A DNA stretch of 44,996 nt from assembly GCA_000209465.1 (NCBI GenBank), contig GL890589.1:1-44996 (forward strand), written 5' to 3'. This stretch comes from Lachnospiraceae oral taxon 107 str. F0167 (GTDB lineage: Bacteria; Bacillota; Clostridia; Lachnospirales; Lachnospiraceae). A program made the position numbers and the translations under genes. This document shows, in pieces, positions 1 through 44,996 of the stretch (within the stretch, counting starts at the first letter, position 1; every line of letters starts with the position of its first letter). The notes beneath the pieces were generated by a model. That model searched no databases, was not told where the DNA came from, and saw nothing but the letters and a program-made list of their open reading frames with translations.

Positions 1-419
1 CGAACAATTCTAAGTTTTGCAGGAATATACTCTAATTCTTCTCTTACTACCTTTTTACCAAGAACTTTAAGCTTTGTATTACACTGTTCACAGTATTGAT
101 CTTCCTCAACAAGACTACATAATACTTCACGAACAGGCAGATCTTTTAGAAGCTCATCCCTTTTTGTTTTGCAATTTTTACGTCTATAGCCTTTAACAGC
201 TGTTTCAATTGGCTCAGATACTCTTGCATCTGCCTCCAGTTCTGCCTCATTGAATAAAGAAAGTTGACCTTCAAACTGCTTTTTAGAAGTCTTCTCACTT
301 GAAGAAGCAAACTTCTCCTTTCGAAGCAATGAAAGCATTTCAGTAAGGTTTTTTATTTGATTTTGAAGGTCTTTTATGGTGTTTTCAAGGTGCTCTATAT
401 AGGCATCTTTATTTTGCAT
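1..419 (-). CDS. tnpC: IS66 transposase TnpC, N-terminal part (partial)
   Basis: A minus-strand frame opens with ATG at 419 and runs off the left edge, giving about 139 residues. It starts with a coiled-coil-like stretch (MQNKDAYIEHLENTIKDL), typical of the IS66 TnpC N-terminus. A later segment with LPVREVLCSL and a CEQC pair resembles the zinc-binding domain of that family, and EELEYIPAKLRIV is the usual lead-in to the DDE domain, which lies outside the window. It follows tnpB by about 90 bases on the same strand. TnpC is the catalytic transposase. No stop codon is seen in the visible part; whether the full gene is intact cannot be judged. Confidence 0.85.
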   Translation of the reverse strand, partial: MQNKDAYIEHLENTIKDLQNQIKNLTEMLSLLRKEKFASSSEKTSKKQFEGQLSLFNEAELEADARVSEPIETAVKGYRRKNCKTKRDELLKDLPVREVLCSLVEEDQYCEQCNTKLKVLGKKVVREELEYIPAKLRIV

Positions 420-509
420 TTTTGTATATTCCTTACTATTTTGATGATATAATTATACTACAAAAAGTGACACACATCCAGTGAAAATAAGGCTATATAA
501 CGATTTCAT

Positions 510-866
510 TTAGCAGAAAGCTCCCTTTTTAGCAGGAAGGATTGATGACTTTTGCTCAATTGCAAGTCCCTCCATCAGCCAGCGAAATTGTTGCCATGAA
601 ATTACTTTTAAATCACTTTCATTGCGTGGCCAGCGAAAACTGCCATTCTCCAAACGCTTATATAGCAGTACAAAGCCATCTTTTTCCCAAAGTAGTGCTT
701 TTATGCGATTGCATCTTTTTCCGCAAAAAAGGAACAATGCTGATTGAAAAGGGTCCATTTTAAACTGCTGTAAAATTATAGCGGCAAGTCCGTCAATAGA
801 TTTTCGCATATCTGTATATCCACAGGCTATATAGATATTTTTAGCAACACTGATATCGCCTAACAT
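510..866 (-). CDS. tnpB: IS66 accessory protein TnpB
   Basis: About 118 residues from an ATG at 866. The segments YIACGYTDMRKSIDGLA, FCGKRCNRIKALLWEKDGF and RLENGSFRWP are the hallmark of IS66 TnpB (the IS66 Orf2 family), a small protein required for transposition but of unknown biochemical role. The start at 866 overlaps the end of tnpA by a few bases, the usual IS66 coupling. An in-frame ATG at 911 would add 15 residues that look unlike the family, although a GAAGGAA sequence lies before it. The length fits the family, and the copy looks intact. Confidence 0.87.
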   Translation of the reverse strand: MLGDISVAKNIYIACGYTDMRKSIDGLAAIILQQFKMDPFQSALFLFCGKRCNRIKALLWEKDGFVLLYKRLENGSFRWPRNESDLKVISWQQFRWLMEGLAIEQKSSILPAKKGAFC

Positions 867-1219
867 ACGCTTTTGAGTGCTGACAACACTGTTTGTATGG
901 TTTGCAGACATGTTCCTTCATAAATTTCGACAGTAGCATTTTGTAAATGAATAATAACTCCGGCATTTGTAGACGGTAAAGGTGAAGTGATTTCTATCTT
1001 TTTGAAAGTTGTAGGATTTTCCAAAGATTCTGAGGGGATAGAAATAGTCTCACATAACTGCTCACGAAGACGCTTTAAGTTTCTGTAATATGTTTGCTCA
1101 CATATACCATTTACTTTACACCAGGCTGCTACAGTCATTTTACTGGACTGACAGTCATTAATAAGAGCTTTCCATTGCTCTTGTTTTAAATGCCTTTTTA
1201 CTTTTGTTACTTGATCCAT
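860..1219 (-). CDS. tnpA: IS66 accessory protein TnpA (helix-turn-helix)
   Basis: 119 residues. The first half (EQWKALINDCQSSKMTVAAWC, then ICEQTYYRNLKRLRE) has the layout of IS66 TnpA, a small helix-turn-helix protein needed with TnpB for transposition. It is the first gene of the element, about 130 bases inside the terminal repeat at 1318-1349. The leader between gene and end carries several tactatac-type repeats (around 1243-1283) of unknown meaning. Reading frame intact. A GGAGGTAAT sequence just upstream on the minus strand supports the start. Confidence 0.82.
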   Translation of the reverse strand: MDQVTKVKRHLKQEQWKALINDCQSSKMTVAAWCKVNGICEQTYYRNLKRLREQLCETISIPSESLENPTTFKKIEITSPLPSTNAGVIIHLQNATVEIYEGTCLQTIQTVLSALKSVC

Positions 1220-1317
1220 AATTACCTCCGACTTGCATCACTATACAGTACTATACTTCACTATAACTAAATAGTACTATACACTTATTGGTAACTATTA
1301 TCTCATTATTTATAACA

Positions 1318-1349
1318 GAATATAAGGCATTATATTATAAGGCGCTTAC
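1318..1349 (+). repeat. Terminal inverted repeat of IS66 element 1
   Basis: 32 bases ending GGCGCTTAC on the plus strand. They match 2272-2303 at all but about five positions, including the whole outer GGCGCTTAC. This fixes the insertion point of element 1 at 1349/1350, and shows that the apparent reading frame before 1350 is IS terminal DNA, not tnpC coding sequence. Confidence 0.85.
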
Positions 1350-2208
1350 ATCTCATCTGCATAAAAAGCTACTTGAGCATGATATAGTGCATTGCGATGA
1401 GACAGTTGTACAGGTGCTTAAAGAAAAAGACAAGGCACCACATACGAAGTCTTATATGTGGCTGTATAGAACCGGAAATGACGACAAGCCATCCATAATC
1501 CTTTATGATTATCAGCCTTCGAGAAATGGTGATCATGCAGTGGAATTCCTGAAAGGTTTCAAAGGATATGTTAACTCTGATGGATACTTTGGTTATAATA
1601 AACTTTCTGATATGATCAGATGTGGGTGCTGGGCCCACCTTAGAAGAAAGTTTATAGAAGCGATTCCATCTAAGGGTTCACAGGATGCACCACTCACCCT
1701 TGCTGAAATCGGAAGGAATTACTGTGATCAGCTGTTTCACATTGAAGACAGCCTTAAAAACTTTACACCCGAAGAATGATATAGTAAACGCCTGGAGTTG
1801 GAAAAACCTGTTCTTGAGACTTTTTGGTGCTGGCTTGATTCCATAACGGCTTTAAAAGGCTCTGCGCTTGGAAAAACTCTTGTTTATGCGAATAACAAGC
1901 GCCCCTATATGGAGAACTATCTGCTTGATGGAAGATGCTCTATTTCAAATAATACTGCTGAAAATGCAATTCGTCCATTTACGGTAGGTCGTAAGAATTA
2001 GCTATTTTCAGACACCTCAAAAGGCGCGTCTGCAAGTGCTATTGTTTATAGTATTGTAGAAACAGCAAAGGCAAATGGATTGAATGCCTACACATATCTG
2101 GAATATCTCCTCATGTACATGCCTGATACTGAGTGGCAGTCTGATCCTGATCTTTTGGAAGATTTAATGCCCTGGTCAATGGATGTGCAGGAAGAGTGTA
2201 AACTATAA
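1350..2208 (+). pseudogene. tnpC: IS66 transposase TnpC, C-terminal part, interrupted and with two stops
   Basis: One continuous frame encodes the IS66 DDE domain and C-terminal domain: HDIVHCDETVVQVL (first catalytic Asp), YVNSDGYFGYNKL (second Asp region), GCWAHLRRKFIEA, and ISNNTAENAIRPFTVGRKN with the catalytic Glu region. Two in-frame stops break it: TGA at 1777-1779 and TAG at 1999-2001. The second stands where the family has Trp (GRKN-W-LFSD), so it is a simple G to A change. The frame then runs to TAA at 2206-2208. The N-terminal part is missing because element 1 inserted at 1349/1350. Both damage types mean it is dead. Confidence 0.88.
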
Positions 2209-2211
2209 CTT

Positions 2212-2239
2212 AAAGTGCTCTTTTAATTTTGAGCACTTT
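2212..2239 (+). terminator. Hairpin after IS66 tnpC
   Basis: AAAGTGCTC (2212-2220) and GAGCACTTT (2231-2239) form a perfect 9-bp stem with a 10-base AT loop, followed by a short T-rich run. It sits just after the tnpC stop, as expected for the transposase terminator. Confidence 0.65.
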
Positions 2240-2271
2240 TATTTTATATTATTATCATATGGATTTTGATG

Positions 2272-2303
2272 GAATACAAGGCATCATGTTATTGGGCGCT
2301 TAC
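2272..2303 (+). repeat. Right terminal inverted repeat of IS66 element 2
   Basis: 32 bases ending GGCGCTTAC, matching the end of element 1 (1318-1349) apart from about five positions. The IS3 orfA reading frame (minus strand) runs into this repeat and stops seven residues later, which marks the junction at 2303/2304. Confidence 0.85.
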
Positions 2304-2627
2304 TTTTAAATAGCGTTTTCGCCACTTATAAATACTAGCTCTGCTGTATCCAATGTCTTCTGAAACATATTTTATATTTTCACCGAGTTCATAGCAACGA
2401 TGTAAAGCATCAAGTTTTATTTCTAGAGGTGGATTGCGTGGATGTTTCGAAGGATTATCAACTGTAGGGTATTCTTTTCGTATCTTAGGAGGAAGTTTTT
2501 CTTCGCTTATCCACTTATAAAGATTCCTTCTAGTCGAATATCCTAAAATTCTGATAGCTTTCGTTACAGATTCTGTTTGATGATATAGGCGTAATGCTAT
2601 ATCTTTTTGTTCTTTTGAATACATCAA
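2304..2627 (-). pseudogene. IS3-family transposase OrfA, truncated by IS66
   Basis: About 108 residues of native sequence on the minus strand. Two helix-turn-helix segments are visible: KAIRILGYSTRRNLYKWI near residues 22-39 and VSEDIGYSRASIYKWRKRYLK near 88-108. This two-HTH layout is typical of the first ORF of IS3/IS150-type elements. The last few residues before the stop at 2289 (VSAQ) are encoded by the IS66 terminal repeat, so the gene is cut. No OrfB with an rve/DDE domain is visible; it would lie past the IS66 nest, to the left of the window. Confidence 0.8.
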
Positions 2628-2677
2628 TGACTACTTTCAGAGCCCTAATAAGTGTCCAGGTTTTTGTCCGCCCCTCA
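2304..2677 (-). mobile_element. IS3-type element remnant (left end plus orfA)
   Basis: Read on the minus strand, the remnant begins TGAGGGGCGGACAAAAACC (from 2677), followed by a leader and orfA. The TG start and G-rich tip resemble an IS3-family end. The upstream MobC-like frame ends exactly at that TGA, so this tip is the insertion boundary. The other end is not in the window because IS66 element 2 interrupts it. Confidence 0.65.
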
Positions 2678-2923
2678 TTTGTAAAGTAAACCTTGTAAGT
2701 CTGCAAAAGGTTCTAAATCTACAATGTAAATCTCCTTTTCAGGCACGCACTTTCTTATAAAAAGGCTCATATTTTTGCACTTAACAAGCTTTCTTTTATT
2801 TTTAAATAAGGCTTTTTCTTCATCATTTAATCTTACTATAAGTTGTATATTTTGTTCTCTGTTTTCCACTGGTAGCAGTCCTCCGTTGGTGTTTAGTCGG
2901 GGTCTTAGGGTACTCACTAACAA
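2675..2923 (-). pseudogene. MobC-like mobilization protein, N-terminal part, cut by IS3-type element
   Basis: Up to 82 residues are visible. The body (QLIVRLNDEEKALFKNKRKL, NMSLFIRKCVPEKEIYIVD) resembles the N-terminal ribbon-helix-helix region of MobC-type relaxosome accessory proteins of conjugative elements. These bind oriT and assist the relaxase. The stop codon is the TGA of the IS3-type end, so the C-terminus is lost. The start is uncertain: the LRPRLNTNGGLLPVENRE stretch may precede the true start. Together with the serine recombinase at 15093 this suggests a decayed integrative and mobilizable element. Assignment is by resemblance only. Confidence 0.55.
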
Positions 2924-3058
2924 GCAAAAATTGATAAAAAAAAAGCGAGGTATATTTCCTGCTTCATCAATTTCTCCGTCTTTGGCTATCCAAAGACTGT
3001 GCTTACTTAAAAAAGTTTTCTTTTGAAAACATATATTTTGCCTTAAATTGTATATATT

Positions 3059-3067
3059 TGGTATAAT
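3059..3067 (+). promoter_or_regulatory. Extended -10 promoter element
   Basis: TGGTATAAT is a perfect extended -10 (TGnTATAAT), about 40 bases upstream of a TTG start with AAAGGAGG ahead of it. No good -35 box is present at the usual spacing, which an extended -10 can tolerate. It would serve the XRE relic. Confidence 0.45.
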
Positions 3068-3107
3068 ATATTATGCTCAAATTCATTTGTAGAAAGGAGG
3101 TATTGGG

Positions 3108-3322
3108 TTGAAAAATAATATAGTTGCTTTTAGGAGAGAGAAAAATACTGTTCAAAAAGAACTGGAAAATACTGTTCAAAAAGAACTGGCAAACACAGTT
3201 GGAATTAAAGGCAGTATGTAGTTAGGATTGAAAGAGGTGATATTGTACTTTCTTTGTAACTAGAAATTAAAATCGTACGATGGTTAGGAAATTGAATTTG
3301 TGAATTATTTGAAAGTGAATAG
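3108..3322 (+). pseudogene. XRE-family (Cro/CI-type) regulator relic
   Basis: A TTG start at 3108 follows AAAGGAGG. The frame reads KNNIVAFRREKN, then a duplicated stretch, then ELANTVGIKGSM and a TAG. Sequence beyond the stop still reads VRIERGDIVLSL, LEIKIVRWLGN and ICELFESE with further stops. These pieces line up with a standard small XRE regulator (RxxxxxSQEELA ... IERGxxxPSL ... ALG..I.ELF). A 24-bp unit occurs twice in tandem (3142-3165 and 3166-3189), adding eight in-frame codons. The gene is dead. Such regulators often sit beside mobile-element cargo. Confidence 0.7.
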
Positions 3323-3452
3323 ATTATAATTTGCATTAAGGATCTGCGGTGACTGAGATTAAATAAAGAATATGAGAGCGTTTATGTTTAGAATATTCTT
3401 TTTGATTAAGATTATATTTTATGTTATATATACATGTGAGAGGAAATGAGTT

Positions 3453-4175
3453 ATGTTTAAGATTGCTATTTGTGATGATGTGCCATCTGTATGTGATGAA
3501 CTGAAGTCTATGATTATAAATATGAAAAATAAATTTCAGTGTAGAGAGATAACTGTAGATATTTTTTATAGTGGAGAGGCTTTAATAGGTGATATTAAAG
3601 AGGAAAATTCATACGATTTAATTTTTTTAGATATAGAACTTGGAAATATAAATGGAGTAGAGGTTGGTCATATTATTCGAGAACAAATGGAAGATTATAC
3701 AACAAAAATTATATATATATCTTCAAAAGATACATATGATAGACAACTATTTGATGTTCAGCCTCTTCATTTTCTCAAGAAACCAATAGACAGTAAAAAA
3801 GTTTTTACTGATATTCAGTTGGCAATGAAAATATCAGTAAAGGAAAATAATATTTTTGAATTTAAAAATCTGAGGAATACAGTAAAAATACCGTATAAAG
3901 ATATTTTGTATTTTGAAAGTAGAGGAAGAGAGGTCGTATTAGTTGGAGTCAAAGAACGACATATCTTTTATGATAACATACAAAATTTAATTAAAAAACT
4001 ACCGAGTTTTTTTATACATCCACATAGATGTTATCTTGTAAACTATGATTTAGTTGCATGTTTTAAATTTGAAGAGTTGATTATTAGGAATGGCGACATA
4101 ATCCCAGTAAGCAGAAATAGAAGGAAAGAAATTAGAGAGATACAACTTGTATTTGAGAGTAGAGGACTGAATTAA
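3453..4175 (+). CDS. agrA: LytTR response regulator, AgrA-like
   Basis: 240 residues. The receiver domain (1 to about 120) has the acidic pair in AICDD and the phospho-acceptor Asp60 in DLIFLDIELG; LKKPI supplies the conserved Lys. The LytTR DNA-binding domain (about 135-236) carries the typical ILYFESRGREVVLV and FFIHPHRCYLVN segments. This is the AgrA/VirR/ComE architecture, which activates promoters through direct repeats. It overlaps the kinase gene by one base (TAATG), as expected for a two-component pair. Its likely target is the repeat at 5553-5588 ahead of agrD. The gene looks intact. Confidence 0.9.
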   Translation: MFKIAICDDVPSVCDELKSMIINMKNKFQCREITVDIFYSGEALIGDIKEENSYDLIFLDIELGNINGVEVGHIIREQMEDYTTKIIYISSKDTYDRQLFDVQPLHFLKKPIDSKKVFTDIQLAMKISVKENNIFEFKNLRNTVKIPYKDILYFESRGREVVLVGVKERHIFYDNIQNLIKKLPSFFIHPHRCYLVNYDLVACFKFEELIIRNGDIIPVSRNRRKEIREIQLVFESRGLN

Positions 4176-5451
4176 TGAATTTAGTACATAGTGTATTTAT
4201 TATTACAAATATATTAGGAACTTTTTCAGTATTTAAATTAATCAGTATTTTTTTTGAAAGGAAGTATGTAAATAAGTATATAGAATTCTTATCGTATACT
4301 ATGTATTTTATAGCGAGTTGCTTTATATTTATTTTTTTCCTATTCCTATTTTTACGCTTTTTTTTAATGTAGTAGCTATTTTTGTTATATCATTCAATTA
4401 TAATGGAAATATGAAAAGTAGAATAATGGCTACAATATATGTTTATTCAATTATGTTCGTAATAGAAATTGCCTGTATGATATTTTTTGAATATAAGAAA
4501 ATATTTGTTTTTGAGGTACAAGATTTAAAATCAGTATATGTTATTATTATTGTAAAAGCATTGGTTTACATAGCGTCTTTAATTTTTTCAGAAAAGAAGG
4601 CTGTTATGAAAAAAGATGTAAATATTGCCACTTTATACTGGATAGGAGTAGTGAGTGTACCTGTAAGCAGTTTAATAGTGATAATTCTGTTTCTTAATAT
4701 AGCAACCGGAAATGAACAAGTACAAATATTATTTGTTTTAGTCTGCATTACAGCAATAAATTTTGTGAGCTTTCAGTTATATAGTCATATCACATCTAGT
4801 ATTCAGAAGAAAAATAAAAAAATAATATTAAAAAAGCAGAGCGAATCGTATTTACAACAGTTGAAGATGATACAGAAAAATAATGCCAATATAGCTCTAA
4901 TACATCATGATATAAAAAATCATTTATTTATGATGAAATCTTTATATGAACAAGGAGAGATTGCATCCTGTAATAATTACTTTGATAGCTTATTATTAAA
5001 AATAGAATGTACAGAAGATGTTTGTCGCTCTGGAAATTTGATTGTTGACGGTATAGTAAATTATAAACTAAGTAGCTTAAGTGGTGTAGATATGCATATA
5101 GATGTTTGTATTCCAAAGAAACTCAAAATATTGGATGTGGATGTTACGTCCATACTTGGGAATTTATTGGATAATTCCGTAAGGGCAGTAAAAAAAGTTC
5201 AAGAATGTGGAGGCAGTCCAATGCTATATTTGAATATGCGTTATTCAAAGGGAAGGCTTTTTTTACAAGTTGAAAATTCATATAAAAATGTTAAAGTTGT
5301 AGAAGGTATATTGCAGACAACAAAAAGAGATAAAGAGAGCCATGGTATAGGAATAGAAAGTGTTAGAAATACAGTGGATAAGTACAACGGAATGGTTGAA
5401 CTAAATTTTATGGATAATATATTTTCTGTTTCAGCAGTTTTATATTGTTGA
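4175..5451 (+). pseudogene. agrC: AgrC-like sensor histidine kinase with a frameshift in a T-run
   Basis: The first frame (from 4175, about 55 residues, hydrophobic) continues in another frame that runs to 5451. The two join if one T is added to the seven-T run at 4332-4338, giving roughly 425 residues, the normal AgrC length. The N-terminal half is a polytopic membrane sensor. The C-terminal half is a GHKL kinase: the phospho-acceptor region is ALIHHDIKNHLFMM, the N-box is LLGNLLDNSVRAV, and the G-box is HGIGIESVRNTV. An internal TTG at 4318 could give a 377-residue product lacking the first membrane segments. Either the gene is broken, the reads miscount the run, or the run is phase-variable. 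Confidence 0.8.
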
Positions 5452-5495
5452 GATATTTTAAAAAATATAAATTTATAGAAAAAAGTTAGACAACG

Positions 5496-5545
5496 AGTGT
5501 AATTAAAAAGATGATTTTATTCTTTTTAATTACACTTATTTTTAT
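5496..5545 (+). terminator. Terminator after agrAC
   Basis: AGTGTAATTAAAAAG (5496-5510) pairs perfectly with CTTTTTAATTACACT (5522-5536) across an 11-base loop, followed by TATTTTTATC. A 15-bp stem with a T-rich tail is a strong intrinsic terminator, nearly symmetrical so it could act in both directions. It separates the agrAC transcript from the agrDB promoter. Confidence 0.8.
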
Positions 5546-5552
5546 CTAAAAA

Positions 5553-5588
5553 TACATTTCATTACAAATAACCATACATTTCATTACA
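5553..5588 (+). promoter_or_regulatory. LytTR (AgrA-type) direct repeat upstream of agrD
   Basis: TACATTTCATTACA occurs at 5553-5566 and again at 5575-5588, identical and 22 bp apart start to start, about two helical turns. Paired direct repeats at this spacing are the usual binding site of LytTR regulators such as AgrA. The pair lies some 90 bp ahead of the agrD start. A TATAAT at 5616-5621 is a possible -10, with no clear -35 as is common for activated promoters. AgrA binding is inferred. Confidence 0.7.
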
Positions 5589-5674
5589 TTTTTCGTTTTA
5601 TATAGATTTTTTTTATATAATTAAACCGATAATATTATATATCCAAAAATTTTTAATATCAGGAGGGAAAAGGA

Positions 5675-5821
5675 ATGTTAAAAAAATATTTACTATCAAT
5701 GGGAAAAGTAGTGGCTTTTGTTTCGTTTTTATTTGCGGTTTTTAATGCAAATACAGCTTGTGCATTTATTTATCATCAGCCGGAATTACCTGATGAAGTA
5801 AAAAGATTGCGTAAATTCTAG
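5675..5821 (+). CDS. agrD: AgrD-like autoinducer peptide precursor
   Basis: 48 residues from ATG 5675, preceded by AGGAGG with good spacing. An amphipathic/hydrophobic N-terminal leader (MLKKYLLSMGKVVAFVSFLF) is followed by NTACAFIY and an acidic, Pro-containing tail (HQPELPDEVKRLRKF). This is the AgrD layout: the tail aligns with the conserved P-containing recognition segment cut by AgrB. By analogy with Staphylococcus AgrD (CDFIM ring) the signal should be a five-residue thiolactone made of Cys29-Ala-Phe-Ile-Tyr33 plus a short N-terminal extension. The exact N-terminal end is unknown. agrB starts three bases after the stop. Confidence 0.9.
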   Translation: MLKKYLLSMGKVVAFVSFLFAVFNANTACAFIYHQPELPDEVKRLRKF

Positions 5822-5823
5822 GT

Positions 5824-6399
5824 ATGGAGCTCTTATCTCGAAGATTTGTTGAATTTATGCTAGAAAACAAAATTATACCAGAACAGGATAAAGAGATTTA
5901 TCGGTTCGGTTTTGTGCTAATGTTAAGGATTATATTGAATGTATTGACATTATTATTTATAGGTACTTGTTTTAATATGATAGTAGAGAGTATAACATTC
6001 CTGATTTGCTCTCTAATGCTTAGAAGTTATTCTGGAGGCTTTCATTCAGATAATCCTGTCATATGTTTTCTGATTTCAGTGCTAGCAACTATATCAATGT
6101 TATTTGTGATAAAATCTGGAATGTGGAGTGTACAATTTAGCTGTGCGCTTATAGTATTATCTATTGGAGTAATTTTGAGATATGCTCCAGTAGAGCATAA
6201 AAATAAACCACTTGAAGAAATTGAACGAAAAATTTATAGGAAGAGACTTTGGGGCATTGTTTGTGTACTAATATTTGTGATGTTTATGTTTATATTTATG
6301 AATAAGTTATTCCTCCTATACTCTGGTAGCATTTCATTTGGGATGACTGCGATTATGATTTTAGTAGCACGAGGAGAATTGTTTAATAAGAAGTCATAA
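5824..6399 (+). CDS. agrB: AgrB-like peptide endopeptidase/cyclase
   Basis: 191 residues, several membrane segments. The cytoplasmic motif RSYSGGFHSDNPVICF carries His74 and Cys81, seven residues apart as in characterised AgrB cysteine proteases. AgrB cuts the AgrD tail and forms the thiolactone at the membrane. It begins two bases past the agrD stop, so the pair is translationally linked. The length fits the family and the gene looks intact, so signal production seems possible even though the sensor gene reads as frameshifted. Confidence 0.92.
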   Translation: MELLSRRFVEFMLENKIIPEQDKEIYRFGFVLMLRIILNVLTLLFIGTCFNMIVESITFLICSLMLRSYSGGFHSDNPVICFLISVLATISMLFVIKSGMWSVQFSCALIVLSIGVILRYAPVEHKNKPLEEIERKIYRKRLWGIVCVLIFVMFMFIFMNKLFLLYSGSISFGMTAIMILVARGELFNKKS

Positions 6400-6486
6400 A
6401 AAAGAGCTTTCTATATTAAATTAAATGTAGTTAGTATGTCTTTGATAGTAGTTGATTGTTGCCGGAGAGAAAAAGGAGGATATTTA

Positions 6487-8631
6487 GTGGTACAAAAGAA
6501 TAGATACGAATCAATAAATCGGGGTTCGATGTTAGATGTGATGAATTATAGTTTCACAGTTACTCAAAATTGCAATTTGGCATGTAAGTATTGTTATGAA
6601 AAGAAAAATAATGATAGCAGAATGTCGATAAAAGTTGCAAAAGATGCTGTAGATTTTGCTTTGCGTTATGGTCAACATACGAACAGGGCAAGATTTGACT
6701 TCATGGGTGGAGAGCCTTTGCTTGAAATTAATATGATAGATGAGTTGATGGACTATATTAAGTTTAAATTATATGAAGAAAACCATAGGTGGTTTGGGAA
6801 TTGTAGTTTTGACTTGACAACAAATGGTGTATTATATGGTTCTGACGATGTTCAAAGGTTTGTAAAGAAAAACTTAAATTGCTTAAATATCAGCATGACA
6901 ATTGATGGAACAAAAGAAAAACATGATATGAATCGTATTTTTAGAAATGGAGAAGGTTCATTTGAAAGTGTATTGAAGAATGTTCCACTTTGGCTTGAAC
7001 AATTTCCAACTGCTGGAACAAAAGTTACATTTGCAAGTGCAGATTTGAAGTACTTAAAAGATAGTTTAATATTTCTCAATTCTCTTGGTATACAAGAGAT
7101 TATGGCTACTCTCGTGAATGAGGATGTATGGTCCGATGGAGATGAGGTCATATATGAGAGGCAACTTTGTGAGCTTGCAGATTATATGGTAGAGAATGAT
7201 TGTCCAACAGATTTTGCAGGAGGACAATTTTCAGAAAATATAGGTTTACCGTACACTAAAAACCGATTAAAAGTAAATTGGTGTAATTGTGGAGAGAATA
7301 ACTTTGAAATTGATTTTAAGGGGAATTTGTATCCATGCGTGAGATTTCTGCCATTCACACTTTCTAAAAATGAGAGAATCATTGGTAACATTTATGAAGG
7401 TGTGAATATAAATAAGCTAAGACCTTTTGAGGTATTGAATTTTGTGAATCAAAGCACAGAAGAATGTTTAAAATGTCCTGTGGCGAATGGATGTGGTTGG
7501 TGTGTTGGAAACAACTACAACAATGATGTTGGAAATACGATTTTCAGCAGATCTACAGCTATTTGTAAGATGCATAAAGCTAGGGCAAGAGCAAATGACT
7601 ATTATTGGGCAAAACTTAGAACAAATAAGGGAATTGTAAGAAAAAATATACCCAATTTAGATAGGAAAAGGTTCCAATATATTATGTTGAGTGATGACTC
7701 AGTAGGTTATTGTTTCGAGATGGAAAAGAAGAGAAAATCCAGTGCGATGAGTATTGACACATTTAGAGCAGCATTGAGGTTTGCCAGAATGAATTTTTAT
7801 ACTCCTGTAATTTTGTATGATGAAAGAGAACTGGATCAAAATTTTGAAAAAGAGCTGTTACAGTATGAGGTCATGAGAATAAAGCCTATTTCAAGAATCT
7901 CTAAAGGAGATGACGCAATTGCTGTCATGGGGATAGAAGATATTAGTAAAGTTGATGTAAATAAATTGATGATGCAGGTAATTCTTCATATCTCACAAAA
8001 GGATTTAAATATATTGAGTGAATCATGTTCAAAAATTTTTAAGGGTTCTAGAAAAATACATTTAATATTAGATGATTGGTATTGTATGAATGAGAAGAGT
8101 TATATGATATATAAGTCGGAACTAGAGAAAATCTCCGAAATAATTGTTTCTTATGCAAAAAATAAGAAATATCGTCAAATAAATGTATTGACAGATATAA
8201 TGATTAGTAGTGATAAAATGAATTGTGGTGCAGGTTATAGTAGCATGTTGGTTGCTCCAAATGGAGAATTGTACCCATGTTCCGGTTTTTATTATAGTGA
8301 TAGCTATGATAAGATTGGTGATGTTAACTCAGGCATCATAAAAGATTCAAATAAATACAATATGTCTGATGCTCCGATCTGCTCACGTTGCGATATAAGT
8401 AACTGCAATATTTGTGTTCTTAATAACATTCAGGAAACAAAGGAGTACAGAGTACCATCTATTGAGCAATGCAGCATTAAAAATATGGAAAAAACTATTA
8501 GTGTAGAATTACAAAAAAGATTGTTGGAGCTTGACCCTTCAACACCATTTGGAAGGAATATATTGAAAGAAAGTGAGTATGTAGAAGCCATAGATTCTAT
8601 AATAACCGAAAAATATATGCAATATAGATAA
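6487..8631 (+). CDS. Fused radical SAM/SPASM maturase for a CXXX-repeat-type peptide
   Basis: 714 residues from GTG 6487, chosen because AAGGAGG ends seven bases upstream; an ATG at 6436 in frame has no RBS. The radical SAM domain carries Cys29-x3-Cys33-x2-Cys36 (QNCNLACKYCYE), then a GGEP motif (FMGGEPLL). A first SPASM-type cluster region lies at about 265-370 (CNCGENNF, GNLYPC, CLKCPVANGCGWC, AICKMH). From about residue 390 comes a second module (IMLSDDSVGYCFE ... MSIDTFRAALRFA) resembling the separate CXXX-repeat peptide maturase proteins. It ends in a second Cys-rich region (CGAGYSSM, GELYPCSGF, ICSRCDISNCNIC) at about 579-665 but has no CX3CX2C. In relatives I recall, these are two proteins. 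The likely role is thioether or other crosslinking of the C-x-G core encoded at 8994. Confidence 0.85.
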   Translation: MVQKNRYESINRGSMLDVMNYSFTVTQNCNLACKYCYEKKNNDSRMSIKVAKDAVDFALRYGQHTNRARFDFMGGEPLLEINMIDELMDYIKFKLYEENHRWFGNCSFDLTTNGVLYGSDDVQRFVKKNLNCLNISMTIDGTKEKHDMNRIFRNGEGSFESVLKNVPLWLEQFPTAGTKVTFASADLKYLKDSLIFLNSLGIQEIMATLVNEDVWSDGDEVIYERQLCELADYMVENDCPTDFAGGQFSENIGLPYTKNRLKVNWCNCGENNFEIDFKGNLYPCVRFLPFTLSKNERIIGNIYEGVNINKLRPFEVLNFVNQSTEECLKCPVANGCGWCVGNNYNNDVGNTIFSRSTAICKMHKARARANDYYWAKLRTNKGIVRKNIPNLDRKRFQYIMLSDDSVGYCFEMEKKRKSSAMSIDTFRAALRFARMNFYTPVILYDERELDQNFEKELLQYEVMRIKPISRISKGDDAIAVMGIEDISKVDVNKLMMQVILHISQKDLNILSESCSKIFKGSRKIHLILDDWYCMNEKSYMIYKSELEKISEIIVSYAKNKKYRQINVLTDIMISSDKMNCGAGYSSMLVAPNGELYPCSGFYYSDSYDKIGDVNSGIIKDSNKYNMSDAPICSRCDISNCNICVLNNIQETKEYRVPSIEQCSIKNMEKTISVELQKRLLELDPSTPFGRNILKESEYVEAIDSIITEKYMQYR

Positions 8632-8644
8632 GGGAGTTAATGCT

Positions 8645-8908
8645 ATGAATAAAAACACAACATATATACCTATTGAAATGGCATACAGAGCAAGGGAAAT
8701 TTATGGAAGACAAAGGGCATTGAAAGACTTGTTGTTGAGTCTTCCGTTTCATGATGAAAAATGCCATTTGAAAGAAAAGATAGAGGGAGAAATAGAAGAT
8801 GTTGCTTTCGACATAGAAGATTGGTGGGCTAGCATTAGCAAAATAACTAGTAAAACATTTTCCGAAAATGCAGAAATTTTTTTCGACAGTGCTACTATTG
8901 TTGATTGA
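8645..8908 (+). CDS. Small CXXX-repeat peptide modification-system protein
   Basis: 87 residues. No catalytic motif is visible. The C-terminal part (EDWWASISKITSKTFSENAEIFFDSATIV) resembles the small accessory protein found beside CXXX-repeat radical SAM maturases, in which a WW pair precedes a short Glu/Asp-rich end. The position supports this: it starts 13 bases after the maturase stop and precedes the precursor gene. A precursor-binding or chaperone role is possible but not shown. The family link is by recollection of the pattern and needs a profile search. Confidence 0.6.
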   Translation: MNKNTTYIPIEMAYRAREIYGRQRALKDLLLSLPFHDEKCHLKEKIEGEIEDVAFDIEDWWASISKITSKTFSENAEIFFDSATIVD

Positions 8909-8948
8909 TTCAAGATTCTTTTTAATAGAATTCTTGTGATTAATATTA

Positions 8949-8965
8949 GATTAGTTTTTCTAATC
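8949..8965 (+). promoter_or_regulatory. Short hairpin in the precursor leader region
   Basis: GATTAG (8949-8954), five T, CTAATC (8960-8965) is a perfect 6-bp hairpin. It lies 28 bases before the precursor start and just ahead of the GGAAAGGAGG ribosome site. An imperfect longer hairpin (around 8909-8937) precedes it. It could be an mRNA-processing or stability element that raises precursor expression relative to the maturase; this is inference. Confidence 0.35.
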
Positions 8966-8993
8966 AAAATTTTGTGGAAAGGAGGAAAAAAAC

Positions 8994-9131
8994 ATGCTAA
9001 GTAATGATTACATTATTGGAGCCGACAACGAAGGCTTAGATGAAGTAGTTCCATTAGGATGTTGGGGCTGTGGTGGTTGCAAGGGTTGCTCCGGTTGCTC
9101 TGGCTGTAAAGGTACATCAAGAAGAAGCTAA
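8994..9131 (+). CDS. RiPP precursor with six C-x-G triplets
   Basis: 45 residues from ATG 8994, behind a very strong GGAAAGGAGG site. An acidic leader (MLSNDYIIGADNEGLDEVVP) is followed by a core reading CWG-CGG-CKG-CSG-CSG-CKG, then TSRRS. Six Cys are spaced every third residue, each followed by any residue and Gly. The gene is next to a radical SAM maturase and its small partner, so it is the obvious substrate. The triplet period differs from the four-residue CXXX period I know for this maturase class. There is no GG cleavage site at the leader/core border (VVPLG-C). The mature product is probably a compact multiply crosslinked peptide; activity is unknown. Confidence 0.88.
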   Translation: MLSNDYIIGADNEGLDEVVPLGCWGCGGCKGCSGCSGCKGTSRRS

Positions 9132-9269
9132 GTATTAGAGAGAAATTGTGAGATTGTGTGTAAATGCAGATGATATATCAGTTTGCAGCTTATATGCAAT
9201 CTCCTTATCTTATAGTTGGAAAATATTATTTTTTGAAATTACCATGAAGAGAGAATTGAGAGCAAGAAA

Positions 9270-10961
9270 ATGAAAAAGATGATGCAAATTTTAAAGAGTA
9301 TGTTTCCGTATTTATCCAGACATAGAGCTACCTTTATGTCAGTTATATGTTTTACATTTATAGGGAAATTTACGGAGTTAATTCAGCCTTTTTTGGTAGG
9401 AAATATAATTGATCATGTTACAAAAGGGGATTTTACTGGCATAGATATATTGATTATTAGTATTTGCATTGTAGGGGTAACATCATCATTCCTAACTTAT
9501 TTTTCTACATTTCAATTAACTAAAATGAGCATAGAAGTTTCTGCTGATTTAAAGACAGATTTTTATAATGATATGATAATGCTCGGAATGGAAAAATTTG
9601 ATAAAATTCAATCTGGAAAATTTTTATCAAGATACGAAACAGATATCAACAGCGTCGCAGAGTTTTTGTCTAGTCATTTTGTGAATTTTGTGATGAATTT
9701 TTTTAGTACGCTAATTATAATATATTTTTCGTTTTCAATAAGTGTAGTTATGACATTTATAGTTCTTCTGTTTTTGCCAATTAGTCTAGTGATTGAATAT
9801 TTCTTCTCTACAAAAATAAAAAAGATTATCCAAATCATTAGAGGAAAAAATGAAAAATATTTGACACTTTTTAATGAAACAATAAATGGTATTGTTGAAA
9901 TAAAACATTTGCAGAGAGAATGTTTGTTCAAAGAAAAGATGGCAAACCATCAAAAAAGTTTTATGAAAGATTTAGTAGGTCTAAGTGCTACCAGAAATAT
10001 TGGTAATTTTTCTAAAAAAACTGTATTTATAGCATTAGAGTTTTTGATATTTATTGTAGGAGTACACTATATTAAATCAAATGGGTTAAGCATTGGTGTA
10101 TTTATTGCATTTTCAAATTATGCAGCACATTTAAACAATACCATGTCAACAACAATTAGAACATTAGGATATTTTAATGAAGTATCAGTTTCTATAAATA
10201 GAATACAAGAAGTTAGAAAGTCTATGATAACTCATGAGAATGAGAATAAAAGTGTTCTCGAACAAGAAGATATATTTAAAGAAAGCGATATATATTTTCG
10301 AGATGTGGATTTTGCATATGATGAAAAACGCATGGTATTTAAAAAACTTAATTTGACACTGGATCACATCAACTCAAATGTTATTGTTGGTGACAGTGGA
10401 TTAGGAAAGTCTACATTGTTTAAGATATTACTAAAATTATATCCGGTAAAAAGAGGAGATGTTATTATTGGTAATTTAAGTATATCTGATATTTCTGCCA
10501 ATGAAATTAGAAAGAACATAGCATATATCCCTCATAATCCTTATTTTTTTAATGTTAGCATTAAGGAGAACATCTTATATGCTAATCCCAATATAAAAGA
10601 TAATGAAATAATAGATATATTAAATAAGGTCAATTTATATGAATATATATCTTTACTGCCTAATGGCATAAATACGATTATTCAGGAATCAGGTAAAAAT
10701 TTTTCGGAAGGACAAAAACAGAGGTTAAATATCGCAAGAGCAATAGCCAAAAAACCAAGTATTTTTCTTTTTGATGAGCCTACATCTGCTCTTGATTTAG
10801 AGAATAGAAATGATATATTAAAAATTATTGATGAAATAAACAAAGATAGTACGGTTGTAATAATAACTCATGACAGGGATATTGCCGAACAACTCAGTCA
10901 AAGCATTTTGATTGAGCTAAATAAAAGAGCATCTTTTGAGGAGGGTATAGAATATGAATAA
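9270..10961 (+). CDS. ABC exporter, fused membrane and ATPase domains
   Basis: 563 residues. An N-terminal ABC-transporter membrane domain (about 1-310, six segments) is followed by a nucleotide-binding domain with Walker A GDSGLGKST, signature FSEGQKQRL and Walker B IFLFDEPTSALD. This is the half-transporter (homodimer) layout of peptide and lipid exporters. No C39 peptidase domain precedes the membrane part, so if it exports the C-x-G peptide the leader must be removed by another protease. It lies 138 bases after the precursor gene and overlaps the next ABC gene by eight bases, suggesting one operon. Confidence 0.88.
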   Translation: MKKMMQILKSMFPYLSRHRATFMSVICFTFIGKFTELIQPFLVGNIIDHVTKGDFTGIDILIISICIVGVTSSFLTYFSTFQLTKMSIEVSADLKTDFYNDMIMLGMEKFDKIQSGKFLSRYETDINSVAEFLSSHFVNFVMNFFSTLIIIYFSFSISVVMTFIVLLFLPISLVIEYFFSTKIKKIIQIIRGKNEKYLTLFNETINGIVEIKHLQRECLFKEKMANHQKSFMKDLVGLSATRNIGNFSKKTVFIALEFLIFIVGVHYIKSNGLSIGVFIAFSNYAAHLNNTMSTTIRTLGYFNEVSVSINRIQEVRKSMITHENENKSVLEQEDIFKESDIYFRDVDFAYDEKRMVFKKLNLTLDHINSNVIVGDSGLGKSTLFKILLKLYPVKRGDVIIGNLSISDISANEIRKNIAYIPHNPYFFNVSIKENILYANPNIKDNEIIDILNKVNLYEYISLLPNGINTIIQESGKNFSEGQKQRLNIARAIAKKPSIFLFDEPTSALDLENRNDILKIIDEINKDSTVVIITHDRDIAEQLSQSILIELNKRASFEEGIEYE

Positions 10962-11694
10962 AATAGAAATTTTAAATTTGAAAAAATCTGTAAAAACAGA
11001 GAAAACCACAAAAGATATTCTTTGTAATCTTACATTAACCATTCCTAAGGGAGAAGTTTTTTGCATAATGGGCTCATCAGGAAGTGGAAAAAGTACATTG
11101 CTTAAGATATTGGGTGGTATGGATAGTATAAGTGAAGGCGAAGTTATTTTTTTTGAGAAAAAAATGACCTCTTTTGATGAGTCGGATTATGAAAGACATC
11201 GTAGAGATGACATAGGGTATATTTTTCAAGATTTTAATTTACTTGATGGTCTTACAATAAAAGAGAACATAATTTTACCATTGACATTACAAAATTGCGG
11301 ACCAGAGATAATAGAAGCAAGATATAAAAATCTTTTGGGCTTTTTAGATATAAAAGATTTTGAAAATAGCAAACCAGATAAAGTATCCGGTGGAGAACAA
11401 CAAAGAGCGACAATTGGGCGTGCATTAATAAAATCACCAAAGGTGATTTTGGCTGATGAACCGACCGGCAGTTTGGATACCAGGAACATGAAATCCTTTA
11501 TAGAATTAGTAAAAAATGTAAATCAAAGATTCTATACGACAGTGGTCATTGTGACTCATGATACTTTTGTGGCAAGTAACTGTGATACAGTGGCATTTAT
11601 TGAAGACGGACACATTGGAGAGATTATACATAAGTCTGATTTTCAAGAGGATTTCCATAATAAAATCATAAAAATATTTACACAAGTGAGGTAA
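10954..11694 (+). CDS. ABC transporter ATP-binding protein (BceA/LolD type)
   Basis: 246 residues. Walker A is GSSGSGKST, Q-loop YIFQDFNLLDGLT, signature VSGGEQQRATIGRAL, Walker B VILADEPTGSLD, followed by the switch His in IVTHD. The sequence style (ADEPTGSLD) is that of the MacB/LolD/BceA group that pairs with FtsX-type permeases. It overlaps the exporter gene by eight bases and the permease begins six bases past its stop. Likely role: energising the 11701 permease for self-protection against the peptide, or for antimicrobial-peptide resistance. Confidence 0.88.
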   Translation: MNKIEILNLKKSVKTEKTTKDILCNLTLTIPKGEVFCIMGSSGSGKSTLLKILGGMDSISEGEVIFFEKKMTSFDESDYERHRRDDIGYIFQDFNLLDGLTIKENIILPLTLQNCGPEIIEARYKNLLGFLDIKDFENSKPDKVSGGEQQRATIGRALIKSPKVILADEPTGSLDTRNMKSFIELVKNVNQRFYTTVVIVTHDTFVASNCDTVAFIEDGHIGEIIHKSDFQEDFHNKIIKIFTQVR

Positions 11695-11700
11695 TTAGGT

Positions 11701-13593
11701 ATGGGAATTGATTTAAATAAAATAGTCAGTTTTCGTAAATACTACAACTCTTTTATGTTGTTCGGAATATTGATTGCCGTATTTCAAATGTTTATACAGT
11801 TTAATTTTAATGCCGATGCAATAAAAATAATGAGTGAGGTAGACTATACAATACCTATATGGTTTACATCTTTAAATATCATCATGATATTATTTTTGTT
11901 TGTTTATCAGCATTATATTAGTCTATATATTTTTGATGAGCAAGTAAAAAAAATTGGTATTTTATTTGGAACTGGAGTTAATAAGGGATATCTTTGTAAA
12001 TATCTATATAAAAAGTGGTGTTATTTTTTCCTGATTTCAGTGATTGGTGGGATTTCGCTTGGAACAGTCTTTTATGTTTTGATATTTCATGTACTAAAAA
12101 TAGGAGATTTTATTTTGGTAAAGGACATATCTGTTGTCGGGAGTTCAACGACTTTTGCAGTAGTTTTGATAACTTATATTGTAAATATTATTTATAGGAT
12201 AAGATTTATAAAAAAATCTGAAATCAAGGAACTGCTTACCTATGAAAGGAAAGTAAAAAAAGTTAAATATCCTAAGATATACACTGCATTGGGTGTGGTA
12301 TCTCTTTTAGTCGGAATATATTTTTTAAAGATTTACCAAGTGACATCCTATGGAGTTCTCATAGCACTTATACCTATACTCTGCTTTACTCTAGCCGCAT
12401 ACTTTCTGATAATGACTTTTTCGGATTGGTATGAGGGGCTTCTTTCCTTATCTTTGAAGAAATACTTAAAAAGACTTTTCTTTATTTCAAGGTTGAGGAT
12501 TGAGTATAAAGATTATGCCAAGTTACTTGTTTTATGTGCAACAAGTATTATTTTTGGCTTATATATTTTATTTATGAATATTGCTATGTCAATAACACCG
12601 ATAGAAAATTATGATGTAGAAAATCCATATGATTTTGTTGCTGTTATAGATGGAATCAATGATGAGAAACTGAACGATATTCAAAAATTTGAGCTCGAAT
12701 TTACTGAGCAAATCGAAAGTTCTCAAATGCTTTATATTCAAGAGGCAAAAATAAAATGGGATAATGATGATTACAACTATTCTATAAATATAATGTCGGA
12801 AAAAAATTACAGTGATTTGACAGGTAAGTCCTTGGGGATTTCAGGCAATGAAGCTATAGTGTTGACCCAGATGAGTGAAGACAACTATTCAATGAGTATT
12901 TCAAAAGAAAACGGAGTGAAATGGGGATTTCAACCACCTGGAGATACCGAGGTGAAGATAAATGAACAAATCTATAATTTTAAGATTGTCGGGGAAATAT
13001 GGGAAGAAGTGTATAACATAGAAAGGCAAGATAAAAGGACATACATCATTCCGGATAAATATTATGAAAGCCTATTTGTAGATGGAAAAAAACAGAGTGT
13101 GCAGTATTTTGTCAAAGTTAAGGAAGAATTTAGAGAAACTCATACAGACACAATGTTTTCAAATCTCAAGAAAATTGCTGATAATGTAACAGCAAAATCA
13201 GATGTATTGAATTTCAAAAAAGAAAATAGATATGCAGTATCGGTATTGTTGTTTGTTCCGATAGTTTTGATTTTTATTGCACTTTCAGGACTTATCTCTT
13301 TAAGATTGGATCAAAATTTTAGAAAGAACAAACTTAAATATAAGCGATTACTATACTTGGGATATACGAATATACAGGTCTTGTCTGAGCTAAAAAAAGA
13401 AATATTCATGTTATTTTTTATTCCATTTATATTGGGAACGATTTTGTCGGTTATATATACAATATTTTCTATAAATCAAATAAATACAAGTTTACTTGTA
13501 GTTATATGTACAGCTACATTGATATTCTCTTGTATAGAGATTATTTTCTACAAATTAGCTATAATATTTTTGAAGAAGAACATTACTTTATAA
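11701..13593 (+). CDS. FtsX-type ABC permease, BceB-like
   Basis: 630 residues. Four membrane segments occur in the first 235 residues and more follow near 240-310. A large soluble loop (about 318-500, Asp/Glu-rich, extracellular) precedes the last membrane block (about 515-625). The size and the large late loop fit BceB/VraG-type permeases, which with a BceA ATPase confer resistance to peptides acting on lipid-linked wall precursors. No dedicated BceRS two-component pair is present. Placement at the end of the RiPP operon points to immunity; this is inference from position. Confidence 0.8.
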   Translation: MGIDLNKIVSFRKYYNSFMLFGILIAVFQMFIQFNFNADAIKIMSEVDYTIPIWFTSLNIIMILFLFVYQHYISLYIFDEQVKKIGILFGTGVNKGYLCKYLYKKWCYFFLISVIGGISLGTVFYVLIFHVLKIGDFILVKDISVVGSSTTFAVVLITYIVNIIYRIRFIKKSEIKELLTYERKVKKVKYPKIYTALGVVSLLVGIYFLKIYQVTSYGVLIALIPILCFTLAAYFLIMTFSDWYEGLLSLSLKKYLKRLFFISRLRIEYKDYAKLLVLCATSIIFGLYILFMNIAMSITPIENYDVENPYDFVAVIDGINDEKLNDIQKFELEFTEQIESSQMLYIQEAKIKWDNDDYNYSINIMSEKNYSDLTGKSLGISGNEAIVLTQMSEDNYSMSISKENGVKWGFQPPGDTEVKINEQIYNFKIVGEIWEEVYNIERQDKRTYIIPDKYYESLFVDGKKQSVQYFVKVKEEFRETHTDTMFSNLKKIADNVTAKSDVLNFKKENRYAVSVLLFVPIVLIFIALSGLISLRLDQNFRKNKLKYKRLLYLGYTNIQVLSELKKEIFMLFFIPFILGTILSVIYTIFSINQINTSLLVVICTATLIFSCIEIIFYKLAIIFLKKNITL

Positions 13594-13847
13594 TTCCTTT
13601 GTGTAGCACACATTTATTTAAGATAGATACTGTTCAGGTTTAAAGTGAAAATTTGGTGATATAAGAAACTTATGCTGTAGAGATGATTCAATATCTGATG
13701 GTTGGTTCAAAGCTAAACAGAGTTGTGACAGTTTAGCACTAAAAGGAAATTAGATATGTTTAATTTAAGGATAGAAGAACTTTGTTGTTATAATTTTAAC
13801 TCCAGTTTTTAAATTACATATATCTAAAATATATTTTATATTTCATA

Positions 13848-13887
13848 GAGGACTTTGCATGTCAAAATGCAGAAGTCCTCCTTTTTT
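13848..13887 (+). terminator. Terminator after the RiPP operon
   Basis: GAGGACTTTGCAT (13848-13860) pairs with ATGCAGAAGTCCTC (13867-13880) through a short gtcaaa loop with one bulged base, followed by CTTTTTT. This is a strong intrinsic terminator. About 250 bases between the permease stop and this hairpin hold no recognisable gene. Confidence 0.85.
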
Positions 13888-13936
13888 GTTCAAAAAATTG
13901 TATTTGAAATTTTGGATAAAAAGGAGGATTTCACAA

Positions 13937-14335
13937 ATGACAGATGATAGAAAATATATCTATGTAAAAGGTGAAAAGATATATGTATCCGATGAAATAT
14001 ATAAAGCATATAAGAAGCAAGTTAATCATGAGGCTTATTTAAATAAATCAGATAAAAAACATAAGGTTTATGGGTATGAGGATTACAAGATTGATTTGAA
14101 TTCCGTTGTAGATGAAGATGTGGATATCGAAAAAATCATTGAAACTAAAATGAGAATCAAGGATCTATATCAGGCACTGCGAAAGCTAAATGATGAAGAG
14201 CTAAAGGTGATATATTCTTTGTATTTCAAAAAAATGACTATTCGTGATTTAGCAAAAGAGCAACAGGTATCTTCTAAGAAGATTTTTAGTTTTAGAAATA
14301 AGATTTTAAAAAAGCTAAGAGAGATACTTAAATAG
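13937..14335 (+). CDS. Sigma-70 region-4-like regulator of an integrative element
   Basis: 132 residues from ATG 13937, which follows AAGGAGG; a longer frame from 13859 runs through the terminator and is unlikely. The C-terminal half (LYQALRKLNDEELKVIYSLYFKKMTIRDLAKEQQVSSKKIFSFRNKILKKLREIL) has the helix-turn-helix layout of sigma region 4. Similar small sigma-like proteins sit before the integrase end of Tn916/Tn1549-type and serine-recombinase elements, where they control excision or transfer genes. It is followed by its own terminator. Confidence 0.75.
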   Translation: MTDDRKYIYVKGEKIYVSDEIYKAYKKQVNHEAYLNKSDKKHKVYGYEDYKIDLNSVVDEDVDIEKIIETKMRIKDLYQALRKLNDEELKVIYSLYFKKMTIRDLAKEQQVSSKKIFSFRNKILKKLREILK

Positions 14336-14344
14336 CAACTAATG

Positions 14345-14387
14345 AGTAGGGAGCAGACCGGAGTTGTAGTTTGTTCCCTACTTTTTT
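14345..14387 (+). terminator. Terminator after the sigma-like gene
   Basis: AGTAGGGAGCA (14345-14355) pairs with TGTTCCCTACT (14372-14382) with one G-T pair, followed by a run of six T. Intrinsic terminator ten bases past the stop codon. Confidence 0.8.
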
Positions 14388-14519
14388 AAAAAAATTTTTA
14401 AAAAGTGGAAACAAAAGCATCTGAAAGTAAGGTTTATATATAGAGGGGAAAATTTCACCTTTGGAAAACTGAATATATTTTTGAAAATATAAGAATCTTG
14501 TACCTTGAAAGCTAAATAG

Positions 14520-14843
14520 ACCCAAACAGGACATTAACCATTTATGGAGCATCTGTCAACAAACGCTAAGACCTTTCTGCTGAGAAGATTAGGATTTTAG
14601 GGAATAACCATGTACAATCTGGCAATCTCGGTTTAAACACATACTTGCAAATACAAAGGATAAAAGAAAGTGAGCGACAAATTTGTACGACAAAAAATAG
14701 GTTTGGCAGCCTATTTGCGATGATGTAAATGGGGATAATGATACTTCTTTAGTGAAAGCCGGCTCATCTTGAAAAGAGGCGGAGGTGAAATTCCTATGTT
14801 GTCAGCCAAGACACCTGTTAATGTCAGAAAACTTAAAGACATT
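14520..14843 (+). other. Gene-free stretch with hairpins; possible structured RNA or recombination site
   Basis: About 500 bases (14388-14896) separate the sigma-like gene from the next ORF. They hold no convincing reading frame and are richer in G and C than their surroundings. Visible structure: AAATAGG/CCTATTT (14695-14701 with 14710-14716), the palindrome ACAAATTTGT near 14678-14687, AGCCGGCT near 14758-14765, and AATGTC/GACATT (14820-14825 with 14838-14843). The segment between 14755 and 14815 (ggcggaggtgaaattcct and neighbours) reads like conserved non-coding RNA. It could be a regulatory RNA controlling the recombinase or a folded attachment region. No family recognised. Confidence 0.35.
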
Positions 14844-14896
14844 TGAATTTTAAAAATCAGGGTAAACATACTTATAATAGAAATACAAGGAGATTT

Positions 14897-15055
14897 ATGA
14901 AAAGCGATATAACAAAATTACAGATTAATACAATTATAGCTTTAGCATTGATGAGATATTTATACAGAAAAAGAGAAATATCAGAAAAGGTTTATCGAAA
15001 AATCTTACAAAAGTATGGAAAGGTATTGATTGCCAAAGAGAGTAAATTATGTTAA
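14897..15055 (+). CDS. Small protein upstream of the recombinase
   Basis: 52 residues from ATG 14897, chosen because AAGGAG sits just before it; an in-frame start at 14843 has none. The sequence KSDITKLQINTIIALALMRYLYRKREISEKVYRKILQKYGK is helical, with a hydrophobic stretch followed by a short basic tail. It resembles the small SHOCT-like proteins that often precede large serine recombinases in Clostridia, possibly directionality or accessory factors. It ends 37 bases before the recombinase. Function unproven. Confidence 0.6.
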   Translation: MKSDITKLQINTIIALALMRYLYRKREISEKVYRKILQKYGKVLIAKESKLC

Positions 15056-15092
15056 TATAAAATAACAAAACGAGGAGTACAAAAAAGATGAA

Positions 15093-16790
15093 ATGAAGGT
15101 AAAGAAAAGAGTAGTGGCTATATATGCGAGAGTATCGACTGAGCATGAGGCTCAAATTTCTGCATTGGGTAATCAAATTCAGTATTATGATGATTTATTT
15201 GAAAAACATCCTGAGTGGGAACTATATGATCGCTATATAGATGAAGGAATAACAGGTACTTCTGTTAAAAAGAGAAAAAATTTTATGAGAATGATGCAAG
15301 ACGCATCAAAAAATAAATTTGATCTTATTGTAACAAGAGAGGTATCTAGGTTTGCAAGAAATACAGTTGATACACTACAGCAAACTCGTATATTAAGGCG
15401 AGAAGGTGTAGAAGTATATTTTACAGAAGATAACATATGGACAATGAATGATGAAGATGGTGAATTAAGACTGACAATTATGGCGACACTTGCACAAAAT
15501 GAAAGCAAGAAAACATCCGTCAGAGTAAAAGCAGGACAAATGATTTCATTTAAAAATGGTGTTCTATATGGAAACGGTAATATACTAGGGTATGACAGAA
15601 TTGGTAAAGAGTATGTGGTTAATGAATTGCAAGCAAGAACGGTGCGTAGAATTTTTGATTTATACTTAGATGGAAATGGTGTTAGAAAAATTCAATTTGT
15701 ACTGGAAAAAGAAGGACATTTAACAGCTACAGGACTTACAAAATGGCAACCTGGGAATATCAGCAGAATATTAAGGAATTCCTTTTATTGTGGTACAATA
15801 GTTTATCGTAAGCAATTTGTTCCGGATTTTTTAGAACAGAAAAAAATAAATAATTTTGGTGAGGTTGATAAAGTCATTGTTGAAGGTAGACATACCCCAA
15901 TTGTTACAAAAGAACAGTTTGAAAAAGTTCAGCAAATACTTAGTAGCAAGTCAGAGTCTGTGCATAATAAAGGCTGTAGAGGGAAAAAAATCTCCAAAGA
16001 TGTTTGGTGTCGTAAAATGAAATGTGAATGTGGTAGTTCCTACAATCGTGTTACATGGCACAAATCGTCTGAAGGACCTCAATATGCATACCAATGTTAT
16101 AGCCAGATAAGGACAGGATCATTTAAAACTCGTGAGAGAAAAGGACTTAGTACTGAAGGAATTTGTGTAACTAAAATGGTTCCAAGATGGAAATTAGAAG
16201 TTATGGCTGATATAATATTTCAAAAATTTTGGAATGATAGAGAAGGAGTCCTTGCAATTGCGAACGAAATGCTGGACAATTGCTATGAAAACGAACATGA
16301 TAACGAGGTGTTAGATCGTAAGCGTGATTTAGAAGATAAAATGGAACTATGGAATCGAAAGTATAACAATCTTTTAGACATGCGAATGGCTGGAGAAATT
16401 GAAAAAGACAGGTACGACGAAAAGCGTGAACAAATTCTGAAACAACAGCAACATCTGAAAAAGCAGTTAGAAATAATAGGTGGAGAAGCCGGTTTATCAG
16501 ATGACATATATATGGACAAAGTTGAAATTCTTAAATACGGCTTAGAACAGAATTTCAATTTTTCAACGAGACATATTCCGGAAGAAGTTATTGATGCATT
16601 TATAAAGGAAATTATTGTATGTCAAGATGGATTTATATGGAAATTGAATTTAACTCCAGATGACGAGTTAAAGATGCAAGTGGACGGAAGAACAGACAAT
16701 TATACAGTAACCCAAACAGAACTTTCCTCTGATATGACACAGCAGCACAGGCAGCAATTGCGGAGAGAAAGTAATATAATATATAGATAG
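15093..16790 (+). CDS. Large serine recombinase (site-specific integrase)
   Basis: 565 residues. The resolvase domain starts AIYARVSTEHEAQ with the nucleophile Ser of the ARVS motif near residue 15, followed by a TREVSRFARN motif near 81-90. The recombinase domain follows (NELQARTVRRIFDLYLDGNG, NSFYCGTIVYRK). A zinc-ribbon region has CECGSSYNRV and further Cys, then a coiled-coil stretch (about 400-470) needed for synapsis. This is the TndX/TnpX-type integrase of mobilizable elements in Clostridia. It is intact and carries its own terminator. It marks the right end of the element whose transfer genes are lost; the attachment core was not identified. Confidence 0.93.
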   Translation: MKVKKRVVAIYARVSTEHEAQISALGNQIQYYDDLFEKHPEWELYDRYIDEGITGTSVKKRKNFMRMMQDASKNKFDLIVTREVSRFARNTVDTLQQTRILRREGVEVYFTEDNIWTMNDEDGELRLTIMATLAQNESKKTSVRVKAGQMISFKNGVLYGNGNILGYDRIGKEYVVNELQARTVRRIFDLYLDGNGVRKIQFVLEKEGHLTATGLTKWQPGNISRILRNSFYCGTIVYRKQFVPDFLEQKKINNFGEVDKVIVEGRHTPIVTKEQFEKVQQILSSKSESVHNKGCRGKKISKDVWCRKMKCECGSSYNRVTWHKSSEGPQYAYQCYSQIRTGSFKTRERKGLSTEGICVTKMVPRWKLEVMADIIFQKFWNDREGVLAIANEMLDNCYENEHDNEVLDRKRDLEDKMELWNRKYNNLLDMRMAGEIEKDRYDEKREQILKQQQHLKKQLEIIGGEAGLSDDIYMDKVEILKYGLEQNFNFSTRHIPEEVIDAFIKEIIVCQDGFIWKLNLTPDDELKMQVDGRTDNYTVTQTELSSDMTQQHRQQLRRESNIIYR

Positions 16791-16796
16791 ATTTTG

Positions 16797-16825
16797 GAGC
16801 AGACGCGAGGGCGTCTGCTCTTTTT
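16797..16825 (+). terminator. Terminator after the recombinase
   Basis: GAGCAGACGC (16797-16806), loop gagg, GCGTCTGCTC (16811-16820) and five T. Perfect 10-bp GC-rich stem, seven bases after the stop codon. Confidence 0.93.
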
Positions 16826-16904
16826 GGTTCATTGTCAAATGTTGGGGTGGGTTGATTTTTGACTCAATCTTTTGGTGTTTGGGGGAAGGCTTTGTTATTG
16901 TAAT

Positions 16905-17023
16905 AGAACAAATAAACAACCTGCTATGCGGGTGGTTGAAATAGCTTTAGCTTTATGTAAAAAACTAAATTTTATATAATATTAATGGTTCGTCAGCTAA
17001 TAACTATATCAAGTGGGTTGTCA
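16905..17023 (+). mobile_element. Relic of an IS200/IS605 left end
   Basis: About 119 bases resemble 44609-44730, the left end and leader of the IS200/IS605 element at the right edge. Shared landmarks, in order: agaacaaataaa, the hairpin cctgctatgcgggtggttg, aaatagctttagc, ttatgt, atataatat, ggttcg and atatatcaa/ctatatcaag. The similarity stops where tnpA would begin, so the coding part is gone. It lies directly after the recombinase terminator. Confidence 0.75.
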
Positions 17024-17690
17024 TACTATAACTTAATATAGGCAGATAAACACATTATAATATTTTACCGTTAAATAATAGAAGTGAAAATAATGAAATA
17101 CTAAAAGAATATGCTGTTTGTCGTTATGACAAAATCGTGGAAAATCAAGCAAAGATTCTGTTATCGCGATGATTTTACATAAGAATCTTCATGATTCTCT
17201 TCATAATGATAATTAGGTTGTACCTCACATGTGACTTATGTTGTCTAAAATGGGATTCAAAGCTAGAATATAGAGCATAACACTAATAATATACGAAAAT
17301 GGTGGGCTTCGTAAAACTAATCACAAACAAAAAGGGACGACTCATTTAATAACTGGAGTTCAGGAAAAGAGAATTTAATAAATGTAGAAGTTTACTTAAG
17401 AATTCTTTGATAATAAGTAAACCTACATAAGAGGATAAATTTATGCTGGCAAAATTAATTTTATTTTTTCTATTGCTTTCAAGTGATAAGGTGTTTACAA
17501 TACTCAGAAAGGGCTCTTTTGCGTATTTTTATTGAGATTTTGTACCTCAAATTTACCACAAATAGCTGTTTTTTAATTCATGTGATATGTAAAAGGAAAT
17601 ATTTAGTTAAAATATAGTAAGTATATGTTTTTAGCTAGGCTCATAGCTTTGTCATGAATAATTTATGATTAATAGTGATATAATTTAAAA
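17024..17690 (+). other. Intergenic stretch, no confident gene
   Basis: About 670 AT-rich bases between the IS relic and the defence operon. A short frame near 17090-17170 (EILKEYAVCRYDKIVENQAKI) may be a gene fragment but is too short to name. A 30-codon ORF at 17443-17535 (MLAKLILFFLLLSS...) has GAGGA ahead of it and one hydrophobic segment; its reality is doubtful. A TATAAT near 17677 may be the -10 of the next operon. Confidence 0.4.
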
Positions 17691-17705
17691 ATGGAGGTAG
17701 GTATT

Positions 17706-18671
17706 GTGATACAGAGTATGATATCGAAACAAATGGCAGACAAGGAATTTGCATTATTAGAAGATCAAGATCATTTTGAAACGGTGTGGTCAATAATGCT
17801 TCCAAATGTTGAGAAGTATGTAGATAATTTTCTTGTAAGTGTATCTAATTTTGGCAATCTGGGAGTTATGGATTACGCATATAGTACATTTGTTAAGGAG
17901 CTTATTGATAAAAACGAAAAAAGGTCTGATAAGTATCATGATATTTTTGATCTTAGCTTATTTGAAGATGAATATGCAATGGATCTTGACGATTTCAAAA
18001 ACACAACTTTGAAGAAAGAGTGTGATGTTATTAATAAAACGCTTCAAAGTAAAGCGGAAGCACTTAATGACTGGAAGAAAAAATTCTATGGATCACCAAG
18101 TCAGAAGGTTTTTGATACTTGCTATAATTTTATTTCTTTTGGAACTGATTATAATCAGGAAATGTCAGAGGAGCGCATGTCAGAAATAGAAACGATTGAA
18201 GATAATGGCTTGTCTGAAATGAATGAAGATGCATGCTATCAGACGGGCGTATTTGGATATGGAATAGTCTCAAATATACTAAATCATATGTATCCTCGTG
18301 TTTTTCCAGGAAATTATAAGAAGGGTATTTTTTCGTTGCTGTTTTTAACTGGAACGGATATGAAAGGCATTGATATGCCAAGTGATAGTTCAGAGTTTTG
18401 TATGGTGAAGGATGAAGTACATTCGAAAACAGGAACTATAGAAGTTGAACATAACTATTTTTATCCATATCAGACATTTGGATTGTATACATATAGGATC
18501 TTTAATGTTCTAAATGAAAAAATACAGAGTAGATTTCAGAAGGAGTTTCCAGCTGAATATAGATTTTTACTTACAAATGCTTTTTATGATTATTTTACAG
18601 TTGAATTCCAAGATAAAATTACAACACTTACAGGAAATGATGATGTATTGAAATTCAATACCCCTTGGTAA
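17706..18671 (+). CDS. Unrecognised protein, first gene of a RecQ/NERD-helicase/kinase operon
   Basis: 321 residues from GTG 17706, chosen because GGAGGT (17693-17698) sits seven bases before it; that GGAGGT lies inside a frame starting at ATG 17691. I do not recognise the family. It is acidic and mostly helical with no membrane segment. Notable segments are CYQTGVFGYGIVSNILNHMYPRVFPG (about 178-203), followed by GIFSLLFLTGTD, and YDYFTVEFQDKITTL near the C-terminus. It overlaps the helicase gene (stop TAA shares its last base with an ATG), so it is probably an obligate partner of that helicase, perhaps the sensor or effector. Confidence 0.7.
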   Translation: MIQSMISKQMADKEFALLEDQDHFETVWSIMLPNVEKYVDNFLVSVSNFGNLGVMDYAYSTFVKELIDKNEKRSDKYHDIFDLSLFEDEYAMDLDDFKNTTLKKECDVINKTLQSKAEALNDWKKKFYGSPSQKVFDTCYNFISFGTDYNQEMSEERMSEIETIEDNGLSEMNEDACYQTGVFGYGIVSNILNHMYPRVFPGNYKKGIFSLLFLTGTDMKGIDMPSDSSEFCMVKDEVHSKTGTIEVEHNYFYPYQTFGLYTYRIFNVLNEKIQSRFQKEFPAEYRFLLTNAFYDYFTVEFQDKITTLTGNDDVLKFNTPW

Positions 18672-20290
18672 TGATTATGACAAAATATGAAGTATTAAAG
18701 AAATATTTTAGTGAAAAAGAAGGATTTAGAGATGTTCAAGAAGAGGTGATAGATTCCTTGTTAGAGGGCAATAGTACACTTTGTTTGATGCCTACTGGTG
18801 GAGGAAAGTCTCTGATATATCAAGTTGCTGGTATTTGTACTAAAAAGACTACCATTATTATTTCTCCGCTTGTTGCATTGATGAATCAGCAAAGTCAAGA
18901 AATGATGGAAAAAGGTATTAGTACAATTAGTTTTTCTGGAATGGATTACAAGCAGCAATTTAAAATAATTACGGACATGGCTTCTGGAAAGATGCCCCAA
19001 TATATGTTTACTTCACCTGAACGTATTTCATGTGATGGGTATCTTGAATATGTTTTAAGTAAGCAGAAAAATAACATAGGCTTAATTGTAATTGATGAAG
19101 CGCACTGCATTTCTCAATGGGGAGATGGCTTTAGACCTGCATATAAAAATATTCCACTATTCCTTGATAGGATTTTCGGCGATAGCAATTGGCCAGTTGT
19201 ACTTTGTCTTACTGCAACATTGAATGGGCAACAACAGCAACAGATTATTGAGGATTTTCATATTACAAAAACTATTAAAGGAGAAAACCTTTGGCGAAAG
19301 AATCTTCAACTTGAAATTTTCAATTTAAAAAGTGGAAAAGAAGATACAAAGGATGAGCAATTAGAGAAGATTATTGAAAAGCATAAGGGTGAGAAAATAT
19401 TAGTATTTGCCCATCGTGTATACGGAAAACACCCTACGACACGTACTTTATACGACAAATATAAAGATGTTTATGAAGGGGTAGCATATTTTGATTCCAA
19501 GGCAGATGATAAGTATAAAGTACAGGTGTTGAAAAGTTTTCAAAATGGTGATATCAAAATTGTATTTGCTACATCTGCGTTTGGAATGGGAGTTGATATA
19601 CCTGATGTTAGAGTCGTTGTGAATTACTTAATATCAGAGACGGTGGAACAATACTATCAAGAAGTAGGTCGAGGTGGAAGAGATGGAGAACAGGCATATG
19701 GATATTTGTTATACACAAATCAATCTAAGCGTGGAAGACGAATGCTGTTAAATCAATCGCTATGTACAGAAAAAAGTCTAATTGATTTATATGAGGATAG
19801 AAGGCCAAGAGGAGAAATGTCTTTCGGCCATATATCGTATGAGGACATGAATGAAGATCAGAAAGTGGCATATGCTTTACTACAGGAGTATAAAATATAT
19901 TCTGTCGTCGCTAAAGGATTATCGTCAATTAGATGTTTAGAAGCTATTTCTGCAGAGGGACAGTCTTTTATAGACGCTTTAAAGCAATATGCTAGAAATG
20001 GTTCGACATCTGTTATTGCAAAAAAGAGTGGAAAAAATATAAATTCTTTAATACTAAGCATTTGGGAAATGTGTGCTAATGGACATATTAAAATGATAAA
20101 AGCGCCGGATCGTTCCATCTTTTATGTACAGAACAAAGAACTGGATGATGATTTGAAAGATAAGATTCTGAATGATCAGGAGACAAAGAAGAATTTACGT
20201 GTTTCAAAATTTGAAGAATTTGTAAGCAGTATTGAAGCAGGTGATATAGCGGAAGTACTAATCAAAAGAGAATTAGACATAGGAGAGTGA
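18671..20290 (+). CDS. RecQ-like DEAH-box helicase lacking the zinc domain
   Basis: 539 residues from ATG 18671 (TAATG overlap with the previous gene; ATG 18677 also possible). Motif I is MPTGGGKSLIYQ, motif II IDEAHCISQWGDGFRPAY, motif III LTAT, motif VI QEVGRGGRDG. The DEAH-CISQWG signature is specific for the RecQ family. After the two helicase domains the Cys-rich zinc-binding segment of cellular RecQ is absent, and an unrelated helical C-terminal region of about 170 residues follows. It is shorter than E. coli RecQ (about 610). It is therefore a defence-type RecQ relative and not the housekeeping repair enzyme. The next gene begins four bases past the stop. Confidence 0.88.
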   Translation: MIMTKYEVLKKYFSEKEGFRDVQEEVIDSLLEGNSTLCLMPTGGGKSLIYQVAGICTKKTTIIISPLVALMNQQSQEMMEKGISTISFSGMDYKQQFKIITDMASGKMPQYMFTSPERISCDGYLEYVLSKQKNNIGLIVIDEAHCISQWGDGFRPAYKNIPLFLDRIFGDSNWPVVLCLTATLNGQQQQQIIEDFHITKTIKGENLWRKNLQLEIFNLKSGKEDTKDEQLEKIIEKHKGEKILVFAHRVYGKHPTTRTLYDKYKDVYEGVAYFDSKADDKYKVQVLKSFQNGDIKIVFATSAFGMGVDIPDVRVVVNYLISETVEQYYQEVGRGGRDGEQAYGYLLYTNQSKRGRRMLLNQSLCTEKSLIDLYEDRRPRGEMSFGHISYEDMNEDQKVAYALLQEYKIYSVVAKGLSSIRCLEAISAEGQSFIDALKQYARNGSTSVIAKKSGKNINSLILSIWEMCANGHIKMIKAPDRSIFYVQNKELDDDLKDKILNDQETKKNLRVSKFEEFVSSIEAGDIAEVLIKRELDIGE

Positions 20291-20294
20291 TACC

Positions 20295-22007
20295 ATGGCA
20301 ACCTTTATACCGGATGTAAAACCAGATGATTTTAATAACAGCCCCGGTGAAAAAGAAGTATATGAGGCGTTAAAGCTTCTTGGAAAAGAGTATACAGTTT
20401 TTTATTCTCTAAGCTGGATAAGTATTGGAAATGACAGAACAATAGGCGAAGCTGACTTTGTTATTTTCCATCCGGCACATGGAATAATGGTTATTGAGGT
20501 TAAATCTGGAGAAATCGAGTATAAGAATAATACATGGATTCAAACAAATAGAAATACAGGTAAGCAGAAAGAAATATCTCCTTATGACCAGGCTCGAAAA
20601 AGTCAATTTGAATTGTTGGAAAGATTGAGAAAATATGGGTACAAAGTAAGGTTTAAAAAGCCAATGCTTTGTTATGCGGTGTGGTTTCCTTCTATCGGAT
20701 ATAAGCGTACAGATTTATATCCTACAGAAGCTGCATCGGAAATAACATTTGACATCAAAACACTTCTCAATGCGCAAAGTGCTATAGAAAAAGGTTTTGC
20801 TTTCTGGAAAGAAAAATTGCATTTTAATGCAGCTCCACTTTCTGATACGGATGTCAGGGCTGTAATGGACGTTATGTGTCCATATTTTCATGCTGTTCCA
20901 AAGTTAGGAGCATCGATTAAAGAGGCAGAACAGTATTACCTAAGGTTAACAAATCAACAGGTAGCATTGTTGGATTTCTTAGTAGAACAAGATACAGCTG
21001 TGATACATGGTTTGGCTGGAACTGGGAAAACGGTATTGGCCGTTGAAAAGGCAAAGATGTTATCAACTCAAGGCGAGAATGTGTTATTTCTTTGTTATAA
21101 CAGCTTTTTGCGAGATTCCTTGAGAGAAAATAACACTATTCCGGGAGTGGTTTTTCATAATGCTCACTCTTTGGCTTATGAAATAATGGGCCAATCAGAT
21201 TTAGAATTAGACAAAGTGCTGGAAGAATTTGAAGAGTATCTTGAGGTTGTTTTTGATAAAGAGGATTGGGAGTATAAGAATGTTATTGTTGATGAAGGAC
21301 AGGATTTAGATGACCGTTTATTAAATCGTTTGTATGATTTGGTGCGGAGTAAAAAAGGTTGTTTCTATGTTTTTTATGATAAGAACCAGTTTATTATGAA
21401 GAATAAGCAGCCTCATTGGATTGAAGATGCTGAGTGTAGATTAGTATTAAATAAGAATTGTAGAAATACAGCTAAGATATTTAAAACGGCATGTAGCATC
21501 ATAAGGAGAGACAATCTTTCGCTTAATGAGATTCATGGTGATGTTCCTTTTTTACGTTTTTACTCTACAGAAAAGGAACTTAAAGTTGTAGTAGAAAGAT
21601 TCTTAGATAAGATGAAAAAAGAAGAGGTTCCGGCAGAAAAAATAGCGATTCTTTCTGCTGCTACTATGAGCAATACATTTTTGAATCTTAACGAGAACTA
21701 TGCCGGTTTCCAGCTATCGGAAAAGAGAGAAGAAGGAAAAATTCATTTTACGACCATTCGTAAGTTTAAAGGACTTGAGGCAGATGCAATATTGATAGTT
21801 GATGCATCAATGATTGGTTTAAAATCGGATGAAGACAAACGTCTTCTTTATGTTGGTGCTTCTCGTGCTAAAAATTATTTAGAAATTGCAATGATTCAAG
21901 ATATTGCTGACGGTGATATGGGAGATTATATAAGGTGTTTAAATCCAAATAGAGTATTGCCGAAGAATAAGAAAGGATTGAAGCGTCTTTTTAGTGTAGA
22001 AATATAG
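20295..22007 (+). CDS. NERD nuclease-UvrD/Rep-type helicase fusion
   Basis: 570 residues. The N-terminal NERD domain (about 15-130) shows the nuclease pattern GEADFVIFHPAHGIMVIEVKSG, with Asp and the E-x-K pair expected of a PD-(D/E)XK fold. A superfamily-1 helicase follows from about 215: Q-motif LTNQQVALL, Walker A GLAGTGKTVLA, motif II VDEGQD, a motif III-like FYVFYDKNQ, motif IV/V TTIRKFKGLEAD and motif VI LLYVGASRAK. It is shorter than UvrD, so the helicase accessory domains are trimmed. NERD plus SF1 helicase fusions are common in defence islands. It sits between the RecQ-like helicase and the kinase. Confidence 0.88.
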   Translation: MATFIPDVKPDDFNNSPGEKEVYEALKLLGKEYTVFYSLSWISIGNDRTIGEADFVIFHPAHGIMVIEVKSGEIEYKNNTWIQTNRNTGKQKEISPYDQARKSQFELLERLRKYGYKVRFKKPMLCYAVWFPSIGYKRTDLYPTEAASEITFDIKTLLNAQSAIEKGFAFWKEKLHFNAAPLSDTDVRAVMDVMCPYFHAVPKLGASIKEAEQYYLRLTNQQVALLDFLVEQDTAVIHGLAGTGKTVLAVEKAKMLSTQGENVLFLCYNSFLRDSLRENNTIPGVVFHNAHSLAYEIMGQSDLELDKVLEEFEEYLEVVFDKEDWEYKNVIVDEGQDLDDRLLNRLYDLVRSKKGCFYVFYDKNQFIMKNKQPHWIEDAECRLVLNKNCRNTAKIFKTACSIIRRDNLSLNEIHGDVPFLRFYSTEKELKVVVERFLDKMKKEEVPAEKIAILSAATMSNTFLNLNENYAGFQLSEKREEGKIHFTTIRKFKGLEADAILIVDASMIGLKSDEDKRLLYVGASRAKNYLEIAMIQDIADGDMGDYIRCLNPNRVLPKNKKGLKRLFSVEI

Positions 22008-22037
22008 GGCTCTTGTTGTTTTTGAAAGGAGAAATAA

Positions 22038-23225
22038 GTGTTGGATTTGGTCGAAAACTCAATAGTTGCCAAGCATAGAGAGTTTTTTCAAAGATTTGAA
22101 TTAAACAAAGAATTTGCTAGTTTATATTCTTCTGTGGAAAAAGAGTTACTCAAAGAAATTTTTGAGACTGCTCATCATGAAATTAACAAATTATGCAGAA
22201 GGATGAACGAAAGACTCCCAACTGGTGAATTTGGTGCTCATTATTGGGCCGATGAGAGTCGAGATTTATTAGTAATTATAGAAATTATGTTTGATTTATA
22301 CAATAACTTAAAAGGTACAAAGTATGCTTTTGAGATAAAGGAATATTATATGTCGTTATTTTATGAATGCAGAGATTTCCTCAGTAAAAGTGGTGGGAGT
22401 AAATTGCCTCCAAATCATGAAAAAATAATATTATATTATGTTGATCCTTTATTTTCTATGGTAGATGAAGTTCGGGTGTCTACACCGGAATCTGAATTCA
22501 ATGCAGAATTAAAACTTATAGGTCGTGGCTCTTATGCACAAGTGTTTAAATATACAGATAAATTTTATGGTAAAGAGTATGTCTTGAAGAGAGCACAAAA
22601 AGATTTAGAAACTAAGGAACTTGCTCGCTTTAGAAAAGAATATGACATAATGAAACGACTCTCTTCACCATATATTATTGAGGTATATAGATACAGGGAT
22701 GAAACTAATGAGTATATCATGGAATGCATGGATGAAACACTACGAAAATATATTTCGAGAAATAATGATTCGTTAAGTTGGATGAGACGTAAAGGAATTG
22801 CTAGACAGATTTTATGTGGCTTTATTTATGCACAAAGTAAGGATCTTCTTCATCGTGATATAAGTCCTAATAATATTCTGGTAAAAGAATATGATGATAA
22901 TACGGTTGTTGTTAAAATATCTGATTTTGGATTAGTGAAAACACCAGATAGTTCATTAACGTCTTATAATACAGAGATTAAGGGAGTATTTAATGATCCA
23001 GCATTAGTACGTGATGGATTCGCAAATTATGATAAATATCATGAGACATATGCATTAACACTTATTGTTTATTTTATAATGACTGGAAAAACAAATGTTA
23101 AAAATAATAATAATAAATCAATTGCTGAGTTTTTGGATAAAGGGATGAATCCTGTCAGAACAGAACGATATGCTTCTGCAGAGGAAGTGTTAGAAGCTGT
23201 AAAGATGTTGTCAGAATCATATTAA
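22038..23225 (+). CDS. Ser/Thr protein kinase with an N-terminal helical domain
   Basis: 395 residues from GTG 22038 behind AAAGGAGA. The first 150 or so residues are helical and unrecognised. The kinase domain (about 155-390) has the glycine loop IGRGSYAQVFKY, the ATP Lys in YVLKRAQKD, the catalytic loop HRDISPNNIL, and DFG in ISDFGLVK. All key residues are present, so it should be active. No membrane segment or PASTA domain, so it is not a PrkC-type kinase. It ends the four-gene operon, which a hairpin follows. Kinases next to helicase/nuclease genes often act as infection-triggered switches. Confidence 0.87.
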   Translation: MLDLVENSIVAKHREFFQRFELNKEFASLYSSVEKELLKEIFETAHHEINKLCRRMNERLPTGEFGAHYWADESRDLLVIIEIMFDLYNNLKGTKYAFEIKEYYMSLFYECRDFLSKSGGSKLPPNHEKIILYYVDPLFSMVDEVRVSTPESEFNAELKLIGRGSYAQVFKYTDKFYGKEYVLKRAQKDLETKELARFRKEYDIMKRLSSPYIIEVYRYRDETNEYIMECMDETLRKYISRNNDSLSWMRRKGIARQILCGFIYAQSKDLLHRDISPNNILVKEYDDNTVVVKISDFGLVKTPDSSLTSYNTEIKGVFNDPALVRDGFANYDKYHETYALTLIVYFIMTGKTNVKNNNNKSIAEFLDKGMNPVRTERYASAEEVLEAVKMLSESY

Positions 23226-23228
23226 AAT

Positions 23229-23263
23229 AATAAATGGCTCAACGTGGTGGTGAGCTATTTATT
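23229..23263 (+). terminator. Hairpin after the kinase gene
   Basis: AATAAATGGCTCA (23229-23241) pairs with TGAGCTATTTATT (23251-23263) with one G-T pair across a 9-base loop. The plus side lacks a clear T-run, so termination may be weak. It starts three bases after the stop. Confidence 0.6.
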
Positions 23264-23318
23264 GAATACTTTGAGAAAAAATACAATATAAAGATAATTG
23301 TCAAGAGATACAACACAT

Positions 23319-23490
23319 ATGAAAAATAATATTAAATTGGATATAAATAATGCTTGTGATGCAATAACAATGTTATATCAAATAAAAAGAAGATAGATAT
23401 ATTCGTGATGATATTGTTGAAGGTGAACAAGAACATCCATATAAATCTGAATATGCTAAAGTAAATAATTATTTATATACAGAGAAATAA
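23319..23490 (+). pseudogene. Small gene fragment with a frameshift
   Basis: An ATG at 23319 reads KNNIKLDINNACDAITMLYQI and stops at a TAG in an A-rich run. A shift there continues as RYIRDDIVEGEQEHPYKSEY and AKVNNYLYTEK to TAA 23488-23490. The acidic, coding-like text on both sides of the break suggests a former protein of about 55 residues. Not recognised. It lies in the 314-base gap between the kinase operon and the McrB-like gene; otherwise the gap holds nothing visible. Confidence 0.35.
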
Positions 23491-23539
23491 GTTTATTATA
23501 AAATTGATAAATAATAGTAAGTTTTAGAGGTGAAGTATA

Positions 23540-25300
23540 ATGTCCAATGACCTGCAGAAGCTATTTAAAAAATTTATGGAAGAGTACGAATCGGAGCTAA
23601 ATGCGGCCCGTAAAGATAAGGATTTTAAACGTCCTCTAGGTAATATAGTTAGAAAAGATATTGTACATCTAATTGGAGCGCAACTACCAGAGAATATTTA
23701 TAAAGTTAAGGGAAGCGTTGGTGCTGGAAGTTGGGCTGATGTTCCATGGGTTGGGGTATTTGATAAGCGCGTTACAACATCAGCACAAAGAGGAGTGTAT
23801 ATTGTATATCTTCTTAATAAGGCTACTAAGGAATTATTTCTAACACTTAATCAAGGGGTGACAGATGTTATTACTGCAAGTAATAGTAAAGCAGCTGAGA
23901 ACCTTCAAAATAGAGCTCAAAGTATTAGAAGTATAATAGGTTCTTTTCCTGGATTAGAAAGCAGTCTTATTGGTAGCGGATCAAAAGCTTATGATGCAGG
24001 TTGTATCTACTACATAAAATATACTCTTGATTCACTGCCTGAAGATGAGAAATTGTATTCGGATTTAAATAAATTTATAGAAGTATATAAAGCATATTAT
24101 GATAAAGTCTTTTTGACATCTGAGGAAAATGATGTGCAAGTGAAAGTAGGTGAGGAGGAATTGCAAGTAGAACAACAAATAAAGAAAATTTTTGAATATA
24201 TTAATTCGAAGGGATTCGTATATGATGAAAAATTACTTAAAAATTTCTATCTCAGCTTAAAGTCTAAGCCATTTGTTCTTTTAGCCGGTACGAGTGGTAC
24301 AGGTAAAACTAGATTGGTGCGACTTTTCGCAGAAGCTATAGGCGCATACGGTGGTGGAAGATATAAGCAGATTGCAGTAAAACCGGATTGGTCAGATTCT
24401 ATGGATCTGTTTGGTCATGTAAACCTTGACAATAAATTTGTTCCGGGAGCAATTGTTGAGTTTATCAAAAAGGCTGCGGATGATCCTAATAAATTACCAT
24501 ATATACTATGTCTGGATGAAATGAATTTGGCACGTGTGGAGTACTACTTCAGCGATTTTCTTTCTATTATGGAGACAAGAGATTTGGTTGAAGAAGAAAT
24601 TGTAACCGATAATTTGGTTCCAAAGATTTGCTATTCTGGGGATGATGATGCAGAAAAACTTTACTCTAATTTAATGATACCGGAAAATTTATATATCATA
24701 GGAACTGTAAATATGGATGAAACTACATTTCCATTCAGTAAGAAGGTATTGGATAGAGCAAATACAATAGAGTTTTCATATGTTGATTTTAACTTGCCGG
24801 AAAGCATCTCGACAAATGAAGCAGAAGTTATAGAGGTGAAAAATAAATTTTTGCGTTCTGATTATCTTAAGTTAAGAACGGATTGTATAGATAAATGGGA
24901 AGCTGTTAAGAAATTCAATGATGATATTGTTAAAATTAACAGCGTATTGGAAAAGTCAGATTCTCACTTTGGATATAGAATGAGAGACGAGATTATTTTC
25001 TATATGTTATATAATGACGAGTTTGGCTTATTAGATAAAAAGGAAGCTTTTGACAATCAAATAATGCAAAAGATACTTCCTCGTATTCAGGGTAGCTCTG
25101 AACCAACAGCAAATATCTTACGTGAATTATTTAAAATCTGTGCAGGTAGTTTCATTAATAACAATGGGCACACTGATGGCTTAAAAATGAAAAGTTACTT
25201 GGATAATAAGGGAATTGCTGATTACCCAAAGAGTGCAGAGAAAATATGCAAGATGCTTAGGAGATATGAAGACGATGATTTTACCTCTTTCTGGATCTAA
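23540..25300 (+). CDS. McrB-like AAA+ GTPase with MrcB/DUF3578-type N-terminal domain
   Basis: 586 residues. The N-terminal domain (about 20-195: VKGSVGAGSWADVPWVGVFDK, GVYIVYLLNK, LFLTLNQGVTDV) matches the MrcB-like N-terminal domain (DUF3578), thought to read modified DNA. The AAA+ motor follows: Walker A LAGTSGTGKTRLVRLFAEAI, a Walker B-like CLDEMNLARVE, and the McrB sensor GTVNMDET. McrB-type motors use GTP and drive translocation for the McrC nuclease in type IV (modification-dependent) restriction. It overlaps the McrC-like gene by 26 bases. A GAGGTG site precedes the start. Confidence 0.88.
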   Translation: MSNDLQKLFKKFMEEYESELNAARKDKDFKRPLGNIVRKDIVHLIGAQLPENIYKVKGSVGAGSWADVPWVGVFDKRVTTSAQRGVYIVYLLNKATKELFLTLNQGVTDVITASNSKAAENLQNRAQSIRSIIGSFPGLESSLIGSGSKAYDAGCIYYIKYTLDSLPEDEKLYSDLNKFIEVYKAYYDKVFLTSEENDVQVKVGEEELQVEQQIKKIFEYINSKGFVYDEKLLKNFYLSLKSKPFVLLAGTSGTGKTRLVRLFAEAIGAYGGGRYKQIAVKPDWSDSMDLFGHVNLDNKFVPGAIVEFIKKAADDPNKLPYILCLDEMNLARVEYYFSDFLSIMETRDLVEEEIVTDNLVPKICYSGDDDAEKLYSNLMIPENLYIIGTVNMDETTFPFSKKVLDRANTIEFSYVDFNLPESISTNEAEVIEVKNKFLRSDYLKLRTDCIDKWEAVKKFNDDIVKINSVLEKSDSHFGYRMRDEIIFYMLYNDEFGLLDKKEAFDNQIMQKILPRIQGSSEPTANILRELFKICAGSFINNNGHTDGLKMKSYLDNKGIADYPKSAEKICKMLRRYEDDDFTSFWI

Positions 25301-27773
25301 CCGAATAATCGAAGTGACAGCATCAGATATAAAAGTAACTATTAAGAGAAGAAAAACCACTTCTCTTTTTTCTGACGCACTTTTAGGGCAAAAGTCCAAA
25401 GTAGAAGTCTGGGGAAATATAGAAAAATTAATTCTCTGCGGTTGCGAATGTACTCCTATAAATGAAAATTATTCTCAAGAAGAAACAGTGCCTTTATTTT
25501 TTGAGCAGGAGGATTATATTATTAGTGCACGTGCTCTTAATGGTGTGCTGATGCATTTCGATCATATAGATAAGTATGTTAGAGAGGCCTTAACACCTGT
25601 AGATGACGATGAATTAGATCATCTGAGTGGTGTGATAAACTTTGGAAATAATGTTGGTTATTCTAATCTTATTTTCTATGATGACTTAGGAAATAGATTA
25701 TTGATTGAAATAGAGGTATTTCCATCTAAACTATCATATAAAGAGGATTATGAATCTATAAGAAATGATATAAATGAGATGGTTGAGGCTGCTGCTATAG
25801 ATTTTATCAAATCAACCTATTCATTGGGCACAATCAGTTCTGTACGAAATGATGTACCTGCAATTTTCTTCACACTTATCAGCCAACTATTTGACAAGTT
25901 TTTAAAAGCTGTGAAAGTGATACTGAAAAAACCAAATCATAAGTTAAATAAAGAGTATTCAATAGTTGAAAACCATAGGTTAAAAAGAACAGATAACAAG
26001 ACTTTACTGTGGTTATCAAAACATCCTGATAGGATAAAGCGTTCTGAAGGAAAGAACTTAGTTAAAAGTGCTCTTGGAGTTCAGAAGAAAATAACATATG
26101 ATACGTTTGAAAACAGGTTAGTAAAGTTTATGCTTATAACGACAGTTAAGCGTTTGTCGAAGTTCAGATTGATATACGTATCAAGTTTTAAGCACTCTGA
26201 AAAATCTGCTGATATAGAAGTTATTAAAAATATTGATACTATGGTATCTAAGATTAATAGAGAGCTGGACAATCCTATATTTTCTGAAGTGTCCAAGTTA
26301 AAGAGCCTTAATACGATGTCTTTAGTGTTTCAAATGGCACCGGGATATAGAGATTTGTACAGATACTTCCAATTAATACAAAGAGGAATATCTTTTACAG
26401 GTGAAGTATACAGCTTTTCTGTTAAAGAGACATCAGTATTATATGAATATTGGTGTTTTATTAAGCTTGTTAGTATCATGAAGAAAAGATACGCAATTTT
26501 TGATGATGGCAATGATATAATAAAAGCTAATAGAAAAGGAGTTGTTGTAACTCTTTCAAAAAATTCCAAATCTGAGGTACGCTTTCTTGATCCAAACACA
26601 GGTGATAGATTTGAGCTTATTTATAATCCGGGAGAATATCCATCAGATACGGTTAAGCAGGTTCCTGATAATGTTTTGAAACTATCAAAACAGAGTGGTA
26701 TAAATGGAAAAACAGCAAAATTTCAATATGTGTTCGATGCGAAATATAAGGTTGAGATGAATCCTGATGAGTATTATACGGATAATGAAAAGAAACCGGG
26801 TCCTAAAGTAGCAGATATTAATACAATGCACAGATATAGGGATGCTATAGTAGCTAAGAATGGTGATTTTACGGAGACACTGATGTTTGGAGCATATGTC
26901 CTTTTTCCGTATCCGGGTAATGAGGAAGAGTACCGTTCACATCAATTTTATAAAAGTATTGGATCGGTTAATATAGGTGGTGTACCTTTTTTACCGGGAA
27001 AAACAAAAATAGCTGAAGAACTACTGACAAGGCTTGTTGGTGAATCTGATCACAGTGCATTTGAGAGAGCGGTTCTACCTAAGGGTATTGAGGATAGACT
27101 GAAAAAAATAGATTGGACTAAGAAAGATGTACTTGTCGGGTCATTAAGCTCATTAGAGCAGTGGGTGGAGTGCTTTAATAAGAAGTATTACTACGTTCCT
27201 GTAGACAGTTTAAACGGAAGTTTCCATCAGGTTGAATATATTGCGATATATCAATCGAAGAAACTTTTTGGAGAAGATGCAGGAGTTTTGTATTATGGAG
27301 AAGTTTTAGAGGTAAGTGTTTTGCCTAGGATAGAGATAAATAATCTTGGAGGACGTACACATCCAAATGCAAAGTGCTACAGATTCACAATAAAAGAGTG
27401 GAAGAAGCTGTCATCAAAGATTGGATTTGAGAGGGATTGGGTGTATCGTCCAAGATATAGTAATTCATTCCTACTACATAATAGCAAATCAACTTTTGAA
27501 CTATTTAATATCAGGTCAGAGGCAGATTACAGATTAGTATATGAATTACGTAGAATTCAAGATAATTTAAGGGTTCAAGACAATGCTAAGGAATTGTTTA
27601 TAAAGATTGATGATTCAATATCAGTTTATAATGATAATTCTTATATACGTGTTTATGATTCCGGTAAGGAAAAACGAAGAGAATCAACGGAGGACTTTAT
27701 TAGAACGCCGAGTATTGTGTTTGAATATATTAAAAAATGTATTGTGGAAAACAAAAAGATTTTGAGAAAGTAA
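25275..27773 (+). CDS. McrC-like protein (DUF2357 plus PD-(D/E)XK nuclease)
   Basis: About 832 residues if started at ATG 25275 (AGGAG 11 bases upstream); ATG 25266 is an alternative and the frame opens further upstream inside the mcrB-like gene. The long N-terminal half has the DUF2357 character (PGYRDLYRYFQLIQRGISFTG, YEYWCFIKLVSIM). The nuclease core lies at about 460-560: FQYVFDAKYKVEM (Asp plus the A-K pair), then VADINTMHRYRDAIV. The size is about twice that of E. coli McrC, as in the LlaJI/DUF2357 group. It forms the restriction complex with the preceding McrB-like motor. Confidence 0.85.
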   Translation: MILPLSGSNRIIEVTASDIKVTIKRRKTTSLFSDALLGQKSKVEVWGNIEKLILCGCECTPINENYSQEETVPLFFEQEDYIISARALNGVLMHFDHIDKYVREALTPVDDDELDHLSGVINFGNNVGYSNLIFYDDLGNRLLIEIEVFPSKLSYKEDYESIRNDINEMVEAAAIDFIKSTYSLGTISSVRNDVPAIFFTLISQLFDKFLKAVKVILKKPNHKLNKEYSIVENHRLKRTDNKTLLWLSKHPDRIKRSEGKNLVKSALGVQKKITYDTFENRLVKFMLITTVKRLSKFRLIYVSSFKHSEKSADIEVIKNIDTMVSKINRELDNPIFSEVSKLKSLNTMSLVFQMAPGYRDLYRYFQLIQRGISFTGEVYSFSVKETSVLYEYWCFIKLVSIMKKRYAIFDDGNDIIKANRKGVVVTLSKNSKSEVRFLDPNTGDRFELIYNPGEYPSDTVKQVPDNVLKLSKQSGINGKTAKFQYVFDAKYKVEMNPDEYYTDNEKKPGPKVADINTMHRYRDAIVAKNGDFTETLMFGAYVLFPYPGNEEEYRSHQFYKSIGSVNIGGVPFLPGKTKIAEELLTRLVGESDHSAFERAVLPKGIEDRLKKIDWTKKDVLVGSLSSLEQWVECFNKKYYYVPVDSLNGSFHQVEYIAIYQSKKLFGEDAGVLYYGEVLEVSVLPRIEINNLGGRTHPNAKCYRFTIKEWKKLSSKIGFERDWVYRPRYSNSFLLHNSKSTFELFNIRSEADYRLVYELRRIQDNLRVQDNAKELFIKIDDSISVYNDNSYIRVYDSGKEKRRESTEDFIRTPSIVFEYIKKCIVENKKILRK

Positions 27774-27798
27774 TCATTATAAAGAGGATTTGTAAATT

Positions 27799-28566
27799 AT
27801 GGGAAGAAAGCTTTATAAACCAATATTGAAAGATGGGTATCACCTTGTAGATTCTTCTGAAAATTCGAATCGTGTTAGGGGACAGGCTCGTGATAAAGAA
27901 AATAAAAATCCGGATATTGTAGAATGGGAAGCAGTAGATGCGGTTAGTTCCAAAGAGATGGGTGAGGCACTTGCAGTTGCTATTATAGCTGCTGTTGCAG
28001 CCGGAGCAGAGTTATATTATGTGATAAATAATAAAGTTGTACCGTGGTGGAAGAGCGCTGCATTGCCGTGGATAAAACGAAGAAGTGATTATGTTAATTC
28101 GTTTTTTAAAGGCGAGAAAAAATATAAATCAGTACAGAGAGCAAATAAGGGAAATAAAGATAAAAACCTTACTGAAATGGAAAAGGTTTCAAACCAAATA
28201 GATGAGGTCTTTGAAAAGATTTATATAGACATAAATGAAACAGAAGCAAAGCAACATCTATTAAAGATTATATTTCATATGCTGGAAATTGCAAATGAAA
28301 TAAGAATTATGAGTAATGCTCACATTAAGTGTCATAGTGAAAGTGAGGAAGATTTAAGGCTTAGAATTGATGCTTCTGAGAAATTTTTGGTAAAAAAACT
28401 TGCCTATAATTTAGATTTAATTCTTTCAAATCCAGAAATGTATTTAGATGAAAAAACTTCAAATGACGTGTTCAACTTACTTGGAGGTGGATTGATAACA
28501 AACGGAGAATATATTCCAGTTGAAACCCAAAAAGTTTATGATGCTATTCTTGCACAGAAAGATTAG
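27799..28566 (+). CDS. Unrecognised protein with one membrane-type segment, downstream of mcrC
   Basis: 255 residues. A disordered, basic N-terminus precedes a hydrophobic Ala-rich segment (EALAVAIIAAVAAGAELYYVI, about 56-76), then a short Trp-containing stretch and a helical acidic C-terminal half (about 115-255). It may be anchored in the membrane by its middle segment. I do not recognise a family. It follows the mcrC-like gene by 25 bases on the same strand behind AAGAGGA, so it is likely co-transcribed and could be an accessory or membrane effector of that system. Confidence 0.65.
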   Translation: MGRKLYKPILKDGYHLVDSSENSNRVRGQARDKENKNPDIVEWEAVDAVSSKEMGEALAVAIIAAVAAGAELYYVINNKVVPWWKSAALPWIKRRSDYVNSFFKGEKKYKSVQRANKGNKDKNLTEMEKVSNQIDEVFEKIYIDINETEAKQHLLKIIFHMLEIANEIRIMSNAHIKCHSESEEDLRLRIDASEKFLVKKLAYNLDLILSNPEMYLDEKTSNDVFNLLGGGLITNGEYIPVETQKVYDAILAQKD

Positions 28567-28630
28567 AATATAACGATAAAGAGTTTAATTTAAAATATAT
28601 ATTTTATATTGCAATGAAAGGGGATGTATC

Positions 28631-29743
28631 TTGAGCATTAAAGAAATCCAGTTGTTTAAAGAGTTTGAGTATGACAAAGCGGTAAAATGGCATAAAAATG
28701 CAGAGAAGCTAAGGAGAAAGTTTGTCGAGGATTATCCTATAGAATCGATAGTGGAGTTGTCATTATTTGATTATGCTATAGGTAACAAAGTGAGTTTTTG
28801 TCAGAGAATAAAATATGAGCTTAAAGATATGGCCTCTATGGGTAATACATATCCAAGTATATTTGGTATATATCTTAATAATGGGATTACTGCGACATTA
28901 TCAAAAACATACAAAAAAATTTACAGTGATGATGTTGAAGAAACTTTTCTAGCCATAAAAAAAGATATAATCAAATTATTGGATTATGCTAAAAAAGGGG
29001 ATTATACTGCTATAGTAAATAGTAGGCTACATAAACCGTTCAAGTCTAGACTTATTATCACATACTTTCCTGGAATGATTATTCCTGTAGTTACAGAAAC
29101 AAGTTTAAAAAGCTATTTTGAAATATTGGGATTAACTTATGATGCTAAGAAAGATGTTATTTATAATAATATTACGTTACGTGATTGGAAGAATTCGGTA
29201 CCGGAATTTTCTTCATGGAGTAACGAAGTATTCATGAGTTTTTGCGAATGGTTGAAGAAAAATAATAAAAAGATCGAAGGGTATAAACTGGAAGACGAAT
29301 ACTATAAGAATGCTAAGGAAGTAGAAGATAAGATTGAAAAACTTAATTTACAGGGGATGGATAAAGAAGCAGTAGTTAAAATACGTGTTAATCAAGGTGT
29401 ATTCAAGGAACAGTTATTGTGTAGGTACAGTCATTGTTGTTTATGTAATGTAACAAAGAAAGATTTTCTTATTGCAAGTCATATTAAACCATGGAAAGAT
29501 AGCGATGAGAATGAACGTTTGGATATTGATAATGGATTATTACTTTGCCCAAACCATGATAAGGCATTTGATAGAGGGTATATATCGTTTGATGATAATG
29601 GTTTGATTATAATTTCAGATGAGCTTGATGATACAAATAGGGTATTCCTAAATCTTAGACAAGATATGAGTATAAAGCTTACAGATGGAAATAGAGAATA
29701 CTTGAAATATCATAGAAAAAATATCATGATGCTAGATAGGTAA
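28631..29743 (+). CDS. HNH endonuclease (HNH_2 type)
   Basis: 370 residues from TTG 28631 behind AAAGGGGA. The first 250 residues are unrecognised, presumably a target-recognition region. The nuclease is at about 262-325: a zinc pair in CCLC, the catalytic ASHIKPWK, then NGLLLCPNHDKAFDRGYI with the Asn and second zinc/metal residues. This layout is the HNH_2 group found as restriction effectors. All key residues are present. It lies 64 bases after the membrane-type gene in the McrBC neighbourhood. A homing function is unlikely because it is free-standing in a defence cluster. Confidence 0.82.
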   Translation: MSIKEIQLFKEFEYDKAVKWHKNAEKLRRKFVEDYPIESIVELSLFDYAIGNKVSFCQRIKYELKDMASMGNTYPSIFGIYLNNGITATLSKTYKKIYSDDVEETFLAIKKDIIKLLDYAKKGDYTAIVNSRLHKPFKSRLIITYFPGMIIPVVTETSLKSYFEILGLTYDAKKDVIYNNITLRDWKNSVPEFSSWSNEVFMSFCEWLKKNNKKIEGYKLEDEYYKNAKEVEDKIEKLNLQGMDKEAVVKIRVNQGVFKEQLLCRYSHCCLCNVTKKDFLIASHIKPWKDSDENERLDIDNGLLLCPNHDKAFDRGYISFDDNGLIIISDELDDTNRVFLNLRQDMSIKLTDGNREYLKYHRKNIMMLDR

Positions 29744-29822
29744 TGTTATAGATACATAGTATCATGATTATTTCATTAACCAAAGAGTTATTTGAACAAT
29801 TAACTTTTACATGGAGGTAAAT

Positions 29823-30908
29823 ATGTTCATGTGGAATAAGTGGGAACGGGCCGAAGTGTATGTCCTTTTAAGACTTTTGGCCAAAGAAAAGATATATGCT
29901 ACGGACAATGAATCAAATAAGCTTGAGGACGTTTATTTTCCTATCATTAAAGTACTCAGAGAAGAAAACGAGGGTGAAATCAAAGAATATACCGCAGGAG
30001 AAATGATATCGATTTATATTAACGGAGCAAAAGTGAAGGAATTGCCTATGACAGAGTTCGAATCGGAGTATGGAAATCTGTTGAACGAGATTAACAGCAA
30101 AGATTCAAAGTGCGCACTTTCTGTAGAAAGTACGCAGGATTTCATGGATAGAATTTTGTGTTATAAGATTTTTGCACCGACAACGGATAAAAGTGATATC
30201 ACGGTAAAAATAATTGATGCAGATACAGTGTACAGTCAGACTATAGGTTCCTCAATGAAATTCGAATTGGGTTCATATCCTACTTTATTGAATGCAGGAA
30301 AAAATACAAACTTTATTTATAAGATAGTACACAATCATCCTTATTTGATAAGAGAAGCGAACAGAATATACAAGAACTCAGGCGATAAAAATCATACAGA
30401 TGTCAGAGAGCGTATAAATAAGATAATTAAAGAAAACGGAACTCTTGAATACCAAAAGATTAACAATCAGGTCTTTGAAGATAATCTGGTACTTATCGAC
30501 AGCAATATGGATAAAATTATTGCCGAGACTCTTTTATATTTTTATAAAGACGGAATCAGCAACTGTAATGAGATGGTTGAAAAACTTGAACAGGAAAATC
30601 CTATGAATTACGGTAATGTAAATGCCTATAAATATAAGTTCAAAAAGTTTTTGACAGCTGTAGCATTGGGAATGAAACCTGCTACGGTGTGGGACGGTTT
30701 GGATGAGGCTACAGGTGGCTATATTGTAGTTACAAAGGAAGGTAATGTTCTTGCATATCATATATACAACAGGAATTACTTTGAAGAATATTTGTTAAGT
30801 AATACAAAATATGAAACCGCATCCACATCAAGGCATGATTTCGGGGAAGTGTACAGTGAAAACGGCGAAGACTTTATAGAACTTAATTTGCAGGTAAGAT
30901 TCAGATGA
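29823..30908 (+). CDS. HpaII-family type II restriction endonuclease
   Basis: 361 residues from ATG 29823, chosen because GGAGG (29815-29819) lies just before it and inside a longer frame that starts at 29811. The beginning (KWERAEVYVLLRLLAKEKIYA) and the end (ATGGYIVVTKEGNVLAYHIYNRNYFEEYLLSNTKY ... SRHDFGEVY ... LNLQVRF) match what I know of R.HpaII relatives, and the length is close to that enzyme's 358. HpaII cuts CCGG and is blocked by methylation of the inner C. No cytosine-5 methyltransferase is present anywhere in this window, although CCGG sites are. Either a host methylase protects, or the enzyme is silent, altered in specificity, or used as an abortive effector. Confidence 0.78.
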   Translation: MFMWNKWERAEVYVLLRLLAKEKIYATDNESNKLEDVYFPIIKVLREENEGEIKEYTAGEMISIYINGAKVKELPMTEFESEYGNLLNEINSKDSKCALSVESTQDFMDRILCYKIFAPTTDKSDITVKIIDADTVYSQTIGSSMKFELGSYPTLLNAGKNTNFIYKIVHNHPYLIREANRIYKNSGDKNHTDVRERINKIIKENGTLEYQKINNQVFEDNLVLIDSNMDKIIAETLLYFYKDGISNCNEMVEKLEQENPMNYGNVNAYKYKFKKFLTAVALGMKPATVWDGLDEATGGYIVVTKEGNVLAYHIYNRNYFEEYLLSNTKYETASTSRHDFGEVYSENGEDFIELNLQVRFR

Positions 30909-30943
30909 TGAAAGATAAGATGGTAGAACAGGAAAAAGTGGAT

Positions 30944-31044
30944 AATCTCGCCAATGATATTTTTTTCTACGCCAAAATCCAAATAATGGCGAGATTTTTC
31001 TCGCCGATAGTCATTTTTAATAGCCAAATACTTCAAAATGGCTA
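30944..31044 (+). terminator. Overlapping and successive hairpins after the HpaII-like gene
   Basis: AATCTCGCCA (30944-30953) can pair with TGGCGAGATT (30987-30996), while GGCGAGA (30988-30994) can instead pair with TCTCGCC (30999-31005) across four T. The two foldings exclude each other. A third hairpin, TAGCCA/TGGCTA (31021-31026 with 31039-31044), follows. The tight GGCGAGA hairpin plus nearby T-runs could end transcription; the alternative pairing has the form of an attenuator. Confidence 0.5.
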
Positions 31045-31109
31045 CGCAAAGTCATCATAAATATATTTTTTATTAACAAACTGTTGCAATACCGGAAAGG
31101 AGTACATAT

Positions 31110-31343
31110 ATGAAAATAATATATGCCAATGAAGATATACTGTTTTACTTTATATTTATATTTTTAATCATTATGTTTTTGGTATTGAAAGCTTCAAAAT
31201 ATAAAAGAAATTCTAAAGTGAGAAATATTATAAAATATATACTCGCTATTCCTATCGTCATTTTAAATATATTGATTTTGGATGATTTGGATATCACGTT
31301 TCAGCTTTTTAAAGATGAAAATAAAACAGAAAACAAAAAGTGA
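31110..31343 (+). CDS. Small membrane protein
   Basis: 77 residues with a GGAAAGGAG site upstream. Two hydrophobic segments, about 10-27 (ILFYFIFIFLIIMFLVL) and 42-63 (NIIKYILAIPIVILNILILDDL), flank a short basic loop, with an acidic-basic tail. Not recognised. Its last codons overlap the following gene by four bases (GTGA), so the two are translationally coupled and probably act together. Confidence 0.6.
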   Translation: MKIIYANEDILFYFIFIFLIIMFLVLKASKYKRNSKVRNIIKYILAIPIVILNILILDDLDITFQLFKDENKTENKK

Positions 31344-32071
31344 GTGTACGTATAATGGACCTACAAAAAAGATATGAAGAACTAAAAAAACAAAATTTCC
31401 CGGACGGCGAAAGAATAAAATTTATTGCAAATTTGGGTGCAAGCGAAGAGATAGAATATCATTATAATCTGATTGGTAAAGACCGAGATGAAGGTACTAA
31501 CTTAAATCTGTCCGGCAGTTTTTATAAACATGATAAAGAAGGCTTGGAGTATTTGTTTGAAGTTTTGGATAATGAAGATGATGAAAATTTAAAAGTATTT
31601 ATAGTATACCTTATGGCAGAAACTCTTTCCAAGCTAAGACATAGAGATTTTTACGTAGAATTTTGCAACAGACTTATTCCTGTTATGAGTTCACTGATAG
31701 AAATAAGAGATGATTTGCTCCGCAGAAAAGTTATTATAGCTCTCGGATGGATAGGATCTTCAGATGAGATCGATATTTTGACAAAGCAAATGTCGGAGGA
31801 CAAAGACAGTCTTTGCAGAGCATGGGCCGCATCAAGTCTTATGCAAATGTCATTTTATGGAGTTGAAAAAGAATTGCTTCAGGAAAAGACGAAGGCATGT
31901 CTGGCTTTGGCAATTGCAGACGAGGAAGATTTATATGCCTGCGGTATTATGATAGAGTTCGCTCAGATTTTATATGGAAAGAAATGGATAAGCTCATCGG
32001 CTGTGGAAGATGTGGACGCCGAAAAAATAGAAAAGGCAAGGAAGTCGACGGTGAGATTTTTGAATAAATAA
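31340..32071 (+). CDS. HEAT-repeat-like soluble protein
   Basis: 243 residues from GTG 31340 (GTGA overlap with the small membrane protein; ATG 31355 also possible). The middle is built of paired helices typical of HEAT-like repeats: NLKVFIVYLMAETLSKL, DDLLRRKVIIALGWIG, LCRAWAASSLMQMS. Such scaffolds bind proteins or nucleic acids, and small ones serve as immunity proteins. No catalytic motif. The partner is the upstream membrane protein. Function unknown. Confidence 0.6.
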   Translation: MSVRIMDLQKRYEELKKQNFPDGERIKFIANLGASEEIEYHYNLIGKDRDEGTNLNLSGSFYKHDKEGLEYLFEVLDNEDDENLKVFIVYLMAETLSKLRHRDFYVEFCNRLIPVMSSLIEIRDDLLRRKVIIALGWIGSSDEIDILTKQMSEDKDSLCRAWAASSLMQMSFYGVEKELLQEKTKACLALAIADEEDLYACGIMIEFAQILYGKKWISSSAVEDVDAEKIEKARKSTVRFLNK

Positions 32072-32124
32072 AAAATTGGTAATATAACTAAAAATCAAAA
32101 ATGTAAGTTTTTAATATAGGTATG

Positions 32125-32154
32125 GCATAATAAAGTACAGCATAATAAAGTACA
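32125..32154 (+). repeat. Two tandem copies of a 15-bp unit
   Basis: GCATAATAAAGTACA at 32125-32139 is repeated exactly at 32140-32154 with no spacer. Only two copies, so not a CRISPR array. It lies in the 440-base gap before the 32515 gene, which otherwise shows only AT-rich sequence. Confidence 0.7.
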
Positions 32155-32514
32155 GGTTTATATCTTATTAAGTGCTTAAGAGTGCCAGTGGATACATAGA
32201 TGTATGTTGTGGGATTGTAGAATTAGAAATTGTATAGTATAATAAGGTATAAAATCAGAACATTTTTAAGCTTATATTACAAACTAAATTCTGTAATATA
32301 AAAGTTATCAGATGAGTGTCGATTATTATTTTCAAAATTAAATGGTATTTTTGATAAATACTAGAGATAAGAATGTATATTTGATTTTTATAGATTAATA
32401 GTGAAAATGAGGAATAGTATAACTAATATCTCAAAGATATTTACGAAATATTTGTAAAAATAGATTGATTAGATAATTTTTATATATTTTGATTTCAAGT
32501 TGGAAAGGATACTA

Positions 32515-33765
32515 ATGAATGATATTATAATAATTGAAAAAACAGAGCTTGATAATTATAAAGCTCTTGATGAAGTTGAATTAGTAATGTTAGATAAAGC
32601 GGCTAGATTGATAAATTGTAATTTTCCGGAACATGCATTGTTGGAAATATGGAATGCTGGAATTCATAATATAAGAAGACGGATAGAGGCTTATAGTATT
32701 GATATGTTCTTGTCGAGTATTTCGAACTTATCTGGGCGTAGAACTTACAAGGAGAATGGTGATACTATTGCAGAGAGATGGTCAGGGGTGGATGATGAAA
32801 ATTTATTAAAAGGTGCTGAACAAATAGGTGTCATAAATAAGAAGGCTGCGAAGGCATTAGAGATGATTGAATGGTTACGTAATCACGCATCACCTTCACA
32901 TGATAGTGATGATGCTGTTAAACATGATGATGTTATAGGAATAGTACTTATAATTAAGAAAAACCTGTTTGAGTTGCCAATGCCTGATCCGGGTTATTCT
33001 CCAGTAAGTTTGCTGGAACCAATAAAGAATACAGTGCTAAATGAGGAACAAATAGAGTTATTAAAGCAGCAGATAGAATGCTATAAAAACAAGGATATTA
33101 GGATGTTATTTGGCTTTTCATTAGATGTTATATGTAAAGGTGAGGAGCCATCTTATTCAAATATCATAAAGCTATTTTCTAAAATATGGGATAAGTCTAC
33201 TGAAGATTTAAAGTCTAGCATGGGAATGAAATTTCATAACTACTATATGTTTGAATCGAAAAATGATTCTAGTAGTAATGTTAATGCAAAAAGTAGAGTT
33301 TACGAAGCGCTAATTAAAGTAAATGGAATAAAATATATCCCAGACCCTACACGGGCGAGAATATATAGGAAGCTTGCCGATAATTTGCGAGATTCTAAGA
33401 ATATGATATATGGTTGGAGTGCTGAATATGGAGCGGCTAAAGCATTGGCACAGGCAGGTACAAATGTTCCGTCAATAGCATTTGAAGAAGTTTATCAAGA
33501 AATACTAAGTGTATGGTGCGGAAATTATTGGGGCAGATCAGATGCACATTCAGTATTAAAAGAATTTATATATGAGGTAGGAACACAAGATAAGCTAAAA
33601 TTTGCAAGATTTTTTTTGTCAAATAGTCGAGTGAGGGAAGAATTGTTTCAACTAAGACCTAAAAAACAAGCGGTTGCTCTTTTGAATAGTTTAATTGAAA
33701 CTATGACAGTGGAAAGTCATAAGGCGGAAATTCAAAATATTATTGATGAAGTTAACCAAATATAG
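32515..33765 (+). CDS. Unrecognised protein with a possible HEPN-type R-x6-H motif
   Basis: 416 residues from ATG 32515 behind GGAAAGG; a TTG five codons upstream overlaps that site. The N-terminal helical part ends in MIEWLRNHASPSHDSDD (about 121-137), in which Arg-Asn followed five residues later by His fits the R-N-x5-H form of the HEPN ribonuclease motif. The C-terminal half is helical (RARIYRKLADNLRDSKNMIYGWSAEYGAAKALAQAG), reminiscent of repeat scaffolds. If the motif is real this may be an RNA-cutting abortive infection protein. It is the last gene of the defence block and stands alone with a long gap before it. Confidence 0.6.
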   Translation: MNDIIIIEKTELDNYKALDEVELVMLDKAARLINCNFPEHALLEIWNAGIHNIRRRIEAYSIDMFLSSISNLSGRRTYKENGDTIAERWSGVDDENLLKGAEQIGVINKKAAKALEMIEWLRNHASPSHDSDDAVKHDDVIGIVLIIKKNLFELPMPDPGYSPVSLLEPIKNTVLNEEQIELLKQQIECYKNKDIRMLFGFSLDVICKGEEPSYSNIIKLFSKIWDKSTEDLKSSMGMKFHNYYMFESKNDSSSNVNAKSRVYEALIKVNGIKYIPDPTRARIYRKLADNLRDSKNMIYGWSAEYGAAKALAQAGTNVPSIAFEEVYQEILSVWCGNYWGRSDAHSVLKEFIYEVGTQDKLKFARFFLSNSRVREELFQLRPKKQAVALLNSLIETMTVESHKAEIQNIIDEVNQI

Positions 33766-34039
33766 TATAAATGGTTCGAGAGACAGAGGATATAATCAAT
33801 TTTGATTTAAAAATATGAACTAAAATTAATTATATTACAAAAGATATATATCGTTGGCTTAAAAGAAAAAGCATATTTTTCTAAAATATAGGTTAAAAAT
33901 AGATTATTGGTTGCTTTATCTATATAATTGTCCTGAGGCTATGCGACAATAATTTGGTGTAAGTAACATATAAATAGGACTATTTGAATTTATTCAGATA
34001 TAGTTGTTTATGTAATCCTTGTGTTGAAAAATCTTGGTG
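33766..34039 (+). other. Intergenic stretch, nothing recognised
   Basis: About 270 AT-rich bases between the last defence gene and the terminator of the lacI-type gene. No ORF, hairpin or repeat stands out. It is the boundary between the defence block and the sugar locus. Confidence 0.5.
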
Positions 34040-34066
34040 AGGTGGAAGCGAGTTTCGCTTCCGCCT
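34040..34066 (-). terminator. Terminator of the lacZ-eamA-lacI operon
   Basis: AGGTGGAAGCGA (34040-34051) pairs with TCGCTTCCGCCT (34055-34066) with one G-T pair and a three-base loop. On the minus strand it is followed by a moderately T-rich stretch, 14 bases beyond the regulator's stop codon. Confidence 0.75.
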
Positions 34067-34080
34067 GTATTAAATTATCA

Positions 34081-35953
<1,873 letters not shown>

Positions 35954-35970
35954 ATTTTACCCTTTATATA

Positions 35971-38967
35971 TTAAAATTCAAAAGTTAAGTTCAAATGATA
36001 GTCATTTAAACGCACTTTATTTTTATAGGTCTGTTCCTCACCGCATGAATTACTGCCAAGTCCTGAATGTTTTGCATCTATATGTAAGATGACCTCATCA
36101 ATTGTTTCAAGTTCATTCCAATGTTTTGCCTTTTCCAAAGCCTCTATAGTATAGTTATGAACATTAAAACCTATCGGTTTTAAAGAATTTATAACAAGAG
36201 TATCTTCTTTACTGTTTAACTCTATAATATCTGTTCCTTCACGATGTCCGTTTTCCTGAGGTTTTATGTAAACAGTGCTCATATCCTCTATGTTTTTTGA
36301 ATATACTCCATATTTAACATGTGATTTCATATCGGGATAATTTTCATCAGGACCTAATCCGCACCATTTTACATTTGTAAATGCTGAAGGCAATCTGAGC
36401 TCTATTCCTATTCTTGGAATAAACTCAGGGGCAAAGCTTGTCTTTTTAAATCCCTTTAGATTAAGATTCATAATTATCTTTCTATTCGGGAAAATATAGT
36501 AATTGTATTCGGCTTTAAAACCGAATGCCATACTTAAAGGTGAGAAATGTTTTCCTATACTTACCTTTATAAAGCCTTCATACTCATGAGCATCAAAATA
36601 TTCTGACTGTTCCTGCTGCTTTTGTATAAAATATTTGTTGTACCAGTCATCAACCTTATACATATCATTATCTATAGCGGCTCTCATCATATTTAAGGAA
36701 GGACCTCTATTGAATATATTTTGACCTTTACTTTCTAAAACAAGCAAATCTCCTGTTACTTTATCAAATTTTACAGAGTAGTCTTTACCTTTGACTTCAA
36801 AACATGTATTGGTTTCAAATATCTCACAGCCTGAATTTCCAGACTTTTCTTCATAAATTTGTGTATCATTTTTTAATGCGGCTTTTATTAAAAGCTGTTC
36901 AAAGGATACTTCATATCTTTTTTTACAAAACGGCATATCCTTATTGTAGACGAATACTATATCAATATAGCAGTCAGCAGTATTATCAAAATGTTTATAT
37001 GCTGATACAATATCAGAAATGATAAGTTTTGATTCACATCCTGCCTTTATATCAAGTGTTGGAATCGAACCCTCAAAAATACAGCGTTCACCTTGGTGAA
37101 TCTTATAAATAAGGCTTATATCAGAAGTATCTGAAAATATATTTTTGTTTTTTATGCTTATTTCTCCTGTACTGATATCTGATATACTTGCCTTAAAAGG
37201 TCTTATGACCTGTTTATAATTATTAAGACCTGTAGAAATTCTTCTATCAGGTGAAAGCAGTCCGTCCAGACAAAAGTTGTTGTTATTTGGAGTATCGCCA
37301 TAATCACCACCATAGCAATAAACGGTATTACCGTTTTCGTCTTTTTCAGCCGGTCCCTGATCGTACCACTCCCATATAAAGCCGCCTTGAAGTCTGTCAT
37401 ATTTTTCAAATAATTCCTGATACTCCTCAAGATTTCCGGGACCGATTCCCATGCTATGACCGTATTCACATAAAATATGTGGCTTATTATGTGCATCATT
37501 TCCATGTGCAATCTTAAGCATTCCATCAAGCCTTGTATACATTGTAGAATATACATCGCTGATATCGGCATTCATATCACTTTCATAGTGTATAAGACGG
37601 CTTTTATCGAGTTTTCGTACAGCTTTTGCCTGTGCGTCTATATTGGGACCTGTAGATGCTTCGTTTCCAAGTGACCACATGATGATAGACGGGTGATTTC
37701 TATGCTCCTTTACCATCCTCTCAACTCTGTCAACATAAGCATTTTCCCAGCTCTTTTCTTCATTGATCCATTTATAATGTTCTATCCATTCAAAACCGTG
37801 ATTTTCAAAATCGGCTTCGTCAATTACATATAAACCGTATTTATCACAAAGATCGTAAAAGTAAGAAGCTTTAGGATAATGTGCACATCTTACAGCATTG
37901 ATATTGTGACGCTTCATCAGCTTTATATCTTCTTCTATTATAGCTTTATCAACGGTTAAACCGCCTTCGGGTGAAAAGTCATGCATATTTACGCCGTTAA
38001 AAAGTACAGCCTTTCCATTTATACAAATTTTTGCGTTTTCGATACAAACTCTTCGAAAGCCGACATAGTTTGTGATTTCGTCAATAATTTTTCCATTAGA
38101 ACTGATTCTTATATTAAGTTTATAAAGATTTGGATATTCAGCACTCCATGGACTTACTATGAGTTCATTTTTAAAAAAACTAAAGACTTCTTTATCGGAA
38201 AGAGCGTTTTCTCTTAGAATGGTATCATTATTTAGGTCAAGTAACTCAACCGATACATTTATATCTTGCCCTTTATACATCGCAATAGATAAATCAAGTG
38301 AACCTGTATTTGTTGAAGCATCAAAGTCTGATATTATTTGAAGATCCTTTACCCCGTTTTGTGGTATAAAAAGTAAATATACATCTCTGAATATTCCTGA
38401 TAGCCACCACATATCCTGACATTCAAGATAAGAACCGTCAGACCATTGATAAACTCTTACTGTAATCTGATTTCTTCCGCAGCATACATATTCTGTTATA
38501 TCAAAGGAGCTTCCAAGTCTGCTTACCTTGCTGTAACCTATATGCTTACCGTTTACCCATATATCATAAGCACTGCTTACACCGTCAAATCTTAGGATAA
38601 CTTTTTTGTTTGGATCTATGGTATCAATATCAAAATTTCTTCTATATATTCCGGTTGGATTTTTTGACGGAACAAATGGAGGGTTAATGGGGAACAAATA
38701 CCATACATCGGTATAGTGGTTGTGCCCGTAGCCCTGTCTTTGCCAACAAGATGGCACTTTTATAGTGTCCCAGGTACTGTCATCAAAGATTGGCTCAAAA
38801 AAAGTATCGGGAGAATACTCAGGAGCCTCTAAAAACATAAATTTCCAATCTCCATTAAGGCTTAAAGTACTTGAAACTGTAGTACCGTGTATAAAGTCTG
38901 CTCTTGCTTCTTCTCTCCCTATCATAATAAGCTCTTCGTCTTCCCAACGCTTTTTTTGTCTTATCAT
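35971..38967 (-). CDS. lacZ: Beta-galactosidase, GH2 (LacZ type)
   Basis: 998 residues from the ATG at 38967, chosen because GGAGG sits just before it; the frame extends 34 codons further upstream without support. The sequence has the LacZ domain order: jelly-roll (WQRQGYGHNHYTDVWYLFPINPPFVP, YRRNFDID), Ig-like, TIM barrel (NGVNMHDFSPEGGLTVDKAIIEEDIKLMKRHNINAVRCAHYPKA), acid/base region SLGNEASTGPNI, and nucleophile region HILCEYGHSMGIGPGNLEEY, then beta-sandwich domains with GLDGLLSPDR upstream and GLGPDENYPDMKSH. It hydrolyses terminal beta-galactosides in the cytoplasm; no signal peptide. First gene of the minus-strand operon. Confidence 0.95.
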   Translation of the reverse strand: MIRQKKRWEDEELIMIGREEARADFIHGTTVSSTLSLNGDWKFMFLEAPEYSPDTFFEPIFDDSTWDTIKVPSCWQRQGYGHNHYTDVWYLFPINPPFVPSKNPTGIYRRNFDIDTIDPNKKVILRFDGVSSAYDIWVNGKHIGYSKVSRLGSSFDITEYVCCGRNQITVRVYQWSDGSYLECQDMWWLSGIFRDVYLLFIPQNGVKDLQIISDFDASTNTGSLDLSIAMYKGQDINVSVELLDLNNDTILRENALSDKEVFSFFKNELIVSPWSAEYPNLYKLNIRISSNGKIIDEITNYVGFRRVCIENAKICINGKAVLFNGVNMHDFSPEGGLTVDKAIIEEDIKLMKRHNINAVRCAHYPKASYFYDLCDKYGLYVIDEADFENHGFEWIEHYKWINEEKSWENAYVDRVERMVKEHRNHPSIIMWSLGNEASTGPNIDAQAKAVRKLDKSRLIHYESDMNADISDVYSTMYTRLDGMLKIAHGNDAHNKPHILCEYGHSMGIGPGNLEEYQELFEKYDRLQGGFIWEWYDQGPAEKDENGNTVYCYGGDYGDTPNNNNFCLDGLLSPDRRISTGLNNYKQVIRPFKASISDISTGEISIKNKNIFSDTSDISLIYKIHQGERCIFEGSIPTLDIKAGCESKLIISDIVSAYKHFDNTADCYIDIVFVYNKDMPFCKKRYEVSFEQLLIKAALKNDTQIYEEKSGNSGCEIFETNTCFEVKGKDYSVKFDKVTGDLLVLESKGQNIFNRGPSLNMMRAAIDNDMYKVDDWYNKYFIQKQQEQSEYFDAHEYEGFIKVSIGKHFSPLSMAFGFKAEYNYYIFPNRKIIMNLNLKGFKKTSFAPEFIPRIGIELRLPSAFTNVKWCGLGPDENYPDMKSHVKYGVYSKNIEDMSTVYIKPQENGHREGTDIIELNSKEDTLVINSLKPIGFNVHNYTIEALEKAKHWNELETIDEVILHIDAKHSGLGSNSCGEEQTYKNKVRLNDYHLNLTFEF

Positions 38968-39075
38968 AAAACCTCCAAAACACCGTAAAGTAATATTATA
39001 TGGTAAATTCCTATTTTTAAATTCATCATATAACAAATAGAGATTAGCATAGAAGATGCTTTCGGTCAATTGTTT

Positions 39076-39093
39076 TTAGTAAAAGTTTACTAA
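39076..39093. promoter_or_regulatory. Palindromic operator (LacI-type) near the lacZ side
   Basis: TTAGTAAAAGTTTACTAA: arms TTAGTAAA and TTTACTAA are perfectly inverted around two bases. The same half-site core (TTTACT/AGTAAA) recurs at 39168-39186 and near 39201. The size and symmetry fit LacI-family binding. It is about 110 bases upstream of the lacZ start. Confidence 0.65.
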
Positions 39094-39167
39094 TCTAAAA
39101 TGCAATATAATAAAGGGAATAAAAGGTGTATAGCTAAAGATGGTAAATAAGATTTTACCAGCATTTA

Positions 39168-39196
39168 TTTACTTTTATATAAGTAAATGCTATAAT
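39168..39196 (+). promoter_or_regulatory. Promoter of the ABC importer-GH65 operon
   Basis: TTTACT (39168-39173), 17 bases, then TATAAT (39191-39196) preceded by TGC, an extended -10. The -35 box is one arm of TTTACTTTTATATAAGTAAA, so a repressor bound there would block RNA polymerase. The wider stretch AGCATTTA...TAAATGCT (39160-39191) is also inverted. The start codon of the binding protein is about 30 bases past the -10. Confidence 0.65.
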
Positions 39197-39213
39197 AAAT
39201 TTACTAAAATTTA
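39196..39213. promoter_or_regulatory. Palindromic operator at the transcription start
   Basis: TAAATTTACTAAAATTTA: seven-base arms TAAATTT/AAATTTA around ACTA, overlapping the expected start of transcription. It contains TTTACT again and so likely binds the same LacI-family repressor as 39076-39093. Confidence 0.6.
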
Positions 39214-39225
39214 CGTGAGGTGTTT

Positions 39226-40455
39226 ATGAAAAAGAAAATAGCTATTAGTTGTATCGCGCTTATGTGCGCAAGTATGGTTTTATCAGCCTGTGCATCAGGC
39301 GGTAACAGCAGTGAGCCTAAGAATGGTAAAGTTAAGGTTAGATTTGCTTCCTGGGATGTTGCGGAAGATATAGATAAGCAACAAATTCTTGTAGACAAGT
39401 TTAATGAGTCACATGATGATATTGAAGTGGTTTTAGAGGCATATGGAAGAGATTTTGATACTAAGATAAGTGCAGGTATGGGTTCTAAGGATGCACCGGA
39501 TCTTATGTATATGTGGAATTATCCGGCATATTATGAAGGGCTTGAGCCGCTTGACTCATACATCGAGAAAGAGGGAGAAGATTTTAAAAAGAATTATTAT
39601 TCAGCTCTCTGGGATTATAATTCTATAGAAGGAAATATTTACGGCATGCCTGTAGGATTTACTACACATGCGTTATTCTATAATAAGGATTTATTTGAAG
39701 AGGCAGGGGTTGACTTGCCGGGTGAAAACTTTACATGGGATGACTTAAGAACTACAGCTAAGACAATTTCCGAGAAAACAAATGCAAAGGGATTTGCCTT
39801 CCAAATGAAGCCGGATCCTTATGATTTTGAAATGTATCTGTGGAGTAACGGGACAGCTTACTGTGATGAAAAGGGTGCTATGAAGGGTAAAATAGACTCG
39901 CAAGAATCACAGGAAGTATTTAAGATGTTCCAAGATATGGCAAAAGAAGAGATTGCGGCTGTGACTGAGGGAAATGGTACGGATGAATTCAGAGCAGGAC
40001 AGGTTGCTATGTATATATACGGTTCATGGTCTATAAATTCTTTAAATGAAGACAATATGAACTATGGCATAACTAAACTGCCAAACTTCGGTTCAAAGCC
40101 TTCTGTAAGTATACTCAGTTCGTCAGGTATTGCAATGTCAAAAGACAGTAAGAATAAGGATGCAGCTTGGGAGTTTATGAAGTATTGGACAGGTGAAGAA
40201 GCTAATAAGGCAAGGATAGGTCTTGAACTTCCCGTTCTTGAAACTGTAATAGAGTCTGAAAAGATAATGGATGACAGCACCTATGCACCATTTTATGAGA
40301 TGCTTAAGCAAAGTGCCGGATATACTCCTGCAAGTTTTATTCAGAAAAACTGGTCTGAGGTTTCTGAAAATCTTTCTTTAAGCTTTGAAGAAATGTTCAA
40401 TCCAAGCACATACAGAGACGTAAAAGAAACACTTGAGCAAGCAGCACAACAATAA
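39226..40455 (+). CDS. Sugar ABC transporter substrate-binding lipoprotein
   Basis: 409 residues from ATG 39226 after a GTGAGG site. It has a lipoprotein signal peptide with lipobox LSAC (Cys near residue 22: KKKIAISCIALMCASMVLSACAS), so it is anchored on the outer face of the membrane. The body is an extracellular family-1 sugar-binding protein (VRFASWD, NFTWDDLRTTAKTISEKT, FRAGQVAMYIYGSWS, AWEFMKYWTGEEA). It delivers an oligosaccharide to the two permeases that follow. No ATPase gene lies in the operon; a shared MsmK-type ATPase encoded elsewhere is usual for this family. Confidence 0.93.
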   Translation: MKKKIAISCIALMCASMVLSACASGGNSSEPKNGKVKVRFASWDVAEDIDKQQILVDKFNESHDDIEVVLEAYGRDFDTKISAGMGSKDAPDLMYMWNYPAYYEGLEPLDSYIEKEGEDFKKNYYSALWDYNSIEGNIYGMPVGFTTHALFYNKDLFEEAGVDLPGENFTWDDLRTTAKTISEKTNAKGFAFQMKPDPYDFEMYLWSNGTAYCDEKGAMKGKIDSQESQEVFKMFQDMAKEEIAAVTEGNGTDEFRAGQVAMYIYGSWSINSLNEDNMNYGITKLPNFGSKPSVSILSSSGIAMSKDSKNKDAAWEFMKYWTGEEANKARIGLELPVLETVIESEKIMDDSTYAPFYEMLKQSAGYTPASFIQKNWSEVSENLSLSFEEMFNPSTYRDVKETLEQAAQQ

Positions 40456-40459
40456 TATT

Positions 40460-41368
40460 ATGCAAAAATCAATAAAAAAAATAACACCGTATTTATTTAT
40501 TCTACCTTGGATAATAGGTTTTTTGGTATTTACATTGGGACCTTTAATATTTTCTCTTATAATGAGTTTTTATAATTGGTCGCTTACAGGCAAACCTCAG
40601 TTTGTAGGATTTGGAAACTATATAGAGATGTTTACAATAGATAAACAGTTCTCAAAATCACTGATTATAAGTTTAAAATATGCGGCGGTTTTTGTACCGC
40701 TTAATATGGCAATAGCTTTGTTTTTAGCTATGCTTATAGCTCAGCCTGTAAAACACACAAAGATATTCAGAACAATTTTTTATATTCCGTCTGTAATATC
40801 AGGGGTGGCTGTTTCTATAATTTGGAGCTGGATACTTAACAGTGATTATGGGATTTTAAACTATTTGCTTTCCCTTTTGGGTATAAAAGGACCGAAGTGG
40901 CTTGTAGATCCGGGGTATGCAATACTTGCGGTTATAATAGCAAGTGCATTCGGAGTAGGCTCGATGATGCTTATATTCTATACAGATATTAAAGGTATTC
41001 CATCAACCCTTTATGAGGCGGCTTCGCTTGACGGAGCCTCTTCTTTCAGGCAGTTTTTTTCAATAACATTGCCGCTTATAACTCCGACACTTTTATTTAA
41101 CTTGATAACTTCTATAATAAGCTCATTCCAGCAGGTAACTCTGGTAATGCTTTTAACAGGTGGAGGACCTTTAAAATCAACATATTTCTATGGATTATAT
41201 ACATATAACAATGCATTTAAACATCATAAACTTGGCTATGCGAGTGCGAATGCATGGGTTATGTTTGTTATTATTCTAATATTAACTATGCTTGTTTTCA
41301 GAACTTCATCAAGCTGGGTATTTTACCAATCGGAAAACGCCAAAAATAAAAAAAGGAGGAAGCCGTAA
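40460..41368 (+). CDS. Sugar ABC transporter permease (MalF/UgpA type)
   Basis: 302 residues from ATG 40460; a TTG at 40433 in the same frame overlaps the previous gene. Six membrane segments, with the EAA loop YEAASLDGASSFRQFFSITLPLITPTL near residues 190-217 that contacts the ATPase. N-terminal KKITPYLFILPWIIGFLVFTLGPLIFSLIMSFYNW is the standard start of this permease class. It pairs with the permease at 41371. The stop-to-start gap of two bases indicates one operon. Confidence 0.92.
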   Translation: MQKSIKKITPYLFILPWIIGFLVFTLGPLIFSLIMSFYNWSLTGKPQFVGFGNYIEMFTIDKQFSKSLIISLKYAAVFVPLNMAIALFLAMLIAQPVKHTKIFRTIFYIPSVISGVAVSIIWSWILNSDYGILNYLLSLLGIKGPKWLVDPGYAILAVIIASAFGVGSMMLIFYTDIKGIPSTLYEAASLDGASSFRQFFSITLPLITPTLLFNLITSIISSFQQVTLVMLLTGGGPLKSTYFYGLYTYNNAFKHHKLGYASANAWVMFVIILILTMLVFRTSSSWVFYQSENAKNKKRRKP

Positions 41369-41370
41369 AT

Positions 41371-42192
41371 ATGCATTTATCTAAAAAAACAAAATTTATT
41401 ATCTACTTTATTTTGATATTATTTACAATTTATTTTACCGCTCCTTTTATTTATATGGTTTTTTCTGCATTTAAAACAGAGGCTGAGGCTATTGCTTATC
41501 CACCTAAGTTTTTACCGTCAAAATGGCATTTTGAAAATTTTATAAATGCATGGAATTCACAGCCCTTTGGTACATACTTGTTTAATTCAATTCTTGTAAC
41601 AGTCCTTACAACACTTGGTCAGGTCATTTCCTGTTCATTGGTTGCATATGGGTTTGCAAGATTCGAGTTTAGAGGCAGAGATATACTTTTTATGATACTT
41701 ATGGCTACAATGATGATTCCTTGGGATGTTACAATGATTCCGCAGTATATGGAATTTAACATGTTTGGTTGGATAAATACTCTTAAACCTCTTATTGTAC
41801 CTGCGTGGTTCGGATCGGCTTATTATATATTTTTGATGAGACAATTTTTGCTTAGTGTACCCAAGGACTTTGAGGAGGCGGCAAGAATAGACGGGGCAAA
41901 TGCATTCCAGATATATTTAAAAGTGTTTATGCCCATACTTAAGCCTTCTTTGATACTTGTTGCTGTATTAAATATGATTACTGTATGGAATGATTATTTA
42001 GGGCCGTTAATATTTTTACAGGAAAGAAATAAATATACTCTTGCCCTCGGTTTGGCGGCATTTAAGGGAGTACATTCTACAAAGATAATACCTATGCTTT
42101 GTATTACGATTATTATGATAATACCTCCGGTGCTTACATTTATATTCTCAGGAAAGCATATAGTTGAAAGTACAGGCGGAGGTGTAAAGTAA
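41371..42192 (+). CDS. Sugar ABC transporter permease (MalG/UgpE type)
   Basis: 273 residues behind AGGAGG. Six membrane segments; EAA loop FEEAARIDGANAFQIYLKVFMPILKPSL near 170-197. The motif MIPWDVTMIPQYMEFNMFGWINT is typical of the MalG-like partner. It forms the inner channel with the 40460 product. Its stop shares a base with the start of the GH65 gene (TAATG). Confidence 0.93.
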   Translation: MHLSKKTKFIIYFILILFTIYFTAPFIYMVFSAFKTEAEAIAYPPKFLPSKWHFENFINAWNSQPFGTYLFNSILVTVLTTLGQVISCSLVAYGFARFEFRGRDILFMILMATMMIPWDVTMIPQYMEFNMFGWINTLKPLIVPAWFGSAYYIFLMRQFLLSVPKDFEEAARIDGANAFQIYLKVFMPILKPSLILVAVLNMITVWNDYLGPLIFLQERNKYTLALGLAAFKGVHSTKIIPMLCITIIMIIPPVLTFIFSGKHIVESTGGGVK

Positions 42193-44501
42193 TGGAAAGA
42201 AAAGACAGTATAAATATTTTTGAAGATAAAATAAAAGCACTTAAGAGTGCGAATGAGTTCATTATTCACGAAAGAATGTATAATGAGAAAGAGAATCTTA
42301 AATTTGAAAGCTTATTTGCTTTGTCAAATTCCTACCTTGGGATAAGGGGAAGTCATGAGGAAGGAACAAAAATTTCTCTGCCTTACTTTTATATAAACGG
42401 AGTTTTCGATAAATCCGAAACCTTTATGAGAGAACTTGCTACATTACCAAATCCTTTGGGAATCAGATTCTATATAGAAAAAGAGCTTATAGGAATAGAA
42501 GATTGTGAAATCTTGGAATATTTAAGGGAGCTTGATATAAAAAACGGTATTCTATGGAAAAGTCTGATTCTTAGAGACAGCAAGGGAAGAGAGACAAAAA
42601 TAGAGGGCTGCCGTTTTGCAAGCAGAAAAAACATACATAGGATTGGTATAATATATAATCTTACACCGATAAATTATGACGGAATAATAGAGGTGGAGAG
42701 TGAAACTGATGGAAGTATAATAAACTTTGCGGACGCACCAAGATTTAAAGTTAAACATACCGTGACTTTAAAAAATGAGAAGCTAAGTGATTTTGCCGGA
42801 AATTATATTGAGGTTGCTACAAGAGACAGAAATCTTCATATTGGTGTAGGCAGCTATATAGATGCATTTAAAGATGGGGAATCGGTACTTGGCAATCGCA
42901 ATTTTAATTCTTTCGGAGAAAAGAGTCTGGAATTTGCCGATGTAAAAGTAAAAGCCGGAGAGAAGATAAACTTTGTAAAATATATAGCTGTATACACAGA
43001 GAATGATGTACACAAAGAAGAGATAAAGAAATCTGTAACGAAAGAAATTACAGACTTTACAGAAAAAGGATTTTACAAAGAGATTGTAGACCACTGCTTA
43101 GAGTATAGTAAGTTGTGGGATATGGCAGATATTAAAATTGATTGCGACAAAGAACTTAATAAGGCTATAAGATTTAATATATTCCACCTTATGAGTACCG
43201 GAAGTTCTACAAATGACAGTATAAATATAGGGGCAAAGCTGTTGACCGGTGAGGAGTATGGTGGTCATGCTTTTTGGGATACCGAGCTTTTTATGTTGCC
43301 TTTCTTTTCGTATGTTTTTCCGGATATTGCAAAGAATCTCGTAAGCTATAGATTTAATCTTCTTGATGCGGCTAAGGAAAATGCGCAAAAAAACGGATAT
43401 AAAGGTGCACAATATCCATGGGAATCAGCAGATGACGGAACAGAGCAATGTCCTGCTTATACTATAGAGCCTGATGGAAGCTGTTACAGATGCTATGTGG
43501 CGGATTATGAACACCATGTGAGCGCGGCGGTTGCATACGGTATTTATAATTATACGCGTATTACAGGTGATTTGGAATTTTTCTATAGTAAAGGAATTTA
43601 TATACTTATAGAAACTGCAAGATTTTGGGAAAGTCGCTGTGAGTATATAGAAAAAGAAGACAGGTATGAGATTCGTAAAGTGACAGGTCCTGATGAATGG
43701 CATGAGCCGGTGGATAATAATGTTTATACAAATTACTTGGCACGTTGGAACTTACTGTATGTAAAGAAAAAACTTGATGAGCTGAAAAAAGATAATTACA
43801 GTTTATATAGTAATGTTATTGAAAAGACGGAGTTTTCGGATAAAGAGGCTGCAGAACTTCAAGCAATTGCGGATAAGATATATCTTCCAAAAATGGCAGG
43901 TAGAAATATACTTGAGCAATTTGAAGGATATTTTGATTTGAAGGATTGTATTATAGAGAAATATGATGAAAATGATTGGCCTGTAAGACCGGAGATATTA
44001 AAAGGACTTACAGTTGATAAGACATCTTTGATAAAGCAGGCGGATGTAGTTATGCTTATGTATCTTTTGGAAAATGAATTTAGTGCAGAGGAGATTAAAG
44101 AGAATTATCATTACTATGAAAAAAGGACATTACATGGTTCATCACTTAGCCCCGCTATATACTCTATTGTTGGGTTAAGAACGGGGGATAAGGGTAAGGC
44201 ATACAGATATTTAAGGAGAGCTGCCTTTATCGATTTACATAACTTGCAAAAAAATACAAGAGAAGGTATACATGCGGCAAATGCAGGTGGTGTGTGGCAG
44301 GTAATTGTGTTCGGATTTGCGGGAGTTAAGACAGATGATAAGGGAGAGCTGATTATTGCTCCTAATATGCCTGAGGGCTGGAAGAGCCTTAACTTTAAAT
44401 TATGGCATAATAAAAAGTGTTTAAATATAACTGTTTACGGAGACAACAGCTATGATATAGAAGAAGTTTGGCCGAAGCTTACAAATATAAAATTTGACTA
44501 A
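42192..44501 (+). CDS. Glycoside hydrolase family 65 enzyme (disaccharide phosphorylase or glucosidase)
   Basis: 769 residues. N-terminal beta-sandwich with NSYLGIRGSHEEG, then the (alpha/alpha)6 barrel: ARLLTGEEYGGHAFWDTELFMLPFF-like segment near 350-375 (GAKLLTGEEYGGHAFWDTE), catalytic Glu in KVTGPDEWHEPVDNNVYTN, later IKQADVVMLMYLL and LHGSSLSPAIYSIVG. The KQAD and HGSS segments occur in the phosphorylases of this family and suggest phosphorolysis of an alpha-glucoside to beta-glucose-1-phosphate. The usual beta-phosphoglucomutase partner is not next to it. It is cytoplasmic. The exact disaccharide cannot be read from sequence. Confidence 0.9.
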   Translation: MERKDSINIFEDKIKALKSANEFIIHERMYNEKENLKFESLFALSNSYLGIRGSHEEGTKISLPYFYINGVFDKSETFMRELATLPNPLGIRFYIEKELIGIEDCEILEYLRELDIKNGILWKSLILRDSKGRETKIEGCRFASRKNIHRIGIIYNLTPINYDGIIEVESETDGSIINFADAPRFKVKHTVTLKNEKLSDFAGNYIEVATRDRNLHIGVGSYIDAFKDGESVLGNRNFNSFGEKSLEFADVKVKAGEKINFVKYIAVYTENDVHKEEIKKSVTKEITDFTEKGFYKEIVDHCLEYSKLWDMADIKIDCDKELNKAIRFNIFHLMSTGSSTNDSINIGAKLLTGEEYGGHAFWDTELFMLPFFSYVFPDIAKNLVSYRFNLLDAAKENAQKNGYKGAQYPWESADDGTEQCPAYTIEPDGSCYRCYVADYEHHVSAAVAYGIYNYTRITGDLEFFYSKGIYILIETARFWESRCEYIEKEDRYEIRKVTGPDEWHEPVDNNVYTNYLARWNLLYVKKKLDELKKDNYSLYSNVIEKTEFSDKEAAELQAIADKIYLPKMAGRNILEQFEGYFDLKDCIIEKYDENDWPVRPEILKGLTVDKTSLIKQADVVMLMYLLENEFSAEEIKENYHYYEKRTLHGSSLSPAIYSIVGLRTGDKGKAYRYLRRAAFIDLHNLQKNTREGIHAANAGGVWQVIVFGFAGVKTDDKGELIIAPNMPEGWKSLNFKLWHNKKCLNITVYGDNSYDIEEVWPKLTNIKFD

Positions 44502-44549
44502 AATCCTGATTTTCTGTATAATACCCATTGTTTAAAGATACGGTGGCTT

Positions 44550-44578
44550 AAAGGGGAGCATTATATGCTACCCTTTTA
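44550..44578 (+). terminator. Terminator of the importer-GH65 operon
   Basis: AAAGGGGAGCAT (44550-44561) pairs with ATGCTACCCTTT (44565-44576) with one mismatch and a three-base loop, then TTATTTG. Located about 50 bases after the GH65 stop. Confidence 0.7.
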
Positions 44579-44597
44579 TTTGTTAGGGCAAGGCCCT

Positions 44598-44732
44598 GTT
44601 CTCGCAAGAGAACAAATAAACCACCTGCTATGCGGGTGGTTGAAATAGCTTTAGCGTTATGTGAAAAACCCCCAAATTTGATATAATATAAAAGGTTCGC
44701 CAACCAATAAATATATCAAAGGGGGTATCCAA
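44598..44732 (+). mobile_element. Left end and leader of an IS200/IS605-family element
   Basis: Hairpins GTTCTC/GAGAAC (44598-44613) and AACCACC/GGTGGTT (with tgctatgcg between, near 44620-44642) precede tnpA by about 90 bases. Subterminal hairpins of this type are bound by the single-strand transposase. A near copy of the region lies at 16905-17023. The right end is outside the window. Confidence 0.75.
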
Positions 44733-44996
44733 ATGGATAGTAGTAGTTTATCACATACATCATGGAATTGTAAGTATCATATAGTATTTGCACCAAAATA
44801 TAGGAGAAAGATAATATATGGAGAGCTAAAGCAGGATATAGCAAATATATTGAGCATGTTATGTAAAAGAAAAGAAGTACATATAGTGGAAGCAGAAGTA
44901 TGTCCGGATCACATACATATGCTGGTAGAGATTCCACCCAAAAATGAGTGTATCAGATTTTGTAGGATATTTAAAAGGTAAGAGTACACTAATGAT
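44733..44996 (+). pseudogene. tnpA: IS200/IS605 transposase TnpA with a frameshift (partial)
   Basis: ATG 44733 follows AAAGGGGG. The frame reads SSLSHTSWNCKYHIVFAPKYRRKIIYGEL and VCPDHIHMLVEIPP, with the HUH (His-x-His) motif of this Y1 transposase family in HIHMLV. After CCC the run of five A (44940-44944) throws the frame. With four A it would continue MSVSDFVGYLKGKSTLM as in the family. As read, translation stops at 44981. The catalytic Tyr region lies past the window. The gene appears broken unless the run is a sequencing error. Confidence 0.85.

Follow-up and report, generated by a model that had tools for sequence, protein, structure and literature searches.

An agr module and a radical SAM RiPP cluster stand in tandem on one strand of the 44,996-nt window (the whole stretch of DNA that was analysed). 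Judged by its sequence, the maturase is a member of the CXXX family and the system as a whole is a variant of that type. The reading that we favour, with a little more than even confidence, is that the agrDB signal operon of an agr module has acquired the RiPP cluster as downstream cargo, with both carried on one agr-controlled transcript.

Pfam and TIGRFAM profile searches, together with the ORF list, located every gene named in the original prediction on the + strand and where it had been predicted, in the order agrA, agrC, agrD, agrB, maturase, small partner, precursor, ABC exporter and BceAB/PsdAB-like pair. All intergenic gaps in this co-directional run are short, or the genes overlap. 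IS66 genes are found upstream of the cluster and a large serine recombinase downstream of it.

The agrA-like response regulator (3453–4175, +) contains the receiver (PF00072, 50 bits) and the LytTR DNA-binding domain (PF04397, 60 bits) expected of an agr regulator, and is 74% identical to agrA of the congener G475. It is followed by agrC (4175–5451, +), a sensor kinase gene that is broken in this assembly. Two adjacent genes, both above their family cut-offs, encode the signal: agrD (5675–5821, +), the cyclic peptide signal precursor (TIGR04223, 50.2 bits; cut-off 19), and agrB (5824–6399, +), the peptide-cyclising membrane endopeptidase (PF04647, 131.6 bits; cut-off 23), which is 54% identical to its G475 counterpart. 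The predicted AgrD ring is CAFIY.

As in agr systems generally, a LytTR-type direct repeat is found upstream of agrD/agrB. This repeat, CATTTCATTACA-N10-CATTTCATTACA with its copies 22 nt apart, occupies 5555–5588 (+) and is the only one in the window at up to three mismatches. A chance origin was rejected, since no such repeat occurred in 100 shuffles and the repeat is conserved in the genus. At the same tolerance the whole genome contains two copies, each preceding an agrD (backward-pattern control, 0), and the genus contains six copies across four of six genomes, five of the six copies being followed by agrD (control, 0). A TATAAT at 5616–5621 (+), the probable −10 element of the agrD promoter, lies 27 nt past the repeat and is kept in all four aligned agrD promoters. 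The prediction of a single obvious AgrA-type repeat, placed before agrD, was therefore borne out and extended to the genus; AgrA would bind it and drive agrDB. In the intergenic stretches scanned, which include 2950–3460, 6380–6500, 8900–9000 and 9130–9275, no convincing second repeat precedes agrA, the maturase, the precursor or the exporter, the sole extra pair being a chance-like 9-of-10 match before agrA.

The agrAC and agrDB genes are separated by a terminator-like, AT-rich 17-bp hairpin after agrC (5495–5537, +; −18.6 kcal/mol, z −8.0, 0/200 shuffles as good) that includes a 16-bp perfect inverted repeat. The maturase ORF opens at 6436, and a GTG at 6487 comes seven bases after AAAGGAGG, a Shine-Dalgarno spacing read from the sequence. 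Because this GTG is probably the start, the gap between agrB and the maturase is about 87 bp. It had been predicted that no strong terminator separates these two genes, and nothing terminator-like was found there: 6395–6495 folds no better than shuffled sequence (z −0.09). A terminator consensus scan was also blank at the gap, a result that is weak evidence because the same scan missed the strong hairpins at 5495 and 13848. The first clear terminator of the run lies at 13848–13880 (+; −18.4 kcal/mol, z −4.4, 0/200 shuffles) and is followed by six T. A hairpin between the precursor and exporter genes (9150–9203, +) gives a weak folding signal (9130–9272, z −1.8, 9/200 shuffles equally good) and is possibly a site of mRNA processing or attenuation. 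This AT-rich DNA has promoter-like sites at about the frequency of shuffled sequence (71, of which 60 were itemised, versus 73.4), so the maturase could possibly have a separate, unseen promoter. Given one repeat before agrD, neither a terminator nor a second repeat before the maturase, and a co-directional run that continues to a terminator, coupling by read-through is the simplest reading, and co-transcription of the RiPP genes with agrDB is plausible.

The maturase (6487–8631, +) is a radical SAM/SPASM protein with a fused C-terminal CXXX_matur domain. It scores above the cut-offs of both TIGR04115 (435 bits; cut-off 350) and TIGR04119 (194 bits; cut-off 150), the two models that mark a CXXX-system maturase, and contains a CxxxCxxC motif; against the PapB model it scores 214 bits, below the cut-off of 340. 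The small partner (8645–8908, +) reaches only 20.3 bits with TIGR04116, below the family cut-off of 50. However, a local profile built from the partner ORFs of 13 relatives (L079 and L091 left out) ranks its frame first among the open frames of the window (E 1.5e-6; next 0.036), and on this comparison we take it to be homologous to the partners of CXXX systems. Like the CXXX-repeat systems (TIGR04115/TIGR04116/TIGR04119), the locus combines a two-domain maturase, a small partner next to it, and a Cys-rich precursor and ABC exporter downstream. It differs in the agr genes in front and in its cysteine spacing.

The precursor gene (8994–9131, +) encodes 45 amino acids with the core CWG CGG CKG CSG CSG CKG, six C-x-G repeats with Cys at every third residue rather than at every fourth as in CXXX systems. 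A profile search returned no precursor family above cut-off for this ORF. A thiocillin-type precursor was rejected, NF033482 scoring 21.9 bits (cut-off 25) and no thiopeptide enzymes appearing among the families assigned to neighbouring genes. A similar C-x-G core is found at one other locus (L080, in genome G544), where the maturase ORF is missing its N-terminus and adjoins a transposase-like gene. The ABC exporter (9270–10961, +) comprises a permease and an ATPase (PF00664, PF00005), and no peptidase family was reported for it. The next gene (10954–11694, +) encodes an ABC ATPase of a BceA/MacB-type transporter (PF00005, 112 bits; TIGR03608, 199 bits, below the cut-off of 255). Permeases of the PsdB kind guard against cell-wall-active peptides. 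The permease that completes the pair (11701–13593, +) has no Pfam match but resembles the lantibiotic ABC permease PsdB 9ugg (phmmer E 1.2e-13, best stretch residues 10–288), as expected of a BceB/PsdB-like protein. Self-protection is a probable role for the pair, to judge from this resemblance.

Under the favoured reading, AgrB would release a cyclic peptide from AgrD, and the AgrC-type kinase would respond by activating AgrA for binding to the repeat (5555–5588). A single transcript would then run from agrD, take in agrB, the maturase, partner, precursor, exporter and BceAB-like pair, and stop at the terminator (13848–13880). Cross-links, probably thioethers in view of the enzyme's relation to the PapB/SCIFF maturases, would be introduced into the six C-x-G repeats by the maturase. 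Release of the peptide would fall to the ABC exporter and protection of the producer to the BceAB-like pair, which presumes an antimicrobial product.

The original prediction had staked itself beforehand on a conserved neighbourhood, and this expectation failed: agrB is found within 10 kb at none of the 17 other CXXX-type places. This count leaves out L084, L085 and L086 (23–27% identity to the window maturase, all below the TIGR04119 cut-off), L036 (29% identity), the phage matches H3–H11 (27–32%) and further rows below cut-off, and it takes L007 and L078 as one place. In the congener G475 other genes stand behind the agr block. DNA homology between the two agr loci ends no more than 30 bp from the agrB terminus, and the search of the G475 locus found no radical SAM ORF, both of which fit the cargo reading. 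Searches of plasmid, phage and viral collections yielded no CXXX cluster with agr; CXXX maturases without an AgrB match occur on plasmid pAPRE01 and on one phage-labelled fragment of 6.8 kb, and the viral_contigs collection yielded none. The zero count at the 17 places and the different genes behind agr in G475 speak for a chance juxtaposition in which a CXXX cluster with its own promoter landed beside agr, where mobile genes are plentiful (IS66 upstream, the serine recombinase downstream), and has no functional link to it. We consider this unlikely, since the short gap between agrB and the maturase has neither significant structure nor a second repeat, and since radical SAM clusters of another type, CcpM, occur near agr more often than expected. 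Of 19 CcpM clusters, at least five have agrB within 10 kb, where 0.28 would be expected, although these cases are partly non-independent (near-identical parts occur in different genera) and one of the five maturases is truncated (L185). Among 100 agr loci, ten have a radical SAM ORF within 9 kb, all on the same strand, of which two (L098 and L189) are probably trivial; an excess over chance was demonstrated for the CcpM clusters alone. Twenty displaced regions (370 kb), taken as a control, contained no radical SAM ORF, but the agr-locus density (10 radical SAM ORFs in 1.58 Mb) predicts only about 2.3 for that length, too few regions for a firm comparison. Four CcpM clusters from the same bacterial family (L127, L132, L173 and L192) resemble the present locus in that agr and the maturase share a strand and lie no more than 9 kb apart, with the maturase upstream of agr in L173 and a Cys-rich precursor-like ORF adjoining it in L127, L132 and L192. 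They differ in their TIGR04068 maturase, their precursor and accessory genes and the larger gaps after agrBD.

A link that once existed could also be decaying, in which case agrC is now a pseudogene and agrDB and the RiPP genes are either silent or weakly and constitutively expressed; we regard this as possible, if somewhat doubtful. The agrC of the original prediction is present but is not one ORF. Its N-terminal part is a 65-aa ORF (4175–4372) matching residues 1–48 of G475 agrC, and the remainder (4318–5451), which includes the HATPase_c_5 domain, continues in a different frame and matches residues 44–425, whereas G475 agrC is a single uninterrupted ORF of 426 aa. Because of this break the response to the signal may be lost in this assembly, leaving the agr module signal-blind. 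Contig C4 of this genome carries an orphan agrD with a truncated agrB, and further members of the genus show agr decay as well: G766 has lost agrDB and retains agrAC as a fused remnant, and no agrB match was found in G1165. Against decay, agrA, agrD, agrB and the entire RiPP cluster are open here, and the break, which lies in T-rich sequence, may be an assembly error or reflect reversible slippage. The predicted coupling of signal and product is thus supported by the repeat, the open gap and the co-directional run, but the pairing is not conserved and, with agrC broken, the term quorum-controlled may fail for this strain. A further reading concerns the product, which could be a second signal or a metal-binding or surface peptide, the BceAB-like pair then being sensor-like or an export partner. 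Chen et al. reportedly linked SCIFF ranthipeptides to quorum sensing in clostridia in 2020. Such a tie, as described in PMC11316579 and cited in PMC8748961, would fit a non-antibiotic peptide, but the likeness of the permease to PsdB speaks for protection and makes this reading improbable.

Precedents for individual parts of the arrangement exist. In Clostridium acetobutylicum, CA_C0082 is described as a LanM-like effector of agr whose expression depends on agrA, agrB and synthetic signal (PMC10301443). There, as here, a RiPP-synthetase-like gene adjoins agr; according to that account, however, the LanM-like protein is without catalytic residues and its gene lies downstream of agrCA in a predicted transcriptional unit of its own (PMC10301443), whereas here an entire radical SAM cluster lies downstream of agrDB. 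In streptococci, Rgg/SHP quorum sensing is described as adjoining and controlling RaS-RiPP operons (PMC13361665), but that system uses an Rgg regulator and a short hydrophobic peptide rather than a membrane kinase and a cyclic peptide, and other maturases. Published region labels, in the portion covered, place agr-type autoinducer genes in one region with another biosynthetic cluster; no radical SAM class is named alongside in those labels, which carry no mechanism. The claim that the pairing is undescribed therefore holds in part. No published report of agr with a CXXX maturase was found in a search that covered a small part of the broader literature, but control of a LanM-like gene by agr (PMC10301443) and of radical SAM RiPPs by Rgg/SHP (PMC13361665) has been published. 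The product class looks little studied, because a search on the CXXX family names found no paper.

It is tempting, though tentative, to see agr as an exchangeable front end in this bacterial family, in which agr occurs in at least 102 of 299 sampled genomes, with the agrD promoter switching on whichever genes stand behind agrDB, radical SAM RiPP clusters plugged in independently and cyclic signals broadly controlling them. Just as tentatively, this view may cover CXXX (C-x-G core), CcpM, TIGR04463-like and AlbA-like maturases and parallel the Rgg/SHP systems of streptococci. The C-x-G core itself gives CXXX-family maturases a substrate whose cysteines are spaced differently. Should the coupling prove real, radical SAM RiPPs would come under quorum control of the agr type as well as the Rgg/SHP type of streptococci, in a large bacterial family in which agr is common. 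Predicted cyclic peptides could then activate silent radical SAM clusters, and agrB could serve as bait for finding them.

The agr genes, the CXXX-type radical SAM maturase, its small partner, the C-x-G precursor, the ABC exporter and the closing transporter pair are all present on one strand at the positions originally predicted, as judged from open reading frames and family profiles. The agrC gene lies where it was placed but is not intact, being split over two frames: residues 1–48 of the AgrC of the congener G475, whose gene is a single unbroken ORF, match in the frame of 4175, and residues 44–425 match in another frame. The maturase ORF opens at 6436; the GTG at 6487, seven bases after AAAGGAGG, is the likelier start, giving a putative gene at 6487–8631. 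Under NCBIfam the maturase scores 214 bits against PapB and 139 bits against SCIFF, both under cut-off, and its closest solved structure is 5wgg (E 3.4e-24), which we take to be CteB. The partner (8645–8908) falls below the cut-off of its family TIGR04116 (20.3 bits against 50); with a profile built from 13 relatives out of 15 candidate partner ORFs, its frame ranks top among the open frames of the window (E 1.5e-6; runner-up 0.036). The last pair (ATPase 10954–11694, permease 11701–13593) is called BceAB-like, a label backed by the resemblance of its permease to PsdB (E 1.2e-13); a Pfam search with the permease gave no family.

A 17-bp hairpin at 5495–5537 marks the end of agrAC (z −8.0 against shuffles). 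Ahead of agrD (5675–5821) stands the direct repeat CATTTCATTACA, present twice, 22 nt apart (5555–5588), and followed by TATAAT at 5616–5621. At up to three mismatches the window has a single copy of this repeat dimer, and 100 shuffles have none. The original prediction of a single AgrA-type repeat ahead of agrD is thus borne out, but that AgrA drives agrDB is something we infer, its binding being suggested by the position, spacing and conservation of the repeat. As for conservation, a 41-base pattern written from four agrD-type promoters finds six sites in four of six genomes of the genus (backward control, none); since the four source sites are counted among the six, only those in the congeners G1165 and G766 are new. 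The next gene is agrD after five of the sites. At the sixth, in G766, agrDB is absent and the repeat stands immediately before another gene, by eye a homologue of one of the genes 3′ of agrB in G475.

As had been claimed, no strong terminator was found between agrB (5824–6399) and the maturase: this stretch folds as shuffles do (z −0.09). Folding is likewise unremarkable ahead of the precursor (8905–8995, z −0.35) and weak behind it (9130–9272, z −1.8), and the first strong terminator lies at 13848–13880 (z −4.4). A consensus terminator scan returned three sites against a shuffle mean of 2.7, its sole plus-strand site falling within the exporter gene, and its blanks weigh little, since the hairpins at 5495 and 13848 escaped it too. 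Sigma-70-like promoter matches are uninformative either way, since they are as frequent as in shuffles (71 against 73.4). With the maturase start taken at 6487, the successive gaps or overlaps from agrD through agrB, maturase, partner, precursor (8994–9131), exporter (9270–10961) and ATPase to permease are 2, ~87, 13, 85, 138, −8 and 6 bp, a layout compatible with a single predicted transcript of ~8.2 kb starting at the agrD promoter. On the favoured reading, AgrB and AgrD would produce a cyclic peptide, the agrD promoter would be turned on through AgrC/AgrA, and read-through would reach the maturase, partner, precursor, exporter and PsdAB-like pair; the maturase, akin to thioether-forming enzymes, would install cross-links in the C-x-G repeats.

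The weakest link of this mechanism is agrC. If its break is real, the strain would be unable to perceive the signal it makes by the normal route, and loss of agr function stays a live rival because agr has decayed elsewhere in the genus. A genome-wide search (70 contigs, 95.8% complete) at up to three mismatches gives two copies of the repeat dimer, one in the window and one on contig C4, and none for the backward control. The C4 copy precedes an orphan agrD; the agrB next to it is truncated and adjoins a transposase-like ORF. This locus (G000:C4:175497–175537; L219/L222) has an AgrA-type repeat as in the window and a predicted ring, CAFIY, identical to that of the window agrD, and it could supply signal precursor to the AgrB of the window. 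In G1165 (locus L221) agrD is kept and no AgrB match appears at E up to 1e-10; in G766 (locus L223) agrDB is lost, agrA and agrC seem reduced to one fused remnant, and the repeat directly precedes a cargo gene.

CXXX-type maturases are rare. Counting the source genome each time, matches over cut-off were found for TIGR04115 in 5 of the 391 class genomes, for TIGR04119 in 4 of 397 family genomes, and for a CXXX-type maturase in 1 of 398 phylum genomes; in a further genus, picked for its matches in the class search, 5 of 11 genomes have one. With one genome_contigs locus, one plasmid and one phage-labelled fragment added, 17 places besides the window were read in 14 genomes or records, three of them with partial maturases (L078, L080, L083). 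A conserved agrB–maturase neighbourhood, which the original prediction required, was not found: agrB lies within 10 kb at none of the 17, of which 14 extend 7.9 kb or more upstream (L078, L082 and L093 being too short on that side). AgrB occurs somewhere in 8 of the 14 genomes or records, at its nearest ~37 kb from the maturase (G544). The pairing of agr with a CXXX system is therefore a single case so far. In the maturase tree the window protein sits on a long branch, in no starred set and with its sister not resolved. A second C-x-G-type precursor lies beside a CXXX maturase ORF at L080 (G544, minus strand 8959–9105); that ORF lacks its N-terminus and adjoins a transposase-like gene, and agr is absent within 10 kb. 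L035 and L093 are split systems: TIGR04115 and TIGR04119 are carried by separate, adjacent genes, TatC is encoded downstream, and an ORF upstream begins, by eye, with a twin-arginine-like stretch; in L035 this ORF bears a CXXX core. Such an arrangement suggests Tat export of the CXXX peptides at these loci.

Other radical SAM genes do occur near agr. AgrB matches at E up to 1e-15 come from 102 of the 299 family genomes searched, and among the best 100 listed places (source genome and G475 left out; up to 9 kb per side, many shortened by contig ends) ten have a radical SAM ORF, always on the agrB strand, nine downstream and one upstream (L173). Nine of the ten were typed with NCBIfam. CcpM, another maturase family, exceeds its cut-off within 9 kb of agr at L127, L132, L173 and L192 (G417, G656, G530 and G648, four genera), and among these four an S8 peptidase is confirmed by test in L192 only; L185 has a short CcpM ORF of 272 aa, below cut-off. 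Among the matches listed, the clearest agr–radical SAM row apart from the window is L113 (G474:C4, minus strand 4952–11691), a tight order of agrA-C-B-D (agrA and agrC named by eye), carrier protein, TIGR04463-like maturase (198 bits, cut-off 525) and S8 peptidase. An AlbA-like maturase (159 bits, cut-off 850) is found at L177 and a PapB/nif11-like one (186 bits, cut-off 340) 7.3 kb off at L116. The SCIFF maturase, a widespread clostridial gene, exceeds its cut-off at L098, probably by coincidence, and the neighbour at L189, a 93-aa end fragment, activase-like by eye, is probably trivial.

In the same 299 genomes CcpM at E up to 1e-80 has 23 places, merged into 19 clusters, of which at least five, the truncated L185 included, have a listed AgrB no more than 10 kb away, in four genomes, against an expected 0.28 calculated from rounded genome sizes and taking no account of contig ends. 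None of 200,000 random draws gave as many as five clusters, and by genome the count is 4 of 16 against 0.28 (P 6e-5); some of these clusters have near-identical parts in different genera. Twenty displaced control regions, a small sample, gave no radical SAM match.

In the parts of the literature covered, radical SAM RiPPs under quorum control are already known, and so, separately, is agr adjoining RiPP-type genes. Radical SAM RiPPs under Rgg/SHP control have been reviewed (PMC13361665), a LanM-like gene adjoining agr depends for its expression on agrA, agrB and the synthetic signal, the discussion of that paper also placing agr genes inside larger lanthipeptide clusters (PMC10301443), and hybrid autoinducer regions are listed for Anaerobutyricum (PMC13303155). 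Within part of the literature mentioning both, no region joining a cyclic-lactone-autoinducer and a ranthipeptide was found. Literature searches found no publication for the CXXX-family TIGR accessions or "CXXX repeat peptide", none for agr quorum sensing together with sactipeptide and radical SAM, and no published case in which agr precedes CXXX-type genes that include a C-x-G precursor.

The segment may belong to a mobile element. IS66 genes precede it (1–2200), and the DNA directly past it (13859–16790) encodes a protein with sigma-70 region 4 as well as a large serine recombinase. Upstream of agrA, a small ORF of 37 aa (3108–3221) has a good Shine-Dalgarno site, an extended −10 promoter match and a perfect 24-nt tandem duplication (3142–3189); Pfam gave no match. 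Farther on is a defence-like island (18665–30908) with a RecQ-like helicase, a NERD-helicase, a kinase, MrcB_N/AAA (McrB-like), DUF2357/PDDEXK_7 (McrC-like), HNH and a type II restriction-like enzyme.

Between the window's agr block and one G475 copy, DNA identity is 69% in an alignment from the agrA start (3452) to 6370, less than 30 bp from the agrB end, in a comparison that took in ~300 bp past agrB. Behind agr in G475 are three co-directional ORFs, secreted or lipoprotein-like by eye, with no Pfam family over cut-off; a radical SAM profile found no match in the 20 kb read at that locus, and no CXXX maturase exceeds cut-off in G475 or G766, the two congeners searched out of five. The second, decayed agr copy of G475 and the C4 copy have yet another neighbour. 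With different genes behind its copies in the genus, agr thus behaves like a block with varying cargo, the RiPP cluster being the cargo of the window copy.
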